Shown: positions 1 to 46,084 of the stretch, piece by piece
Numbering within the stretch: position 1 is the first letter of the stretch
Layout of the letters: every line of letters begins with the position of its first letter
Source of the DNA: Elusimicrobiota bacterium
GTDB taxonomy: Bacteria; Elusimicrobiota; Elusimicrobia; Elusimicrobiales; UBA9959
DNA length: 46,084 nucleotides
Assembly (NCBI GenBank): GCA_026388125.1
Contig: JAPLKJ010000267.1
Coordinates: 1-46,084 of the forward strand
Direction: 5' to 3'
Made by a program: the position numbers and the translations under genes
Notes under the pieces: generated by a model
Seen by the model: the letters and a program-made list of their open reading frames with translations, nothing else
What the model was told of the DNA's origin: nothing
Databases searched by the model: none

Positions 1-708
1 GATAAAGGTGGCCACAAAGATGTTGGCCGGGTGTTCGTAGATCTCGTTGGGCGTGCCTACCTGCTGGATCTTGCCTTCCTGCAGGATCACTATCTTGTCG
101 GTCATGGTCATGGCTTCTATCTGGTCGTGCGTGACGTAGATCACCGTGCCCTTGACCTTCTTGAACAGCAGCCTGAGCTCGCCGCGGGTCTTGTCCCTGA
201 GCTTGGCGTCCAGGTTGCTGAGCGGCTCGTCGAGCAGAAAAACCTTGGGATTGCGCACCAAGGCGCGGGCCAGCGCCACGCGCTGCCGCTGTCCGCCGCT
301 CAAAGCGCGGGGTTTGCGCTCCAGCAGAGCCTCGAGGCCGAGCATCTCGGTGGTGGTCTTAACGCGGGACGCTATTTCCGCCTTATCCACTTTCCTGAGC
401 CGGAGGCCCAGCGAGATATTGTCCTCTACCGAGAAATGCGGGTACAGGGCGTAGTTCTGGAACACGAAGGCCATGTCCCGGTCGCGCGGAGCCACCCGGT
501 TCATATCGCGCGCGCCTATGGCGACTTTGCCGGACGTCTGGTCCTCGAGACCCGCTATTATCCGCAGCAGGGTGGTCTTGCCGCAGCCGGAAGGGCCCAG
601 CAGCGAAACGAACTCCGTGTCCTTGACCGTGAACGAGATGTCCCGCAGCACCGGGCGCGGGGCGCCTTCGAAGGTCTTGGAGATATTGCTAAGTTCTACT
701 TCAGCCAT
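1..708 (-). CDS. Sugar ABC transporter ATP-binding protein (MalK/UgpC/MsmX type), partial
   Basis: This is the cytoplasmic ATPase that would power the sugar importer encoded by the two permease genes upstream. The 236 visible residues start at the ATG at 708 and run off the window, so the C-terminal regulatory TOBE region is missing. All core ABC motifs are readable: Walker A GPSGCGKTT (about residues 38-46), Q-loop FQNYAL (Q84), signature LSGGQ (137-141), Walker B VFLLDEP (156-162) and the switch His in THD (H194). The order and spacing match the carbohydrate (CUT1) family. It lies 10 bases after the GH35 gene in the same direction and is the last visible gene of the operon. The substrate cannot be read from the ATPase itself. 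Confidence 0.93.
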   Translation of the reverse strand, partial: MAEVELSNISKTFEGAPRPVLRDISFTVKDTEFVSLLGPSGCGKTTLLRIIAGLEDQTSGKVAIGARDMNRVAPRDRDMAFVFQNYALYPHFSVEDNISLGLRLRKVDKAEIASRVKTTTEMLGLEALLERKPRALSGGQRQRVALARALVRNPKVFLLDEPLSNLDAKLRDKTRGELRLLFKKVKGTVIYVTHDQIEAMTMTDKIVILQEGKIQQVGTPNEIYEHPANIFVATFI

Positions 709-718
709 ATAAGGTCCC

Positions 719-3055
719 TCAATAGTAGATAGTCAGTTTCCCGGCGGTGCAGCCCGGCTTGTGGCGCATTTTAATCGTTATGTCCTTGTCCCGCGCGCTC
801 GCGGTAACTTTACCCCCCGCCGCCGTAACGGAGGAGATGGCCAGGCCGGCGAAGTCTATCAGGTCCGTTTCAACCGAAGCCGTATTGTAGGCCAGCTCCA
901 TGCCGCGGTCCGTGTAGGCTATGGCGGTTATCTCGCAGGTGGCGTAACGGATCAGGGCGCCGGTCTTTAACTTGTAATGCAGCGGCACTATAACGGCGGA
1001 CCTGTTCCTCATCAGCAGCGGGAACTCTATCCTGTCGCCGTTAAAGTCCGCGGTGATGCGGCCCGGCATCACGTCGTCGTGGAAGTTGGCGACCAGCAGG
1101 AAGCCGGACTCTTTGTCCCGGCGCAGCATGGTGATCAGGTCGTAGCCGCCGGTGCTCACGCTCTTCTTCACTCCCAGTTCCGCGCAGACGGTGTCGAAGG
1201 CCGGCTTGAAGTAGTCGAACTTGTCGGAGAAGTGGAAGCCCAGCAGGCACAGCGTGCCTTTGCCCACCTTGCGCACTATGCCGCAGGGCTTGTTCCTGTA
1301 GACGGCTATCACTTTGTCGTCGGGCAGCAAATTGCCGAAGGTGTTGATATCCTGGTTGTGCAGATAGGTTTCGCGGCCCAGGAAGTCTATGGTGCGGACC
1401 TTATGGGCTTTTTCCGCCGTCAGGCCGAGGGCGTCCAGGAAGACGGGGGTCGGCTTCCAGCCCTTGTCCACGAGGAGGGTCTCGCCGCAGAACAGCAGTT
1501 TGCCCCCCTTATTCACGTAGTTGAACAGCTTACCCTGCGAAGCCGCGTCCATGAACTGGGAGGAGAACACGGCCAGCGCCGGGGCCTTTATGGCCGGGGT
1601 CTTCTGGATATCGGTGAGGCCGGTCTGGTAGCCTGCCAGGTAGGCCTGGCGGGCCAGGCCGTCGAAGAAGAATTCGTTGCGCACGGCGAACATCCTGTCC
1701 GCCATCGGGCCGTCGAGGTATTCGGTATTGTAGTATTCGCCGTAGAAGCCCAGGTCCAGGTCGGCCGCGGGCGGCATGGCCGCCGCGCCCGCGCAGATGC
1801 CGTTCACGAAGGCGCCGAAACTTTTAAGGCTCTTGTAATGGCTGCGCAGCTCGCCGCCGGAGGCCACCGGGGCCTGCCACTCGTGGTAAAGGCCGAACTG
1901 GCCCACGTTGCCCTCGTTGGTGCCGCCGGCGAACATGTAGCAGTTAAGGCCGTTCACGCCGCTCATGAAGGTGGTCTTAAGGTTGAGTTCCACGTCGGCG
2001 GGGTAAAGCCTAGGCTTGTCGCTCAGGACGCCGGTCTGCAGCTCCGCGCAGACTACGGGGGAGCCCTCGGGCGTTATGCTCCTGAGCACGGCGGTGGTGA
2101 TGGCGCTGTCGTGGTAGTTCTCGTAGTCCAGGCGGCGCATCTGGTAGGCGCCCCCGTAAATTACGCCGGGGACTTTCTCGGCGAACTTGCCGAACTTTAT
2201 AGTGGTGGTGGGCGAGTAGATGCCGCGGCCGCGCAGGTCGTAGTCGTAGAACTGCGGGATGTTTGCCAGCACGGGCGTGCGCACGCCCAGCTTCCTGGCC
2301 ATGGCGTGGAGCTTGCCGAAGTAAACGGCGTAGTATTCCTTGTAGTAGTCCCCCCAGTCCAGCAGGCAGCGGAGGTTCTCAGTCCCTTTGTAGGAGGTTT
2401 TATAAGCCGAGTTCAGCTTTTGAACGCTCGAGTATCTTTTTTTAAGGAAGTCGCGGTACATGCGGTCGGAATAGGGCGCGTAGTCGCCGATCTTGCCCAG
2501 CCAGTTGATCATGCCGATCTCGTTGCAGAGCTGGAAGAAAGGAATATTGCCGGCGGGGTGCTGGGCCGCGGTAAGCAGGGGCACCAGCTTTTCGTACCAG
2601 GCCTGCACCTTGGCCAGGAATTTGGGGTTGTTATAGGCGGGCGGGGACTGGTGATGGATGGTCTTCCCCTCGTTGGCGGCCAGGAAGGCCTCCGGGTATT
2701 TTTCGGACAGCCAGTCGGGCAGGCCTTCGTTCATCATCTCGCCGTTGGACACCGGGCCTATGCGCGGGATGAAGAAAAGGCCGCTGGCTTGCACCAGGCG
2801 CATGAATTCCAACAGGTTCCTGCGCGGATGCGTACGCCCGGTAAAGTCGAAAACACCTTCTTTCACCTCGTGCCAGCGCCAGGGGATATAGGAGGCCACG
2901 GCGTTAAGGCCGGCCTCTTTGGCTTTAGCCAGGCGGTCCGCCCAGTCTTTGGGGTCGCACCTGAAGTAATGGAACTCGCCGGAGTAGATAAAGGTCGGCT
3001 TGCCGTTCAGGATGAAGTTGCCGCCGCGCATTTCCGGCGTGGTCAAAGTTCTCAC
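719..3055 (-). CDS. Glycoside hydrolase family 35 protein, candidate beta-1,2-glucosyltransferase or beta-galactosidase
   Basis: This 778-residue protein has a GH35-like (beta/alpha)8 N-terminal half. The N-terminus FIYSGEFHYFR and NAVASYIPWRWHE (about 51-63) are family-typical. The likely acid/base is E179 in FFQLCNEIG and the likely nucleophile is E338 in VVCAELQTG. The second half looks like a glutamine-amidotransferase-like fold plus beta domains, as in large GH35/GH42 enzymes. No signal peptide is visible, so it should be cytoplasmic. Family GH35 is mainly beta-galactosidase, but an Ignavibacterium GH35 member encoded with beta-1,2-glucanase homologues is a beta-1,2-glucosyltransferase. 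The neighbours here (GH94, GH144-like) make that the preferred reading, by inference only. Its start overlaps the stop of the GH94 gene by 4 bases, implying coupled translation. Confidence 0.85.
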   Translation of the reverse strand: MRTLTTPEMRGGNFILNGKPTFIYSGEFHYFRCDPKDWADRLAKAKEAGLNAVASYIPWRWHEVKEGVFDFTGRTHPRRNLLEFMRLVQASGLFFIPRIGPVSNGEMMNEGLPDWLSEKYPEAFLAANEGKTIHHQSPPAYNNPKFLAKVQAWYEKLVPLLTAAQHPAGNIPFFQLCNEIGMINWLGKIGDYAPYSDRMYRDFLKKRYSSVQKLNSAYKTSYKGTENLRCLLDWGDYYKEYYAVYFGKLHAMARKLGVRTPVLANIPQFYDYDLRGRGIYSPTTTIKFGKFAEKVPGVIYGGAYQMRRLDYENYHDSAITTAVLRSITPEGSPVVCAELQTGVLSDKPRLYPADVELNLKTTFMSGVNGLNCYMFAGGTNEGNVGQFGLYHEWQAPVASGGELRSHYKSLKSFGAFVNGICAGAAAMPPAADLDLGFYGEYYNTEYLDGPMADRMFAVRNEFFFDGLARQAYLAGYQTGLTDIQKTPAIKAPALAVFSSQFMDAASQGKLFNYVNKGGKLLFCGETLLVDKGWKPTPVFLDALGLTAEKAHKVRTIDFLGRETYLHNQDINTFGNLLPDDKVIAVYRNKPCGIVRKVGKGTLCLLGFHFSDKFDYFKPAFDTVCAELGVKKSVSTGGYDLITMLRRDKESGFLLVANFHDDVMPGRITADFNGDRIEFPLLMRNRSAVIVPLHYKLKTGALIRYATCEITAIAYTDRGMELAYNTASVETDLIDFAGLAISSVTAAGGKVTASARDKDITIKMRHKPGCTAGKLTIYY

Positions 3056-5361
3056 AGGGTCTCCGTTTTAATTTTGTAGTTCTCGGTCACGACGCCGACG
3101 GGTTTGCCCACGGTTATACGGGTACGTTTGCCGCGCACCAGCCGCTCCATGGTGAAGCCGTCCCACTGCGCCGGCAGCCTGGGGTCCACGATCAGTTTGC
3201 CGTGCTCCACGCGCACGCCCAGCAGGCGCTCGGTCACGCACTTGAACAGCCAGGCCGAGGAGCCGCTGTACCACGTCCACGCGCCTTTGCCCTCGTGGAT
3301 GGATTCGGGGCCCTCTATATTGCCGGGGGTCACGTAAGGCTCGCCCTTGTATTTGTCCGCGTCTTTCATCGACAGCAGCGGCGGGCAGAGCCGCGCCACG
3401 GTCTCGTAAACTTTTTCGGTATTGCCGGCCAGCGCCTGCGCCCAGATGGCCCAGGTGGCCGCGTGGGTGTAAACGCCGCCGTTCTCGCGGATGCCGGGCG
3501 CGTAGCGGGTGAGGTAGCCTATGTTCTTGTCCACCACCGAGTAGGCCGGGGTGAACAGCAGCACGCCGTAATCCCGGTAAAGCCGCCGTTCGGTCATGGC
3601 CATCAGCTTTTTGGCCTGAACGCCATCCACCAGGCCGCTGATCACAGCCCAGGTCTGGGGGTTAAGGTGGAACTTGCCCTGTTTGCAGGCTTCCACGCCC
3701 AGGATCTCGCCGCTGTCCTTGGTGGCCAGCATGAACCTGTCGTCCTTGAAAGCGTGCTTCATCAGGGCTTTCTTTAAATTCTGCGCCGCCAGCTTATAGC
3801 GCGCTGCCCGTTTGTTGTTCTTGTCCTGCCTGGCGCACAGTTCCGTGAAGGAATTAAGCACTACGACGAAGAACTGGGCCAGCCAGACGGATTCGCCTTT
3901 CCACTTTACGCCCACGCCGTTCAAGCCGTCGTTCCAGTCCCCCTCGCCCATCAGCGTAAGGCCGCGCGGGCTGAGGCGCTTGAGCACGCGCTCGATGGAG
4001 GCCACGCAATGCTCGTAGACGGTGCCGGAGCCGCCGTCGAAGTACGCGGCTTTCTCCTTAAGGATGCCGAAGTCGTCCGTTTCGCTTATATAGCCGGCCA
4101 CGACGAAAGGCAGCCACAGCAGGTCGTCGGAGATGTCCGTGAAGCGGCCTTCTTCGGAGATGGGGTGCCACCAATGCTGCACGGTGCCGTCTTTCTTCTG
4201 GTGGGTGGCATGCTCTTTGATCTGGGCCTTGGTCCTGGCGGGGTCCAGCGCCAGCCAGAGCTGGCTGTCCTGCAGCTGGTCGCGGAAGCCGAAGGCGCCG
4301 CCGCACTGGTAATAAGCGGTCCGGCCCAGCAGGCGGCAGGAGATGGTCTGGTATTTAAGCCAGTAATTTATCAGGGCGTCCACGGCGGGCTCGGGGGTTT
4401 TGACGATGAACCGGTTGCAGATCTCGAGCCAGTATTCCTTTGTCTCTTTCAGCAGCGCCTGCGGTTTCCTGAGAGCCTTGATGTAAGCCGGGTAATCCTT
4501 GGCAAAGGTTTCATGCTTGAGCGCGCCCAGTATGAAGTTGATGTCCTTAGTTTCCCCGTCGGCAAGCTCGAAGTCGAACTTCATGGAGACTACGGGTTCG
4601 AAGCCCATGCCTGTCCGGCCGGACAGGGCGCCGCCTTCCTTAAGGAAGCGCGCGTCGTGCCAGGAGTTGTAAGCGCCGAAGATCTCTTCCTTGTCGCAGG
4701 TGTAGGACGAGGGCGCGGCGCTGGCGGCGAAAACGGCGGTGAAAGGCCAGCCTTTGTTCCAGCCGGCGTCGCCGGGCAGCGGCGCGGTCCACAGGTGGGA
4801 ATCGGCCAGGATGGAGTTGGTCTTCTTGTCGAATTTGGTCTTTACGAAAAGGTTATGGAATTCCCGGTGCCAGTCGGGAAAAAAGCCCAGCAGCAGTTCC
4901 AGGTAGCTCACCAGCGAAATATTCCGCTTTTTTCCTGATACGTTCTTCAGCTTCAGTGTCCAGACTTCGCACTTCATGCCCTGCGGCACGAAGATGGTCC
5001 ACTCGGCCTCGAAGCCGTTGGCCTGCGTGTTGAAGACGGTATAGCCCATGCCGTGCACGCAGCTGTATTTTTCGAAAGCGGGTTTGAGCGGCTGCGGGGT
5101 GATGGACCAGGACTGGCCGGTATCGTTGTCGCGCAGCAGCAGGAACTTGCCGCAATGGTCGCCCACGGTGTCCTGCTGCCAGCGGGTTATGCGGTTGAGC
5201 ATGGAATGCTCTAGCCACGAGTAGCCGCCGCCCGCCTGGGAGATAGTTACGCCCCACTGGCCGTTGGAGATGACGTTTATCCAGGGCCTGGGGGTGCGCC
5301 AGTCGGTGACCGTGTAGGAAGCGCCGCCGTCGGAAAAGTGACCGTATTTGTTCTTAAGCAT
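3052..5361 (-). CDS. GH94 family glycoside phosphorylase
   Basis: A 769-residue cytoplasmic GH94 phosphorylase. These enzymes split beta-glucosidic bonds with phosphate to give alpha-glucose-1-phosphate. The N-terminal beta-sandwich begins MLKNKYGHFSDGG with the typical PRPWINVISNG segment (about 25-34). The (alpha/alpha)6 catalytic part carries GFRDQLQDS (358-366), HWWHP (396-400) and MGEGDWNDGLNGVG (471-484), whose DWND contains the general acid. The C-terminal part has YTHAATWAIWAQAL and the family-typical YSGSSAWLF. Characterised GH94 specificities include cellobiose, chitobiose, laminaribiose and 1,2-beta-oligoglucan. The cluster context favours 1,2-beta-oligoglucan phosphorylase, but the sequence alone does not prove it. 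It follows the permease by 3 bases and overlaps the GH35 gene. Confidence 0.9.
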   Translation of the reverse strand: MLKNKYGHFSDGGASYTVTDWRTPRPWINVISNGQWGVTISQAGGGYSWLEHSMLNRITRWQQDTVGDHCGKFLLLRDNDTGQSWSITPQPLKPAFEKYSCVHGMGYTVFNTQANGFEAEWTIFVPQGMKCEVWTLKLKNVSGKKRNISLVSYLELLLGFFPDWHREFHNLFVKTKFDKKTNSILADSHLWTAPLPGDAGWNKGWPFTAVFAASAAPSSYTCDKEEIFGAYNSWHDARFLKEGGALSGRTGMGFEPVVSMKFDFELADGETKDINFILGALKHETFAKDYPAYIKALRKPQALLKETKEYWLEICNRFIVKTPEPAVDALINYWLKYQTISCRLLGRTAYYQCGGAFGFRDQLQDSQLWLALDPARTKAQIKEHATHQKKDGTVQHWWHPISEEGRFTDISDDLLWLPFVVAGYISETDDFGILKEKAAYFDGGSGTVYEHCVASIERVLKRLSPRGLTLMGEGDWNDGLNGVGVKWKGESVWLAQFFVVVLNSFTELCARQDKNNKRAARYKLAAQNLKKALMKHAFKDDRFMLATKDSGEILGVEACKQGKFHLNPQTWAVISGLVDGVQAKKLMAMTERRLYRDYGVLLFTPAYSVVDKNIGYLTRYAPGIRENGGVYTHAATWAIWAQALAGNTEKVYETVARLCPPLLSMKDADKYKGEPYVTPGNIEGPESIHEGKGAWTWYSGSSAWLFKCVTERLLGVRVEHGKLIVDPRLPAQWDGFTMERLVRGKRTRITVGKPVGVVTENYKIKTETL

Positions 5362-5364
5362 CGT

Positions 5365-6198
5365 TTAACCTTTGACCGCGCCGGCTGCTATGCCTTTTAT
5401 GTAATGTTTCTGGGCCATCAGGAAAATGATCACCGCGGGCAGCACCACCACCACGGCGCCCGCCATCAGCAGGCCCCAGTCGGTGTTGTACTGGCCGTTC
5501 AGGCCGGCCAGGGCCACGGGCAGGGTGTACTTGTCCTCGCGCAGCATGATGATGAGCGGCCAGAGGAAATCGTTCCACGCGCCGATAAAGCTGAACACGG
5601 TAAGGGTGGCGATGATGGGCCGGCACAGCGGCAGCATGATGCGCCAGAAGATGGCGAACTCCGAGAAGCCGTCGATGCGGGCCGCTTCCAGGATCTCTTC
5701 CGGGATCTCCGTCATGAACTGGCGGATCATGAAGATGGCGAACACCGCGGCCGTGCCCGGCAGCACCAGCCCGGCGTAAGAATTGAGCAGGCCCATGGAT
5801 TTAAGGATAAGGAACACCGGCAGCATGGTGACCTGGCCCGGCACCATCATGGTGACCAGCAGCAGGGCGAACAGCTTTTCCCGGCCGGGGAATTTCAGCT
5901 TGGCGAAGGCGTAAGCGGCCATGGCGTTGAACAGCACGGACAGGACCGTGATGCTTACCGCGTAGATCACGCTGTTGAAGAAGTGCAGCCACATGTTGAC
6001 CGCGGCGAAAAGGTTCCTGTAGCCGTCCAGCGTCCAGAGCTGCGGCAGGATGGTCGGGGTCTTGGTGAAGATCTCGCCAGGGCTCTTGAACGACGTGGAC
6101 AGCATCCAGACGAACGGAAAAAGTGTGATGACTACGGACACCAGCATGAAGGCGTAGAAAACGAACTTATAGGCGGGCGAATGCCGGACGGCGGCCAT
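5365..6198 (-). CDS. Carbohydrate ABC transporter permease (MalG/UgpE family)
   Basis: A 277-residue inner-membrane permease with about six transmembrane helices. The start is set at the ATG at 6198 because it gives MAAVRHSPAYKFVFYAFMLV, a normal short cytoplasmic N-terminus and first helix; longer in-frame extensions read antisense to the neighbouring permease. The cytoplasmic EAA loop that docks the ATPase is clear: EAARIDGFSEFAIFWRIMLP. The stretch FVWMLSTSFKSPGEIF after helix 1 is typical of the MalG side of CUT1 importers. The start codon shares one base with the stop of the fused binding-protein/permease gene (TGATG), so the two halves of the channel are probably translated together. 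Confidence 0.94.
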   Translation of the reverse strand: MAAVRHSPAYKFVFYAFMLVSVVITLFPFVWMLSTSFKSPGEIFTKTPTILPQLWTLDGYRNLFAAVNMWLHFFNSVIYAVSITVLSVLFNAMAAYAFAKLKFPGREKLFALLLVTMMVPGQVTMLPVFLILKSMGLLNSYAGLVLPGTAAVFAIFMIRQFMTEIPEEILEAARIDGFSEFAIFWRIMLPLCRPIIATLTVFSFIGAWNDFLWPLIIMLREDKYTLPVALAGLNGQYNTDWGLLMAGAVVVVLPAVIIFLMAQKHYIKGIAAGAVKG

Positions 6199-8402
6199 CA
6201 GAAGTTCCCCTCCATCTTTTTCTGGACCCTGAACTGCACGGCGGTGAAAGCGAAGATCAGCCCGAACAGGATGTAGGCCATGGCCGAGGCGTAGCCCAGG
6301 TTGTAGAACTTGAAGCCCTGCTGGTACATGTACAGCACCACGGACATGGTCGAGTTCAGCGGGCCGCCGCCGGTCATGATGTAAGGCTCGGCGAAGAACT
6401 GCAGGTAGCCGATGGTGGTCATCACGATCACGAAGAAGGCGGTGTTCCTGAGCATGGGCAGCGTGATGTACCAGAATTCCTGCCGGGTGCTGGCCCCGTC
6501 GAGCGCTATGGATTCGTAGAGCGAATCGGGGATGGACTGCAGCGCGGCCACGAAGATGATGGTGTTGTAGCCGAAGCCCTTCCACACCGCCATCAGGATC
6601 AGCGACGGCAGCGCCAGCCATTGGTTGGACAGCCAGTTCTGCCCGGGCAGGCCGACATAGCTGAGCGCCAGGTTGAACAGGCCGAACTCCGGGTTGTACA
6701 GCCACCGCCAGATCATGGCCACGGCCACCATGGTGGTGATAACAGGGATAAAGTAAGCCACCCGGAAGAAAGCCTTGGCCCGCAGCACCTGCGCGTTCAG
6801 CGCCAGCGCCATGGCGAGGGAAAGCGTAACGCTTACCGGCACGCCGATAAAAGCGAACACCAGGGTATTGCGCAGGCCGGCCAGGAAGACCGGGTCCCGC
6901 AGCAGGCCGGAGTAATTCTCCAGGCCTACGAAAACCACCTTGCTCCAGTCGTTGACGCCGTACATGTTCCAGTTGGTCATGCTGGCGATGAACGAGGCGA
7001 TGATGGGGATAAAAAGGAAGACGGCCAGGATCAGCACCGCCGGCAGCAGGAACAGGAGGGCTATGGGCTGGAACTTGCCGCCGGGAGCGGCGCGGGGGCC
7101 TTTCCTGAGATGGAGGAGCACGGCGCAGACCGGGAGCAGGAAGAGGAACAGCGCCAGGCCTATTTTGAACGCCACGCTCTGCTGCCGTTCGGACTTGGCG
7201 AGGATCTTTTCTATGCGGGCTGAGAGTTTTTCACGGGCGGCCTGCGGAGTGACCCTGCCGAAAACCGCTTCTTCCACGGCGTCGTTGATATTGCCGGCTA
7301 TGTTCTCCCACTCCGCCACCTGGGGCGGCGCTTTGGCAGTATCCAGCTCTACCCTGAAGGAGGCCAGCTGCGGGTTCTTGGCGAGGGCCGGGGCCAGCCA
7401 GGCTTTGCGGCTGGCGGGCAGGTCGCCGGACAGGGTGTACCATCGGGCCTGCATCTCCGGCCCGGCCAGGAACTCCATGAACTTCCAGGCAAGGGCTTTG
7501 TTGGGCGAGCTCCTGAACAGCACCAGGTTGCAGCCGCCCATGAAGGAGGCGCGCTTTTCCCCCGCCGGCAGCGGGGCGGTGGCCCAGCGCCCGTTCAAGA
7601 GCGGCTTGTTGGTCTGCAACTGGGAGATCATCCACGGGCCGGATATAAAAACTGGATAGTTTCCTGACTCGATAGCCGTAAGCTGGTCCGTGTCGTTGCC
7701 GCCTTCCAGCGGCGCAAGGTCCTCGTCGAAGAACCGCTTGAGGTAGCCTATGGTGCCTTCGAACTTGCCGGCGGTAAGCGGCGAGTCTTTAAGCAGTTCG
7801 CCGCCGTTCTGCCAGTAGAACATCAGGAAGATCTGCCAGTCGTTGGTGGGCAGCGAGAAAGCGTAACCGCCGTTCTTGGAAGCCTTCAGCGCTTTGGAGA
7901 ATTTGTAGAAGCTTTCCCAATCGGCAGGTAATTTTTTATAGCCGGCTTTGGCGGCCAGGTCCGTGCGGTAGTACATTACCCGCGTGTCCACGTACCAGGG
8001 CAGTCCGTACCATTTGTCCTGGTAGTAATTGGAATCGCGCGCGCCGGGGAAGAAGTCCGCGGTGTCGAGCGCTGAAGATCCCATGAATCCGTCCAGCGGT
8101 TCGATGGCGTTCATGGCCCTGAATTCCGGCATCCAGGTGGTGCCCATCTGGCTGATGTCCGGCGCCATGTTCCCCACCACCGCGGTTACCAGCTTTTCGT
8201 GCGCCCCCGTCCACGGTATGCCCTGCGTTACTACTTTTACGCCGGGGTTCCGGGCCTCAAAAATTTCCGCCGCCTGGCGTATAAGCTTGCCTTCCGCGCC
8301 TATGGCCCAGACGTTAAGCTGCTCACCAGCAAATACGGTGACGCTGCCCTGGCATAAGAGTATGCCGAGCGCCGCGTAAAACACCTTATTCTTTAAGATC
8401 AT
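6198..8402 (-). CDS. Fused extracellular solute-binding protein and ABC permease (MalE-MalF-like)
   Basis: A 734-residue single-chain fusion. Residues 1-26 form a signal peptide or anchor (ALGILLCQGSVTVFA). Residues 27 to about 405 are a family-1 sugar-binding protein: LNVWAIGAEG near the N-terminus, GNMAPDISQMG (77-87), WYGLPWYVDTRVMYY (131-145) and FISGPWMIS (252-260). A hydrophobic helix at about 412-432 is followed by a basic linker (HLRKGPR) and a MalF-type permease from about 446. The EAA-like loop SIALDGASTRQEFWYITLPM (631-650) marks the permease. This topology puts the binding domain outside and returns the chain to the cytoplasm before the first permease helix. CUT1 importers usually have separate binding proteins. 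Reading is continuous with no stop. It overlaps the upstream hydrolase gene by 4 bases. Confidence 0.93.
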   Translation of the reverse strand: MILKNKVFYAALGILLCQGSVTVFAGEQLNVWAIGAEGKLIRQAAEIFEARNPGVKVVTQGIPWTGAHEKLVTAVVGNMAPDISQMGTTWMPEFRAMNAIEPLDGFMGSSALDTADFFPGARDSNYYQDKWYGLPWYVDTRVMYYRTDLAAKAGYKKLPADWESFYKFSKALKASKNGGYAFSLPTNDWQIFLMFYWQNGGELLKDSPLTAGKFEGTIGYLKRFFDEDLAPLEGGNDTDQLTAIESGNYPVFISGPWMISQLQTNKPLLNGRWATAPLPAGEKRASFMGGCNLVLFRSSPNKALAWKFMEFLAGPEMQARWYTLSGDLPASRKAWLAPALAKNPQLASFRVELDTAKAPPQVAEWENIAGNINDAVEEAVFGRVTPQAAREKLSARIEKILAKSERQQSVAFKIGLALFLFLLPVCAVLLHLRKGPRAAPGGKFQPIALLFLLPAVLILAVFLFIPIIASFIASMTNWNMYGVNDWSKVVFVGLENYSGLLRDPVFLAGLRNTLVFAFIGVPVSVTLSLAMALALNAQVLRAKAFFRVAYFIPVITTMVAVAMIWRWLYNPEFGLFNLALSYVGLPGQNWLSNQWLALPSLILMAVWKGFGYNTIIFVAALQSIPDSLYESIALDGASTRQEFWYITLPMLRNTAFFVIVMTTIGYLQFFAEPYIMTGGGPLNSTMSVVLYMYQQGFKFYNLGYASAMAYILFGLIFAFTAVQFRVQKKMEGNF

Positions 8403-10315
8403 GCACCTTTAATTATCTGCAGCTCGCCCAGGTAGGTGGCCGGTTCCAGGAAGAACCAGTTGAACTTGGCGTCCGAACCGAGCTTGCGGTCAATGTTGCG
8501 CGCCGCCAGCGAAAAGCCCACCCGGCCTTCTCCGAGGCCGAAGACCTGCCTTTCCAGCGCCAGCACCGCCTCGTAGCCCCCGGCGGTGACGGCGGAGTCC
8601 GCTATGCGGCAGGCCCCGGCCGTTCTTTCCGGGTGGAAAAATTCGCGGACGCGCACCCCCCCGGCGGCCGGAGAGAGAATGATCTGGTAATCGTCGGCCC
8701 CGCCCCAGGCGAACTTATTGTCGGAGGAGTCCAGATATACTTCAATGGAATCGTCCTCGTACATGCGTTCCTCGGGATGGGTGGAGACCAGCTCGCTGTC
8801 CTTCACTTCGAATCTAAAAAAAAAATACCGGCTGCTCGCCAGCATCTTCGCGGTCACTTTATAACCCGGCTGGCGGTTGAGGCCGCTCTGCAGGTAGCCG
8901 GCGTCCAGTTCTACGGACTTGCCGGCTTTTTTCCACAGCCCGGAGTTAAGGGCGAGGTCATCCGGCTTGGCGGCGTCGGCTACGCGCTCTACGTTCACGA
9001 AAGGCCGTTTTTGCAGGAAGTAAGCGGCCAGTTCCACGGCAGGCTCCTGCGCGCGCGCCGAGGCTTTTCCGAAACCCGCGGCCTTCATACCTTTCTGTAC
9101 CTCGGGCCGGGACATGAACAACCGCCAGATCAGGCCGCTGCGGTAGTTCTCTATCATCAGGACGGTAGGCCCCACGTTTATGCCGTAGGCGTCGGGCGCG
9201 AAGAAGTCCCGGTCGATATTAAAGGAGTCCGCGAAGCCGTACCTGCCCCACAGGTCCGTGCGGTACCTGGCGTAATAGTTCCTCATTGCGGCTATGGAAT
9301 ACTCGGGCGTGAAAACGATGGAGGCGGCGGCGGCGGACGGCGCCACGGTGCCGTCATGCAGCGCCGGGCCGGGAGGCGCCCCGTAGGCTTTGTACCCGTC
9401 GGGGCCGATGCTGGCGGTAAGGCCCCAGGAGTTCTCGCCGTAAGTCTTAAAGGACGCGGAGCTGTCTATGCAGAACTGCCGGTTGGCGAGGGTGGCCTGC
9501 ACGGAGTTCTCGAAATAATCGGCGAAACCGTCCCGCTTGTTGCGGAAGTCTATAAAGGCGTGGGAAAACTGGTGCGTGAACAGCGGCGGGCTGATGATGA
9601 GCTCGTGACCCTTGTACTTGCCCCGCGGCCTTTTTATGGCTTCCCAGCTTTCCGCGATCAGGGGATAGGTGGGAGAGCCCATAGCCAGTATGTACATTAC
9701 CATGCTCTCGTTATAATCGCTCCAGACGGAAGGGAGAAAGGTCTTTCCCGGCTTCCAGCCCATGGTCAGGAACGGCGTGCCGTTGGCCATCCATTTCCAG
9801 TCTGCCCGTTCGTAAAGTTTTTTAGCCAGGTCTTTTATCTCCGGGCTTTCAAAATACTGGGCAGCGGTCAGCGCGCCGGCCAGGAACAAAGCCGTGTCTA
9901 TGGAAGAAAGCTCGCAATCCCAGACGCGCTTGCCGGTTCCCATATCCACGAAGTGATAGAAGAAACCGTGTTCAGACTCCATTTTCTCGCTGAAAAACCT
10001 AAGCGTGGTCTTTACCTGCGCCTCAGCCGCGTCTTTGCTTATCCAGCCGCGTTCCGCGCCCGCGGCAAGCGCGGCGAGGCCGAAGCCCACCGCGGATATA
10101 GACGCCGGAGCATATGTAAAGTCCGGGGATCTTGAATTGGAGGCTTTGTCCAGCACCAGACCGTTGGCGGGGTTGACTGCTTTTACGAAATATTGGAAAG
10201 ACTGGCTCTCCACCAGGTTCAGGAACTCGGCGTCCGTCTTGTCCATGGCGGACAGGTGCGGCTGACATACGGAAAATAAAGAGATGAGCAGGAAAAAGAA
10301 AAATTTTGAAACCAT
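8399..10315 (-). CDS. Secreted glycoamylase-fold hydrolase (GH144-like, putative endo-beta-1,2-glucanase) with C-terminal CBM9-like domain
   Basis: First gene of the operon, 638 residues. A signal peptide (MVSKFFFFLLISLFSV, cut near residue 23) indicates export. Residues about 28-415 match the glycoamylase-type (alpha/alpha)6 domain (Pfam Glycoamylase): VESQSFQYFVKAVNP, ISAVGFGLAALAAGAERGWI, VWDCELSSIDTALFLAG (131-147), WSDYNESMVMYILAMGS (198-214) and the late ENSWGLTASIGPDGYKAYGAP. This fold contains the GH144 endo-beta-1,2-glucanases and a domain of cyclic beta-1,2-glucan synthases. Residues about 455-636 form a beta domain with DDSIEVYLDSSDNKFAW, which resembles CBM9-type binding modules. 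It would cut polymer outside the cytoplasm so that the fused importer can take up the oligomers. Specificity is inferred, not shown. Confidence 0.85.
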   Translation of the reverse strand: MVSKFFFFLLISLFSVCQPHLSAMDKTDAEFLNLVESQSFQYFVKAVNPANGLVLDKASNSRSPDFTYAPASISAVGFGLAALAAGAERGWISKDAAEAQVKTTLRFFSEKMESEHGFFYHFVDMGTGKRVWDCELSSIDTALFLAGALTAAQYFESPEIKDLAKKLYERADWKWMANGTPFLTMGWKPGKTFLPSVWSDYNESMVMYILAMGSPTYPLIAESWEAIKRPRGKYKGHELIISPPLFTHQFSHAFIDFRNKRDGFADYFENSVQATLANRQFCIDSSASFKTYGENSWGLTASIGPDGYKAYGAPPGPALHDGTVAPSAAAASIVFTPEYSIAAMRNYYARYRTDLWGRYGFADSFNIDRDFFAPDAYGINVGPTVLMIENYRSGLIWRLFMSRPEVQKGMKAAGFGKASARAQEPAVELAAYFLQKRPFVNVERVADAAKPDDLALNSGLWKKAGKSVELDAGYLQSGLNRQPGYKVTAKMLASSRYFFFRFEVKDSELVSTHPEERMYEDDSIEVYLDSSDNKFAWGGADDYQIILSPAAGGVRVREFFHPERTAGACRIADSAVTAGGYEAVLALERQVFGLGEGRVGFSLAARNIDRKLGSDAKFNWFFLEPATYLGELQIIKGA

Positions 10316-10361
10316 ATGGCCGGCCCCCCTGCTTTTGAGTTCCTAAAGACTATAATACAAT

Positions 10362-10522
10362 ACTTGAGCAGGTGCCGCATCAGGACCTGTGGCTGAAACG
10401 ACCGGTCTCCCGGTCACCCCCCGGCAAAGAAATATTTCAGTCCGGACAGACCGTGCAGGCGCATGGACTTGCCGTAAGTATCCCAAGACGTAAAAAAGGG
10501 CCGCTTGCAGCGGCCCTTTTTA
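10362..10522 (+). ncRNA. Candidate structured small RNA
   Basis: A perfect -10 box TATAAT lies at 10351-10356 on the plus strand, about 160 bases before an intrinsic terminator, with no plus-strand gene between them. The presumed transcript can fold into a long imperfect hairpin. GGCTGAAA near 10390 pairs with TTTCAGTC near 10435. An outer CTGT/ACAG pairing and a CTTG/CAAG closing pair extend it. An internal GACCGG/CCGGTC hairpin sits near the tip. The shape and size recall 6S-type RNAs, but I do not see diagnostic 6S or SRP sequence, and no good -35 box is visible. Alternatively the stretch is only the leader of the minus-strand hydrolase operon. Its minus strand also has a short open frame, so a gene remnant is possible. 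Confidence 0.33.
10492..10522. terminator. Bidirectional intrinsic terminator
   Basis: The stem GGGCCGC (10498-10504) pairs with GCGGCCC (10510-10516) around a 5-base loop. A six-A run precedes it and a T run follows it, so it can act on both strands. It lies just downstream of the minus-strand small secreted protein gene(s) and at the end of the candidate plus-strand RNA. Confidence 0.8.
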
Positions 10523-10537
10523 ATTTCTCGGCCCGGT

Positions 10538-10840
10538 TCAGGGCCGGGTCAGCGTTACAAGTTTCTGCGTATCGCCATACGCGCTGCGGGCCTGGTCGCT
10601 CAACTGGCGGCTGTAGCGCGAGATATCCATGGCCACCCACTGCGAGTTGTAGCCTATCACCTGCGGCTGGCCGGAGCGCACCGTTCCTTCCAGATTCCCC
10701 GCCGCGTCCTCGATGGCGGGCCAGGTATAATTCAGTATCTCGCGGGCGGCCTGGTCCATGTTGCGCGCGGTATTATTAAGCTCGGCATATTTCTGCGCGA
10801 GGGCGAGCAGGTTATGCGCGTCGGCCGCGGCGCGCCGCAT
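10538..10840 (-). CDS. Hypothetical helical protein, probable second half of a split secreted protein
   Basis: A 100-residue frame starting at the ATG at 10840, one base after the stop of the frame upstream. It is rich in Ala, Gln and Asn, is probably helical (AHNLLALAQKYAELNN, AAREILNYTWPAIEDAAG) and ends LVTLTRP just before the terminator. It has no signal peptide and no good ribosome-binding site: the bases before the ATG read GATACAATAAC. The simplest explanation is that it is the C-terminal half of the secreted protein encoded upstream, displaced by a one-base frameshift near 10841-10855. Translational coupling of two small genes is the alternative. No family is recognised. Confidence 0.5.
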   Translation of the reverse strand: MRRAAADAHNLLALAQKYAELNNTARNMDQAAREILNYTWPAIEDAAGNLEGTVRSGQPQVIGYNSQWVAMDISRYSRQLSDQARSAYGDTQKLVTLTRP

Positions 10841-10841
10841 G

Positions 10842-11120
10842 TTATTGTATCATCTGGTGAGCGCGGGTCTCGAGCCTGTTGAGGTCGCTGCGCACCCAGG
10901 TCAGGCCGCTCCGTATGGCGGACAGCTGGTTGTAAACCTGCTGGAACTTGTAGACCAGGTCCTGCGGCGGCTGCGGGTCGGCTTTACACTGCGCGGGAAC
11001 CGGAACATCGGCGGCTTGCACGGTAATGTCACCGGCCTTTACCTTCTCCAGGGAGAAATCAGCGGAATACGCCGGGAATGCCAGCGCCGTTAGAACCAAA
11101 GTGAATATCGCTCTTTTCAT
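10842..11120 (-). CDS. Small secreted hypothetical protein (N-terminal half of a probable split gene)
   Basis: A 92-residue protein with a clean signal peptide (MKRAIFTLVLTALAFPAYSA, cut before DFSLEK). The remainder is short and helical (LVYKFQQVYNQLSAIRSG). The start is well supported by AGGAGG seven bases before the ATG at 11120, and by a TATAAT box 30 bases upstream. The frame stops at RAHQMIQ. If the frame shifts here, it continues directly into the helical residues of the next frame, giving one periplasmic protein of about 190 residues. No known family is recognised. It is a stand-alone unit ending at the terminator near 10492-10522. Confidence 0.6.
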   Translation of the reverse strand: MKRAIFTLVLTALAFPAYSADFSLEKVKAGDITVQAADVPVPAQCKADPQPPQDLVYKFQQVYNQLSAIRSGLTWVRSDLNRLETRAHQMIQ

Positions 11121-11149
11121 TGAACCTCCTGCCCTTAACTCTGCAGTAT

Positions 11150-11155
11150 ATTATA
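11150..11155 (-). promoter_or_regulatory. -10 box of the small secreted protein gene
   Basis: TATAAT on the minus strand, 30 bases before the ATG at 11120, which has a strong AGGAGG ribosome site. A -35 match 17 bases further up (TTCGCG) is poor, so the promoter may rely on the -10 box or on an activator. Confidence 0.5.
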
Positions 11156-11188
11156 CACCAACTAACGCCGCGCGCGAAAAGCGGGCGG

Positions 11189-11320
11189 TCAGAAATCCCG
11201 TATCTTTATCACGTTGCCGGTAACCGCGAAGATGGCCGCTCTCTCGGTGGGCTCCATTAAGGAGCTGGTCGCCGCCGAGGGAATGTTCAGCGACATCAGC
11301 GGGTAAAAATTGCGGAACTG
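11189..11320 (-). pseudogene. Possible 3' remnant of a protein-coding gene
   Basis: The 309-base gap 11121-11429 holds the -10 box above, a terminator, and this minus-strand frame ending in TGA at 11189-11191. It reads as coding-like residues, including FRNFYPLMSLNIPSAATSS and then AIFAVTGNVIKIRDF. It has no start with a ribosome-binding site; an ATG at 11296 would give 35 residues. It runs back only to the terminator hairpin of the glgE gene. It looks like the C-terminal tail of a deleted gene or a very small peptide. No family is recognised. Confidence 0.25.
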
Positions 11321-11324
11321 TCCG

Positions 11325-11366
11325 AAAAAAACTCCCCGGCGTCCATACGGACGGACGCCGGGGTTT
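11325..11366 (-). terminator. Intrinsic terminator of the alpha-glucan gene run
   Basis: An 11-base-pair stem, CCCCGGCGTCC (11334-11344) with GGACGCCGGGG (11353-11363), has an 8-base loop. On the minus strand it is followed by AG and a run of seven T. It lies about 65 bases past the glgE stop and probably ends the long minus-strand transcript. Confidence 0.85.
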
Positions 11367-11429
11367 TGTTGGCGCGAAACCCGTTCCTGGGCGGCTTCGC
11401 TATCTCAACCTGGCGCCGCGGCTTCAGCG

Positions 11430-13466
11430 TTATAGGAAGTAATCGAAGTCGCGCTCGGTACGCACGTAGCGGCGCAGGCGGAAGATGTGCGCCGGCAGCT
11501 TGTGCGGGTCCAGCTCCACGTAATTCTTCGGGCCCCGCCACAGGAAATGCCTGTCGGAGAGCAGGTCGTGCATCTGGTACGGTTTGTCGGCCGCCAGCCC
11601 CAGCTCATGCAGCGGCAGTTCCACCAGGCCCGACTGCCTGTGGTCGGGGTCGAGGTTCACCACCACCATCACCAGGTTGTCGCCGTCGTGCTTGGAGTAG
11701 CAGATCAGCTGCTCGTTGGTGGTAGGGTAGAAACGCAGGTTCTCGTCGCTCTGCAGGGCCGGGTTCTCCCGGCGGATGCGGTTGACGCGCGCGATCTGGT
11801 CCTTCAGGCTGTCCTTGCGGTCGAGCGGCCAGTTCTTCAGCTCGTATTTTTCCGAATCTTTGTACTCCTCGTGGCCGGGCGAATGCGGCTCGCGGTCGCA
11901 CAGCTCGAAAGCCGGCCCGTAGATGCCATAGCTCGCGCCCAGCGTGGCCGCCAGCACCTGGCGCACCATGAAAGCGGGCCGCCCGCCGAACTGCAGGTAT
12001 TCCGTAAGAATGTCCGGAGTGTTCGGCCAGAGATTAGGCCGCAGGAATTCCTTCGGTTCCGTCTTCGCCAGCTCGGTGAAATAAGTCTCGAGCTCCCACT
12101 TGGAGTTCCGCCAGGGGAAATAATTATAGGACTGCGTAAAGCCGGCCTTAGCCAGACGGTACATAACCCGGGGCCTGGTAAAAGCCTCGGCGAGGAAGAT
12201 CAGGTCCGGGTTGTCGCGCTTTAGTTCGCCTATGACCCATTCCCACATCGCGAACGGCTTGGTGTGCGGATTATCCACGCGGAAGATGCGCACGCCCTGC
12301 GCCATCCAGAACTCAAAAACGCTCAGCACCTCGTCCCACAGGGGCTTCCAGTCGCGGCAGGCGAAATCCAGCGGATAAATGTCCTCGTATTTCTTCGGCG
12401 GGTTCTCGGCGCAGCGCAGGCTCCCGTCCGGGCGCTTCTGGAACCATTCCGGGTGCTCTTTCAGCCAGGGGTGATCGGGCGAGCACTGCAGGGCGATGTC
12501 CAGCGCTATCTCCAGGCCGTGCTCTCCGGCCGCCGCAACTAGCTTCTTGAAATCTTCCAGCGTACCCAGCTCCGGGTTGACGGCCTTGTGGCCGCCTGTC
12601 TTGTCACCGATGGCCCACGGGCTGCCGGGGTCGCCCGGTTTCGCCGTAAGAGTATTGTTCCGCCCTTTGCGGTTGGTGATACCCACCGGGTGTATGGGCG
12701 GCAGGTAGAGCACGTCGAAACCCATTTCCGCTATGTAGGGCAGGCGCGCGGTAAGGTCTTTGAACGTGCCGTGTTTGCCCGGCTTGGGGGAAGTCGAGCG
12801 CGGGAAGATCTCGTACCAGGTGCTGAAGCGCGCCTTGACGCGGTCTGCCGTCACCTCGAGCTCCCGCCCGTGCCTGACAAGCCCGGTCTCGTCGCCCCAG
12901 CGGGAGAACAGCCCGGCCAGTTCGGGGTCGGACAGCCTGGCCGCTTTTTCGCGCTGCTCGCCGCCGGCCCCGATGTCCCGCGCCAGCTCCTTAAGCCGCC
13001 TGGCGTCGGGCGTACCCGCGGCGCGCTCGGCCGCGGCCGAGATAAGCCCGGACCCCACCGCGAATTCCACCCGCAGGTTCTGCCCGGCCTCCAGCCGTTT
13101 CTTCAGGTCGCGCAGCCAGGTCAGAAAAGGATCTATGCGGGCCTCCACAGTATAAAGGTAGCGCCCCGGAGCGGTGATGGTGAACTCGGCTTTCCAGCGG
13201 TCATTGCCCGCGGGCCGCATGGAGACGCGCGTCCAGTCGGGATCGCCTTCGCGCCGGTAAAGCATGAAGGCTACCAGTTCGTCGTGACCGTCGGCGAAGA
13301 TATCGGCCTCGACGCAGACGCTCTCGCCGGTGACGCGCTTTACGGGGAAACGGCCGCCGTCTATTTCCGGGCGGACTTTCTCTATGACTACCCGCTCGAC
13401 GGCCCGGGACTCGGTCTTTTCCGGCGCCGCGGCGCGCTCTATGATCTTTTCAGTTTTCCTGGGCAT
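11430..13466 (-). CDS. glgE: Alpha-1,4-glucan:maltose-1-phosphate maltosyltransferase GlgE
   Basis: A 678-residue GH13 subfamily 3 enzyme that adds maltose units from maltose-1-phosphate to alpha-glucan chains. An N-terminal beta domain (to about 205) precedes the TIM barrel: FSTWYEIFPRSTSP (214-227), LYLPPIHPVG (253-262), ALDIALQCSPDHPWL (321-335). The nucleophile is D398 in IFRVDNPHTKPF and the acid/base is E427 in FLAEAFTRP. Their 29-residue spacing matches characterised GlgE. The motif AGFTQSYNYFPWRNSKWEL is also diagnostic. The start at 13466 has GGAGG upstream. The GlgM-like GT4 encoded two genes upstream would provide the substrate. It lies 66 bases after treZ and is the last gene before the terminator. 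Confidence 0.95.
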   Translation of the reverse strand: MPRKTEKIIERAAAPEKTESRAVERVVIEKVRPEIDGGRFPVKRVTGESVCVEADIFADGHDELVAFMLYRREGDPDWTRVSMRPAGNDRWKAEFTITAPGRYLYTVEARIDPFLTWLRDLKKRLEAGQNLRVEFAVGSGLISAAAERAAGTPDARRLKELARDIGAGGEQREKAARLSDPELAGLFSRWGDETGLVRHGRELEVTADRVKARFSTWYEIFPRSTSPKPGKHGTFKDLTARLPYIAEMGFDVLYLPPIHPVGITNRKGRNNTLTAKPGDPGSPWAIGDKTGGHKAVNPELGTLEDFKKLVAAAGEHGLEIALDIALQCSPDHPWLKEHPEWFQKRPDGSLRCAENPPKKYEDIYPLDFACRDWKPLWDEVLSVFEFWMAQGVRIFRVDNPHTKPFAMWEWVIGELKRDNPDLIFLAEAFTRPRVMYRLAKAGFTQSYNYFPWRNSKWELETYFTELAKTEPKEFLRPNLWPNTPDILTEYLQFGGRPAFMVRQVLAATLGASYGIYGPAFELCDREPHSPGHEEYKDSEKYELKNWPLDRKDSLKDQIARVNRIRRENPALQSDENLRFYPTTNEQLICYSKHDGDNLVMVVVNLDPDHRQSGLVELPLHELGLAADKPYQMHDLLSDRHFLWRGPKNYVELDPHKLPAHIFRLRRYVRTERDFDYFL

Positions 13467-13532
13467 AAGGCCTCCGATAAATTAATTCCGGTTCCAATTA
13501 GATTCTAAATAACTTCGCGACAGTAAATACAG

Positions 13533-15440
13533 TTAAATCCCTGAAACAGCCCCGTCCGTTCCCTTACCGTACAGCACTACGCAGCGCGGCGCCAGGGAAA
13601 ACTCCGCCGGGCCGCCGGCCAGGCGCTCCGGGGCCGGGCTGCCGGGCCCCCCCCACTGCGGCACGGCCGAGTCCAGGAGCTTGGTCCAGCTCCCGCCGGG
13701 CAGTTCCAGCTTCAGCCTGCCCGGCTTTTTCGCGAAATTCAGAACGAAGAACGCTTCCTCCGCCCCCGCGCGGCGGAACACTGCCAGTATTCCCGCCTCC
13801 TCCCGGAGGTCGACGCCGGTATTTTCCCGGTCGAGACCGGCCAGCGCGGGCTGCTCCCTGCGCAAAGCGTAAAGGCGGCGGTAGAAACTCCGGAGAACGG
13901 CGTGGTTCCCCTTAAGGCGCAGCCCCCAGTCCAGCCGGGAGCGCAGGAAAGCGGCTTCCTTGTTGGGATCGGGAAGCTTCCCGCTCCCCGCGGCCGCGAC
14001 GAACGCCTTGCGCCGGCCCAGGCGCACCGCTGCGGCCAGTTCCTTGTCGGAATGATCGGTAAAATAAAGGAACGGCGCCTCTTCCCCGTACTCCTCGCCC
14101 ATGAACAGCAGCGGAACGAAGGGCGACAGGGCCACCGCGCCGGCCGCAAGCTTCAGCGCCTCCGGGTCCGCGAGGGCGGCCAGCCGCTCGCCGCCGGGGC
14201 GGTTGCCCGCCTCGTCGTGGTCCTGCGCGAAAACCAGGAACTGCGCTCCCGAATGGCCGTCCGCGCTTCGGCCGTGGCGCCGCCCGCGGCAAGCCGAATA
14301 TTGGCCCGAATAAACGAAAGCGTCGCGGTAGGACCGGGCCAGGTCCCGGAGCCCCGCATAATCGCGGTACTTCCCCGTGCGTTCGCCGGTCAGCGCTGTG
14401 TGCAGAGAATGATGAAAATCCTTGCAGTACTGCGCGTCGCAGCCCCAGCCGCCCGCTGCCGGCGGCCGGATCACGCGCGGGTCGTTCAGGGAGCTCTCCG
14501 CTATTATCTGTATGCGGCGGCCCCGGGCGCGGCCGAGCCCGTGCGCGGCGGCCGCCAACTCCTCTACGAAGGGCACGGCGGAAAAGTCGCGTATGGCGTG
14601 CACCGCGTCCAGGCGCAGCGCGTCTATATGGAATTCGCCCAGCCAGCGGACGGCGCTTTCGATGAAGAAACGGCGCACCCCGTCCGAACCCGCGCCGTCG
14701 AAGTTGAGCGCCTGGCCCCACGGGGTCTTATAGTCCGAAGTGAAATAGGGCCCGAAATCCCGCAGGTAGTTGCCTTCCGGCCCGAGGTGATTGTAAACCA
14801 CGTCGAGCATGACGGCGAGGCCGCGCAGGTGGCAGGCCTCCACCAGGCGCTTCAGGCCCCGCGCTCCGCCGTAGGACCCCTGCGCGGCGAAGGGATAGAC
14901 CCCGTCGTAGCCCCAGTTGCGCGCGCCGGGGAACTGCGCCACCGGCATAAGGGCCACCGCCGTCGCTCCGAGGTCTTTCAGCGCGTCCAGCCGGGGGATT
15001 ACGCCGGCAAAAGTGCCCTCTCCGGAAAACGTCCCCGCATGCAGTTCATAGATCACGAAGCGTTCCAGGGGCAGGCCTTTCCAGTTCCCATCCTTCCATT
15101 TATAGGCAGGGTCCGCTACCGCGGACGGGCCGTGGACGCCGCGCGGCTGGGCCCGGGAAGCCGGGTCAGGCCTTTCCGGGCCGCCGTCAAGACGGTAGAA
15201 ATATTCTGTCCCCGGCCGCGCGTCCTCCAGGGTGGTCCAATGATAGCCTGAGCCGTCCGTTGTCAGCGGCCTCAGCTGAGGCCGCGGCGAGGTTATGCGC
15301 AGCTCTACCCGCCCGGAGGAGGGCGCCCACACCAGGAATTCGCAGCGGCCCCGCCCCAGGTAGCGCGCGCCGAGGCCGGACGGAAGGCCGACGGGAGAAT
15401 TACGATCGTCAGAAAGTTCTTCCGCGGCCTTTTTTCGCAT
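13533..15440 (-). CDS. treZ: Malto-oligosyltrehalose trehalohydrolase TreZ
   Basis: A 635-residue GH13 enzyme that releases trehalose from maltooligosyl-trehalose. The N-terminal CBM48/E-set domain reads [17 protein letters not shown] (33-49). The barrel has [12 protein letters not shown] (128-139), [18 protein letters not shown] (175-192) and [15 protein letters not shown] (212-226). The nucleophile is D278 in [10 protein letters not shown], the acid/base is E315 in IIAESSLND, and the third acid is in [11 protein letters not shown]. The order [26 protein letters not shown] is TreZ-specific rather than branching enzyme. Its partner TreY is not in the window. It is 2 bases from the GT4 stop, so the two are probably co-translated. 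Confidence 0.93.
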   Translation of the reverse strand: [635 protein letters not shown]

Positions 15441-15442
15441 GA

Positions 15443-16645
15443 TTATTTAACCAGGCTCCGGTACAGGGCGTGGGTCTTTTTGGCCACGCCGGCCCAGCTG
15501 AACTGCGTTTCGGCCCGGCGGCGGCCCGCGTCCGCGAATTTTTTCCGCAGCGCCGGGCTGCGCAGCACCCGGTTAAGCGCGGCCGCCAGGTCGCGCGAGA
15601 ATTTTTCCGGGTCGCGCGGCTCGTAAGTGCCGTCCTTCTTCGCCTGGAAAGGCACCAGCAGCCCGGTCTTCTCCGGCACCACCACCTCCAGGATGCCGCC
15701 CACGGCCGAAGCCACCACCGGCGCGCCGCAGGCCATGGCCTCGACGTTGATTATGCCGAAAGGCTCGTAGATGGACGGGCAGCAGAAAGCCGCGGCGTGG
15801 CTGTAAAGCTCTATCACCTCGCTCTTCGGCAGCATTTTTTCTATCCAGATCACGTTCTTGCGCGTCTTCTGTATCCTGGCCACGCCGGCCGCCATCTCGG
15901 CGGCTATCTCTTTGGTGTCCGGCGCGCCGGCGCAGAGCACGACCTGCGCTTCGGGGTCGATGCGGGGAATGGCGTTCACCAGGTGGATTATCCCTTTCTG
16001 CCGGGTGATGCGCCCGACGAAAAGCACATAAGGCCTGGCGGGGTCTATGCCCCATTTGCGCAGCGCCGCGGTGGAGGAACTGGGGCGGTATTCCTGCAGG
16101 TCTATGCCGTTGTGGATCACGTGTATCCTGGAGGCGGGGACGTTGTAGCAGGCCATGACGTCCTTTTTCATCCCGGCCGAGACCGCGATCACGGCGTCGG
16201 CGGCCTCGATGGCGGTCTTCTCCACCCAGCTGCTCAGGTCGTAGGCGCCGCCCAGCTGCTCGCGCTTCCACGGCCGGTGCGGCTCCAGCGAATGGGTGGT
16301 CAGCACAAAGGGCACTTTGAACAGGAGCTTGGCGAAGAACGCGCCGAGATTGGTGTACCAGGTATGACAATGAACAATGTCGGCGGTATTGTTCTTGCAG
16401 AACTCGAGGTTCACGCTCAGCGCTTCCAGCGCCTTGCCGAAGCCTTTTTGCGCGTCTTTGGAGAGCCCGGGCCAGGGCTTGTAGCCCGTGACCTGCAGGC
16501 GCGGCTTTTTCACACGCTGGTCCCCGAAACAGCGCACTTCCACTTCCATGAGCTTGGCCAGTTCGCGCGTGAGATACTCCACCGCCACTCCAGCCCCGCC
16601 GTAGACGTACGGCGGATATTCGTTCGTATATAAGACCACTTTCAT
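15443..16645 (-). CDS. glgM: GT4 glycosyltransferase, GlgM-like (alpha-maltose-1-phosphate synthase / Corynebacterium-type glycogen synthase)
   Basis: A 400-residue GT-B retaining transferase. The N-terminus VVLYTNEYPPYVYGGAGVAV is the hallmark of the actinobacterial GlgA/GlgM group, followed by LTRELAKLMEVEVRCFG. The Rossmann motif PYVLFVGRITRQKG (about 205-218) and the donor-site EPFGIINVEAMACGAPVVAS (about 297-316) are intact. GlgM joins ADP-glucose to glucose-1-phosphate to make maltose-1-phosphate, the GlgE donor. The presence of glgE two genes away, and of a separate GT5 glycogen synthase in the same run, favours that role over simple elongation. GGAGG precedes the ATG at 16645. Confidence 0.85.
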   Translation of the reverse strand: MKVVLYTNEYPPYVYGGAGVAVEYLTRELAKLMEVEVRCFGDQRVKKPRLQVTGYKPWPGLSKDAQKGFGKALEALSVNLEFCKNNTADIVHCHTWYTNLGAFFAKLLFKVPFVLTTHSLEPHRPWKREQLGGAYDLSSWVEKTAIEAADAVIAVSAGMKKDVMACYNVPASRIHVIHNGIDLQEYRPSSSTAALRKWGIDPARPYVLFVGRITRQKGIIHLVNAIPRIDPEAQVVLCAGAPDTKEIAAEMAAGVARIQKTRKNVIWIEKMLPKSEVIELYSHAAAFCCPSIYEPFGIINVEAMACGAPVVASAVGGILEVVVPEKTGLLVPFQAKKDGTYEPRDPEKFSRDLAAALNRVLRSPALRKKFADAGRRRAETQFSWAGVAKKTHALYRSLVK

Positions 16646-16682
16646 GGCAGACCTCCGGGATATGACTGAATATTCAACCAGT

Positions 16683-17426
16683 TCAAAGCTTTATGCGCAT
16701 GCCATCGCGGGCGGCAAAGGTGTTTTTAAACGTCTTGCGGGCGAGCGCGGCGGCTTTCTTCCTGTCGCTTAATTCCGGATAGGCCGCCGGATCGAAATGG
16801 AGCAGCGCAAGCTTTCCGGCTCCGGCTTCCCGGGCCAGGGCGGCCGCCGTCCGGGGGTTCATATGAGACCACCCCGGATGCCCGTTCCCCCGCAGAAAAG
16901 AACATTCCGACAGGAGCAGGTCCGCTTTCCCGGCCAGCTTCACGGAATTTTCGCAATAGCCGGTGTCGGTACAGAATGCTATCGTCCTGCCGTCGATCTC
17001 GAACCTGTAGCCCAGCACCGGCCCCGAGTGAACCAGAGGCAGGCACGAGAACTTGAACGGTATTTTACCGGCTTGTGAAGGCAGTTCCAGCACCTCCGCT
17101 TTGTACCGCAGGTCCTTCAGCGGCACTGTGAACGGCCTGCGCAGCAGCGAAGCCAGGACCCGGCGCGCGCCCGCTCCGCCGCAGATCTTCAGCCCTTTTT
17201 CGAGGTCGAACTTCAGCAGCGTGTGCAGGCCGGCGATATGGTCCAGGTGGAAGTGGCTTAAGAACAGATAGACCGGCTTAGCACCGTCCACATATTTATT
17301 CAGTTTGCTGAAGCCGTTCCCGGCGTCCAACACGATATCGTATTCCCGGGTCTTTATCAGAACGCAAAGGGTATTAGCTGTTCCCGTATCGTACCAGCCG
17401 TTGGTGCCCAGGAATATAATCTCCAT
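16683..17426 (-). CDS. MBL-fold metallo-hydrolase (RNase Z-like)
   Basis: A 247-residue metallo-beta-lactamase fold protein. The metal motif HFHLDHIAG matches HxHxDH, an upstream DAGNG gives another typical strand, and later ligands fit LVHSGPVLGY, FCTDTG and ALLHFDP. This resembles small RNase Z/ElaC-like hydrolases, but no exosite is evident and the substrate is unknown. I chose the ATG at 17426 (MEIIFLGTNGW) because homologues typically begin at this first strand and a G-rich site precedes it. An in-frame ATG at 17444 would add six residues. It sits between glgA and glgM with tiny gaps, so it is cotranscribed with alpha-glucan genes, but no role there is established. Confidence 0.85.
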   Translation of the reverse strand: MEIIFLGTNGWYDTGTANTLCVLIKTREYDIVLDAGNGFSKLNKYVDGAKPVYLFLSHFHLDHIAGLHTLLKFDLEKGLKICGGAGARRVLASLLRRPFTVPLKDLRYKAEVLELPSQAGKIPFKFSCLPLVHSGPVLGYRFEIDGRTIAFCTDTGYCENSVKLAGKADLLLSECSFLRGNGHPGWSHMNPRTAAALAREAGAGKLALLHFDPAAYPELSDRKKAAALARKTFKNTFAARDGMRIKL

Positions 17427-17445
17427 AACCCCCCCGCTCGCCATC

Positions 17446-18903
17446 TTAAAGCTGCCTGCGCTGGGCGGCGATGTTGAAGAGCTTCAGGTAGACCTCGGCC
17501 GACCTGCCCCAGGAGTAGTCGCCGCTCATGGCGTTGCGGACCATCATGTTCCAGTTCTCGACCCAGCCGTGCAGGGAAACGATATGGCCCAGCACGGACC
17601 TTAATTGCCCCTCGTCGGCGTGGTCGATGGCGAAACCGTTCGAGTCTTTGGGCTCGCCGTTGTAGAACACGGTGTCCTTAAGGCCGCCGGTGCGGGTGAC
17701 CAGCGGCAGCGAGCCGTAGCGCATGGAGATCATCTGCGGGAGGCCGCAGGGCTCGAAGCGCGAGGGCATGATGAAGATATCGGAGCCGCCGTAGATCCTG
17801 TGCGCCAGCGCCTCGTCGAAGCCGGACCTGAACGCCACGCGCCGCGGGTTGGCGGCCGCCAGCGCCCCCAGCGCGTCGGTCAGGCCGGGGTCGCCCACGC
17901 CCAGCACCACGAACTGTATCTTGTCGAGGAAATCCGGGGCGGCTTTCAGCATGATATCCAGGCCTTTCTGATGATCGAGGCGGCTCACCACGCCGGCCAG
18001 GATAAGGTCCTTGTTCTCCTCCAGCCCGAGTTCCTTCTGCAGGGCTTTTTTGGCGGCGGCCTTGCCGCGCTGGAAACTTTTCAGTTCATAGCCGCGCTCG
18101 AGGAAAGTGTCGGTGGCCGGGTCCCAGATCTCGTCGTCGATGCCGTTGAGGATGCCGAACAGGTCGGTGTTGCGCGACCGCAGCACGCCCTCCAGGCCGT
18201 GGCCGAATTCCGGGCGGTACTGGATCTCGCTGGCATAGGTGGGGCTTACGGTGGTAATGATGTCGGCGTAGACCAGGGCCGCTTTCATGAAGTTCAGCCC
18301 GCCGTAGAACTCCAGTTTCTCCGGCGTAAAGTCCAGCCAGGAGAAGCCGGCCTTGGCCATGGAGTCGCGCGAGAACATGCCCTGGTAGGCGATATTATGG
18401 ATGGTGAAGACCGAGGCGGTCTTGGCGTAGAAAGAGTCGATGCGGTAAAGCGTGCGCAGGTAGGCGGGGATCAGGCCGGTCTGCCAGTCGTGGCAGTGTA
18501 TGATATCCGGCTTGAAGCCGATGAACTTGGCCCCTTCCAGCGCGGCGCGCGAGAAGAAGATGAAGCGCTCGTCGTTGTCCTCGTAATCGCCGGAGGGCGA
18601 GCGGTACATGCCGGGCCTGTCGAAATATTTCGGGTTCTCGATGAAATACACGGCCACCTTGCCCCATTGCACCCGGCTCATGGTGGCGGTCTCCAGGCGG
18701 TTCCCGACCGGGACCAGGAAGCTGCCGCCGGCGGCCTTGGGCGAGAAAGCCCCGCCGCCGATATTGCGGTAGCGGGGCAGGAAAAGCACTACCTCGGCGT
18801 TCTCCGCGCGGGAAAAGACCTGCGCCAGCGCCCCGGCCACGTCGCCGAGCCCGCCGGTCTTGCAAAAAGGGAACGCCTCGCTGGCGGTAATAAGTATTTT
18901 CAT
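17446..18903 (-). CDS. glgA: Glycogen synthase GlgA (GT5, ADP-glucose)
   Basis: A 485-residue GT5 enzyme of normal length. It extends alpha-1,4-glucan from ADP-glucose. The N-terminus MKILITASEAFPFCKTGGLGDVAGAL contains the KTGGLGDV nucleotide-sugar loop. DIIHCHDWQTGLIPAYL, VFTIHNIAYQGMF and ILNGIDDEIWDPATD are family signatures. The donor site near the C-terminal third is IMPSRFEPCGLPQMISMRYG, then TRTGGLKDTV. It starts 34 bases after the GalT-like gene and ends one base before the alternative MBL start. Having both GlgA and a GlgM-like GT4 suggests a classical and a GlgE-type route to storage glucan. Branching enzyme and GlgC are not in the window. Confidence 0.96.
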   Translation of the reverse strand: MKILITASEAFPFCKTGGLGDVAGALAQVFSRAENAEVVLFLPRYRNIGGGAFSPKAAGGSFLVPVGNRLETATMSRVQWGKVAVYFIENPKYFDRPGMYRSPSGDYEDNDERFIFFSRAALEGAKFIGFKPDIIHCHDWQTGLIPAYLRTLYRIDSFYAKTASVFTIHNIAYQGMFSRDSMAKAGFSWLDFTPEKLEFYGGLNFMKAALVYADIITTVSPTYASEIQYRPEFGHGLEGVLRSRNTDLFGILNGIDDEIWDPATDTFLERGYELKSFQRGKAAAKKALQKELGLEENKDLILAGVVSRLDHQKGLDIMLKAAPDFLDKIQFVVLGVGDPGLTDALGALAAANPRRVAFRSGFDEALAHRIYGGSDIFIMPSRFEPCGLPQMISMRYGSLPLVTRTGGLKDTVFYNGEPKDSNGFAIDHADEGQLRSVLGHIVSLHGWVENWNMMVRNAMSGDYSWGRSAEVYLKLFNIAAQRRQL

Positions 18904-18937
18904 GGGGTCTCCTTCATCGTTCCGTGTCCGGGGAAAG

Positions 18938-19930
18938 TTAAAATTTGAATTTCCTGCCCGCGTTAAGGATCTCCGCGGCGTCCTCCGGGGAGACCGTGTT
19001 TATGTAAAACCCGGTGCCCCACTCGAAGCCGGCCACATGGCTGAGCTTGGGCATTATCTCTATATGCCAGTGGTAGTGCCCGGCTTCGGCGTCCTGCACC
19101 GGCATGGTATGGAAAATAAGGTTATAGGAAATATCGGCCAGCGAAGCGGTAAGCTTTCCCAGTACGTTCTTCAGCGTTTCGGCCAGCGCCAGCGCGGCGC
19201 CGTCGGTCAGGGTCTCGAAATGGCTGGAATGCGCCCTGGGCAGGATCCAGGTCTCGAACGAAAAGCGGCTGGCGTAAGGGGTCACGGCCAGGAACTCGGC
19301 GTTCTCGCTGACCACGCGCTTTTTGAACGCGAGCTCCGTTTTCACGATGTCGCAGAACACGCAGGTGCCGCGCTCCCTGAAGTACTGCGCCGCGCCGTCT
19401 ATTTCCTGCAGCACGCGCAGCGGGGCCATGGGCATGCCCACGATCTGGGAATGCGGGTGCAGCAGGCTCGCCCCGGCATTGCGGCCGTGGTTCTTGAAGA
19501 TCATCACGTACTTTATGCCGGGGTCCTTCTTAAGCTCTTTAACGCGCTGTACGAAGGTCCTGACCACGTCGGCCACGGCCTCCGCCGGCATGTCCTCCAG
19601 CCGGCGGTCATGCTCCGGGGTCTCGATTATGACCTCATGGATGCCCAGGCCGTCCATGCGGTCGTAAATGCCCTCGTGCCGGTTCTCCGACGAACCGCCG
19701 GCCTCCAGGGCCGGGTACTTGTTGCGCACCACGCGCAGGCGCCAGCCGCCGCCTTCCGCGGGCAGGGAATAAATAGTAGGGGGCGTGCTGCTTTCGTTGC
19801 CGGCGCAGAACGGGCAGGCATAGGCCTGCGCGCCGGCCGCGGGGACGCGGAATTCGTTGGGGCGCAGGCCGCGCTCCGAAGCGATTATCACCCAGCGGCC
19901 GAAAACCGGATCTTTTCGTATTTCAGGCAT
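18938..19930 (-). CDS. galT: GalT-like nucleotidylyltransferase (galactose-1-phosphate uridylyltransferase family)
   Basis: A 330-residue HIT-superfamily protein. The zinc-type CPFC pair (C39, C42) in ACPFCAGNES and the nucleotidyl-transfer motif HPHSQ (H158-P-H160) are both present. A second CVFC motif follows later, and HYHWHIEIMPKL near the C-terminus supplies the further His ligands. The family transfers UMP between UDP-glucose and galactose-1-phosphate. Relatives are ADP-glucose phosphorylases, and the location directly before glgA makes ADP-glucose metabolism a real alternative. No galK or galE lies nearby. It begins 79 bases after scpB. Confidence 0.88.
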   Translation of the reverse strand: MPEIRKDPVFGRWVIIASERGLRPNEFRVPAAGAQAYACPFCAGNESSTPPTIYSLPAEGGGWRLRVVRNKYPALEAGGSSENRHEGIYDRMDGLGIHEVIIETPEHDRRLEDMPAEAVADVVRTFVQRVKELKKDPGIKYVMIFKNHGRNAGASLLHPHSQIVGMPMAPLRVLQEIDGAAQYFRERGTCVFCDIVKTELAFKKRVVSENAEFLAVTPYASRFSFETWILPRAHSSHFETLTDGAALALAETLKNVLGKLTASLADISYNLIFHTMPVQDAEAGHYHWHIEIMPKLSHVAGFEWGTGFYINTVSPEDAAEILNAGRKFKF

Positions 19931-20009
19931 AGTTCAGTACGCCGGCGCGGCGGCAGGCCGGCGCCGGGGAGAGATAATACGGCGGCAGGGCGGGGTCATG
20001 CGCGGGAAG

Positions 20010-20828
20010 CTAATTATTATCCTCCGGCTCTTCGGGCGCGGATGCCGCGGGAGTTTCGGCCTGAACGGAGACTTCCACACCGGCCGGCTCCGGGGACCGT
20101 TCCTCGGTAATTTCGGCCGCGGGCGCTTCAGCGGCGGGCTCCATGTTCACGGCCTCCGTTGCTTCCGGGGCCTGCCCGGAGGGTTCACCCGCCGGCATTT
20201 CTTCCGCCAGGGGGTCGGGCGGCGGGGCGCCTTCGGCCACCGGCTCCGGCACGGCCTCCTGCTCTATCAGCTCCACCGCGGTGGACTGGGCCGCGGCGGC
20301 CATGTTCTCGATGTTGAAGCTTTCCAGCTTGGGCAGGTCCTCGAGCGAGTTCAGCCCGAACTGGCGCAGGAATTCGCTGGTGGTGCCGTAAAGTATGGGG
20401 CGCCCGATGCTTTCGCGCCTGCCCACCACGGTAACCAGCTTGCGCTGGGTGAGGGTTTCGAGCGGGCCGATCACTTCCACGCCGCGGATGGCCTCCACCT
20501 CGGCGCGCGTCAGCGGCTGCTTGTAGGCGATGATGCAGAGCGTTTCCAGCGCGGCCTGGGTAAGACGAACGGTCATTTTGTTGTGGTAAAGCCTGCGCAC
20601 CCAAAGGCCGTATTCCGGCCTGGTGGCCAGCTGCCACCCGCCGGCCACCTGCATCAGCTGCAGCGTGCGCCCCTCGGCGTCGAAGGAGGCTTTCAGCTCC
20701 GTCAGCGCGGCGGCGACGCGCTCCGTGTTCTTCGTTTCGCAGAGCTGGGCGAGGCGGCTCACCGGCAGCGGCGCGTCGGTTATGAACAGCAGGGTCTCAA
20801 GCACTTTTTTCAGTTCAGCGTCTTCCAT
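20010..20828 (-). CDS. scpB: Segregation and condensation protein ScpB
   Basis: A 272-residue subunit of the SMC-ScpAB chromosome condensation complex. Two winged-helix domains occupy residues 1 to about 170: LKKVLETLLFITDAPLPVSRL, TQAALETLCIIAYKQPLTRAEVEAIRG and GRPILYGTTSEFLRQFGL are strongly conserved. The remaining 85-100 residues form a low-complexity tail rich in Glu, Ala and Pro, longer than in most ScpB proteins and probably disordered. It follows scpA by 15 bases, the usual arrangement. Confidence 0.95.
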   Translation of the reverse strand: MEDAELKKVLETLLFITDAPLPVSRLAQLCETKNTERVAAALTELKASFDAEGRTLQLMQVAGGWQLATRPEYGLWVRRLYHNKMTVRLTQAALETLCIIAYKQPLTRAEVEAIRGVEVIGPLETLTQRKLVTVVGRRESIGRPILYGTTSEFLRQFGLNSLEDLPKLESFNIENMAAAAQSTAVELIEQEAVPEPVAEGAPPPDPLAEEMPAGEPSGQAPEATEAVNMEPAAEAPAAEITEERSPEPAGVEVSVQAETPAASAPEEPEDNN

Positions 20829-20843
20829 TATTGCACCTCGTAA

Positions 20844-21620
20844 TTAAAATAGTTTACCCTGCGTCTCGGCGGGGACAGGCTCCGGCGCGGCGGGCGCCTG
20901 CGGCTCCGGCGCCTTTACCGGGCCGGGGTAGATGCGCACTTCGGTGTAGGCGTCGTCCTGCGAGATAAGGATATTGCGCTGCTTCACGAGCTCGAGCAGC
21001 GCCATGAAGCAGGTGATAACGCCCAGCCGTTTGGTCTCCAGCGCGAACACCTCGTCGAGGATCAGCCACTCGCGGCCTTCCAGCAGTTTCAGGATCTTCG
21101 CCACGCGCGATTCGATGGGGAACTGGTCCCCCTCAACTTCCCGGGAGGGCTCGGCCCGCTCGAAAGCTTTCTTCACCGCGTCCAGCAGCGCCGAAAGGTC
21201 CAGGTCCAGGTACTTGTCGTCGCTGGAGAACACGGGCGAGCCGCGGTAGAACGCGTCCTTGAATCTGGAGAAGCGGCCGCCTATTTCCTTGGAGGCCTCC
21301 TTATAGCGCTGATATTCCTCGAGCATGGAGACCAGCGGGCCGCGCGGGTCGGGCCCGTCCTCGCCGTCCAGCTTTTCCGGCGCCGGCAGCAGCATCTTGG
21401 CCTTTATCTGCATCAGCGTGGCGGCCATCACCAGGAACTCCCCCGCCACGTCCAGGTTAAGGTTGGTCATCACTTCCAGGTAGGCCAGGTACTCCGAGGT
21501 TATCTGGGCGATGGGAATGTCGTAGATGTCCAGGTTGCTCTTGCGGATAAGGTGCATCAGCAGGTCGAGCGGACCCTCGAAATTCTCCAGGTGTATGTCT
21601 ATGACGTTGGTGTTTTCCAT
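20844..21620 (-). CDS. scpA: Segregation and condensation protein ScpA
   Basis: A 258-residue kleisin that bridges SMC heads. The N-terminal signature IHLENFEGPLDLLMHLIRKS, then DIYDIPIAQITSEYLAYLE and FLVMAATLMQIKAKMLLP, is intact. The C-terminal winged-helix segment is FMALLELVKQRNILISQDD. The tail after about 230 is Pro/Ala rich. It sits 3 bases after trpS and 15 bases before scpB in a widespread M50-trpS-scpA-scpB arrangement. Confidence 0.96.
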   Translation of the reverse strand: MENTNVIDIHLENFEGPLDLLMHLIRKSNLDIYDIPIAQITSEYLAYLEVMTNLNLDVAGEFLVMAATLMQIKAKMLLPAPEKLDGEDGPDPRGPLVSMLEEYQRYKEASKEIGGRFSRFKDAFYRGSPVFSSDDKYLDLDLSALLDAVKKAFERAEPSREVEGDQFPIESRVAKILKLLEGREWLILDEVFALETKRLGVITCFMALLELVKQRNILISQDDAYTEVRIYPGPVKAPEPQAPAAPEPVPAETQGKLF

Positions 21621-21623
21621 GAT

Positions 21624-22712
21624 TTAAAGTTTAAGCGCGGCGCGGACGCGCGCCATCATTTCTTCGGCCCTGGCCGAGGCCTTTTTCCCGCCCGCCGCCA
21701 GGATCCCGTCGGCGCCGCCCAGGGCCTCCACAGCCTCCCTGCGGGCGCGCTGCCCGGCCATCGGGCCGCTCATCAGCTCTACTATATGCTTCTTGCACGC
21801 GCCGCAACCGATGAGTCCTTCGCGGCATTCGGTCTCGCGGAGCGCCAGGTCCGGGTTATAGATCTTGTGGAAGGCGAACACCACGCAGCCGTCCGGGTGG
21901 CCCTTGTCGTTCAGCTTGATCTTGAGGGGGTCGGTGTACATCTTCCTGACCTTGACCTCCAGCGCTTTGGGCTCTTCGCCCAGTTCCAGCGTGTTGCCGT
22001 AGGATTTGGACATCTTCCGGCCGTCCAGCCCGGGCACCATCGGCACGCTGGTCATCAGCGGCTCCGGCTCCTGGAACAGGGCCTGCCCGGTAGTATGGTT
22101 GAAACGGCGCGCTATCTCGCGCGACAGCTCCAGGTGCGGCAGCTGGTCTTTGCCCACCGGCACATATTTCGCGCTGTATAAAAGGATGTCGGCCGCCTGC
22201 AGCACGGGATAGCCCAGGAAGCCGAAGGTGGCCATGTCGGAATGCAGCGCCAGCTCGTCAGCGTCGTGCCCGTGGGCCTCGGCCAGCTGTTTGGACAGGC
22301 CTTCAGCCTTCTTCATTTTGTCTTCCTGGCCCTTGTACTTGGCCTTGGCAAGCTCCTGCAGCTGTTCCTTGAAAGTGGGATTGCGCAGCAGCCAGCTGAC
22401 CGGCGTTACCATGCCCAGCAGCATGAACAGCTCGGCGTGGGCCTTCACGTCCGACTGCCTGAAAATAACGCACTTTTCGGGGTCGATGCCGGCGGCCAGC
22501 CAGTCGGCCACCAGCAGGCGCGCGTTAGCGCGCAGCGCCGCGGTATCCTCGCAGGAAGTAGTCAGCGCGTGCCAGTCGGCCACGAAGAAATAACAGTCGT
22601 ATTTATCCTGCAGCTCCACCCAGTTCTTCAGCGCGCCCCAGTAATTGCCCAGGTGCAGGCGGCCGGTGGGCCTCATGCCGGAAACGAGCACCGGTTTTTT
22701 AGTGTTTTCCAT
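21624..22712 (-). CDS. trpS: Tryptophanyl-tRNA synthetase
   Basis: A 362-residue class I aminoacyl-tRNA synthetase that charges tRNA-Trp in the cytoplasm. The HIGH-type motif is in SGMRPTGRLHLGNYWGALKN (about residues 12-31) and the KMSKS loop reads DGRKMSKSYGNTLELG. VADWHALTT and QAADILLYSA are also typical. It is slightly longer than the E. coli enzyme because of a charged insert (KAKYKGQEDKMKKAEGLSKQ) and a C-terminal CGACKK segment. It is 19 bases after the M50 protease gene. Confidence 0.96.
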   Translation of the reverse strand: MENTKKPVLVSGMRPTGRLHLGNYWGALKNWVELQDKYDCYFFVADWHALTTSCEDTAALRANARLLVADWLAAGIDPEKCVIFRQSDVKAHAELFMLLGMVTPVSWLLRNPTFKEQLQELAKAKYKGQEDKMKKAEGLSKQLAEAHGHDADELALHSDMATFGFLGYPVLQAADILLYSAKYVPVGKDQLPHLELSREIARRFNHTTGQALFQEPEPLMTSVPMVPGLDGRKMSKSYGNTLELGEEPKALEVKVRKMYTDPLKIKLNDKGHPDGCVVFAFHKIYNPDLALRETECREGLIGCGACKKHIVELMSGPMAGQRARREAVEALGGADGILAAGGKKASARAEEMMARVRAALKL

Positions 22713-22731
22713 AAATAGGTCCCTGGCCCTG

Positions 22732-23364
22732 CTAAAACGCGCTGATCATCATGGAGATCAGCATCAGCGCTAAATTCAGAACAGGCTGCATTATCCTCGA
22801 CAGCACCCCTGTAAAGACCAGGCCCAGGATCACATACATCCCGTAGGGCAGGTGCTTTTCATAAAGCTCCAGCCAGCGCCCTTTCAGAACGCCCAGCATT
22901 ATATTGCTGCCGTCCAGCGGATATACCGGTATCAAGTTAAAGATAGCGAGCAGCAGGTTGATCTGTATCGAAAAAGCAAGAACCGACAGCATTGTGGACG
23001 TCAGCTCCGCGCCTAAGAACCCGTAATAGGTGATCTTGAACAATATCGCGGACACAAGACACAGCAGGAGATTGGACAGCGGCCCGCTGACCGCCACAAT
23101 AGCCATGTCGGAGCGCGGGCTGCGCATGCGGTAGGGGTTCACCGGAACGGGCTTGGCCCAGCCTATGGTAGGGAAATGCATCAGGGCGCAGGCCACAGGC
23201 AGCAGCACCGTCCCCACGGGGTCTATGTGCGGCAGCGGGTTGAAAGTGAGGCGGCCGGAAAGGTAAGCGGTATCGTCCCCCCGGCGGTAGGCCGTAAAGC
23301 CGTGGGCGAACTCGTGAAAGATCACGGAGAAAAAAAGTACAGGGAGCTGCAGTATCCATTCCAT
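22732..23364 (-). CDS. Site-2 protease family (M50) membrane metalloprotease
   Basis: A 210-residue integral membrane protein. The zinc motif HEFAH (HExxH) lies in FFSVIFHEFAHGFTAYRRGD. The family motif NPLPHIDPVGT follows at about 47-57, and the third ligand is in LIPVYPLDGSNIMLG. Five to six hydrophobic helices are visible. Such short M50 proteins are near-universal companions of trpS/scpAB, but their substrates are mostly unknown. This is the first gene of the ten-gene minus-strand run. A TATAAT box at 23375-23380 lies only 11 bases before the ATG, so the transcript may be nearly leaderless. Confidence 0.92.
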   Translation of the reverse strand: MEWILQLPVLFFSVIFHEFAHGFTAYRRGDDTAYLSGRLTFNPLPHIDPVGTVLLPVACALMHFPTIGWAKPVPVNPYRMRSPRSDMAIVAVSGPLSNLLLCLVSAILFKITYYGFLGAELTSTMLSVLAFSIQINLLLAIFNLIPVYPLDGSNIMLGVLKGRWLELYEKHLPYGMYVILGLVFTGVLSRIMQPVLNLALMLISMMISAF

Positions 23365-23428
23365 ACGATAATGAATTATATTAATTATGTGTCCGGTAAA
23401 GAAAGGCCGTCAGGGAACTATTTTTTTG

Positions 23429-23434
23429 TATAAT
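23429..23434 (+). promoter_or_regulatory. -10 box of the histidine kinase gene
   Basis: A perfect TATAAT lies 25 bases before the ATG at 23459 and just after a T run. It makes that ATG the more likely start, since an upstream in-frame ATG at 23387 would precede transcription. No clear -35 box. Confidence 0.5.
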
Positions 23435-23458
23435 TTCGGCAGGGAAGTATTTCCGCTT

Positions 23459-25303
23459 ATGACCGAAACTCCGGGCAATAAAGTACTTTGGCTGGAATTC
23501 CTCAAGATCTTCACCCGGGCGCTGGTGCAGATAAACCTTTACCGGCCGGACCACCCCCAGGTGAAGCAGGCCCTCCAGGACGGAGAGGCCCTGCTCAAGC
23601 GCATCCACTCGGAAAACAGCGGGGATTTCTCCCTCACCATGGCCGCGGGCAGCCTGCTGGCCAACGGCCTTCCGCTGATCACCACGGATAAACTGCCCAA
23701 TTCAATAAAGAACCTGTTCTCCAGGTTCCGCGTCCAAACCATTACTTTCGTGCAGGGCGCCGCGGGCAGCGACCTGCTGGCGCTGTGCCAGATGCAGGCG
23801 CATAAAGGCGACGGCGCCGCTTTCCTCAGAGAGCGCGGAATAACCAAAATAACCCTGAACGTGGACGTTTACGCCAAGGTCGGCCCGTCCGCCGCCCAGG
23901 CGCCGAACCTGCCGGCCGCGGACGAAACTACCGGAACCGCGGCGCCCGCGCCGCAAGCCCCGGCCGCGCCCGCGGAAAAGATAGCCGAACAGATCTCCGC
24001 GCAGGGCCTTGAAACCGCCCTGTCCACCGTGGTCAGCCGGGCCACGGACAACCCCGAAGAGCGGAAAGCGATAATGGACCTCCTTACCGCCAAGTTCAAG
24101 GAGCAGCTCGCCACCGAGGTGGAGCGGGCGGTGGAAACGGTGCGCAAGGAAAAGAAAAAGGTGGAGAACGACATGGTCCGCACCGAGTCGGTGATGACCA
24201 GCATGGCCGAAGGCGTGGTGGTGGTGGACAAGAACGGCAACATCCTGATGATGAACCCCCAGGCCGAAGCCATCTCCGGGAAGCCGCTGGCGTAACTTTC
24301 CGGCAAGAAGATCTCCGACCTGCACCAGTCGGAGAACCACGTGATCTCGCTCGCGAAGCAGCTAAGCTCCGAGGACAAGGCCGACGTTCCCGGTGAAATA
24401 GAGAGGACCGGCTCGGCCGAACTGGCCGAAACGGTAAAAAAAGCCACCGCGGTCATACAGAACGAGGACGGCAAGATAGTAGGTTCCGTATCCATTCCCA
24501 CGGACGTGGTGAAGCTCAAGCAGATGGAGCAGCTGCAGAAGGATTTCATCGCCAACATGACCCACGAGCTGCGCTCCCCGCTCACTTCCATAAAAGCGGC
24601 GCTGGAAATACTGGGCCACGAAGCCTCAAAGCCCGGGGATTCCAGCCGCAGCATCCTTAACACCGCCATCCGCAACACCGAGCGCCTTAATTCCATAATA
24701 ACCGACATACTGGATTTCTCGAAACTCCAGTCGGGCAAGCTCGTTTTCCACCAGGAGAACACCCCCGCCGACGAGATCACCAGGGAGGCCGCGGAGTCGA
24801 TGAAGGCCTGGGCCACTTCCAAGGGAGTAGCCCTCTCCGCGAGAACGGAACTGCAGATCCCCTACGTCTACGCCGACAAGCGCCGCACCGTGCAGGTGCT
24901 GATAAACCTTATCTCGAACGCCATAAAATTCACGCCGCAGGGCGGCACCATCGAGGTGTCCGCCGACGCTGGCCGCGACGCGCTGGCGAACTTCGTTTTT
25001 TTCTCCGTCAGGGACACCGGCTGCGGCATAAAGAAAGAGGACCAGGCCAAGATCTTCGAGAAATTCGTGCAGATAGCCTCCGGCGAGAAAATGGGCGGCA
25101 CCGGGCTGGGGCTGGCCATCACGAAAGCGATGGTGATCATGCAGGGCGGGAAAATAACGCTGGACAGCGAACCGGGCCGCGGCTCCACCTTCCGGGTGAG
25201 CCTGCCGGTATACAAGGGACAGACCGACCAGCCGGTCTTCGAGCAGGTAACGCAAGCCGGGCCCGAAGATAAATCCTGGTGGAAAAAGCTGATCGGGATC
25301 TGA
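23459..25303 (+). pseudogene. Soluble PAS-type sensor histidine kinase with an in-frame TAA stop
   Basis: One reading frame of 614 codons is broken by a single TAA at 24293-24295 (codon 279). Before it are an N-terminal helical domain without membrane segments (LEFLKIFTRALVQINLYRPD), an Ala/Pro linker, a coiled coil and the start of a PAS domain (GVVVVDKNGNILMMNPQAEA). Immediately after, in the same frame, PAS sequence resumes (LSGKKISDLHQSENHV). Then come the H-box FIANMTHELRSPLTSIKAA (H369 counted through the stop), N-box LINLISNAIKFTPQGG and G-boxes VRDTGCGIKK and GGTGLGLAITKA. The kinase part is intact. A GTG at 24341 with GGAG six bases upstream could restart translation of a 320-residue kinase core. 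A point mutation (for example GAA to TAA), a sequencing error or recoding are all possible. No response regulator is adjacent. Confidence 0.85.
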
Positions 25304-25346
25304 CCGCCGGCCGCGGCCCCGGGGACCCCGGGTATGTTCTTTTCCC

Positions 25347-25375
25347 TTGTCCTGCCTCTCCAATAATTATAAAAT
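25347..25375 (+). promoter_or_regulatory. Putative promoter of the tRNA-Arg gene
   Basis: TTGTCC (25347-25352), a 17-base spacer, then TAAAAT (25370-25375) lie in an AT-rich patch between GC-rich segments. Transcription would begin about 50 bases before the tRNA. The spacing and hexamers fit a sigma-70-type promoter. Confidence 0.5.
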
Positions 25376-25430
25376 TATATTTCAGCCGGTCCGCGGGGCC
25401 CGCGGCTCTTGAGCCCCGCCTGCTGCAAAT

Positions 25431-25505
25431 GCGCCCGTATCTCAACGGATAGAGTCCTGCCCTGCGAAGGCAGTTATACTGGTTCGATTCCAGTCGGGCG
25501 CACCA
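25431..25505 (+). tRNA. tRNA-Arg (anticodon GCG)
   Basis: The 75-base sequence folds as a cloverleaf: acceptor GCGCCCG pairs with CGGGCGC, the D arm is TCTC/GAGT, the anticodon stem CTGCC/GGCAG encloses CTGCGAA, and the T arm ACTGG/CCAGT encloses TTCGATT. The CCA end is encoded. The loop puts GCG at positions 34-36, reading CGC and CGU arginine codons. Most bacteria read these with an ACG anticodon edited to inosine, so GCG is less usual. The first D-stem pair is a U-U mismatch. Confidence 0.95.
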
Positions 25506-25535
25506 AATTTTTTCGCACCCCCCCGCTGCCGATCT

Positions 25536-25724
25536 ATGGCCGACGATAAAGAACAAATAAAAACAGAGACCAAAACCGGGCGCTATGTCTACGACAAGAA
25601 GCTGGGGAAGGTAGTGAAAGTCTCGGACGACATCCCCGGCCTGAAAAAAAGCGGCTCCGGAGAGGGCGACTCCTGCCCCATGAACCCCGGCGCCCATAAG
25701 TGCAACGGCTGCTGCGGGCATTAG
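25536..25724 (+). CDS. Small Cys-rich hypothetical protein
   Basis: A 62-residue acidic-to-basic protein with no signal peptide. The first part is charged (MADDKEQIKTETKTGRYVYD), the middle is KLGKVVKVSDDIPGLKK, and the end carries a Cys/His cluster, CPMNPGAHKCNGCCGH. The clustered Cys and His could bind zinc or another metal, but I recognise no family. It follows the tRNA by 30 bases and precedes thiF by 43. A short leader without a strong ribosome site makes expression less certain. Confidence 0.6.
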   Translation: MADDKEQIKTETKTGRYVYDKKLGKVVKVSDDIPGLKKSGSGEGDSCPMNPGAHKCNGCCGH

Positions 25725-25767
25725 CGCCGGGATAAAGCGGGCCGCAGGGCGAAGGCTGGAGCTGGCT

Positions 25768-26406
25768 GTGCCAAAACTCGAGCGATCAATATTCTCCCGT
25801 CATGAACCGCAGGTGCTGGCCGTCCTGCGCGGCGGCACCGTCGGCGTAGCCGGCGCCGGCGGCCTGGGCTCCAACGCTGCGGTAGCGCTGGCCCGCGCCG
25901 GGGTGGGCCGCCTGATAATCGCCGATTTCGACAGGATAGAGCCGTCCAACCTCAACCGCCAGCAATACACCGTGAAGCAGATAGGCCGGCGCAAGGTAAA
26001 GGCGCTGCAGGCCAACCTTAAACAGATAGCGCCGTTCACCCGCTGCGCGGCGCACGACCTTAAAATAACCCCCGCCAACGTCGCCGCCGTGTTCGGCACG
26101 GCCGACATCCTGATCGAGGCTTTCGACAAAGCCGAAGAGAAAGGGATGCTGATAAACGCCTGGCTGAAGCTTCACCCGGACAGGCCCATAATAGCTGCCT
26201 CGGGCCTGGCGGGCTACGGCGGGAACTCGAAGCTGCGCACCCAGAAGATGGGGAACCTCTATATCTGCGGCGACGGCGTCTCCGAGCCCGCCCCCGGCGT
26301 AAGCCCTATGGCCCCGCGCGTGGCCATAGTGGCCGGCATGCAGGCGAATTTAGCCGTTGAGCTTTTAATGAAGAGCAAAGGGAGGAAGAAAAATGTTCAG
26401 GTCTAA
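25768..26406 (+). CDS. thiF: ThiF-family sulfur-carrier adenylyltransferase (short form)
   Basis: A 212-residue E1-like enzyme that would adenylate the C-terminal Gly of a ThiS/MoaD-type protein. The nucleotide loop [21 protein letters not shown] (about 25-45) and the acidic/Arg motif [16 protein letters not shown] are intact. It lacks the CxxC zinc pairs and long C-terminus of MoeB, matching the short ThiF family 2. The start is a GTG at 25768 with GGAG seven bases upstream. No thiamine genes are adjacent. The nearest possible client is the MoaD-like protein at 28409-28636. Its end overlaps ppnP by 14 bases. Confidence 0.88.
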
Positions 26407-26677
26407 CGAGTATTTTGACGGCCGGGTAAAATCCATAGCTTTCACCGCCGACACCGGCGCGGCCACCGCCGGAGTAATGGCCCCGGGGGCATACGAATTC
26501 GGCACGTCCAAGAAGGAAATAATGACGGTGACCAGCGGCAAGCTGACGGTAAAGCTGCCCGGCCAGCCCGCCTGGCAGGATTTCCCCAAAGGCTCCACCT
26601 TCACCGTGGCCGCCAACCAGAAGTTCCAGCTGAAAGTGGAGCAGGACACCTCTTACGTGTGCCTGTACGTGGATTAA
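26393..26677 (+). CDS. ppnP: Pyrimidine/purine nucleoside phosphorylase PpnP (YaiE family, cupin)
   Basis: A 94-residue single-domain cupin, the exact usual length of the family. [33 protein letters not shown] and the late [19 protein letters not shown] are conserved signatures. PpnP splits nucleosides with phosphate to base plus pentose-1-phosphate. The ATG lies inside the last codons of thiF (14-base overlap), so it is probably translationally coupled. Uridine kinase follows 33 bases later, consistent with nucleoside salvage. Confidence 0.93.
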
Positions 26678-26710
26678 GGCCCGGGTGCGGACGCTCATAA
26701 GGCTCAACAA

Positions 26711-27355
26711 ATGATGGATACAATAAAGAAGACCAGGTTCCTGGTAGGCATCGCCGGCGGGTCGGGCTCGGGCAAGACCACGCTGGCCAGCAAGCTGACC
26801 TCGGCGTGCGCGAAGATAGGCATCACCGGGCAGATTTTCTCCCTGGACAATTATTACCGGCCGCTCGGCCACCTGAAGTTCGAAGAGCGGAAAGTTTATA
26901 ACTTCGACCACCCGGACGCCATAGACTCCACGCTGGCGCTGAAGCATATCAAGGACCTGTGCGCCGGCCGTGAGATCGAGCAGCCCATCTACGACTTCAA
27001 GCGCCATACGCGGGAAAAGGAAGCGGTGCTGTGCAAGCCCACCCAACTGGTGATCGTGGAAGGACTTTACACGCTGTACTTCCCCGGCATCCTGCCGCTG
27101 TGCGACTACAAGATCTTCGTTTCCACCGACATGGTGACCGCGGTGCTGCGCCGCGTGCAGCGCGATATCACCGAAAGGGGCCGCACCATAGAGGATACCC
27201 GCCACCAGATCCTGGCCACGGTAATGCCGATGTACGAGACCTATGTGAAACCCACCCAGCGCAACGCGCATTTTTCAATCAACTGGGAAGGAGAGGAGAT
27301 ACCGGAAAAAGCCACCGAAGGCCTGGTCAGGATGTTAAGGGACCATTTCCGCTGA
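26711..27355 (+). CDS. udk: Uridine kinase
   Basis: A 214-residue kinase that phosphorylates uridine/cytidine to UMP/CMP. The P-loop is GIAGGSGSGKTTLASKL (about 13-29). SLDNYYRPLGHL, FDHPDAIDSTLALKHIKDL, PIYDFKRHTR and VIVEGLYTLYF follow in the usual order, then RRVQRDITERGR for the lid. Two adjacent ATG codons (26711, 26714) are both possible starts. It is the last gene before a strong terminator and pairs with ppnP for pyrimidine salvage. Confidence 0.93.
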   Translation: MMDTIKKTRFLVGIAGGSGSGKTTLASKLTSACAKIGITGQIFSLDNYYRPLGHLKFEERKVYNFDHPDAIDSTLALKHIKDLCAGREIEQPIYDFKRHTREKEAVLCKPTQLVIVEGLYTLYFPGILPLCDYKIFVSTDMVTAVLRRVQRDITERGRTIEDTRHQILATVMPMYETYVKPTQRNAHFSINWEGEEIPEKATEGLVRMLRDHFR

Positions 27356-27380
27356 ACCTGCGCGGCGATCGGATAAAAGA

Positions 27381-27406
27381 ACCGGAGGCTTCCCTCCGGT
27401 TTTTTT
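27381..27406. terminator. Intrinsic terminator between udk and uvsE
   Basis: ACCGGAGG (27381-27388) pairs with CCTCCGGT (27393-27400) around a CTTC loop, followed by a T run. It ends the plus-strand ppnP-udk transcript; A-richness before the stem may also serve the convergent uvsE. Confidence 0.85.
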
Positions 27407-27433
27407 ATTATAGGCCGGTCCGGCCTTAAGCTC

Positions 27434-28351
27434 TTATTTTTTCCCACGCAGCTTCCCCAGCGCGGCCAGCTGGCCAAGCAGTCTTTTTACCGCCAGTTCC
27501 TTTGCCTTGGCCTCCACTTCCACGGTGATGTCCAGGCCCAGCCAGCAGGCCGGAAAATCCTTTATATCGATATAGTCGTGGTGATACTGCGGCCGCGCGC
27601 TGTTCCGGCCTTCCCGGGAGCTGGAAAGATGGAACAGCGGCTCCCTGTTCAAGGTCTTCAGCGCCAGCTCCGTGGCTTCCTCCACGCCCAGCCGGTCCGG
27701 CAGGCAGCGGTGGTGATGCACGTCGTAAACGAACGGCACGCCGTGCTTTTTGCAGAAAGGCAGCAGCGCTTCCGGCCCGTAGGTCCGGTCGTCGTTCTCC
27801 AGCGTAAGGCGTTCGCGCACGCCAGCTTTCAGCCTGTCCAGCGCGCGCGCTACCCGGGCCAGCGCGGCGGCGGGCTCGCCGTAAGCGCCGCCCGCGTGTA
27901 TATTTATAACGTCGGCTCCGGTCCAGCCGGCCACCTGCGCCTGGTACTCCAGTTCCTGCACCGACTTGCGCGTTATCTCCGGGTCGGGGGAGCTGAGCAG
28001 TATGAACTGGTCGGGATGGAAGGTCAGCCGTACGCCGAGCCCGGCCGCGCGCCGGCCGCAAAGCCGGAACGCCCGCTCTATCTCCGCTCCGCCCGGCAGG
28101 TCTTCTACCCGGTAGCCCAGCTCCGGATGGGTCTTTAAAGGCAATACCTGGCTGTTGATCCTGAAGCAGCCTATGCCGCTGGCCGCGCAATATTCTATGG
28201 CCTTTAAAAGAGAGGCGGCGTTGTCACGGCAAAGCCCTTCTATCTTGGCCGTCCGCGCGGCCGGCTTCAGCCGGCCGGTGAAGGCGGCCGTGGCGGTAAA
28301 GAACCTTATAGGTTCTTCGGCGAATTTGCAGCACAGGCCAAGCCTTAACAT
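27434..28351 (-). CDS. uvsE: UV damage endonuclease UvsE (UVDE family)
   Basis: A 305-residue TIM-barrel DNA repair enzyme that nicks 5' of UV photoproducts and some abasic sites. The N-terminus MLRLGLCCKF is family-typical. Metal and active-site motifs are FRINSQVLPL, LTFHPDQFILL, VINIHAGGAYG, LTLENDDRTYG, YDVHHHRC and the late HHDYI. The length is normal. It is convergent to udk and lies beyond the MoaD-like gene on the same strand with a short GC-rich palindromic spacer. No SOS box is evident. Confidence 0.93.
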   Translation of the reverse strand: MLRLGLCCKFAEEPIRFFTATAAFTGRLKPAARTAKIEGLCRDNAASLLKAIEYCAASGIGCFRINSQVLPLKTHPELGYRVEDLPGGAEIERAFRLCGRRAAGLGVRLTFHPDQFILLSSPDPEITRKSVQELEYQAQVAGWTGADVINIHAGGAYGEPAAALARVARALDRLKAGVRERLTLENDDRTYGPEALLPFCKKHGVPFVYDVHHHRCLPDRLGVEEATELALKTLNREPLFHLSSSREGRNSARPQYHHDYIDIKDFPACWLGLDITVEVEAKAKELAVKRLLGQLAALGKLRGKK

Positions 28352-28408
28352 TTATTTACCTTAAGCCGCCGCGCGGACCGCGCGCTTTATATTACCGGGC
28401 GGGGCAGT

Positions 28409-28636
28409 TCAGCCGCCGGAGTAGATGTGGGAGATGACCACGCGGTCGCCGTCTGCCAGCGTGTCGCTGTTCGCGACGGCCCGGCCGTTGCGGGTGATGA
28501 TAGTGGGCCGCTTCTTATCTATCTTAACGTAAGCCGACAGCTCCCCGGCCGTCATCGGCCGGGGCAGCGTCAGCAGTCTCTCGCTGAACCCGCCCTCGTA
28601 AATGAGCGGGCCTATCAGTTTAACCGTAACTTTCAT
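28409..28636 (-). CDS. MoaD/ThiS-family sulfur carrier, AOR-associated
   Basis: A 75-residue ubiquitin-like beta-grasp protein ending in HIYSGG; the Gly-Gly end is the site of adenylation and thiocarboxylation. MKVTVKLIGPLIYEGG and LADGDRVVISHIYSGG match the family. Its ATG overlaps the aldehyde oxidoreductase stop by one base, so the two are coupled. AOR genes are often followed by such a carrier for the metal-pterin cofactor. The short ThiF encoded at 25768-26406 could activate it (inference). Confidence 0.88.
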   Translation of the reverse strand: MKVTVKLIGPLIYEGGFSERLLTLPRPMTAGELSAYVKIDKKRPTIITRNGRAVANSDTLADGDRVVISHIYSGG

Positions 28637-30474
28637 CAGCTGAGGCGCGCGTATTTCTCCGTCTCGGCGGCTTCACTTTCCAGGCCGAGCTTCGCCAGCA
28701 GCTCTTTCGTGGGAATGCCGCGCTTATCGTAGCCGCGCTGGTCGTAGTAATGCTGCAGCAGGGAGTCGTACTTGTCGTATTCCAGCACCACGCCCTTCTG
28801 CGGTCCGACGGCGTCGGCGTTGGCCTTGTCGAACCACACCGCCGGCGGGTAGTCGTCGCGCCGGGTGGCGTCGGGGAACTCGCGCAGGTAATGCAGCTTG
28901 ATCAGGGCGTAGCCGCGGTCGGCGGCTTTCCAGAAATCGTCCAGCGTCCAGTTAAGGCCGGTGCAGGCATTGAAGAACTTGGGATAGTTCGTCAGCTCAT
29001 AGCCCACTTCCACCCAGGGGAAGCGGCAGGCCACCAGCAGTTCGAACAGGCCGCCGCGGATGCGCTGCAGCTCTATCACCTTGGCCGCCTTCTCCGGGCC
29101 GTAGGATTCGCGCTTGCTGAACTTCAGCTCGAACGTGATGATCCAGGCCTCGCGGTGATGGCCGCCTATGACGGCCACGCCGTTGGCCAGCGCCTGGCCG
29201 GGAATGGACTTGCAGTTGTAGGCCGCCACTTCCAGGCCCTTCACCTGCATGGCGTAATCTATGGAGTTCTTGCCGAAGGCCCTGGCCGCGCGCAGCGTCC
29301 CGTCGGCCAGAATGTTGCCCGCCTTGCCCTCGCGCCGCGCTATCTGGCCCAGCAGCGCCTTGCCCTTTTCGGCGTCGCCGAACTTGAAATCGCCCTCTAC
29401 GGCGCCGCGCTCGATAGCGTCGGCGTAGAAGCCCAGCACCGAGCCGGCGGAGATGGTGTCCAGGCCGTAATCGTCACATAAATAGTTCAGCGAGCCAACC
29501 TGCTTAAGGTCGAACACGTTGATGTTCGGGCCCAGCATGCCGATGTTCTCGTAGTCCAGCTCCGACTCATGCCCTTCCTTGTCCTCTATGGTTATGCCGC
29601 AATGCATGGTGCAGTTGGGGCAGCCGTAGGTGGTTATGCGCGCGTCGTTAAGGCGCTCGCCGTCCACCTTAGGGGCCTCAGCGTGCGAGGTTTTGCGCAT
29701 GTTCTGCACCGGCAGGCCGTTGACCTCGTTGCACCAGGCCAGCACCGCGTTGGTGCTCTGCTTGGACCAGCCGCTTTTCTGGTCCAGCTCGCGCGCTTTC
29801 TTCAGGCCGTCTATGCCGAGCTGGCGCATTTCGTCGGCGCGCTCCTGCGGTATCTGTTTCGTGCCCTTCACCACTATGGCTTTGAGCAGTTTTGAGCCCA
29901 TCACCGCGCCTATGCCGGGCCGGCCGCCCGCGCGGCCTTCCATGCTGCGTATTATGGCGTAAAGCACCTTGTTCTCACCGGCCTGGCCGATATTCAGCAC
30001 GCCGGTGCTCTTGGGATATTTCGCGTAGATCCATTCGTTGGTGGCGTAGGTGCCTTTGCCCCAGACTTCCTCGGCGCTCTGGAATTCCACCTTATCGTCC
30101 TCGATATAAAGGAGGGTGGGCCTGTCGGCCACGCCTTCTATGATCATGGCGTCGTAGCCGGCCTTGCGCAGCTGGCTGGAAACGTGCGTGCCCAGGTTGC
30201 CGTCGCCGTAGAAGCCGGTGAGCGGGGACTTGGCCGCCACTACTGCTTTGCCGGTGTTGGGGGCGGGGATGCCGGAGATGGGGCCCAGCGCGACCACGAG
30301 TTTATTCTCGGGGCCGAGCGGATCTATGCCGGGTTTAAGCTCGTCAAAAAGTATTTTTGCCGCGAAGCCGCGGCCGCCCACCCATTTTTCCGCGAATTCT
30401 TCGGTGAACGATTCTTTCTTCCAGGTTTTGGTGGTGAGGTTGACCCTCAGGATGTATCCGGTCCAGCCTTTCAT
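28636..30474 (-). CDS. aor: Aldehyde ferredoxin oxidoreductase, tungsten-type
   Basis: A 612-residue cytoplasmic enzyme oxidising aldehydes to acids with ferredoxin, using a bis-pterin tungsten centre and one 4Fe-4S cluster. The N-terminal domain has YILRVNLTTKTW, KWVGGRGFAAKILFDEL, NTGKAVVAAKSPLTGFYGDG and EGRAGGRPGIGAVMGSK. Cluster ligands are C285, C288 and C292 in TYGCPNCTMHCGI, plus C483 in LLVACRFPW. The pterin-binding stretch DDYGLDTISAGSVLGFYAD is intact. GGAGG lies just before the ATG at 30474. It is followed directly by the MoaD-like carrier. AOR subfamilies differ in substrate, which cannot be assigned here. The 234-base divergent gap upstream has a GGGCACA/TGTGCCC hairpin at 30600-30621 but no recognisable riboswitch. 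Confidence 0.92.
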   Translation of the reverse strand: MKGWTGYILRVNLTTKTWKKESFTEEFAEKWVGGRGFAAKILFDELKPGIDPLGPENKLVVALGPISGIPAPNTGKAVVAAKSPLTGFYGDGNLGTHVSSQLRKAGYDAMIIEGVADRPTLLYIEDDKVEFQSAEEVWGKGTYATNEWIYAKYPKSTGVLNIGQAGENKVLYAIIRSMEGRAGGRPGIGAVMGSKLLKAIVVKGTKQIPQERADEMRQLGIDGLKKARELDQKSGWSKQSTNAVLAWCNEVNGLPVQNMRKTSHAEAPKVDGERLNDARITTYGCPNCTMHCGITIEDKEGHESELDYENIGMLGPNINVFDLKQVGSLNYLCDDYGLDTISAGSVLGFYADAIERGAVEGDFKFGDAEKGKALLGQIARREGKAGNILADGTLRAARAFGKNSIDYAMQVKGLEVAAYNCKSIPGQALANGVAVIGGHHREAWIITFELKFSKRESYGPEKAAKVIELQRIRGGLFELLVACRFPWVEVGYELTNYPKFFNACTGLNWTLDDFWKAADRGYALIKLHYLREFPDATRRDDYPPAVWFDKANADAVGPQKGVVLEYDKYDSLLQHYYDQRGYDKRGIPTKELLAKLGLESEAAETEKYARLS

Positions 30475-30708
30475 GTTCCCTCCATTAAGGACGAAGAATC
30501 AGCGCTAATCAGATTTTACTCTTTTTGCAACCCGCAGGGAACAACCGCCGCGCAGGCTAAGGGCCCAGCCGCGACAGGGCCAAAATACTATCTCCGCCCG
30601 GGCACAAAGCCTTATGTGCCCCGGCCCGGCATATTTGTAAACTAGAATATGGAGTTTTTCAGCCGTTTGCAGGATTCGCCGCCGAACCCGTCACGTCTAA
30701 GGAGCTAT

Positions 30709-31200
30709 ATGATAAAAGCAGCTATGAACATTATACTGGCCTCGGCTTTCTGCGCGCCGGCCATTTGCGCGGAGCCGCTGACCAATGCCGCCGCTCAGCT
30801 CAACAGTTCCGCTCCGGCGGCTTCAGCGGCGGAAATTAAAGTTTCGCCCCCGGCTGCCGTAGAAGCCAAGCTGCAGCCCGGCAAGAACTGGGGCGAAGCC
30901 GCCAAGGCGGCATATGACAAGGCGCAGGAAGAAGGCGGTTTGACCACTTACGCCGATCTGCTGGAACTCCCCCCCGGCGCCCGCAGCCGGCTGGACCAGG
31001 AACTTCAGAGCCTCCCCCAGGGCCCGGGCAACAGTTCGGAAGCTTTTAAAATGATGGTCAACGGCAGAACGGCCTTCGTAGTGCAGAGCTACGTTTACAG
31101 CGACACCCTGCGCGTCTATATCTTCAACGCGGCCGGCGTGCTGGTAGCCCGCGGCGGCGGCAGCGCGGACACGCAATTCGTCTGGGCGCCAGTCCCCTGA
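30709..31200 (+). CDS. Small secreted hypothetical protein
   Basis: A 163-residue exported protein. I set the start at 30709 because AAGGAG lies seven bases before it and the protein then begins with a signal peptide, MIKAAMNIILASAFCAPAIC. An upstream in-frame ATG at 30649 lacks a ribosome site. After an Ala/Pro/Ser linker, a compact domain contains NWGEAAKAAYDKAQEEGG, LELPPGARSRLDQELQ and VYIFNAAGVLVARGGGS. I recognise no family. It stands alone, divergent from AOR, and ends at a strong terminator. Confidence 0.75.
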   Translation: MIKAAMNIILASAFCAPAICAEPLTNAAAQLNSSAPAASAAEIKVSPPAAVEAKLQPGKNWGEAAKAAYDKAQEEGGLTTYADLLELPPGARSRLDQELQSLPQGPGNSSEAFKMMVNGRTAFVVQSYVYSDTLRVYIFNAAGVLVARGGGSADTQFVWAPVP

Positions 31201-31220
31201 TAAGCAGGTCCGGATGTAAA

Positions 31221-31255
31221 AAAGGCCCGGGGTTCATGCCCCGGGCCTTTTTATT
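31221..31255. terminator. Bidirectional intrinsic terminator
   Basis: GGCCCGGGG (31224-31232) pairs with CCCCGGGCC (31239-31247), with an A run before and a T run after. It separates the plus-strand small secreted protein gene from the convergent mogA-MOSC-moaC operon. Confidence 0.88.
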
Positions 31256-31265
31256 TTAAGCGCCT

Positions 31266-31748
31266 TTAATGCCCGCCGCCGGCCAGCATCGCCAGCGCGT
31301 GCGGGATAAGGTCGAGCACCGCCTCGAGAGATTCCTTAACCGCCTTGGGACTGCCCGGCAGATTAATGATAACAGTGTCCTTGCGTATGCCGCATATCCC
31401 GCGGGAGAGCGCGGCTTTTTTCGTGTTCTTCAGGCCTTCGGCGCGCATCAGCTCCGGCAGGCCCGGGATGTTCTTCTCTATCACCTGCGCGGTGGCTTCG
31501 GGCGTGACGTCGCGGCCGCTGAAGCCGGTGCCGCCGGTGGTTATCACCACGTTCACCTTCATGTCGTCGCAGTAATGCAGCAGTTTTTCTTTTATGGCCG
31601 CTATCTCGTCCGGCACTATGTCGGCAGCGGCCGCGCGGCCGCCTATGGTCTTTATCATTTCCACCACCAGCCGCCCGCTGACGTCTTCGGCTTCGCCGCG
31701 CGAGCAGCGGTCGCTGGAGGTTAAAACCGCTATTTCAATAAAGCTCAA
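31266..31748 (-). CDS. mogA: Molybdopterin adenylyltransferase MogA/MoaB family
   Basis: A 160-residue MoCF-fold protein that adenylates molybdopterin before metal insertion. IEIAVLTSSDRCSRG opens the domain, VVITTGGTGFSGRDVTPEAT carries the substrate loop, and TVIINLPGSPKAVKESLEAV closes the fold. The length fits the short MogA/MoaB class. It overlaps the MOSC gene by 14 bases and is the last gene of the cofactor operon. AOR nearby gives an obvious user of the cofactor. Confidence 0.92.
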   Translation of the reverse strand: MSFIEIAVLTSSDRCSRGEAEDVSGRLVVEMIKTIGGRAAAADIVPDEIAAIKEKLLHYCDDMKVNVVITTGGTGFSGRDVTPEATAQVIEKNIPGLPELMRAEGLKNTKKAALSRGICGIRKDTVIINLPGSPKAVKESLEAVLDLIPHALAMLAGGGH

Positions 31749-32184
31749 TGGAGTCTCCCACGGCTATCTCGCCGCCTTCCACAACTTCGGCGAATACGCC
31801 TTTCTTCGGCATTATACAGTCGCCCACCTGGTGATAAATGGCGCAGCGGCTGTGGCATTCCTTGCCTATCTTGGTAACGCGCAGCACAGCGGTACCACCC
31901 ACGCGCAGCTTGTCGCCCAGCTTCAGCGCCGCCAGGTCCACGCCTTCGGTGGTGATGTTCTCGGCGTAAATGCCGGGGCGTATCCGGACCGCGGCCTTCT
32001 TCGCTTCGGCGTCGGCTATCTGGCCGCGCACGCTTTCCATGTCCAGCAGGCTGACCTGCCGCAGTCCGGTGCCGGCGTGGGCGTCGTCCTGAATGCCGTG
32101 GCCCTTCACCAGCACGGCTTTGCGGGCCTGCGCTTTCGGCACACCTTTCGCGGCGCTGAGATTTATCGAGAATATCCTGCCCAT
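31735..32184 (-). CDS. MOSC domain-containing protein
   Basis: A 149-residue MOSC-fold protein. The ATG at 32184 shares a base with the moaC stop (TAATG) and begins MGRIFSINLSAAKGVPK; a longer frame would run into moaC. GHGIQDDAHAGTGLRQVSLLD and IYAENITTEGVDLAAL are MOSC-typical. IGKECHSRCAIYHQVGDCIM holds three Cys, including the likely sulfur-handling Cys. MOSC domains handle molybdenum cofactor sulfur or reduction; the exact role of this stand-alone form between moaC and mogA is unproven. Confidence 0.9.
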   Translation of the reverse strand: MGRIFSINLSAAKGVPKAQARKAVLVKGHGIQDDAHAGTGLRQVSLLDMESVRGQIADAEAKKAAVRIRPGIYAENITTEGVDLAALKLGDKLRVGGTAVLRVTKIGKECHSRCAIYHQVGDCIMPKKGVFAEVVEGGEIAVGDSIELY

Positions 32185-32612
32185 TATTTTCGCCGGTACA
32201 CGCCGCTTTTGCCGCCGCGCTTCTCCAGAAGGAAAATTTCGCCTATCTCCAGGTCCTGCGCGAACATTTTGCACATGTCGTAGATGGTCAGGGCGGCCAC
32301 GCTGGCCGCCACCAGGGCCTCCATCTCCACGCCGGTCTTGCCGGTGCAGCGCGCCTCCGTCTTCACCAGCACGCCTGTCCTGCCTGGCTCGAATTCAACG
32401 CCCACGAAATTCAGCGGCAGGTTGTGGCACAGCGGGACAAGGCCGGCCGTGTTCTTGGCGGCCAGTATGCCGGCCACGCGGGCGCACTCCAGCACATTGC
32501 CCTTGGGGATCTTGCCGGCATTGATGAGGCCGACTATTTCGGCGTTGAGCTTTATATAAGCCTGCGCCCTGGCCGTCCGCCTGGTATCTTTTTTCGCGCC
32601 TACGTCTATCAT
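32184..32612 (-). CDS. moaC: Cyclic pyranopterin monophosphate synthase MoaC
   Basis: A 142-residue enzyme for the second step of molybdenum/tungsten cofactor synthesis. MIDVGAKKDTRRTA, GNVLECARVAGILAAKNT, LVPLCHNLPLNFVGVEFE and the catalytic segment GVEMEALVAASVAALTIYDM (followed by CK) are all intact. It is the first gene of a three-gene operon (moaC, MOSC, mogA). MoaA, MoaE and MoeA are not in the window. Confidence 0.94.
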   Translation of the reverse strand: MIDVGAKKDTRRTARAQAYIKLNAEIVGLINAGKIPKGNVLECARVAGILAAKNTAGLVPLCHNLPLNFVGVEFEPGRTGVLVKTEARCTGKTGVEMEALVAASVAALTIYDMCKMFAQDLEIGEIFLLEKRGGKSGVYRRK

Positions 32613-32700
32613 AAGTGTCCTCAGATCCGCTTTTACATAATTTTAACATTTCACGGCCCGCTGTCAGCCCGAATCCGTTAAGCCGCCGGCTTAACTAAAG

Positions 32701-32810
32701 GGGACAGCAGGGGCCGAGGCGCAAAGAAACAGTAACGCCCGGCGGCCGGGAAACCGCTCACCGCCAATAAGAACAGCCGGCTTAAGGCCGGCTGCTCTGT
32801 CCGCTGTCCC
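32701..32810. repeat. Imperfect palindromic intergenic element A
   Basis: GGGACAGC (32701-32708) and its inverse GCTGTCCC (32803-32810) flank a gap that also holds a hairpin, CAGCCGGC/GCCGGCTG (32774-32794). The end motif AAGGGGACAGC matches the start of palindrome B at 34374. It lies between moaC and the secreted phospholipase-like gene; nothing else is seen in that 204-base gap. It may be a degenerate member of the same repeat class. Confidence 0.4.
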
Positions 32811-32816
32811 GGTTAT

Positions 32817-34238
32817 TTAGTTTATTACTACCATAACTTTTGTATCGTTGCCGGGAATATCGTCGGTATTTACTTCGTCCGGAGTGGCGTTCCCGTCCGA
32901 GTCTATAACGCGCACGTCCAGCACGTAGCTGCCGGCGGGAAGGGCTGCGACGTTCAGCGCGGCGTTAACCTCGCCCTTGAGCATCAGCTCCGGCGACACG
33001 GGCTCCTTCAGGTCCACGATGCCCGCGTAAGGGAGCCCCTGCAGCGCGCCGTTGCGCGACAAGGACAGAGCATAGGTCGCCTTGCGGGAGCGGTTATCTA
33101 AAACCGTGAATTTAACCGCCACGCTCCGGTCCGCCGCCGCGGCCGACAGACCAGCCACCAGCGGCGGCAGCCTTTTCGAGGCGGAATTAAGCACGCCCAC
33201 GGTGGCCGCTCCGGCCATGGCCAGTTGGCGGAAGCGTATCTCGGGGCTGGCAGTGACCGTCTGGTTATTGCCGCCTTCGGTATTGCCCTGGTCCCTCGTG
33301 CTGTACACGTCGCGCCCGCCGCCGTAACTGCCCCGGGGGCCGTAAGTAGCGTCCTGGCCCAGCGGCGGCGCGTCGGAAGCCGGCGTCCAATACGGGACCT
33401 TGTTCGCGGGATTGAGCCAGCCGGCCAGGTGGCTGCGCGTGTCGTCCTGAAGGTCCTGGTAATAGGCGTAAGGCTCCATATCGCCCTCGTCGCGGGCGGC
33501 TGGTATCTTCACCTTATTACAATCGGGGGTGTAGTAGGCCTCGAAACTTTCGGCGGTGCCGTGTTTTATATTGGCGGCGTGGGCCGGCACTGACTGGTCC
33601 TGCGTAAGATGGCAGAGCGCGCCCAGCCGGGAATAGGCTTCGTTGAACTTAAAATGCTCGTAATTCCAAAGCACCCCGCCTTTGCTGAAAGGGGTGTTGC
33701 CCAGCCATATTTCCTTTATAGGGCCGCCGTTGGCGCTGGGGTCGGGGTGACCGGTCTCGTCGTTGGAGCCGGGCACGAGCAGGGACTGAGCGCGCGCCAT
33801 ATCCGTGAGTTCGGCTTTATTGATGAAGCCCAGGGCGGCGTTCATTATGGCCTTATGGGCCGAGCCCACAAAGTCCACGCTCCACCACCTTGAATCGGCG
33901 GCGGCGGCCTTGTTGAACTGGCCGGCCGGTATGGGGCGGATGATGCTGATGGCGCAGGCGCCGGCAGGCTCTCCCGCTGAGAAGTCCGGCTTAATGGCCG
34001 GCTCTGTCAGTATGGCCCCGCTCTGGCATTTGAAATAGCATTTATTATTCTTGAAGTCGGTAAAAACACAGGTATCGAGGGTGGTCAGGCCGGGCTGCGG
34101 GAAAGGGTGCTGGCTGCTGTTTATCTGGTTCAGGATCGTCCCTGCGTCTATGGGCGGCAGCTGGGGCGCGCGGTCTTCGGCGCTGGCAGCGCCCGCAAGG
34201 CCAAGCAGCGCGGAAAAAGCTATAAGTTTTGTTATCAT
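32817..34238 (-). CDS. Secreted protein with zinc-dependent phospholipase C-like domain
   Basis: A 473-residue exported protein with signal peptide MITKLIAFSALLGLAGAASA. After a Cys-containing N-terminal stretch (TCVFTDFKNNKCYFKC), a helical region holds YSRLGALCHLTQDQSVPAHA, which resembles the LHxxQDxxxPxH zinc site of phospholipase C/P1 nuclease-like proteins. Upstream HKAIMNAALGFINKAELT and the following AANIKHG fit that fold. The last 130 residues look like a beta-sandwich, ending VLDVRVIDSDGNATPDEVNT. The function is a guess from one motif. It is monocistronic and flanked by palindromic elements. Confidence 0.65.
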   Translation of the reverse strand: MITKLIAFSALLGLAGAASAEDRAPQLPPIDAGTILNQINSSQHPFPQPGLTTLDTCVFTDFKNNKCYFKCQSGAILTEPAIKPDFSAGEPAGACAISIIRPIPAGQFNKAAAADSRWWSVDFVGSAHKAIMNAALGFINKAELTDMARAQSLLVPGSNDETGHPDPSANGGPIKEIWLGNTPFSKGGVLWNYEHFKFNEAYSRLGALCHLTQDQSVPAHAANIKHGTAESFEAYYTPDCNKVKIPAARDEGDMEPYAYYQDLQDDTRSHLAGWLNPANKVPYWTPASDAPPLGQDATYGPRGSYGGGRDVYSTRDQGNTEGGNNQTVTASPEIRFRQLAMAGAATVGVLNSASKRLPPLVAGLSAAAADRSVAVKFTVLDNRSRKATYALSLSRNGALQGLPYAGIVDLKEPVSPELMLKGEVNAALNVAALPAGSYVLDVRVIDSDGNATPDEVNTDDIPGNDTKVMVVIN

Positions 34239-34373
34239 TTTATCTCCCGGGCCGAGATGTTATACCTGCTACATATAACAGTATTAAATACAGTCCTTAT
34301 CTCACATCAGTCCAAAGGCCCGGGTCATACAACTCTTTGAGCCCATATCGTCTGGGCACAATAGCCCGGAAAT

Positions 34374-34420
34374 AAGGGGACAGGCTGCTTTTTCCCTGCG
34401 GAAAAGCAGCCTGTCCCCTT
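34374..34420. repeat. Perfect palindromic intergenic element B (REP-like)
   Basis: The arms at 34374-34392 and 34402-34420 form a perfect 19-base-pair inverted repeat beginning AAGGGGACAGGCTGC, with a 9-base loop. A T run follows on the plus strand. It lies between cysS and the divergent upstream region of the secreted protein gene. The GGGGACAGGC end resembles palindromes seen near REP-associated tyrosine transposases; no transposase is in the window. It could double as a terminator for cysS. Confidence 0.75.
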
Positions 34421-34447
34421 TTTCTACCCGGCACGCTTTTTACCTGA

Positions 34448-35890
34448 CTAAAGAACCACTGTCCACTTAGTGCCGCCCGGGGCATCCTGCAGCGCGATGC
34501 CGGTATTCAGCAGCACGTCCCTTATAGCATCTGAAAGTTTGTAATCGCCGTTCTTGCGCGCGGCGTTGCGCTCCTGTATCTTCAGCTCCAGCGCCGGGAT
34601 ATCCAGTTTATTGTTCGCCACGTACTGCGCGGTGAAAGCGTCGAGATACTGCCGGGGATTTTCGTTCAGAATGCCCAGCACGGCGGCTATCCTGCCGAAG
34701 CTGCTCCTGAATTTCCGGCAGACGGCCGCTTTATCCGCGGCGTTAAGTTTTTTTGAATTCAGCAGCTCGGTCAGGGCCTTGAACATCTCCGGGAAATGCG
34801 CCAGCACCCGGGCGGAATTGAAGAAGTCGTCCATGTTCTCCCGGAAAACCGTTTCCAGCGAATCCACGGCCGCCGCACCGCTGGCCTTTTCCCCGCCGGC
34901 CTGGGAGGCCGCGATAATTTCCTCCACGCGCGCCAGCGCCTGGTAATAATTGTAAACGTGCCTGTTGGCGGCCGTCAGGTTCGCTTCCGTATAATTCACG
35001 TTCGACGAGATGGAAAAAGACAGCACCATATACCGTATCACGTCGGGCTGGTATTTTTCCAGCGCGCTCTTGATGGTGACGAAATTATTGAGGCTCTTCG
35101 ACATCTTTTTGTTTTCCACCATCAGCAGGCCGTTATGCACCCAGTAATTGGCGAACCGGCAGCCGTTGGCGGCCTCGCTCTGCGCTATTTCGTTCTCGTG
35201 GTGCGGGAAAATTATATCCAGCCCGCCGCCGTGAATATCGAAAGTGGAGCCCAGAAAAGCTCTGGCCATCACGGAGCACTCGATATGCCAGCCGGGCCTG
35301 CCTTTGCCCCAGGGCGAATCCCAGGCCGGCTCCTGCGGCTTGGCCGGCTTCCACAGGGAAAAATCGTTCGGGGATTCCTTGGCCGAATCGCTGCCCGCCT
35401 CGGCCTGCAGTTCGTCCGGTTTCCGGTTGGATAATTTCCCGTATTCCGCGAACTTAGCCACCCGGAAAAAGATCTCGCTGCCCGCCTGGTAGGCGAACCC
35501 CTTATCTATCAGCGTCTGAATGAACGCGAGGATATCGGGAATATGGTCCGACACCTTAGGCTCGAAAGTGGCCGGGCGCACTTTCAGCGCCTTCATATCC
35601 GCTTTAGCTTCGTTTATGTAATACTGCGAAAGCTCCAGCGGGTCCCGGCCGGTGTCCCGGGCCCGGTTTATTATTTTGTCGTCTATATCCGTGTAGTTGC
35701 GGACATAGGTAACCTTTAAGCCTGAATATTCCAGGTAGCTGCGGATGAGGTCGAAGAATATAGCCTGCATGGCGTGGCCCAGGTGGCATTCGTCATAAAC
35801 GGTGATGCCGCAGGCGTACATTTTAACTTCGCCGGGTATTATCGGCCTGAATTCTTCTTTATATCTGTTCAGCGTGTTGTAGATATTCAT
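34448..35890 (-). CDS. cysS: Cysteinyl-tRNA synthetase
   Basis: A 480-residue class I synthetase that charges tRNA-Cys. The HIGH-type region is MYACGITVYDECHLGHAMQA (about 24-43), with a zinc-binding Cys. RNYTDIDDKIINRA, GRPGWHIECSVMA and HGGGLDIIFPHHENEIAQSE are diagnostic, with further Cys/His zinc ligands, and KMSKSLNNFV is the second ATP motif. The C-terminal helical region is complete. It is transcribed alone from a recognisable promoter at 35928-35956. Confidence 0.97.
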   Translation of the reverse strand: MNIYNTLNRYKEEFRPIIPGEVKMYACGITVYDECHLGHAMQAIFFDLIRSYLEYSGLKVTYVRNYTDIDDKIINRARDTGRDPLELSQYYINEAKADMKALKVRPATFEPKVSDHIPDILAFIQTLIDKGFAYQAGSEIFFRVAKFAEYGKLSNRKPDELQAEAGSDSAKESPNDFSLWKPAKPQEPAWDSPWGKGRPGWHIECSVMARAFLGSTFDIHGGGLDIIFPHHENEIAQSEAANGCRFANYWVHNGLLMVENKKMSKSLNNFVTIKSALEKYQPDVIRYMVLSFSISSNVNYTEANLTAANRHVYNYYQALARVEEIIAASQAGGEKASGAAAVDSLETVFRENMDDFFNSARVLAHFPEMFKALTELLNSKKLNAADKAAVCRKFRSSFGRIAAVLGILNENPRQYLDAFTAQYVANNKLDIPALELKIQERNAARKNGDYKLSDAIRDVLLNTGIALQDAPGGTKWTVVL

Positions 35891-35927
35891 GATAAAGGTC
35901 CCTGAAATTTTGTCTCTGCCGACAGAT

Positions 35928-35956
35928 AGTATAGTAAAAACCTCCCTTCAGGCCAA
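35928..35956 (-). promoter_or_regulatory. Promoter of cysS
   Basis: On the minus strand TTGGCC (35951-35956), a 17-base spacer and TATACT (35928-35933) lie about 38 bases before the cysS ATG. The hexamers and spacing fit a sigma-70-type promoter. No T-box or other leader structure is seen in the short leader. Confidence 0.5.
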
Positions 35957-36098
35957 AAGACGGTTCAGGTCTAAAAAGGACCCAGGAAGTTATAGGCCCT
36001 TTTCTATGTAATATCGGTCCCTAAGACACCTGACCGCTTGAGTAATTACTGCGATACTATTGATATCGAGCGCGGTCCCAGCGGTTAACGGAGAAAAG

Positions 36099-37490
36099 AT
36101 GAAAAAATTGACCCTTATTCTTATCGCCTGTTTTACCGGCAGCGCATATGCTGCCCAATTCACTGATCTGGCGGTAAGAGCTTCCGGCCTGCAAGGTTCA
36201 GCTGTCACGGAAATACCGGCAGCGTCTCCGGCATCCGCGGCCCCTGTTGCGACCGGAGACATTACGCTAACCCGCACTGTCCAAAATACGCTCGACTCCA
36301 TAGAAGCCGGAGGCGCGCGGACCAGCGACGGGATGACCGGTCTTTTTGAGCTCCGCCGGGAACTGGGGCGCAGGGCAGGGGAGGGCGCCGGGTCAGCTGC
36401 GGAGCTGAGGGAAGCTATCTCCAGGGCGCGCCATATCCAGGATGATATCGCGGTTTCTCTCATGGCCGGCGGCGGGCTGAATTCCGGTGAGCCGTTCAAG
36501 GGCGAGCTCAGCGTACAGAAGGTCGCGGGGTTCAGCTTTCCGGATAGTCTGAATACCGGCGACATAATGCTTAGCCGCGGCACGAATATGATGGGGTCAC
36601 TGGCCGCCAGAATGTCGGCTACTCCTGGCGAGTTCAGCCATCTGGGCATGGTTTACCGCGACCCCGAAACGCGGAAGCTGTTCATCCTCGCTTCGGATAC
36701 CGGCGTAGGCGCCACGGTAGAACCTATCGAGAAATTCCTTTCCGGCCGCGCACGCCTGATAGTTATGCGCTACAAGGACGCGGCAATGGCGGAAAAAGCG
36801 GCCCAGCTTATGCGCGTCAGACTGGAGAAGAAGGTCCCGTACGATTATTCCCTGAACTCCGAAGATGACTCGGCCCTTTACTGCACAGAGGTGGCTGCCG
36901 CTGCCTTTAAAATGGCCGGTCAGATAAAAGTCCCGCTTCAGATGAGCAGCCTGCCAGGGACGGCCCACACAAGTATGTATTCGGACATAGGCATAGCCCG
37001 TCCGCAGGTATTCCTCCCCCAGGACCTGGAGGTCGACCCCCGGTTCGAGGTCATGGCCGAATGGACCGACTATTCAAGGATAGGCGAATTGAACGAGATA
37101 GACGCGGTTTACGGAAAAATGGCCCAGTGGATGGAGAAAGAAAATTACGTTTTTTCCAAGAATATCCTGTACCAGGGGATAGGCGGCATACTTTCCACCC
37201 TGGCTAAAAAGAAGATCCGCGAGAGCCTGGGCGACTTCAGCGGGTCGGATATACGCCATGGCCTGGATTACGGTCTCACACTGTATCAATTCGTAACTCT
37301 CCTGAGGGATAAGCTGGATAAAGAGGTAAAAAACAAGGCCGGTTATCATTCGCTGGCTGACCTGAACAGGACCTTGGAGAAGATCCGGACGGAAGAATAC
37401 CGCCAGTATAAAGAATCCTCGCTGCATCTGGACAGCGAAAACACCAATTTCGTCAATATACATTCTTTTTTCAAGCCTAAGAGAATGTAG
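36099..37490 (+). CDS. Secreted YiiX/YebB-like (C92, permuted NlpC/P60) cysteine hydrolase
   Basis: A 463-residue exported protein. GGAGA lies just before the ATG at 36099, giving signal peptide MKKLTLILIACFTGSAYAA; an upstream in-frame ATG (36060) would bury it. Residues about 150-275 match the YiiX-like permuted papain fold: SLNTGDIMLSRGTNMMG, GEFSHLGMVYRDPET with the likely catalytic His (H181), and SALYCTEVAAAAFKMAG with the likely Cys (C262). Family members act on peptides, amides or lipids, and the substrate here is unknown. The C-terminal 200 residues are helical and unrecognised. It is monocistronic and followed by a large palindrome. Confidence 0.8.
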   Translation: MKKLTLILIACFTGSAYAAQFTDLAVRASGLQGSAVTEIPAASPASAAPVATGDITLTRTVQNTLDSIEAGGARTSDGMTGLFELRRELGRRAGEGAGSAAELREAISRARHIQDDIAVSLMAGGGLNSGEPFKGELSVQKVAGFSFPDSLNTGDIMLSRGTNMMGSLAARMSATPGEFSHLGMVYRDPETRKLFILASDTGVGATVEPIEKFLSGRARLIVMRYKDAAMAEKAAQLMRVRLEKKVPYDYSLNSEDDSALYCTEVAAAAFKMAGQIKVPLQMSSLPGTAHTSMYSDIGIARPQVFLPQDLEVDPRFEVMAEWTDYSRIGELNEIDAVYGKMAQWMEKENYVFSKNILYQGIGGILSTLAKKKIRESLGDFSGSDIRHGLDYGLTLYQFVTLLRDKLDKEVKNKAGYHSLADLNRTLEKIRTEEYRQYKESSLHLDSENTNFVNIHSFFKPKRM

Positions 37491-37517
37491 GCAACGCGGT
37501 TTCTGCCCGATTACAAC

Positions 37518-37568
37518 GGGGTCAGGTCTTGCATTTCAACATTTTGTTGAAATGCAAGACCTGACCCC
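37518..37568. repeat. Perfect palindromic intergenic element C (REP-like)
   Basis: The arms at 37518-37541 and 37545-37568 are a perfect 24-base inverted repeat starting GGGGTCAGGTCTTGC, with a 3-base loop. There is no long T run. It lies 28 bases after the YiiX-like gene and just before the promoter of the Pfa operon. The end sequence GGGGTCAGGTC is of the kind found in palindromes spread by REP-associated transposases. Confidence 0.8.
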
Positions 37569-37578
37569 ATTTTCCTTA

Positions 37579-37608
37579 TGGACTGCCTATCAAGGAAACA
37601 TATATAAT
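37579..37608 (+). promoter_or_regulatory. Promoter of the Pfa-type lipid synthase operon
   Basis: TGGACT (37579-37584), an 18-base spacer and a perfect TATAAT (37603-37608) precede the TTG start at 37656 by about 50 bases. It lies directly after palindrome C. Confidence 0.55.
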
Positions 37609-37655
37609 TAATGTTGCAATCCTTGTTCCCAAATTAAGCCGCAACGGAGAATCAC

Positions 37656-39230
37656 TTGACCGCCACAGCTACAGGAACTGAAACGCAGCCTTTTCTGCCT
37701 TATTCCGCGGAAACGCTCGCCTCTTTGCGCGATATCCTTACGCCTTTCTCTGTGGCCGCCAATGACGGCGCCCTCGCTTTAACCCCCGGCCTTTCCTCCG
37801 CGGCGGCGGTGATTCCGGCCTGCCGCCCGGAAAATCTGGGCGACCGCGGTTTCTGCGCCGCCCATAGCCTGAAATACGCCTATGTGGGCGGCTCCATGGC
37901 CAACGGCATCAGCTCCACGCAGCTGGCCGAAGCTTTGGGCCAGGCCGGCATGCTGGGTTTCTACGGCGCCGCCGGCCAGCCGCTGGAGGAAGTTGAAAAA
38001 GCCATAGACCGCCTGCAGACGGCGGCACATCCTTACGGTTTCAACCTTATACACAGCCCCTCCGACCCCGCGCTGGAGACGGCGCTGGTAGACCTTTACC
38101 TGCGCCGCGGCGTACGGCTGATAGAGGCCTCCGCCTATATAAACCTTACCTTGCCGCTGATCCGCTTCCGCACCGCCGGCATACGCAGGAACGCCGCCGG
38201 CGCCATAGAAACCCCCAACCGGGTGATAGGCAAGATCTCGCGTACCGAAGTAGCCGCCCGTTTCTTTGCCCCTCCCGAAGAAAAGTTCCTGAAAGAACTG
38301 TTAGCACGCGGTGAACTTACGGCCGAGCAGGCCGAACTGGCTGCCGGCATACCCGTGGCCGAAGACGTCACCGCCGAGGCGGATTCCGGCGGCCACACAG
38401 ACAACCGGCCGCTGGTGAACCTGCTGCCCACCATCATAGCCCTGCGCGACAGGATGCAGCAACGCCACAATTATACTGTCAGTCTGCGGGTAGGCGCCGG
38501 CGGCGGCATAGCCACCCCCGAAGCCGCGGCCGCCGCTTTCATGATGGGCGCCGCCTACATAGTGACCGGTTCGGTGAACCAGGCCTGCCTGGAAGCCGGC
38601 ACCTCCGCCGCGGTGAAGAAACTCCTGGCCGCCGCCGAACAGGCCGACGTGGCCATGGCCGCGGCCGCCGACATGTTCGAGATGGGAGTGAAAGTGCAGA
38701 TCCTCAAGCGCGGCACCATGTTCGCCATGCGCGCCAACAAGCTTTACGAACTTTACCGCGCCCACAGCAGCTTCGAAGAGCTGCCCTCCGAAACGCGCGC
38801 CGGTCTGGAGCGGGATTATTTCCGCGCCGCCTTCGACGCTGTCTGGCAGGGCACGCGCGAATATTTCCTGCGCAAGGACCCCGCGCAGGCAGAGCGCGCG
38901 GACCGCGACCCCAAACATAAGATGGCGCTGGTGTTCCGCTGGTACCTCAGCCAGTCCTCCCGCTGGCCGCTGGCAGGCGACGAATCCCGCAAGCTGGACT
39001 ACCAGGTGTGGTGCGGCCCCGCCATGGGCGCTTTCAACGAATGGGCCAAAGGCTCCTTCCTCGAGCAGCCAGAGAACCGCGACGCAGTGACCGTCGCCCG
39101 CAATTTACTCGCCGGCGCGGCGGCGCTTACCCGCCTGCACGCGCTGCGCTGCCAGGGCATAGCCGCAGACCCCCGCCTGGCGCGCCAGGAACCGCGGACC
39201 AGAGAACAGCTGTCCGGTTTCTTCCAGTAA
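37656..39230 (+). CDS. pfaD: PfaD-family enoyl reductase (2-nitropropane dioxygenase-like, FMN)
   Basis: A 524-residue TIM-barrel flavoprotein. In Pfa synthases PfaD is the trans-acting enoyl reductase. FCAAHSLKYAYVGGSMANGI, QAGMLGFYGAAGQPLEEVEK, YGFNLIHSPSDPALE, VTAEADSGGHTDNRPLVNLL and SLRVGAGGGIATPEAAAAAF (the likely FMN phosphate site) appear in the family order. The C-terminal part KMALVFRWYLSQSSRWPL and VWCGPAMGAFNEWAKGS is specific to PfaD rather than other nitronate monooxygenases. The start is a TTG at 37656 with CGGAG seven bases upstream. It precedes the megasynthase by 52 bases. Confidence 0.93.
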   Translation: MTATATGTETQPFLPYSAETLASLRDILTPFSVAANDGALALTPGLSSAAAVIPACRPENLGDRGFCAAHSLKYAYVGGSMANGISSTQLAEALGQAGMLGFYGAAGQPLEEVEKAIDRLQTAAHPYGFNLIHSPSDPALETALVDLYLRRGVRLIEASAYINLTLPLIRFRTAGIRRNAAGAIETPNRVIGKISRTEVAARFFAPPEEKFLKELLARGELTAEQAELAAGIPVAEDVTAEADSGGHTDNRPLVNLLPTIIALRDRMQQRHNYTVSLRVGAGGGIATPEAAAAAFMMGAAYIVTGSVNQACLEAGTSAAVKKLLAAAEQADVAMAAAADMFEMGVKVQILKRGTMFAMRANKLYELYRAHSSFEELPSETRAGLERDYFRAAFDAVWQGTREYFLRKDPAQAERADRDPKHKMALVFRWYLSQSSRWPLAGDESRKLDYQVWCGPAMGAFNEWAKGSFLEQPENRDAVTVARNLLAGAAALTRLHALRCQGIAADPRLARQEPRTREQLSGFFQ

Positions 39231-39282
39231 CAGTTGAAGCAGTAAGGCCCCGCATAAGGCGGCCCGAAAAAAAGAGGATACC

Positions 39283-42200
39283 ATGAGCGCTAAAGAACCT
39301 GTCCAGTCACCCATCGCCATAGTCGGCATCGGCTGCCTTTTCCCCAAGGCGGAGAACGCGCGCCGGTTCTGGGCCAATATAAAAACCGGCGTGGACGCCA
39401 TCACCGACATCCCCGCGTCCCACTGGCTGCCGGAAGAACATTACGACAATAACCCCAAGCGCCCTGACATGACCTACGCCCGCCGCGGCGGCTTCATCCT
39501 GCCCGTGGATTTCGACCCCTCCGAATTCGGCCTGGCGCCCAACGCGCTGGAAGCCACCGACAGCGCCCAGCTGCTGGGCCTGCTCACCGCCAAGATGGCG
39601 CTGGAAGACGCCGGCTACGGCCCCGGCCGCGACTTCGACCGCAGCCGCGTCAGCGTGGTACTGGGCGTTACCGGCGCGCTGGAGCTGGTTATCCCCCTGG
39701 GCGCGCGGCTGGGCCATCCCAAATGGCGCAAAGCCCTGTCCGAGTTCGGCATTACCGGCGCGGACGCCGAAGCCATCATCTCCCGCATGCAGGAGGACTA
39801 TGTCCCCTGGCAGGAAAGCTCTTTCCCCGGGCTGCTGGGCAACGTGGTGGCCGGCCGCATAGCCAACCGCTTCAACCTGGGCGGCACCAATTCCGTGGTG
39901 GACGCCGCCTGCGGCAGTTCGCTGTCGGCTGTGCATATGGCCTCGCTGGAACTGGCAGCCAGGCGCTCCTCCATGGTGGTTACCGGCGGAGTGGACTGCT
40001 TCAACGATATTTTCATGTACATGTGCTTCAGCAAAACGCCGGCCCTCTCGGCCTCCGGCGACGCCAAGCCTTTCGACGCCTCAGCCGACGGCACGGCGCT
40101 GGGCGAAGGCCTGGGCATGATAGTTCTTAAACGCCTTGAAGACGCGGTGAAGGACGGGGACAGGATCTACGCGGTGCTTAAAGGCGTGGGCTCCTCCTCC
40201 GACGGCAAAGGCAAGGCCATTTACGCGCCCAGCTCCGAAGGCCAGGCGCGGGCGCTCCGGAACGCCTATGAAGTAACCGGCGTCGCCCCGTCCACCGTGG
40301 AACTGGTGGAAGCGCACGGCACCGGCACCACCGTCGGCGACGGCGTGGAACTGGGCGCCCTCACCGAAGTTTATGGCTCGGCCAAAGACGGCGCCTGGTG
40401 CGCCCTCGGCTCGGTGAAATCCATGATAGGCCACACCAAAGCCTCGGCGGGCTCCGCCGGCATCATCAAGGCCGCGCTGTCCCTTTACAATAAAACCCTG
40501 CCCCCCACCATCAAAGTTACCACGCCTTTGAAGCAGCTGACGGCCGGCACCACGCCTTTCTACCTGAACACCGAACTCCGCCCCTGGATAAAGAAGGACC
40601 ATCCCCGCCGCGCGGGGGTCAGCGCGCTGGGCTTCGGCGGCGCCAATTTCCACGCGGTGCTGGAAGAATACAATGCCGAGAAGCAGCAGCCCGACTGGGA
40701 CGGAGACGTGCAGATAGCCGCAATATCGGGCCCGGACACGGAAACCCTGAAGCGGGACCTGGCCGCCTGGAAAGGGCTGGACTGGGACGGCATGCGCGTA
40801 AAGGCCATGCGCTCGCGCGCGGCTTTCAAGAACACCGACGCCGCCCGGCTTACTTTTGTGCTGGAACGCGGGCAGGACGCAGAGAGGCTCATTGCTTCCG
40901 CGCTGTCCAACCTGGACGCGCAGAAGAACAGCAGAACCTGGACCACCCCCGACGGGATATTCTTCGCCTCGGGCGCGCCGGAAAAGCTGGCGGTATTGTT
41001 CCCCGGCCAGGGCGCGCAGTACACCGGCATGCAGCGCGACATAGCCTGCCGCTTCCCCGCCGCGCTGGACACGCTGGCCGCCGCGGATAAAGCGTTCGGC
41101 GGCGCCAAGCCGCTGTCCGATTTCATCTACCCCCGCGCCGTTTTCACCCCGGCCGAAAAACAGACTCAGGCGGACGAACTGCGCGACACTAAGATCGCGC
41201 AGCCCGCGCTGGGCGCGGCGTCGCTGGGCGCTTACCGCGTACTGAACGGCTTCGGCCTGGCGCCCGACGCTTTCGCCGGGCATAGCTACGGCGAGCTGGC
41301 GGCCCTGTGCGCCTCCGGGGCTTTCGACGCTCCCTCCTTGTTCGCTCTGTCGAAGCTGCGCGGCAGCCTGATGGCCGCGGGCTCCGGCGACCGCGGCGGC
41401 ATGCTGGCGGTGCAGGCCCCCCTGGCCGACGTAGAGAAGGTGATGAAGGAAGAGAAACTGGACCTTATAATCGCCAACAAGAACGCCCCGGCGCAGTTCG
41501 TGCTGTCCGGCCGCACCGAAGAAATAAAGCGCGCTGCTGAATGCTTCAAGAAACGCTCGCTGAAAAATACGCCGCTGCAGGTTTCGGCGGCTTTCCACAG
41601 CCCGCTGGTGGCCGGCGCGCAGAAAGAGTTCGCCGCTGCGCTGGGCAAGACCAAATTCAACAAACCGCAGACGCAGGTATACGCCAATAAAACCGCCGGC
41701 GTCTACCCCGACTCCGCGGACAAGTCCCGCGAGCTCCTGGCCTCCCAGCTGGCTTCCCCGGTGGAATTCACCGCCATGGTGGAGAAGATGTACGCGGCCG
41801 GCCTGAGGACCTTCCTTGAAGTGGGCCCCGGCGCGCGGCTTACCGGCCTGGTGTCCGCCATCCTGGCCGGCAAAGAACATACGGCTTTCGCCATAGACGC
41901 TTCCGGCGGCAAACGCTCCGGCATTGCCGACGCCGCCCGCGCGCTGGCCCGCCTGGCCGCGCTGGGCTGCCGCCTGAACCTGGCCGCCTGGGAGAGCGGC
42001 GAGGCAGGAGTAAAGGACGCGCTGGAAAAGAAAGTTTCCAAGCTGGCGGTGAAACTGACCGGCGCGAACTACCGCTCGCCCCGCCCCGCTTCCGCCCCGA
42101 AAAAAGTTATCCAGCCGATAGCGGTACAGCAGGCGCAGCCCTCGGCCGCGGCTGCCCCGGCGGCGCACGCCTTTACGTCTGACGCGCTGCGCATAGCGCA

Positions 42201-45200
42201 GGAAAGCATGGCCGCCCTGCAAAGAATGCAGGAACAGACGGCTTTGCTGCACGCCCGTTTCCTCGAAGGCCAGGAAGCCGCGCAGCGCTCTTTCCAGGCG
42301 CTGGTGGACCAGCAGCAGCAGCTGTTCAGCGGCGCGCCGTTAAGCCCGCTGCCGGTATTCCAGGCGGCCCCCGCGCTCATGCCCGTCCCGGCGCAGCCCG
42401 CGCCCGCCCCGGCCGCCGGCGCTAATATTGAGCAGGTGCTGCTGGGCATAGTTTCCTCGCAGACAGGCTACCCCGCCGAATCACTGAACCCGGACATGGA
42501 CATGGAGTCCGACCTGGGCATCGATTCCATCAAGCGCGTGGCCATTCTTTCCGAGCTGCAGGAAAAACTCCCCTCAGCGCCGCGCATCACGCCCGAACAG
42601 CTGGGCTCCATACGCACGCTGCGGCAGGTTACATCTTACCTGGCGGCCGGCATGCCCCAGCAGGCGGCCGCGCAGACAGCGGCGGCCCCGGCAAGCGGCG
42701 CCGCCGCGGACGTAGCACAGGTACTGCTGGGCATCGTTTCTTCGCAGACCGGCTATCCCGCGGAATCACTGAACCAGGATATGGACATGGAATCCGACCT
42801 GGGCATAGATTCCATCAAGCGCGTGGCCATTCTTTCGGAGCTGCAGGAAAAACTCCCCTCCGCCCCGCGCATCACGCCCGAACAGCTGGGTTCAATACGC
42901 ACGCTGCGGCAGGTAACGGCTTATCTGTCGGCCGGCATGCCGCAGGCCCCCGCGCAGCCGGCGCCCGCAGCGGCTCCCGCCGGCGGCGGCGACGTGGCGC
43001 AGGTGCTGCTGGGCATAGTTTCGGCCCAGACCGGCTACCCGGCTGAATCTTTGAACCAGGACATGGACATGGAATCCGACCTGGGCATCGATTCGATAAA
43101 GCGCGTGGCCATTCTTTCGGAACTGCAGGAAAAACTCCCCTCCGCCCCGCGCATCACGCCCGAACAGCTGGGCTCCATCCGCACGCTGCGGCAGGTAACG
43201 GCTTTCCTCACGGCCGGCATGCCGCAGGCCCCCGCGGCCCCGGCCCCGGCGGCCAGGCCCGCTCCCGCGCAGCACCATGAAGAAGCGGTGATCACACGCG
43301 GTACCATCAAGGTAACTGATTTCAACCCCGCCGCGGCCAGGGAAAAAATAGTGCTGGACCAGCGCCTGCCCGTCTGGGTTACCGACGACGGCTCCGCCCT
43401 GGCCGGCGGCATAGTCAAAGAGCTTTCCGGCCGCGGCTACAGGGCGCAGAAAGTTTCGATGGCTAATCCCGGCGCGCTCAAGCCCTCCGAAGGCCTGGCC
43501 GGGCTGATCATCCTGGCCCCCGCCGCGAAGCTGACCGCTAAGTCTTTCTGGGCCGAAGATTCCGAGCGCTTCCTGAAGAACGCTTTCCGCCTGGCCCAGG
43601 TGGCCGGCCCCGCCCTGCGCGCGGCCGGTAAAAACTCCGGCGCGTGCCTGATGACGGTCTCGCGCCTGGACGGCTGTTTCGGCCTCTCGGGCCTGAAGTC
43701 CGAGCAGAACCCGGTTTACGGCGGGCTGGCAGGGCTGGCTAAAACGGCGGCTTTTGAGTGGCCGGAAGTTTCCTGCCGCGCGCTGGACGCCGCCGCCGAC
43801 TGGCAGCACACGGTGTCGGTGGCCCAGACCGTGGCGGACGAGCTTTTTTTCAAAGGCCCCGTTGAAATGGGTTTCTCGGAAACCGGCAGCAAAGTAGTGC
43901 TGCTCAGCCACTCCGAGCAGGTGAAGGGCGGCAAGCTGCCGCTGGAGAAAGGCGACGTAGTGCTTATTTCCGGCGGGGCGCGCGGCGTGACCGCCGAAGC
44001 CGCCGCGGCTCTGGCAGCCGCCTGCGGCCCGAAGCTTGCCATACTTGGCCGCAGCCCGCTGCCCGCCGCCGAGGAAGCCTGGCTGGCCGCCTGCTCCACC
44101 GAGGCCGATATTAAAAAAATCCTTATCTCCCGCAACCCGGGCATGGCGCCCAAGCTGGCCGGTGAAGAATGCCGCAAAATAATGGCCGCCCGCGAAATAC
44201 GCGCGCAGCTCAACCGCTTCGAGGCCGCCGGCTCGCGCGCGGTTTATTTCTCGGCCGATATACGCGACCGGCAGTCGGTCAGCGCCGCGGTGGAGAGGAT
44301 CACCAAAGAACTGGGCCCTGTCCGCGGCTTCGTGCACGGCGCGGGCGTCCTGGCCGACAAGCTGATCCTGGACAAGACCGCCGAGCAGTTCGATTCGGTG
44401 TTCGACACCAAGGTGACCGGGCTGCGCAATATCCTGACGGCGCTGGACCTGAGCAAGCTTAAAATACTCGCGCTATACTCGTCGTCCACGGCGCGCTTCG
44501 GACGCACCGGCCAGTGCGATTACGCCATGGCCAACGAAGTGCTGAACAAAACAGCCCGCCTGATAGCGCGCCGCCTGCCTGACTGCCGCGCGGTGGCCTT
44601 CAACTGGGGCCCCTGGGACGGCGGCATGGTCAACGACAACCTTAAAGCGCTGTTCGCCAAAGAAGGCGTGGGCGTGATAGGGCTCGAGGCCGGCGGCAAA
44701 TTCCTGGTCGACGAACTGGCCGCCAACAGCGGTGCGGTGGAAGTTATAGTGGTGGCGCGCCCGGCCGGCGCGGCGCAGGAGCCGCCCCCGGCGGCGGGCG
44801 GCCGGCCGGCGGCCGAGTTCACGGTCTCGCTGGAAGAGCAGCCTTTCCTGGCCTCGCATATCATCAACGGCAAAGCCGTAGTGCCCACCGCCCTGATAAC
44901 CGAATGGCTGGCGCACGGTGCGCTGCACGGCAACCCCGGCCTGCTGTTCCACGGGTTCAACAACTTAAAAATATACAAGGGCATCATCCTTGGCGGCGCA
45001 GGCGTTAAATTAGCCGTGCTGGCCGGCAAAGCCGCGAAGAAAGAAGGTTTCTTCGCGGTGGCGGCCGAACTGCGCGGCCCCAACGGCGAACTGCACGCGG
45101 GGGCCGAGATAGTCCTGGCCGTCAGCCTGCCGAAAGGCGGAGCGCCGGCACCCGACTTCGCGCTGAAGCCCTATACCCGCTCCATGGAGCAGGCCTACAG

Positions 45201-45642
45201 CCAGATACTTTTCCATGGCGAGGACATGCGCTTCATCCGCTCCGTGGCCGGCGTCTCCGAGAAAGGCATAGTGCTGGACGCGGCGGCCTCGCTGCCGCCC
45301 GGCTCGTGGCTGCGCCACCCGCTGCGTGACCGCTGGGTGGCCGACCCCGCGGCGCTGGACGCCGCTTTCCAGGGCATGATACTCTGGACCTTCGAGAATT
45401 CCGGCGCCTGCTCGCTGCCAAACTCGGCCGCGTCGTACCGGCAGTTCGCCCCGTTCCCCGCTAACGGCGTGCGCGTGGCCGCAACAGTTACGCGTTCCTC
45501 CGGGCATAGCGCCGTGGCCGACATTGATTTTATCGACGACAAAGGGACGCTGATAGCCCGGATGCAGGGCTATGACAGCACCGTGGACAAGGCACTCAAC
45601 GCCGCTTTCATGAAAAAGGAGCTGACCGCAACGCCGTCATAA
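39283..45642 (+). CDS. pfaA: Pfa-type iterative polyketide/fatty acid synthase, KS-AT-ACP-ACP-ACP-KR-DH
   Basis: A 2119-residue megasynthase resembling PfaA/Pfa2. The ketosynthase (about 8-460) has C210 in VDAACGSSLSAVH, H345 in EAHGTGT and H384 in MIGHTKASAG. The acyltransferase (about 570-870) has LFPGQGAQYTGM and S668 in AGHSYGELAA. Three tandem carriers place the phosphopantetheine Ser at S1082, S1177 and S1271, each in LGIDSIKRVAIL. The ketoreductase has the nucleotide motif ISGGARGVTAEAAAAL (about 1562) and Y1747 in QCDYAMANEVLNK. A C-terminal hot-dog dehydratase has H1859 in HIINGKAVVP and D2026 in LDAAFQGM. The KR-then-DH order resembles terrestrial myxobacterial Pfa2. It shares one base (TAATG) with the next gene. 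Confidence 0.94.
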   Translation: MSAKEPVQSPIAIVGIGCLFPKAENARRFWANIKTGVDAITDIPASHWLPEEHYDNNPKRPDMTYARRGGFILPVDFDPSEFGLAPNALEATDSAQLLGLLTAKMALEDAGYGPGRDFDRSRVSVVLGVTGALELVIPLGARLGHPKWRKALSEFGITGADAEAIISRMQEDYVPWQESSFPGLLGNVVAGRIANRFNLGGTNSVVDAACGSSLSAVHMASLELAARRSSMVVTGGVDCFNDIFMYMCFSKTPALSASGDAKPFDASADGTALGEGLGMIVLKRLEDAVKDGDRIYAVLKGVGSSSDGKGKAIYAPSSEGQARALRNAYEVTGVAPSTVELVEAHGTGTTVGDGVELGALTEVYGSAKDGAWCALGSVKSMIGHTKASAGSAGIIKAALSLYNKTLPPTIKVTTPLKQLTAGTTPFYLNTELRPWIKKDHPRRAGVSALGFGGANFHAVLEEYNAEKQQPDWDGDVQIAAISGPDTETLKRDLAAWKGLDWDGMRVKAMRSRAAFKNTDAARLTFVLERGQDAERLIASALSNLDAQKNSRTWTTPDGIFFASGAPEKLAVLFPGQGAQYTGMQRDIACRFPAALDTLAAADKAFGGAKPLSDFIYPRAVFTPAEKQTQADELRDTKIAQPALGAASLGAYRVLNGFGLAPDAFAGHSYGELAALCASGAFDAPSLFALSKLRGSLMAAGSGDRGGMLAVQAPLADVEKVMKEEKLDLIIANKNAPAQFVLSGRTEEIKRAAECFKKRSLKNTPLQVSAAFHSPLVAGAQKEFAAALGKTKFNKPQTQVYANKTAGVYPDSADKSRELLASQLASPVEFTAMVEKMYAAGLRTFLEVGPGARLTGLVSAILAGKEHTAFAIDASGGKRSGIADAARALARLAALGCRLNLAAWESGEAGVKDALEKKVSKLAVKLTGANYRSPRPASAPKKVIQPIAVQQAQPSAAAAPAAHAFTSDALRIAQESMAALQRMQEQTALLHARFLEGQEAAQRSFQALVDQQQQLFSGAPLSPLPVFQAAPALMPVPAQPAPAPAAGANIEQVLLGIVSSQTGYPAESLNPDMDMESDLGIDSIKRVAILSELQEKLPSAPRITPEQLGSIRTLRQVTSYLAAGMPQQAAAQTAAAPASGAAADVAQVLLGIVSSQTGYPAESLNQDMDMESDLGIDSIKRVAILSELQEKLPSAPRITPEQLGSIRTLRQVTAYLSAGMPQAPAQPAPAAAPAGGGDVAQVLLGIVSAQTGYPAESLNQDMDMESDLGIDSIKRVAILSELQEKLPSAPRITPEQLGSIRTLRQVTAFLTAGMPQAPAAPAPAARPAPAQHHEEAVITRGTIKVTDFNPAAAREKIVLDQRLPVWVTDDGSALAGGIVKELSGRGYRAQKVSMANPGALKPSEGLAGLIILAPAAKLTAKSFWAEDSERFLKNAFRLAQVAGPALRAAGKNSGACLMTVSRLDGCFGLSGLKSEQNPVYGGLAGLAKTAAFEWPEVSCRALDAAADWQHTVSVAQTVADELFFKGPVEMGFSETGSKVVLLSHSEQVKGGKLPLEKGDVVLISGGARGVTAEAAAALAAACGPKLAILGRSPLPAAEEAWLAACSTEADIKKILISRNPGMAPKLAGEECRKIMAAREIRAQLNRFEAAGSRAVYFSADIRDRQSVSAAVERITKELGPVRGFVHGAGVLADKLILDKTAEQFDSVFDTKVTGLRNILTALDLSKLKILALYSSSTARFGRTGQCDYAMANEVLNKTARLIARRLPDCRAVAFNWGPWDGGMVNDNLKALFAKEGVGVIGLEAGGKFLVDELAANSGAVEVIVVARPAGAAQEPPPAAGGRPAAEFTVSLEEQPFLASHIINGKAVVPTALITEWLAHGALHGNPGLLFHGFNNLKIYKGIILGGAGVKLAVLAGKAAKKEGFFAVAAELRGPNGELHAGAEIVLAVSLPKGGAPAPDFALKPYTRSMEQAYSQILFHGEDMRFIRSVAGVSEKGIVLDAAASLPPGSWLRHPLRDRWVADPAALDAAFQGMILWTFENSGACSLPNSAASYRQFAPFPANGVRVAATVTRSSGHSAVADIDFIDDKGTLIARMQGYDSTVDKALNAAFMKKELTATPS
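42433..43227 (+). repeat. Three near-identical 228-base acyl carrier repeats
   Basis: Units at 42433-42660, 42718-42945 and 43000-43227 each encode 76 nearly identical residues from QVLLGIV to GMPQ. They are separated by Ala/Pro-rich linkers of 57 and 54 bases. Differences are mostly silent, with single changes such as SLNPDMD versus SLNQDMD. Tandem carriers in Pfa synthases raise product yield. The low divergence suggests recent duplication or gene conversion. Confidence 0.95.
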
Positions 45643-46084
45643 TGCCCGAAATTCAGCCCATAGCCATTGTCGGCGCCGGCGGCATTTTCCCCGGCGCGCC
45701 CGACCCCGAGCGCTTCTGGACTAACATTTCCGAAGGGATCTGTTCGGCCAAGGACGCGCCCGCGGGCCGCTGGCTGCTGTCCGGGGCGGACGCCTTCGAC
45801 CCGCAGAAAGGCGCGGCCGACAAAGTGTATTCGCTCAAGGCCTGTTTCATAGAGGATTTCAAGCTGGACCCCGCGGGGCTGGACCTGCGGGAGACTTTCA
45901 TCGAAAAGCTGGACCCCGTATTCCACTTGGCGCTGCACGCGGCGCGGCAGGCTTTTTACGACGCGCAGCCCAATAAAATAAACCGCGCCCGCACCGGCGT
46001 TATAATCGGCAACATAGTGCTGCCCACGGACGCCGTTTCCGCGCTGGCCCGGGAAACGCTGCTGCCCGCTTTCGAGACCGCGGC
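45642..46084 (+). CDS. Second Pfa-type ketosynthase protein, partial (PfaC/Pfa3-like candidate)
   Basis: Only the first 147 residues are present; the gene runs off the window. They form the N-terminal part of a beta-ketosynthase: IQPIAIVGAGGIFPGAPDPE, then ISEGICSAKDAPAGRW, FIEDFKLDPAGLDL, LDPVFHLALHAARQAF and TGVIIGNIVLPTD. This is diverged from the KS of the preceding protein. A second KS-first protein after PfaD and PfaA fits PfaC/Pfa3 (KS-chain length factor-dehydratases), but the later domains cannot be seen. Its ATG overlaps the previous stop by one base, so translation is coupled. Confidence 0.85.
   Translation, partial: MPEIQPIAIVGAGGIFPGAPDPERFWTNISEGICSAKDAPAGRWLLSGADAFDPQKGAADKVYSLKACFIEDFKLDPAGLDLRETFIEKLDPVFHLALHAARQAFYDAQPNKINRARTGVIIGNIVLPTDAVSALARETLLPAFETA

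What the first reader, a model, noticed from the sequence alone, without database searches (positions are those of the whole stretch)
6198..8402. Sugar-binding protein fused to a MalF-type permease
A single 734-residue frame carries a signal peptide, a full family-1 solute-binding domain, a hydrophobic helix (412-432), a basic linker and a full MalF-like permease. Binding-domain fusions are known in some amino-acid and osmolyte importers, but they are not the usual design in CUT1 sugar importers. The extra helix gives a topology that works, so the fusion appears functional rather than an assembly artefact.
Basis: seen in the sequence. Interest (0 to 1): 0.6.

Follow-up and report, generated by a model that had tools for sequence, protein, structure and literature searches.

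The report
Sugar importer with tethered binding protein
In these uncultured bacteria the sugar-catching protein and one half of the membrane channel of a sugar importer are made as a single chain; this is a real design, conserved in three phyla and apparently invented more than once, and here it sits in a gene set for eating β-1,2-glucan.

Summary
The fusion is real. Window 6198-8402 on the minus strand encodes one 734-residue chain: signal peptide, family-1 solute-binding domain (27-404), an extra transmembrane helix (about 410-434), a short basic linker and a MalF-type permease with an intact EAA loop. It is not an assembly join: the same single-frame design occurs in at least 19 of 295 Elusimicrobiota genomes sampled, in 19 of 40 genomes of the phylum of a Wallbacteria MAG, and in two Hydrogenedentes-group genomes; the linker is under purifying selection. 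It is the second gene of a tight six-gene operon: GH144 endo-β-1,2-glucanase-like, fusion, MalG, GH94 (nearest solved relative: the GH94 domain of cyclic β-1,2-glucan synthase), GH35 (nearest: β-1,2-glucosyltransferase) and a MalK/UgpC ATPase cut by the contig end. The binding domain is closest to Xanthomonas MalE (3uor) and Listeria β-1,2-oligoglucan-binding Lin1841. Best reading: a CUT1 importer for β-1,2-gluco-oligosaccharides with one tethered receptor per heterodimeric channel. A tree plus AU test rejects a single origin for all fused CUT1 proteins found (p = 0.0035), so the design arose at least twice. No report of a CUT1 fusion was found in the open library. New variant of a known kind.

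The parts
6198..8402 (-). SBP-MalF fusion gene, 734 aa, CUT1 receptor and permease subunit in one chain
8328..8402 (-). signal peptide, residues 1-25
   Evidence: hydrophobic stretch 7-25; low-confidence helix 2-18 in the model; cleavage site inferred
7191..8324 (-). family-1 solute-binding domain, residues 27-404; like 3uor and Lin1841 (5ysb)
   Evidence: Pfam PF01547 and PF13416; phmmer E 1e-80 and 3e-71; Foldseek target TM-scores 0.90 and 0.93
7101..7175 (-). extra transmembrane helix TM0, residues 410-434
   Evidence: hydropathy; model helix; present in all fused relatives tested
7065..7106 (-). short basic linker, residues 433-446, predicted cytoplasmic
   Evidence: LRKGPRAAPGGKFQ; net positive in all fused relatives tested
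6201..7064 (-). MalF/UgpA-type permease domain, residues 447-734
   Evidence: BPD_transp_1 528-730; UgpA model 447-727; helices in the model
6456..6518 (-). EAA coupling loop of the permease domain, residues 629-649
   Evidence: YESIALDGASTRQEFWYITLP
5365..6198 (-). MalG/UgpE-type second permease, 277 aa; its start overlaps the fusion's stop codon by one base
   Evidence: Pfam PF00528, NCBIfam UgpE, coordinates and EAA loop
3052..5361 (-). [quoted passage not shown]
   Evidence: Pfam; phmmer 8rf9 464 bits against 337 for cellobiose phosphorylase 3qde
719..3055 (-). GH35 enzyme, best matched by beta-1,2-glucosyltransferase IaSGT
   Evidence: Pfam; phmmer 7vkw E 1e-86
1..708 (-). MalK/UgpC-type ATPase, N-terminal 236 aa, cut by the contig end; Walker A, LSGGQ, Walker B and H-loop present
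   Evidence: NF008653 366 bits over positions 1-235; motifs
8399..10315 (-). secreted GH144-type endo-beta-1,2-glucanase with a CBM9-like domain; overlaps the fusion gene by 4 bases
   Evidence: Pfam PF10091 and PF06452; phmmer 4gl3, 8xul, 5gzh

Best explanation
The gene makes the receptor-plus-permease subunit of a CUT1 (MalFGK2-type) ABC importer. The signal peptide exports the binding domain to the periplasm. TM0 then crosses the membrane from outside to inside, the basic linker stays in the cytoplasm, and the following helices form the usual N-in MalF core. The chain pairs with the separate MalG and two MalK/UgpC ATPases, so each heterodimeric channel carries exactly one tethered receptor. 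The operon predicts beta-1,2-gluco-oligosaccharides as cargo: a secreted GH144 enzyme cuts beta-1,2-glucan, the tethered domain captures the pieces and hands them to its own channel, and the GH94 phosphorylase and GH35 enzyme process them inside. Shown by sequence: one frame, domain order, extra helix, operon, conservation and selection. Inferred: topology, stoichiometry, cargo and transport.
For: One conserved frame with both domains. Homologues with the same architecture in Elusimicrobiota, a Wallbacteria MAG and its phylum and the Hydrogenedentes group. Linker dN/dS 0.13-0.41 in eight pairs. Extra helix plus positive segment in all fused proteins tested, absent from unfused ones. Model pLDDT 83.5 with helices 410-434 and 445-474. 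Receptor closest to 3uor and to Lin1841, whose beta-1,2-oligoglucan complexes are solved. GH144, GH94 and GH35 neighbours each have beta-1,2-glucan enzymes among their best solved matches; GH144-fusion-MalG-GH94-GH35-MalK recurs in L003, L006, L007, L009 and L010. Xanthomonas sacchari has GH144-SBP-MalF-MalG as separate genes, SBP and permease overlapping by 4 bases. A similar cluster in Ignavibacterium album was linked to beta-1,2-glucan by assay of its GH35 enzyme (PMC8861115).
Against: No experiment exists for any fused CUT1 protein found here. The chain could be cleaved after export. Ligand-contacting residues of Lin1841 were not compared one by one, because its paper is not held. Some clade I members show no such GH enzymes in the stretch fetched (L013; L139-L141), so cargo may vary within the clade. 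MalK is truncated in the window.
Confidence: 0.82

Rival explanations
1. The chain is made as one precursor but cleaved between the binding domain and TM0 (or at TM0), so that the receptor works as an ordinary soluble protein.
For: The linker evolves faster than the domains and is the least certain part of the model after the signal peptide. Co-translation would already give equal amounts of both parts.
Against: A transmembrane helix with a positive C-terminal flank is kept in every fused protein tested and is seen again in the other fused clades.
Confidence: 0.1
2. The importer is a working fusion, but its cargo is another beta-glucoside or a broader range of oligosaccharides rather than beta-1,2-glucan.
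For: GH35 and GH94 families hold other specificities; the GH94 scores only 25 bits against the 1,2-beta-oligoglucan phosphorylase 5h3z. Some family-1 binding proteins bind several beta-glucosides (structures 7c63-7c71).
Against: Four proteins of the operon point independently to beta-1,2 linkages.
Confidence: 0.12
3. The fusion is an assembly or sequencing artefact: a lost stop codon or joined contigs.
For: The window is from a fragmented metagenome-assembled genome of 311 contigs.
Against: The same frame is open in dozens of other assembled genomes, at about 45-90% identity, with purifying selection on the linker.
Confidence: 0.01

Closest known systems
CUT1 importers (MalEFGK2, UgpBAEC) with separate genes
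   Same: Same binding-protein family, MalF/UgpA-type and MalG/UgpE-type permeases with EAA loops, same ATPase family, same gene order SBP-permease-permease.
   Different: Here receptor and MalF-type permease are one chain joined by an extra transmembrane helix and basic linker.
GlnPQ-type importers (polar amino acid family)
   Same: Receptor domain at the N-terminus of the permease chain, tethered by a linker; described in PMC8025302.
   Different: GlnPQ is a homodimer with two receptor domains per chain, four per transporter. Here one domain per chain and, by CUT1 logic, one per heterodimeric transporter. Different permease family and cargo.
OpuA-type importers (osmoprotectant family)
   Same: Receptor fused to permease (own knowledge; van der Heide and Poolman 2002 is cited in PMC7034087, but is not held).
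   Different: Receptor at the C-terminus of a homodimeric permease (own knowledge); different substrate class.
Listeria innocua Lin1841 beta-1,2-oligoglucan system and Xanthomonas MalE (3uor)
   Same: Closest solved relatives of the binding domain; Xanthomonas sacchari has the same gene order with a GH144-type gene.
   Different: Receptor and permease are separate genes in Listeria and Xanthomonas.
Ignavibacterium album IaSGT gene cluster
   Same: GH144, a GH94 like the cyclic-glucan-synthase domain, the GH35 beta-1,2-glucosyltransferase and a Lin1841-like binding protein in one cluster (PMC8861115).
   Different: The paper speaks of a binding protein (IALB_1187) and the passages found mention no fusion with a permease; its genes were not examined here.

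Membership tests
CUT1 (TC 3.A.1.1) sugar ABC importer | Family-1 solute-binding protein | tested here: met
   PF01547 157.8 bits and PF13416 138.3 bits, over cut-off
CUT1 (TC 3.A.1.1) sugar ABC importer | Two different MalF- and MalG-type permeases with EAA loops | tested here: met
   UgpA and UgpE models best for the two permeases, though below equivalog cut-offs; EAA loops
CUT1 (TC 3.A.1.1) sugar ABC importer | MalK/UgpC ATPase | tested here: met
   N-terminal 236 aa at 1-708 minus strand; complete frames in L003, L006, L007, L009, L010; regulatory C-terminus not visible in the window
CUT1 (TC 3.A.1.1) sugar ABC importer | Receptor and permease as separate polypeptides (usual design, not a defining feature) | tested here: not met
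   one frame; because family membership rests on the domains and not on this, it stands as a variant
GlnPQ / OpuA-type chimeric importers | Receptor covalently joined to the permease | tested here: met
   works like them in this respect
GlnPQ / OpuA-type chimeric importers | Homodimeric permease of the amino-acid or osmoprotectant family | tested here: not met
   permease is MalF/UgpA type with a separate MalG partner; not a member
beta-1,2-glucan utilisation cluster | GH144 endo-beta-1,2-glucanase | tested here: met
   PF10091 and best PDB matches 4gl3, 8xul, 5gzh; activity not tested
beta-1,2-glucan utilisation cluster | beta-1,2-specific GH94 phosphorylase | tested here: inconclusive
   [quoted passage not shown] linkage specificity not shown
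beta-1,2-glucan utilisation cluster | Receptor binds sophoro-oligosaccharides | not testable with these tools
   homology to Lin1841 only

The most novel reading that the evidence does not exclude
Covalent tethering of the receptor is a recurrent, selected alternative design of CUT1 sugar importers, evolved two or three times in little-studied phyla, giving a heterodimeric importer with exactly one permanently attached receptor. Such a transporter could not follow the cycle proposed for MalE, in which loaded receptor leaves the channel, and would be a natural test of why most diderm bacteria keep the receptor free and in excess.
Probability: 0.6. Interest if true: 0.6.

Novelty: new variant of a known kind. 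Interest (0 to 1): 0.48.

Why it matters
Receptor-permease fusions are described for homodimeric amino-acid and osmoprotectant importers, where two or four receptors sit on one channel. A fused CUT1 importer is heterodimeric and so should carry one receptor only: the simplest tethered case. The E. coli maltose system, the model for this class, has been argued to be regulated by loaded MalE leaving the channel (PMC3328499); a tether removes that freedom, and nature supplies unfused relatives (Xanthomonas, Listeria) for comparison. The repeated origin suggests that the design pays under some conditions. The locus also predicts β-1,2-glucan use in uncultured phyla.

Tried and rejected
The first AlphaFold2 run with only the 12 fused rows was poor (pLDDT 59); adding unfused halves gave 83.5. 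A 1655-aa open frame around the fusion in G232 (L104) looked like a triple fusion, but its first ~900 residues read as out-of-frame noise before a normal signal peptide. Apparent full-length single tblastn pieces in Listeria and Rhizobium plasmid records were adjacent unfused genes. Chloroflexota matches were unfused pairs wherever the frames were examined. The G264 match with three stops is an ordinary unfused pair, not a broken fusion. The single TGA reported in G347 and G349 does not interrupt the fused frame. No match among 398 Pseudomonadota genomes at E 1e-120, but that run scored only two candidates per genome and had no positive control, so it is weak evidence. Ten paper searches found no described CUT1 fusion; most subscription papers are not held.

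Full report
WHAT IS THERE. The frame at 6198-8402 is on the minus strand and encodes 734 residues. Pfam finds SBP_bac_1 (39-319), SBP_bac_8 (43-347) and BPD_transp_1 (528-730) in it; NCBIfam gives UgpA, GlcT and MalF as the nearest permease models and GanS and MalE among those for the receptor, all below equivalog cut-offs. Hydropathy shows a signal peptide, a separate helix at 414-432 and then the permease. An AlphaFold2 model built from 33 rows has mean pLDDT 83.5 and pTM 0.72; it shows a helix 410-434, a loop 435-444 and a helix 445-474. Foldseek matches the receptor part to 3uor and to Lin1841 (5ysb, 5ysd-f) with target TM-scores of 0.85-0.93.

NOT AN ARTEFACT. Eleven loci found by one scan of genome contigs (L003-L013) hold the fusion in one frame at 46-90% identity. 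A sample of 295 Elusimicrobiota genomes gives full-length single-frame matches in 19 genomes from several families (a lower bound because only three candidates per genome were scored). Within the window's own genus the gene is patchy: 5 of 32 genomes have it complete and two more have it cut by contig ends. The phylum of the Wallbacteria MAG holds it in 19 of 40 genomes, some twice, and the two genomes of the Hydrogenedentes MAG's phylum both hold it. The linker region (405-445) has dN/dS 0.13-0.41 in eight pairs, against 0.08-0.19 for the receptor and 0.02-0.14 for the permease, so it is translated and constrained, though less than the domains.

THE EXTRA HELIX. A CUT1 permease of the six-helix kind has its N-terminus inside the cell (own knowledge), whereas the receptor is outside; a direct fusion would be topologically impossible. 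In all fused proteins of the first set the linker contains a hydrophobic helix (Kyte-Doolittle 1.63-3.56) followed by a segment with net charge +2 to +8, as the positive-inside rule asks; unfused receptors end without such a helix. The same holds by eye for the more distant fused proteins.

THE OPERON. In order on the minus strand: GH144-type enzyme (10315-8399), fusion (8402-6198), MalG (6198-5365), GH94 (5361-3052), GH35 (3055-719), MalK/UgpC ATPase (708 to the contig end). Neighbouring genes overlap by one to four bases or lie 3-10 bases apart. The GH144-type enzyme is closest to the putative glucoamylase 4gl3, then to XCC2207 (8xul) and the endo-β-1,2-glucanase 5gzh. The GH94 is closest to the GH94 domain of cyclic β-1,2-glucan synthase (464 bits, against 337 for cellobiose phosphorylase and 25 for the oligoglucan phosphorylase 5h3z). 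The GH35 is closest to the β-1,2-glucosyltransferase IaSGT. Full copies of the operon, MalK included, are seen in L003, L006, L007, L009 and L010 (in L006 and L007 one enzyme is split over two frames). A published cluster in Ignavibacterium album has the same enzyme types and a Lin1841-like receptor (PMC8861115). Cargo is therefore most likely β-1,2-gluco-oligosaccharides; this is inference from four homologies, not from an assay.

ORIGIN. In a tree of concatenated receptor and permease halves all fused β-1,2-type proteins form one group (clade I) whose nearest unfused neighbour is Xanthomonas sacchari, where GH144, receptor, MalF and MalG lie in the same order and receptor and permease genes overlap by four bases. 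Listeria, with the same receptor type, has the two genes in the same frame separated by a stop codon and a short spacer. Support for clade I is 0.95-0.97 by FastTree but only 83% SH-aLRT in the better model. Two further fused clades turned up in the phylum of the Wallbacteria MAG: clade II (L142-L148) and clade III (L149, L150). One clade III locus sits beside a MurNAc-6-phosphate etherase over its curated cut-off and a BadF-type kinase, suggesting a cell-wall sugar as cargo. Holding all fused proteins together as one clade is rejected (p-AU 0.0035), and clades I and II together too (p-AU 0.011). The groups were seen before being tested and some branches are long, so I read this as good evidence for at least two origins and moderate evidence for three.

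HOW IT LIKELY WORKS. By analogy with MalEFGK2 the receptor closes on the sugar, docks on its own channel, ATP binding opens the channel outward and the sugar is handed over. The difference is that the receptor cannot leave. In E. coli, maltose-free MalE binds the channel with about 79 nM affinity and dissociates when loaded (PMC3328499). A tether keeps receptor concentration at the channel high without mass production of soluble receptor, but forbids a pool of loaded receptor. Each complex should have one receptor, because the partner permease MalG carries none. Apart from the cited values, all of this paragraph is inference.

KNOWN OR NEW. Receptor-permease fusions are well known for GlnPQ and OpuA (own knowledge). 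I found no description of one in CUT1 in the open library, and none of the 60 best solved structures listed for the fusion matches both halves. Pfam models recognise both domains, so automatic databases probably already contain such chains; what seems new is recognition of a conserved, recurrent CUT1 design and its link to β-1,2-glucan operons.

Noticed in passing
L150:4551-9554 (G335) and L149 (G337): A separate clade of fused CUT1 receptor-permeases; in L150 it is followed by MalG, a BadF-type kinase and an N-acetylmuramic acid 6-phosphate etherase, suggesting a tethered importer for a cell-wall amino sugar.
   Followed up: partly
L142-L148 (G317, G324, G323, G320, G326, G325, G337): Another clade of fused CUT1 receptor-permeases with unknown cargo; neighbours in L144 include a 5'-nucleotidase and a D-aminopeptidase, in L145 a nucleoside phosphorylase.
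   Followed up: partly
L115:335-2575 minus (Rhizobium rhizoryzae plasmid NZ_CP049251): A 746-aa protein with a LacI DNA-binding domain, a LacI-type sugar domain and then a full SBP_bac_1 domain: a regulator fused to what is normally an extracellular receptor.
   Followed up: no
G000:C70:2523-5394 and orthologues across the genus: A second, widely conserved CUT1 system whose MalF-like subunit has about 95 extra N-terminal residues with hydrophobic segments; it has its own full-length UgpC-type ATPase.
   Followed up: no
window 37656-45642: Two adjacent genes read like a PfaD-type enoyl reductase and a 2119-aa multidomain synthase with three near-identical tandem acyl-carrier repeats, resembling polyunsaturated or secondary fatty acid synthases; read by eye only.
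   Followed up: no
window 11430-18903: Near the operon, on the same strand, lies a glycogen or maltosyl-phosphate cluster: a GlgE-type maltosyltransferase, an alpha-amylase-family enzyme, a glycosyltransferase and a starch-synthase-like gene (first three by Pfam; the last by eye).
   Followed up: no

Follow-up and report, generated by a model that had tools for sequence, protein, structure and literature searches.

A single private in-frame stop codon in a PAS histidine kinase gene of an Elusimicrobiota bacterium: most likely a young mutation or a consensus error

A stop codon standing alone in an otherwise open and conserved gene raises the question of whether the gene has been broken, the codon is translated, the product is usefully shortened or the base is simply wrong. 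The question arises in the window, by which is meant the whole stretch of 46,084 nucleotides that was analysed, in which the forward-strand frame of a histidine kinase gene (23459-25303) is interrupted by a TAA at 24293-24295, codon 279. The original prediction was of a lone stop inside a PAS domain with recognisable domains on both sides, attributable to recent loss, strain polymorphism, sequencing error or read-through. The TAA is indeed the sole break, the rest of the frame being open from the ATG at 23459 to the TGA at 25301-25303, an end that 614 codons precede, the TAA among them; a longer listed ORF starts at an in-frame ATG at 23387, upstream of the kinase ATG, and the alignment of relatives places the beginning of the conserved protein at 23459. 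The domains are also where they were expected, with Pfam finding PAS_8 before the stop at residues 241-274 (E 3e-5) and, after it, a kinase core (24536-25210) of HisKA (E 5e-19, 68.6 bits) and HATPase_c (E 2.2e-29, 102.6 bits), both above their cut-offs of 26.9 and 26.4. Residue 369 (24563-24565) is presumably the His-box histidine. With the TAA at codon 279, sensor and kinase domains are not joined in one translated frame in the window. In the intact orthologue of the nearest relative, genome G010 (locus L010), PAS-type models extend over residues 241-349, followed by HisKA at 360-426 and HATPase_c at 473-584, and the window stop thus cuts the PAS domain, which by this intact protein reaches from residue 241 to about 350 (24179-24508). 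Chance pairing of two separate ORFs does not account for a frame this long (about 614 codons) that is stopped once, shows homology before and after the stop and has intact full-length orthologues.

The part of the protein furthest upstream is less familiar. The N-terminal domain, about residues 1-145 (23459-23893), has no Pfam match in the window, and Pfam applied to 29 members of the domain gave five families with one member each, the best at E 0.071. The motif HPQV is invariant in 29 aligned rows, and the domain was matched in 34 of 198 sampled genomes of the phylum, its own genome counted. A model of the domain has a pLDDT of 85. No sequence in the PDB matched the domain up to E 1, Foldseek found nothing at E <= 0.001, and the best VIA-align Z was 4.9, a lack of matches that does not show the fold to be new.

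An important consideration in judging the stop is what stands at codon 279 in other genomes. The part of the protein before the stop was searched in 61 genomes, 35 of which matched, the window's own among them, and the codon was read at 31 relatives' loci, comprising 29 from that search together with L058 and L059. It is GAG in 14, GAA in nine, CAG in six, CAA in one and GCT in one, and a stop in none of the 31; the TAA is thus private to the window, and the presence of orthologues without it at every locus compared is as expected of a pseudogene in the sense of a nonsense allele. Of the relatives' frames, 29 of 31 reach their natural end and the other two (L011 and L038) are still open where the retrieved sequence stops; that of L035 is cut at its beginning by a contig edge, at about residue 21. 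The rows of five further matching genomes show no internal stops. In G010 the kinase is intact and codon 279 differs from that of the window by one base, the 221 bases around it being 98% identical within a longer alignment (window 11430-32701) of 95.4% identity.

Whether the genome carries other stops of this kind was assessed against G010. The genome of the window (G000) is an assembly of 3.47 Mb in 311 contigs, 95.3% complete and with 4.2% contamination, and 20 stretches of it, amounting with the window to 375,921 bases, were set against 910,361 bases of G010. Blocks of >1500 bases and >88% identity were kept, giving 14 blocks of 91,228 bases that were 95.3% identical, and within them frames of at least 120 aa (at least 150 aa in one earlier comparison) that were at least 95% aligned and showed at least six differences (at least eight in the 150-aa comparison), more than half of them at third positions, other frames being dropped. 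In G000 a mid-gene stop is seen in the kinase and in no other of the resulting 67 G010-reference frames, which together hold 23,397 codons. A stop before the last tenth occurs in two of the 67, the kinase and L098, where it lies at 6% of the frame and probably reflects a different start choice; in the reverse direction two of 68 frames have an early stop in G010, at 0% (L098) and 21% (L107). The second of these, at 12667-13074 of L107, is open in G000. Frame-changing indels touch three and four frames in the two directions. A further kinase gene (L103, 8112-10285) shows indels of 1 and 28 bases between G000 and G010 close to its start, probably a start-site matter. Third codon positions account for 2057 of the 2943 differences from G010, a proportion owed in part to a filter that favours such frames, and since the window was chosen for its stop the kinase is unfit for estimating a rate. 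Several more general explanations were tried and rejected on these grounds: without the third-position filter, stops appeared also in frames antisense to real genes, and these frames were read as spurious ORFs; six other flagged kinase matches, out of 46, which might have indicated a genome rich in broken genes, proved to be natural gene ends crossed by the alignment; and an error-ridden assembly or a recoded genome is at odds with the kinase being alone among the filtered frames. Matches to the short domain PF02518 in 32 genomes, which yielded no rate of in-frame stops, included, among those listed, two outside the window's own genome that carry a stop (G016 and G005).

If the stop were old, the gene might be expected to show it. 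Between window and G010 the kinase has a dN/dS of 0.258, the highest of the 16 window genes measured, two others being near it (0.24 and 0.23); the part upstream of the stop gives 0.40 and the part downstream 0.21. Across the 40 kinase pairs listed, the window/G010 pair included, values range from 0.13 to 0.39, so that 0.258 falls inside the range, although the comparison is a loose one because the pairs with higher values are far more diverged; the two next-closest pairs are lower, at 0.132 and 0.173. When changes were placed with L011-L013 as outgroups, the window branch received 11 nonsynonymous and nine synonymous changes in addition to the stop, and the G010 branch 14 of each, with 10 changes unplaced. 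Under neutrality the probability of at most 11 nonsynonymous changes in 20 on the window branch is 0.04, 0.07 and 0.10 for kappa of 1, 2 and 4, that of at most seven in 13 after the stop is 0.07-0.15, and that of at most 14 in 28 on the G010 branch is 0.004-0.017 depending on kappa. In the protein tree the end branch of the window measures 0.013 and that of G010 0.028. There is therefore no clear decay in the gene, and constraint after the stop is not clearly relaxed; the counts are small, so that an older stop is conceivable. The stop is accordingly most likely either of recent origin or an error in the consensus, a conclusion towards which the decay data lean without proving it.

The setting of the kinase has also changed. 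At 19 of 20 named loci the gene before it encodes a nucleotide-sugar dehydrogenase, and in 18 of those 19 (the exception is L049) the dehydrogenase stop and the kinase ATG share bases in an ATGA. Two of the 19 dehydrogenases scored 429 and 431 bits with NCBIfam TIGR03026, whose cut-off is 190, and one of the 19, scanned with Pfam, has UDPG_MGDP_dh domains. Over the 31 loci the dehydrogenase lies upstream in 28 and is absent from L010 (G010) and L012 (G003), L035 starting at a contig end; the window is likewise without it, and the best matches elsewhere reach 26% identity in G000 and G010 and 34% in G003. G003 groups in the tree with G007, and the window and G010 with G031, each with a support of 100/100, and since both of these sister genomes have the gene it was most simply lost twice, once in the lineage of the window and G010 and once in G003. 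That the window and G010 alone lack the gene is contradicted by its absence from G003. In the window 94 bases separate an M50 peptidase gene from the kinase, and a readable scar is left there, in which the last dehydrogenase codons and stop (23441-23462, overlapping the kinase ATG) read GKYFRL and stop, compared with GKNIFRL and stop in L052; L012 also retains the last dehydrogenase codons. Window and G010 do not differ over the 116 bases that lead from the intergenic region into the beginning of the kinase. A TATAAT located upstream of the dehydrogenase gene in relatives has been kept and now stands directly before the kinase (23429-23434). A promoter scan did not list it as sigma-70-like, the scan needing both hexamers, and the case for a role comes from its recurrence in all 11 of the relatives' stretches listed. 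Downstream the neighbourhood is conserved, a tRNA-Arg(gcg) (25431-25505) following the kinase at 19 of 20 named loci, with L042 ending inside the kinase gene. Further along the same strand of the window, 39283-45642 is an open frame of 2119 residues. G010 and G003 each lack the dehydrogenase and still have an unbroken kinase, so that loss of this partner is not in itself enough to disrupt the kinase gene; that the loss rendered a later stop tolerable is a guess.

What, then, might become of the TAA in the cell? Conservation of the ordinary kind continues in frame beyond it, as it would if the codon were translated, but the tRNA complement gives this reading no encouragement. Of 41 tRNA matches in the genome, 40 have ordinary anticodons (30, the one in the window and nine more), and the last, a weak tRNA-Ser found only at a relaxed ARAGORN threshold, has the anticodon TGA and reads TCA. 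None reads TAA, although at 95% completeness such a tRNA could be missing from the assembly. Nothing other than a tRNA reached the Rfam gathering score, the codon is a sense codon in the relatives, and the genome sample yielded no second mid-gene stop, so that of the two marks of stop-codon recoding, a TAA-reading tRNA and recurrent in-frame stops, neither was found; read-through, one of the options originally offered, is thereby left with hardly any credence. A second possibility is that the gene has been usefully truncated, selection keeping a sensor-free kinase core of 320 residues translated from the GTG at 24341 (frame 24341-25303). As had been pointed out, this GTG has a GGAG (24331-24334) six bases upstream; it lies 45 bases past the stop, is the only in-frame ATG, GTG or TTG between the stop and 24480, and opens a frame in which HisKA and HATPase_c are complete. 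The restart thus exists as sequence, but not as a conserved start. The codon is GTG in 24 of 32 rows (the 31 relatives' loci and the window) because it encodes a conserved valine, a start-capable codon and a Shine-Dalgarno-like tetramer coincide in only 10 of the 32, window included, and the shortened protein would start within the PAS domain, all of which make a selected truncation very improbable. More improbable still is an elaboration in two steps, in which loss of the dehydrogenase brought the kinase behind its promoter and the stop then severed the sensor, leaving the core to restart at GTG 24341 as an unregulated kinase or phosphatase.

We are thus left, with considerable confidence, with a private single-base nonsense difference in an ordinary PAS histidine kinase that is either a young mutation or a consensus error, and with the loss, polymorphism and sequencing-error options of the original prediction, all of which fit a stop that is absent from 31 relatives' loci and unmatched among the filtered frames. 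A real recent mutation or strain variant we hold to have about an even chance. That the organism has a sense codon, the assembled base being wrong or drawn from a minor strain, is a lesser though substantial possibility: there is one assembly, in 311 contigs and with 4.2% contamination, the change is of a single base, and the rest of the kinase gene shows no clear decay. Against this, the assembly looks clean in the sampled frames, where no other gene is stopped in mid-course and differences fall mostly at third positions, with the proviso that the filter favours frames of that type. On this reading one base change in the sampled strain, or one mistaken consensus base, would have produced the TAA at codon 279. 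If the stop is real, translation from the ATG at 23459 would yield 278 residues, comprising the N-terminal domain and a portion of the PAS domain but no kinase; the core could then be made only by the restart at GTG 24341, and the two-component output would be lost or, with lower probability, uncoupled from its sensor.

The locus may well be of use as a control case, in which a striking in-frame stop proves private and single once orthologues, a genome sample and tRNAs have been checked, and the operon partner lost in two lineages with a readable scar, the kinase being retained, provides a small example of how the setting of a kinase changes. Judged by title and abstract, none of the papers found on Elusimicrobiota kinase pseudogenes, or on a premature stop with reinitiation in histidine kinases, was relevant. 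In NCBIfam the intact G010 protein has PnpS/WalK/PhoR-type families among its best matches, and it is below the cut-off for each of the 25 families listed of 86 (PnpS 250.9 against 400); such kinases have PAS, HisKA and HATPase_c in the same order, but here the N-terminal domain is a different and nameless one. The short form of CheA is made from an internal start that is a regular feature. The window kinase resembles it in that an in-frame internal start could shorten a kinase, and differs in that this start is not conserved. Among bacterial sensor kinases, nonsense alleles and young pseudogenes are of a known kind. Unlike them, the window stop is known from the consensus base of one assembly alone, yet it shares with them a single premature stop in a conserved gene, private to one genome, and all that has been observed here is consistent with an ordinary event of this sort, with nothing pointing to a new mechanism.
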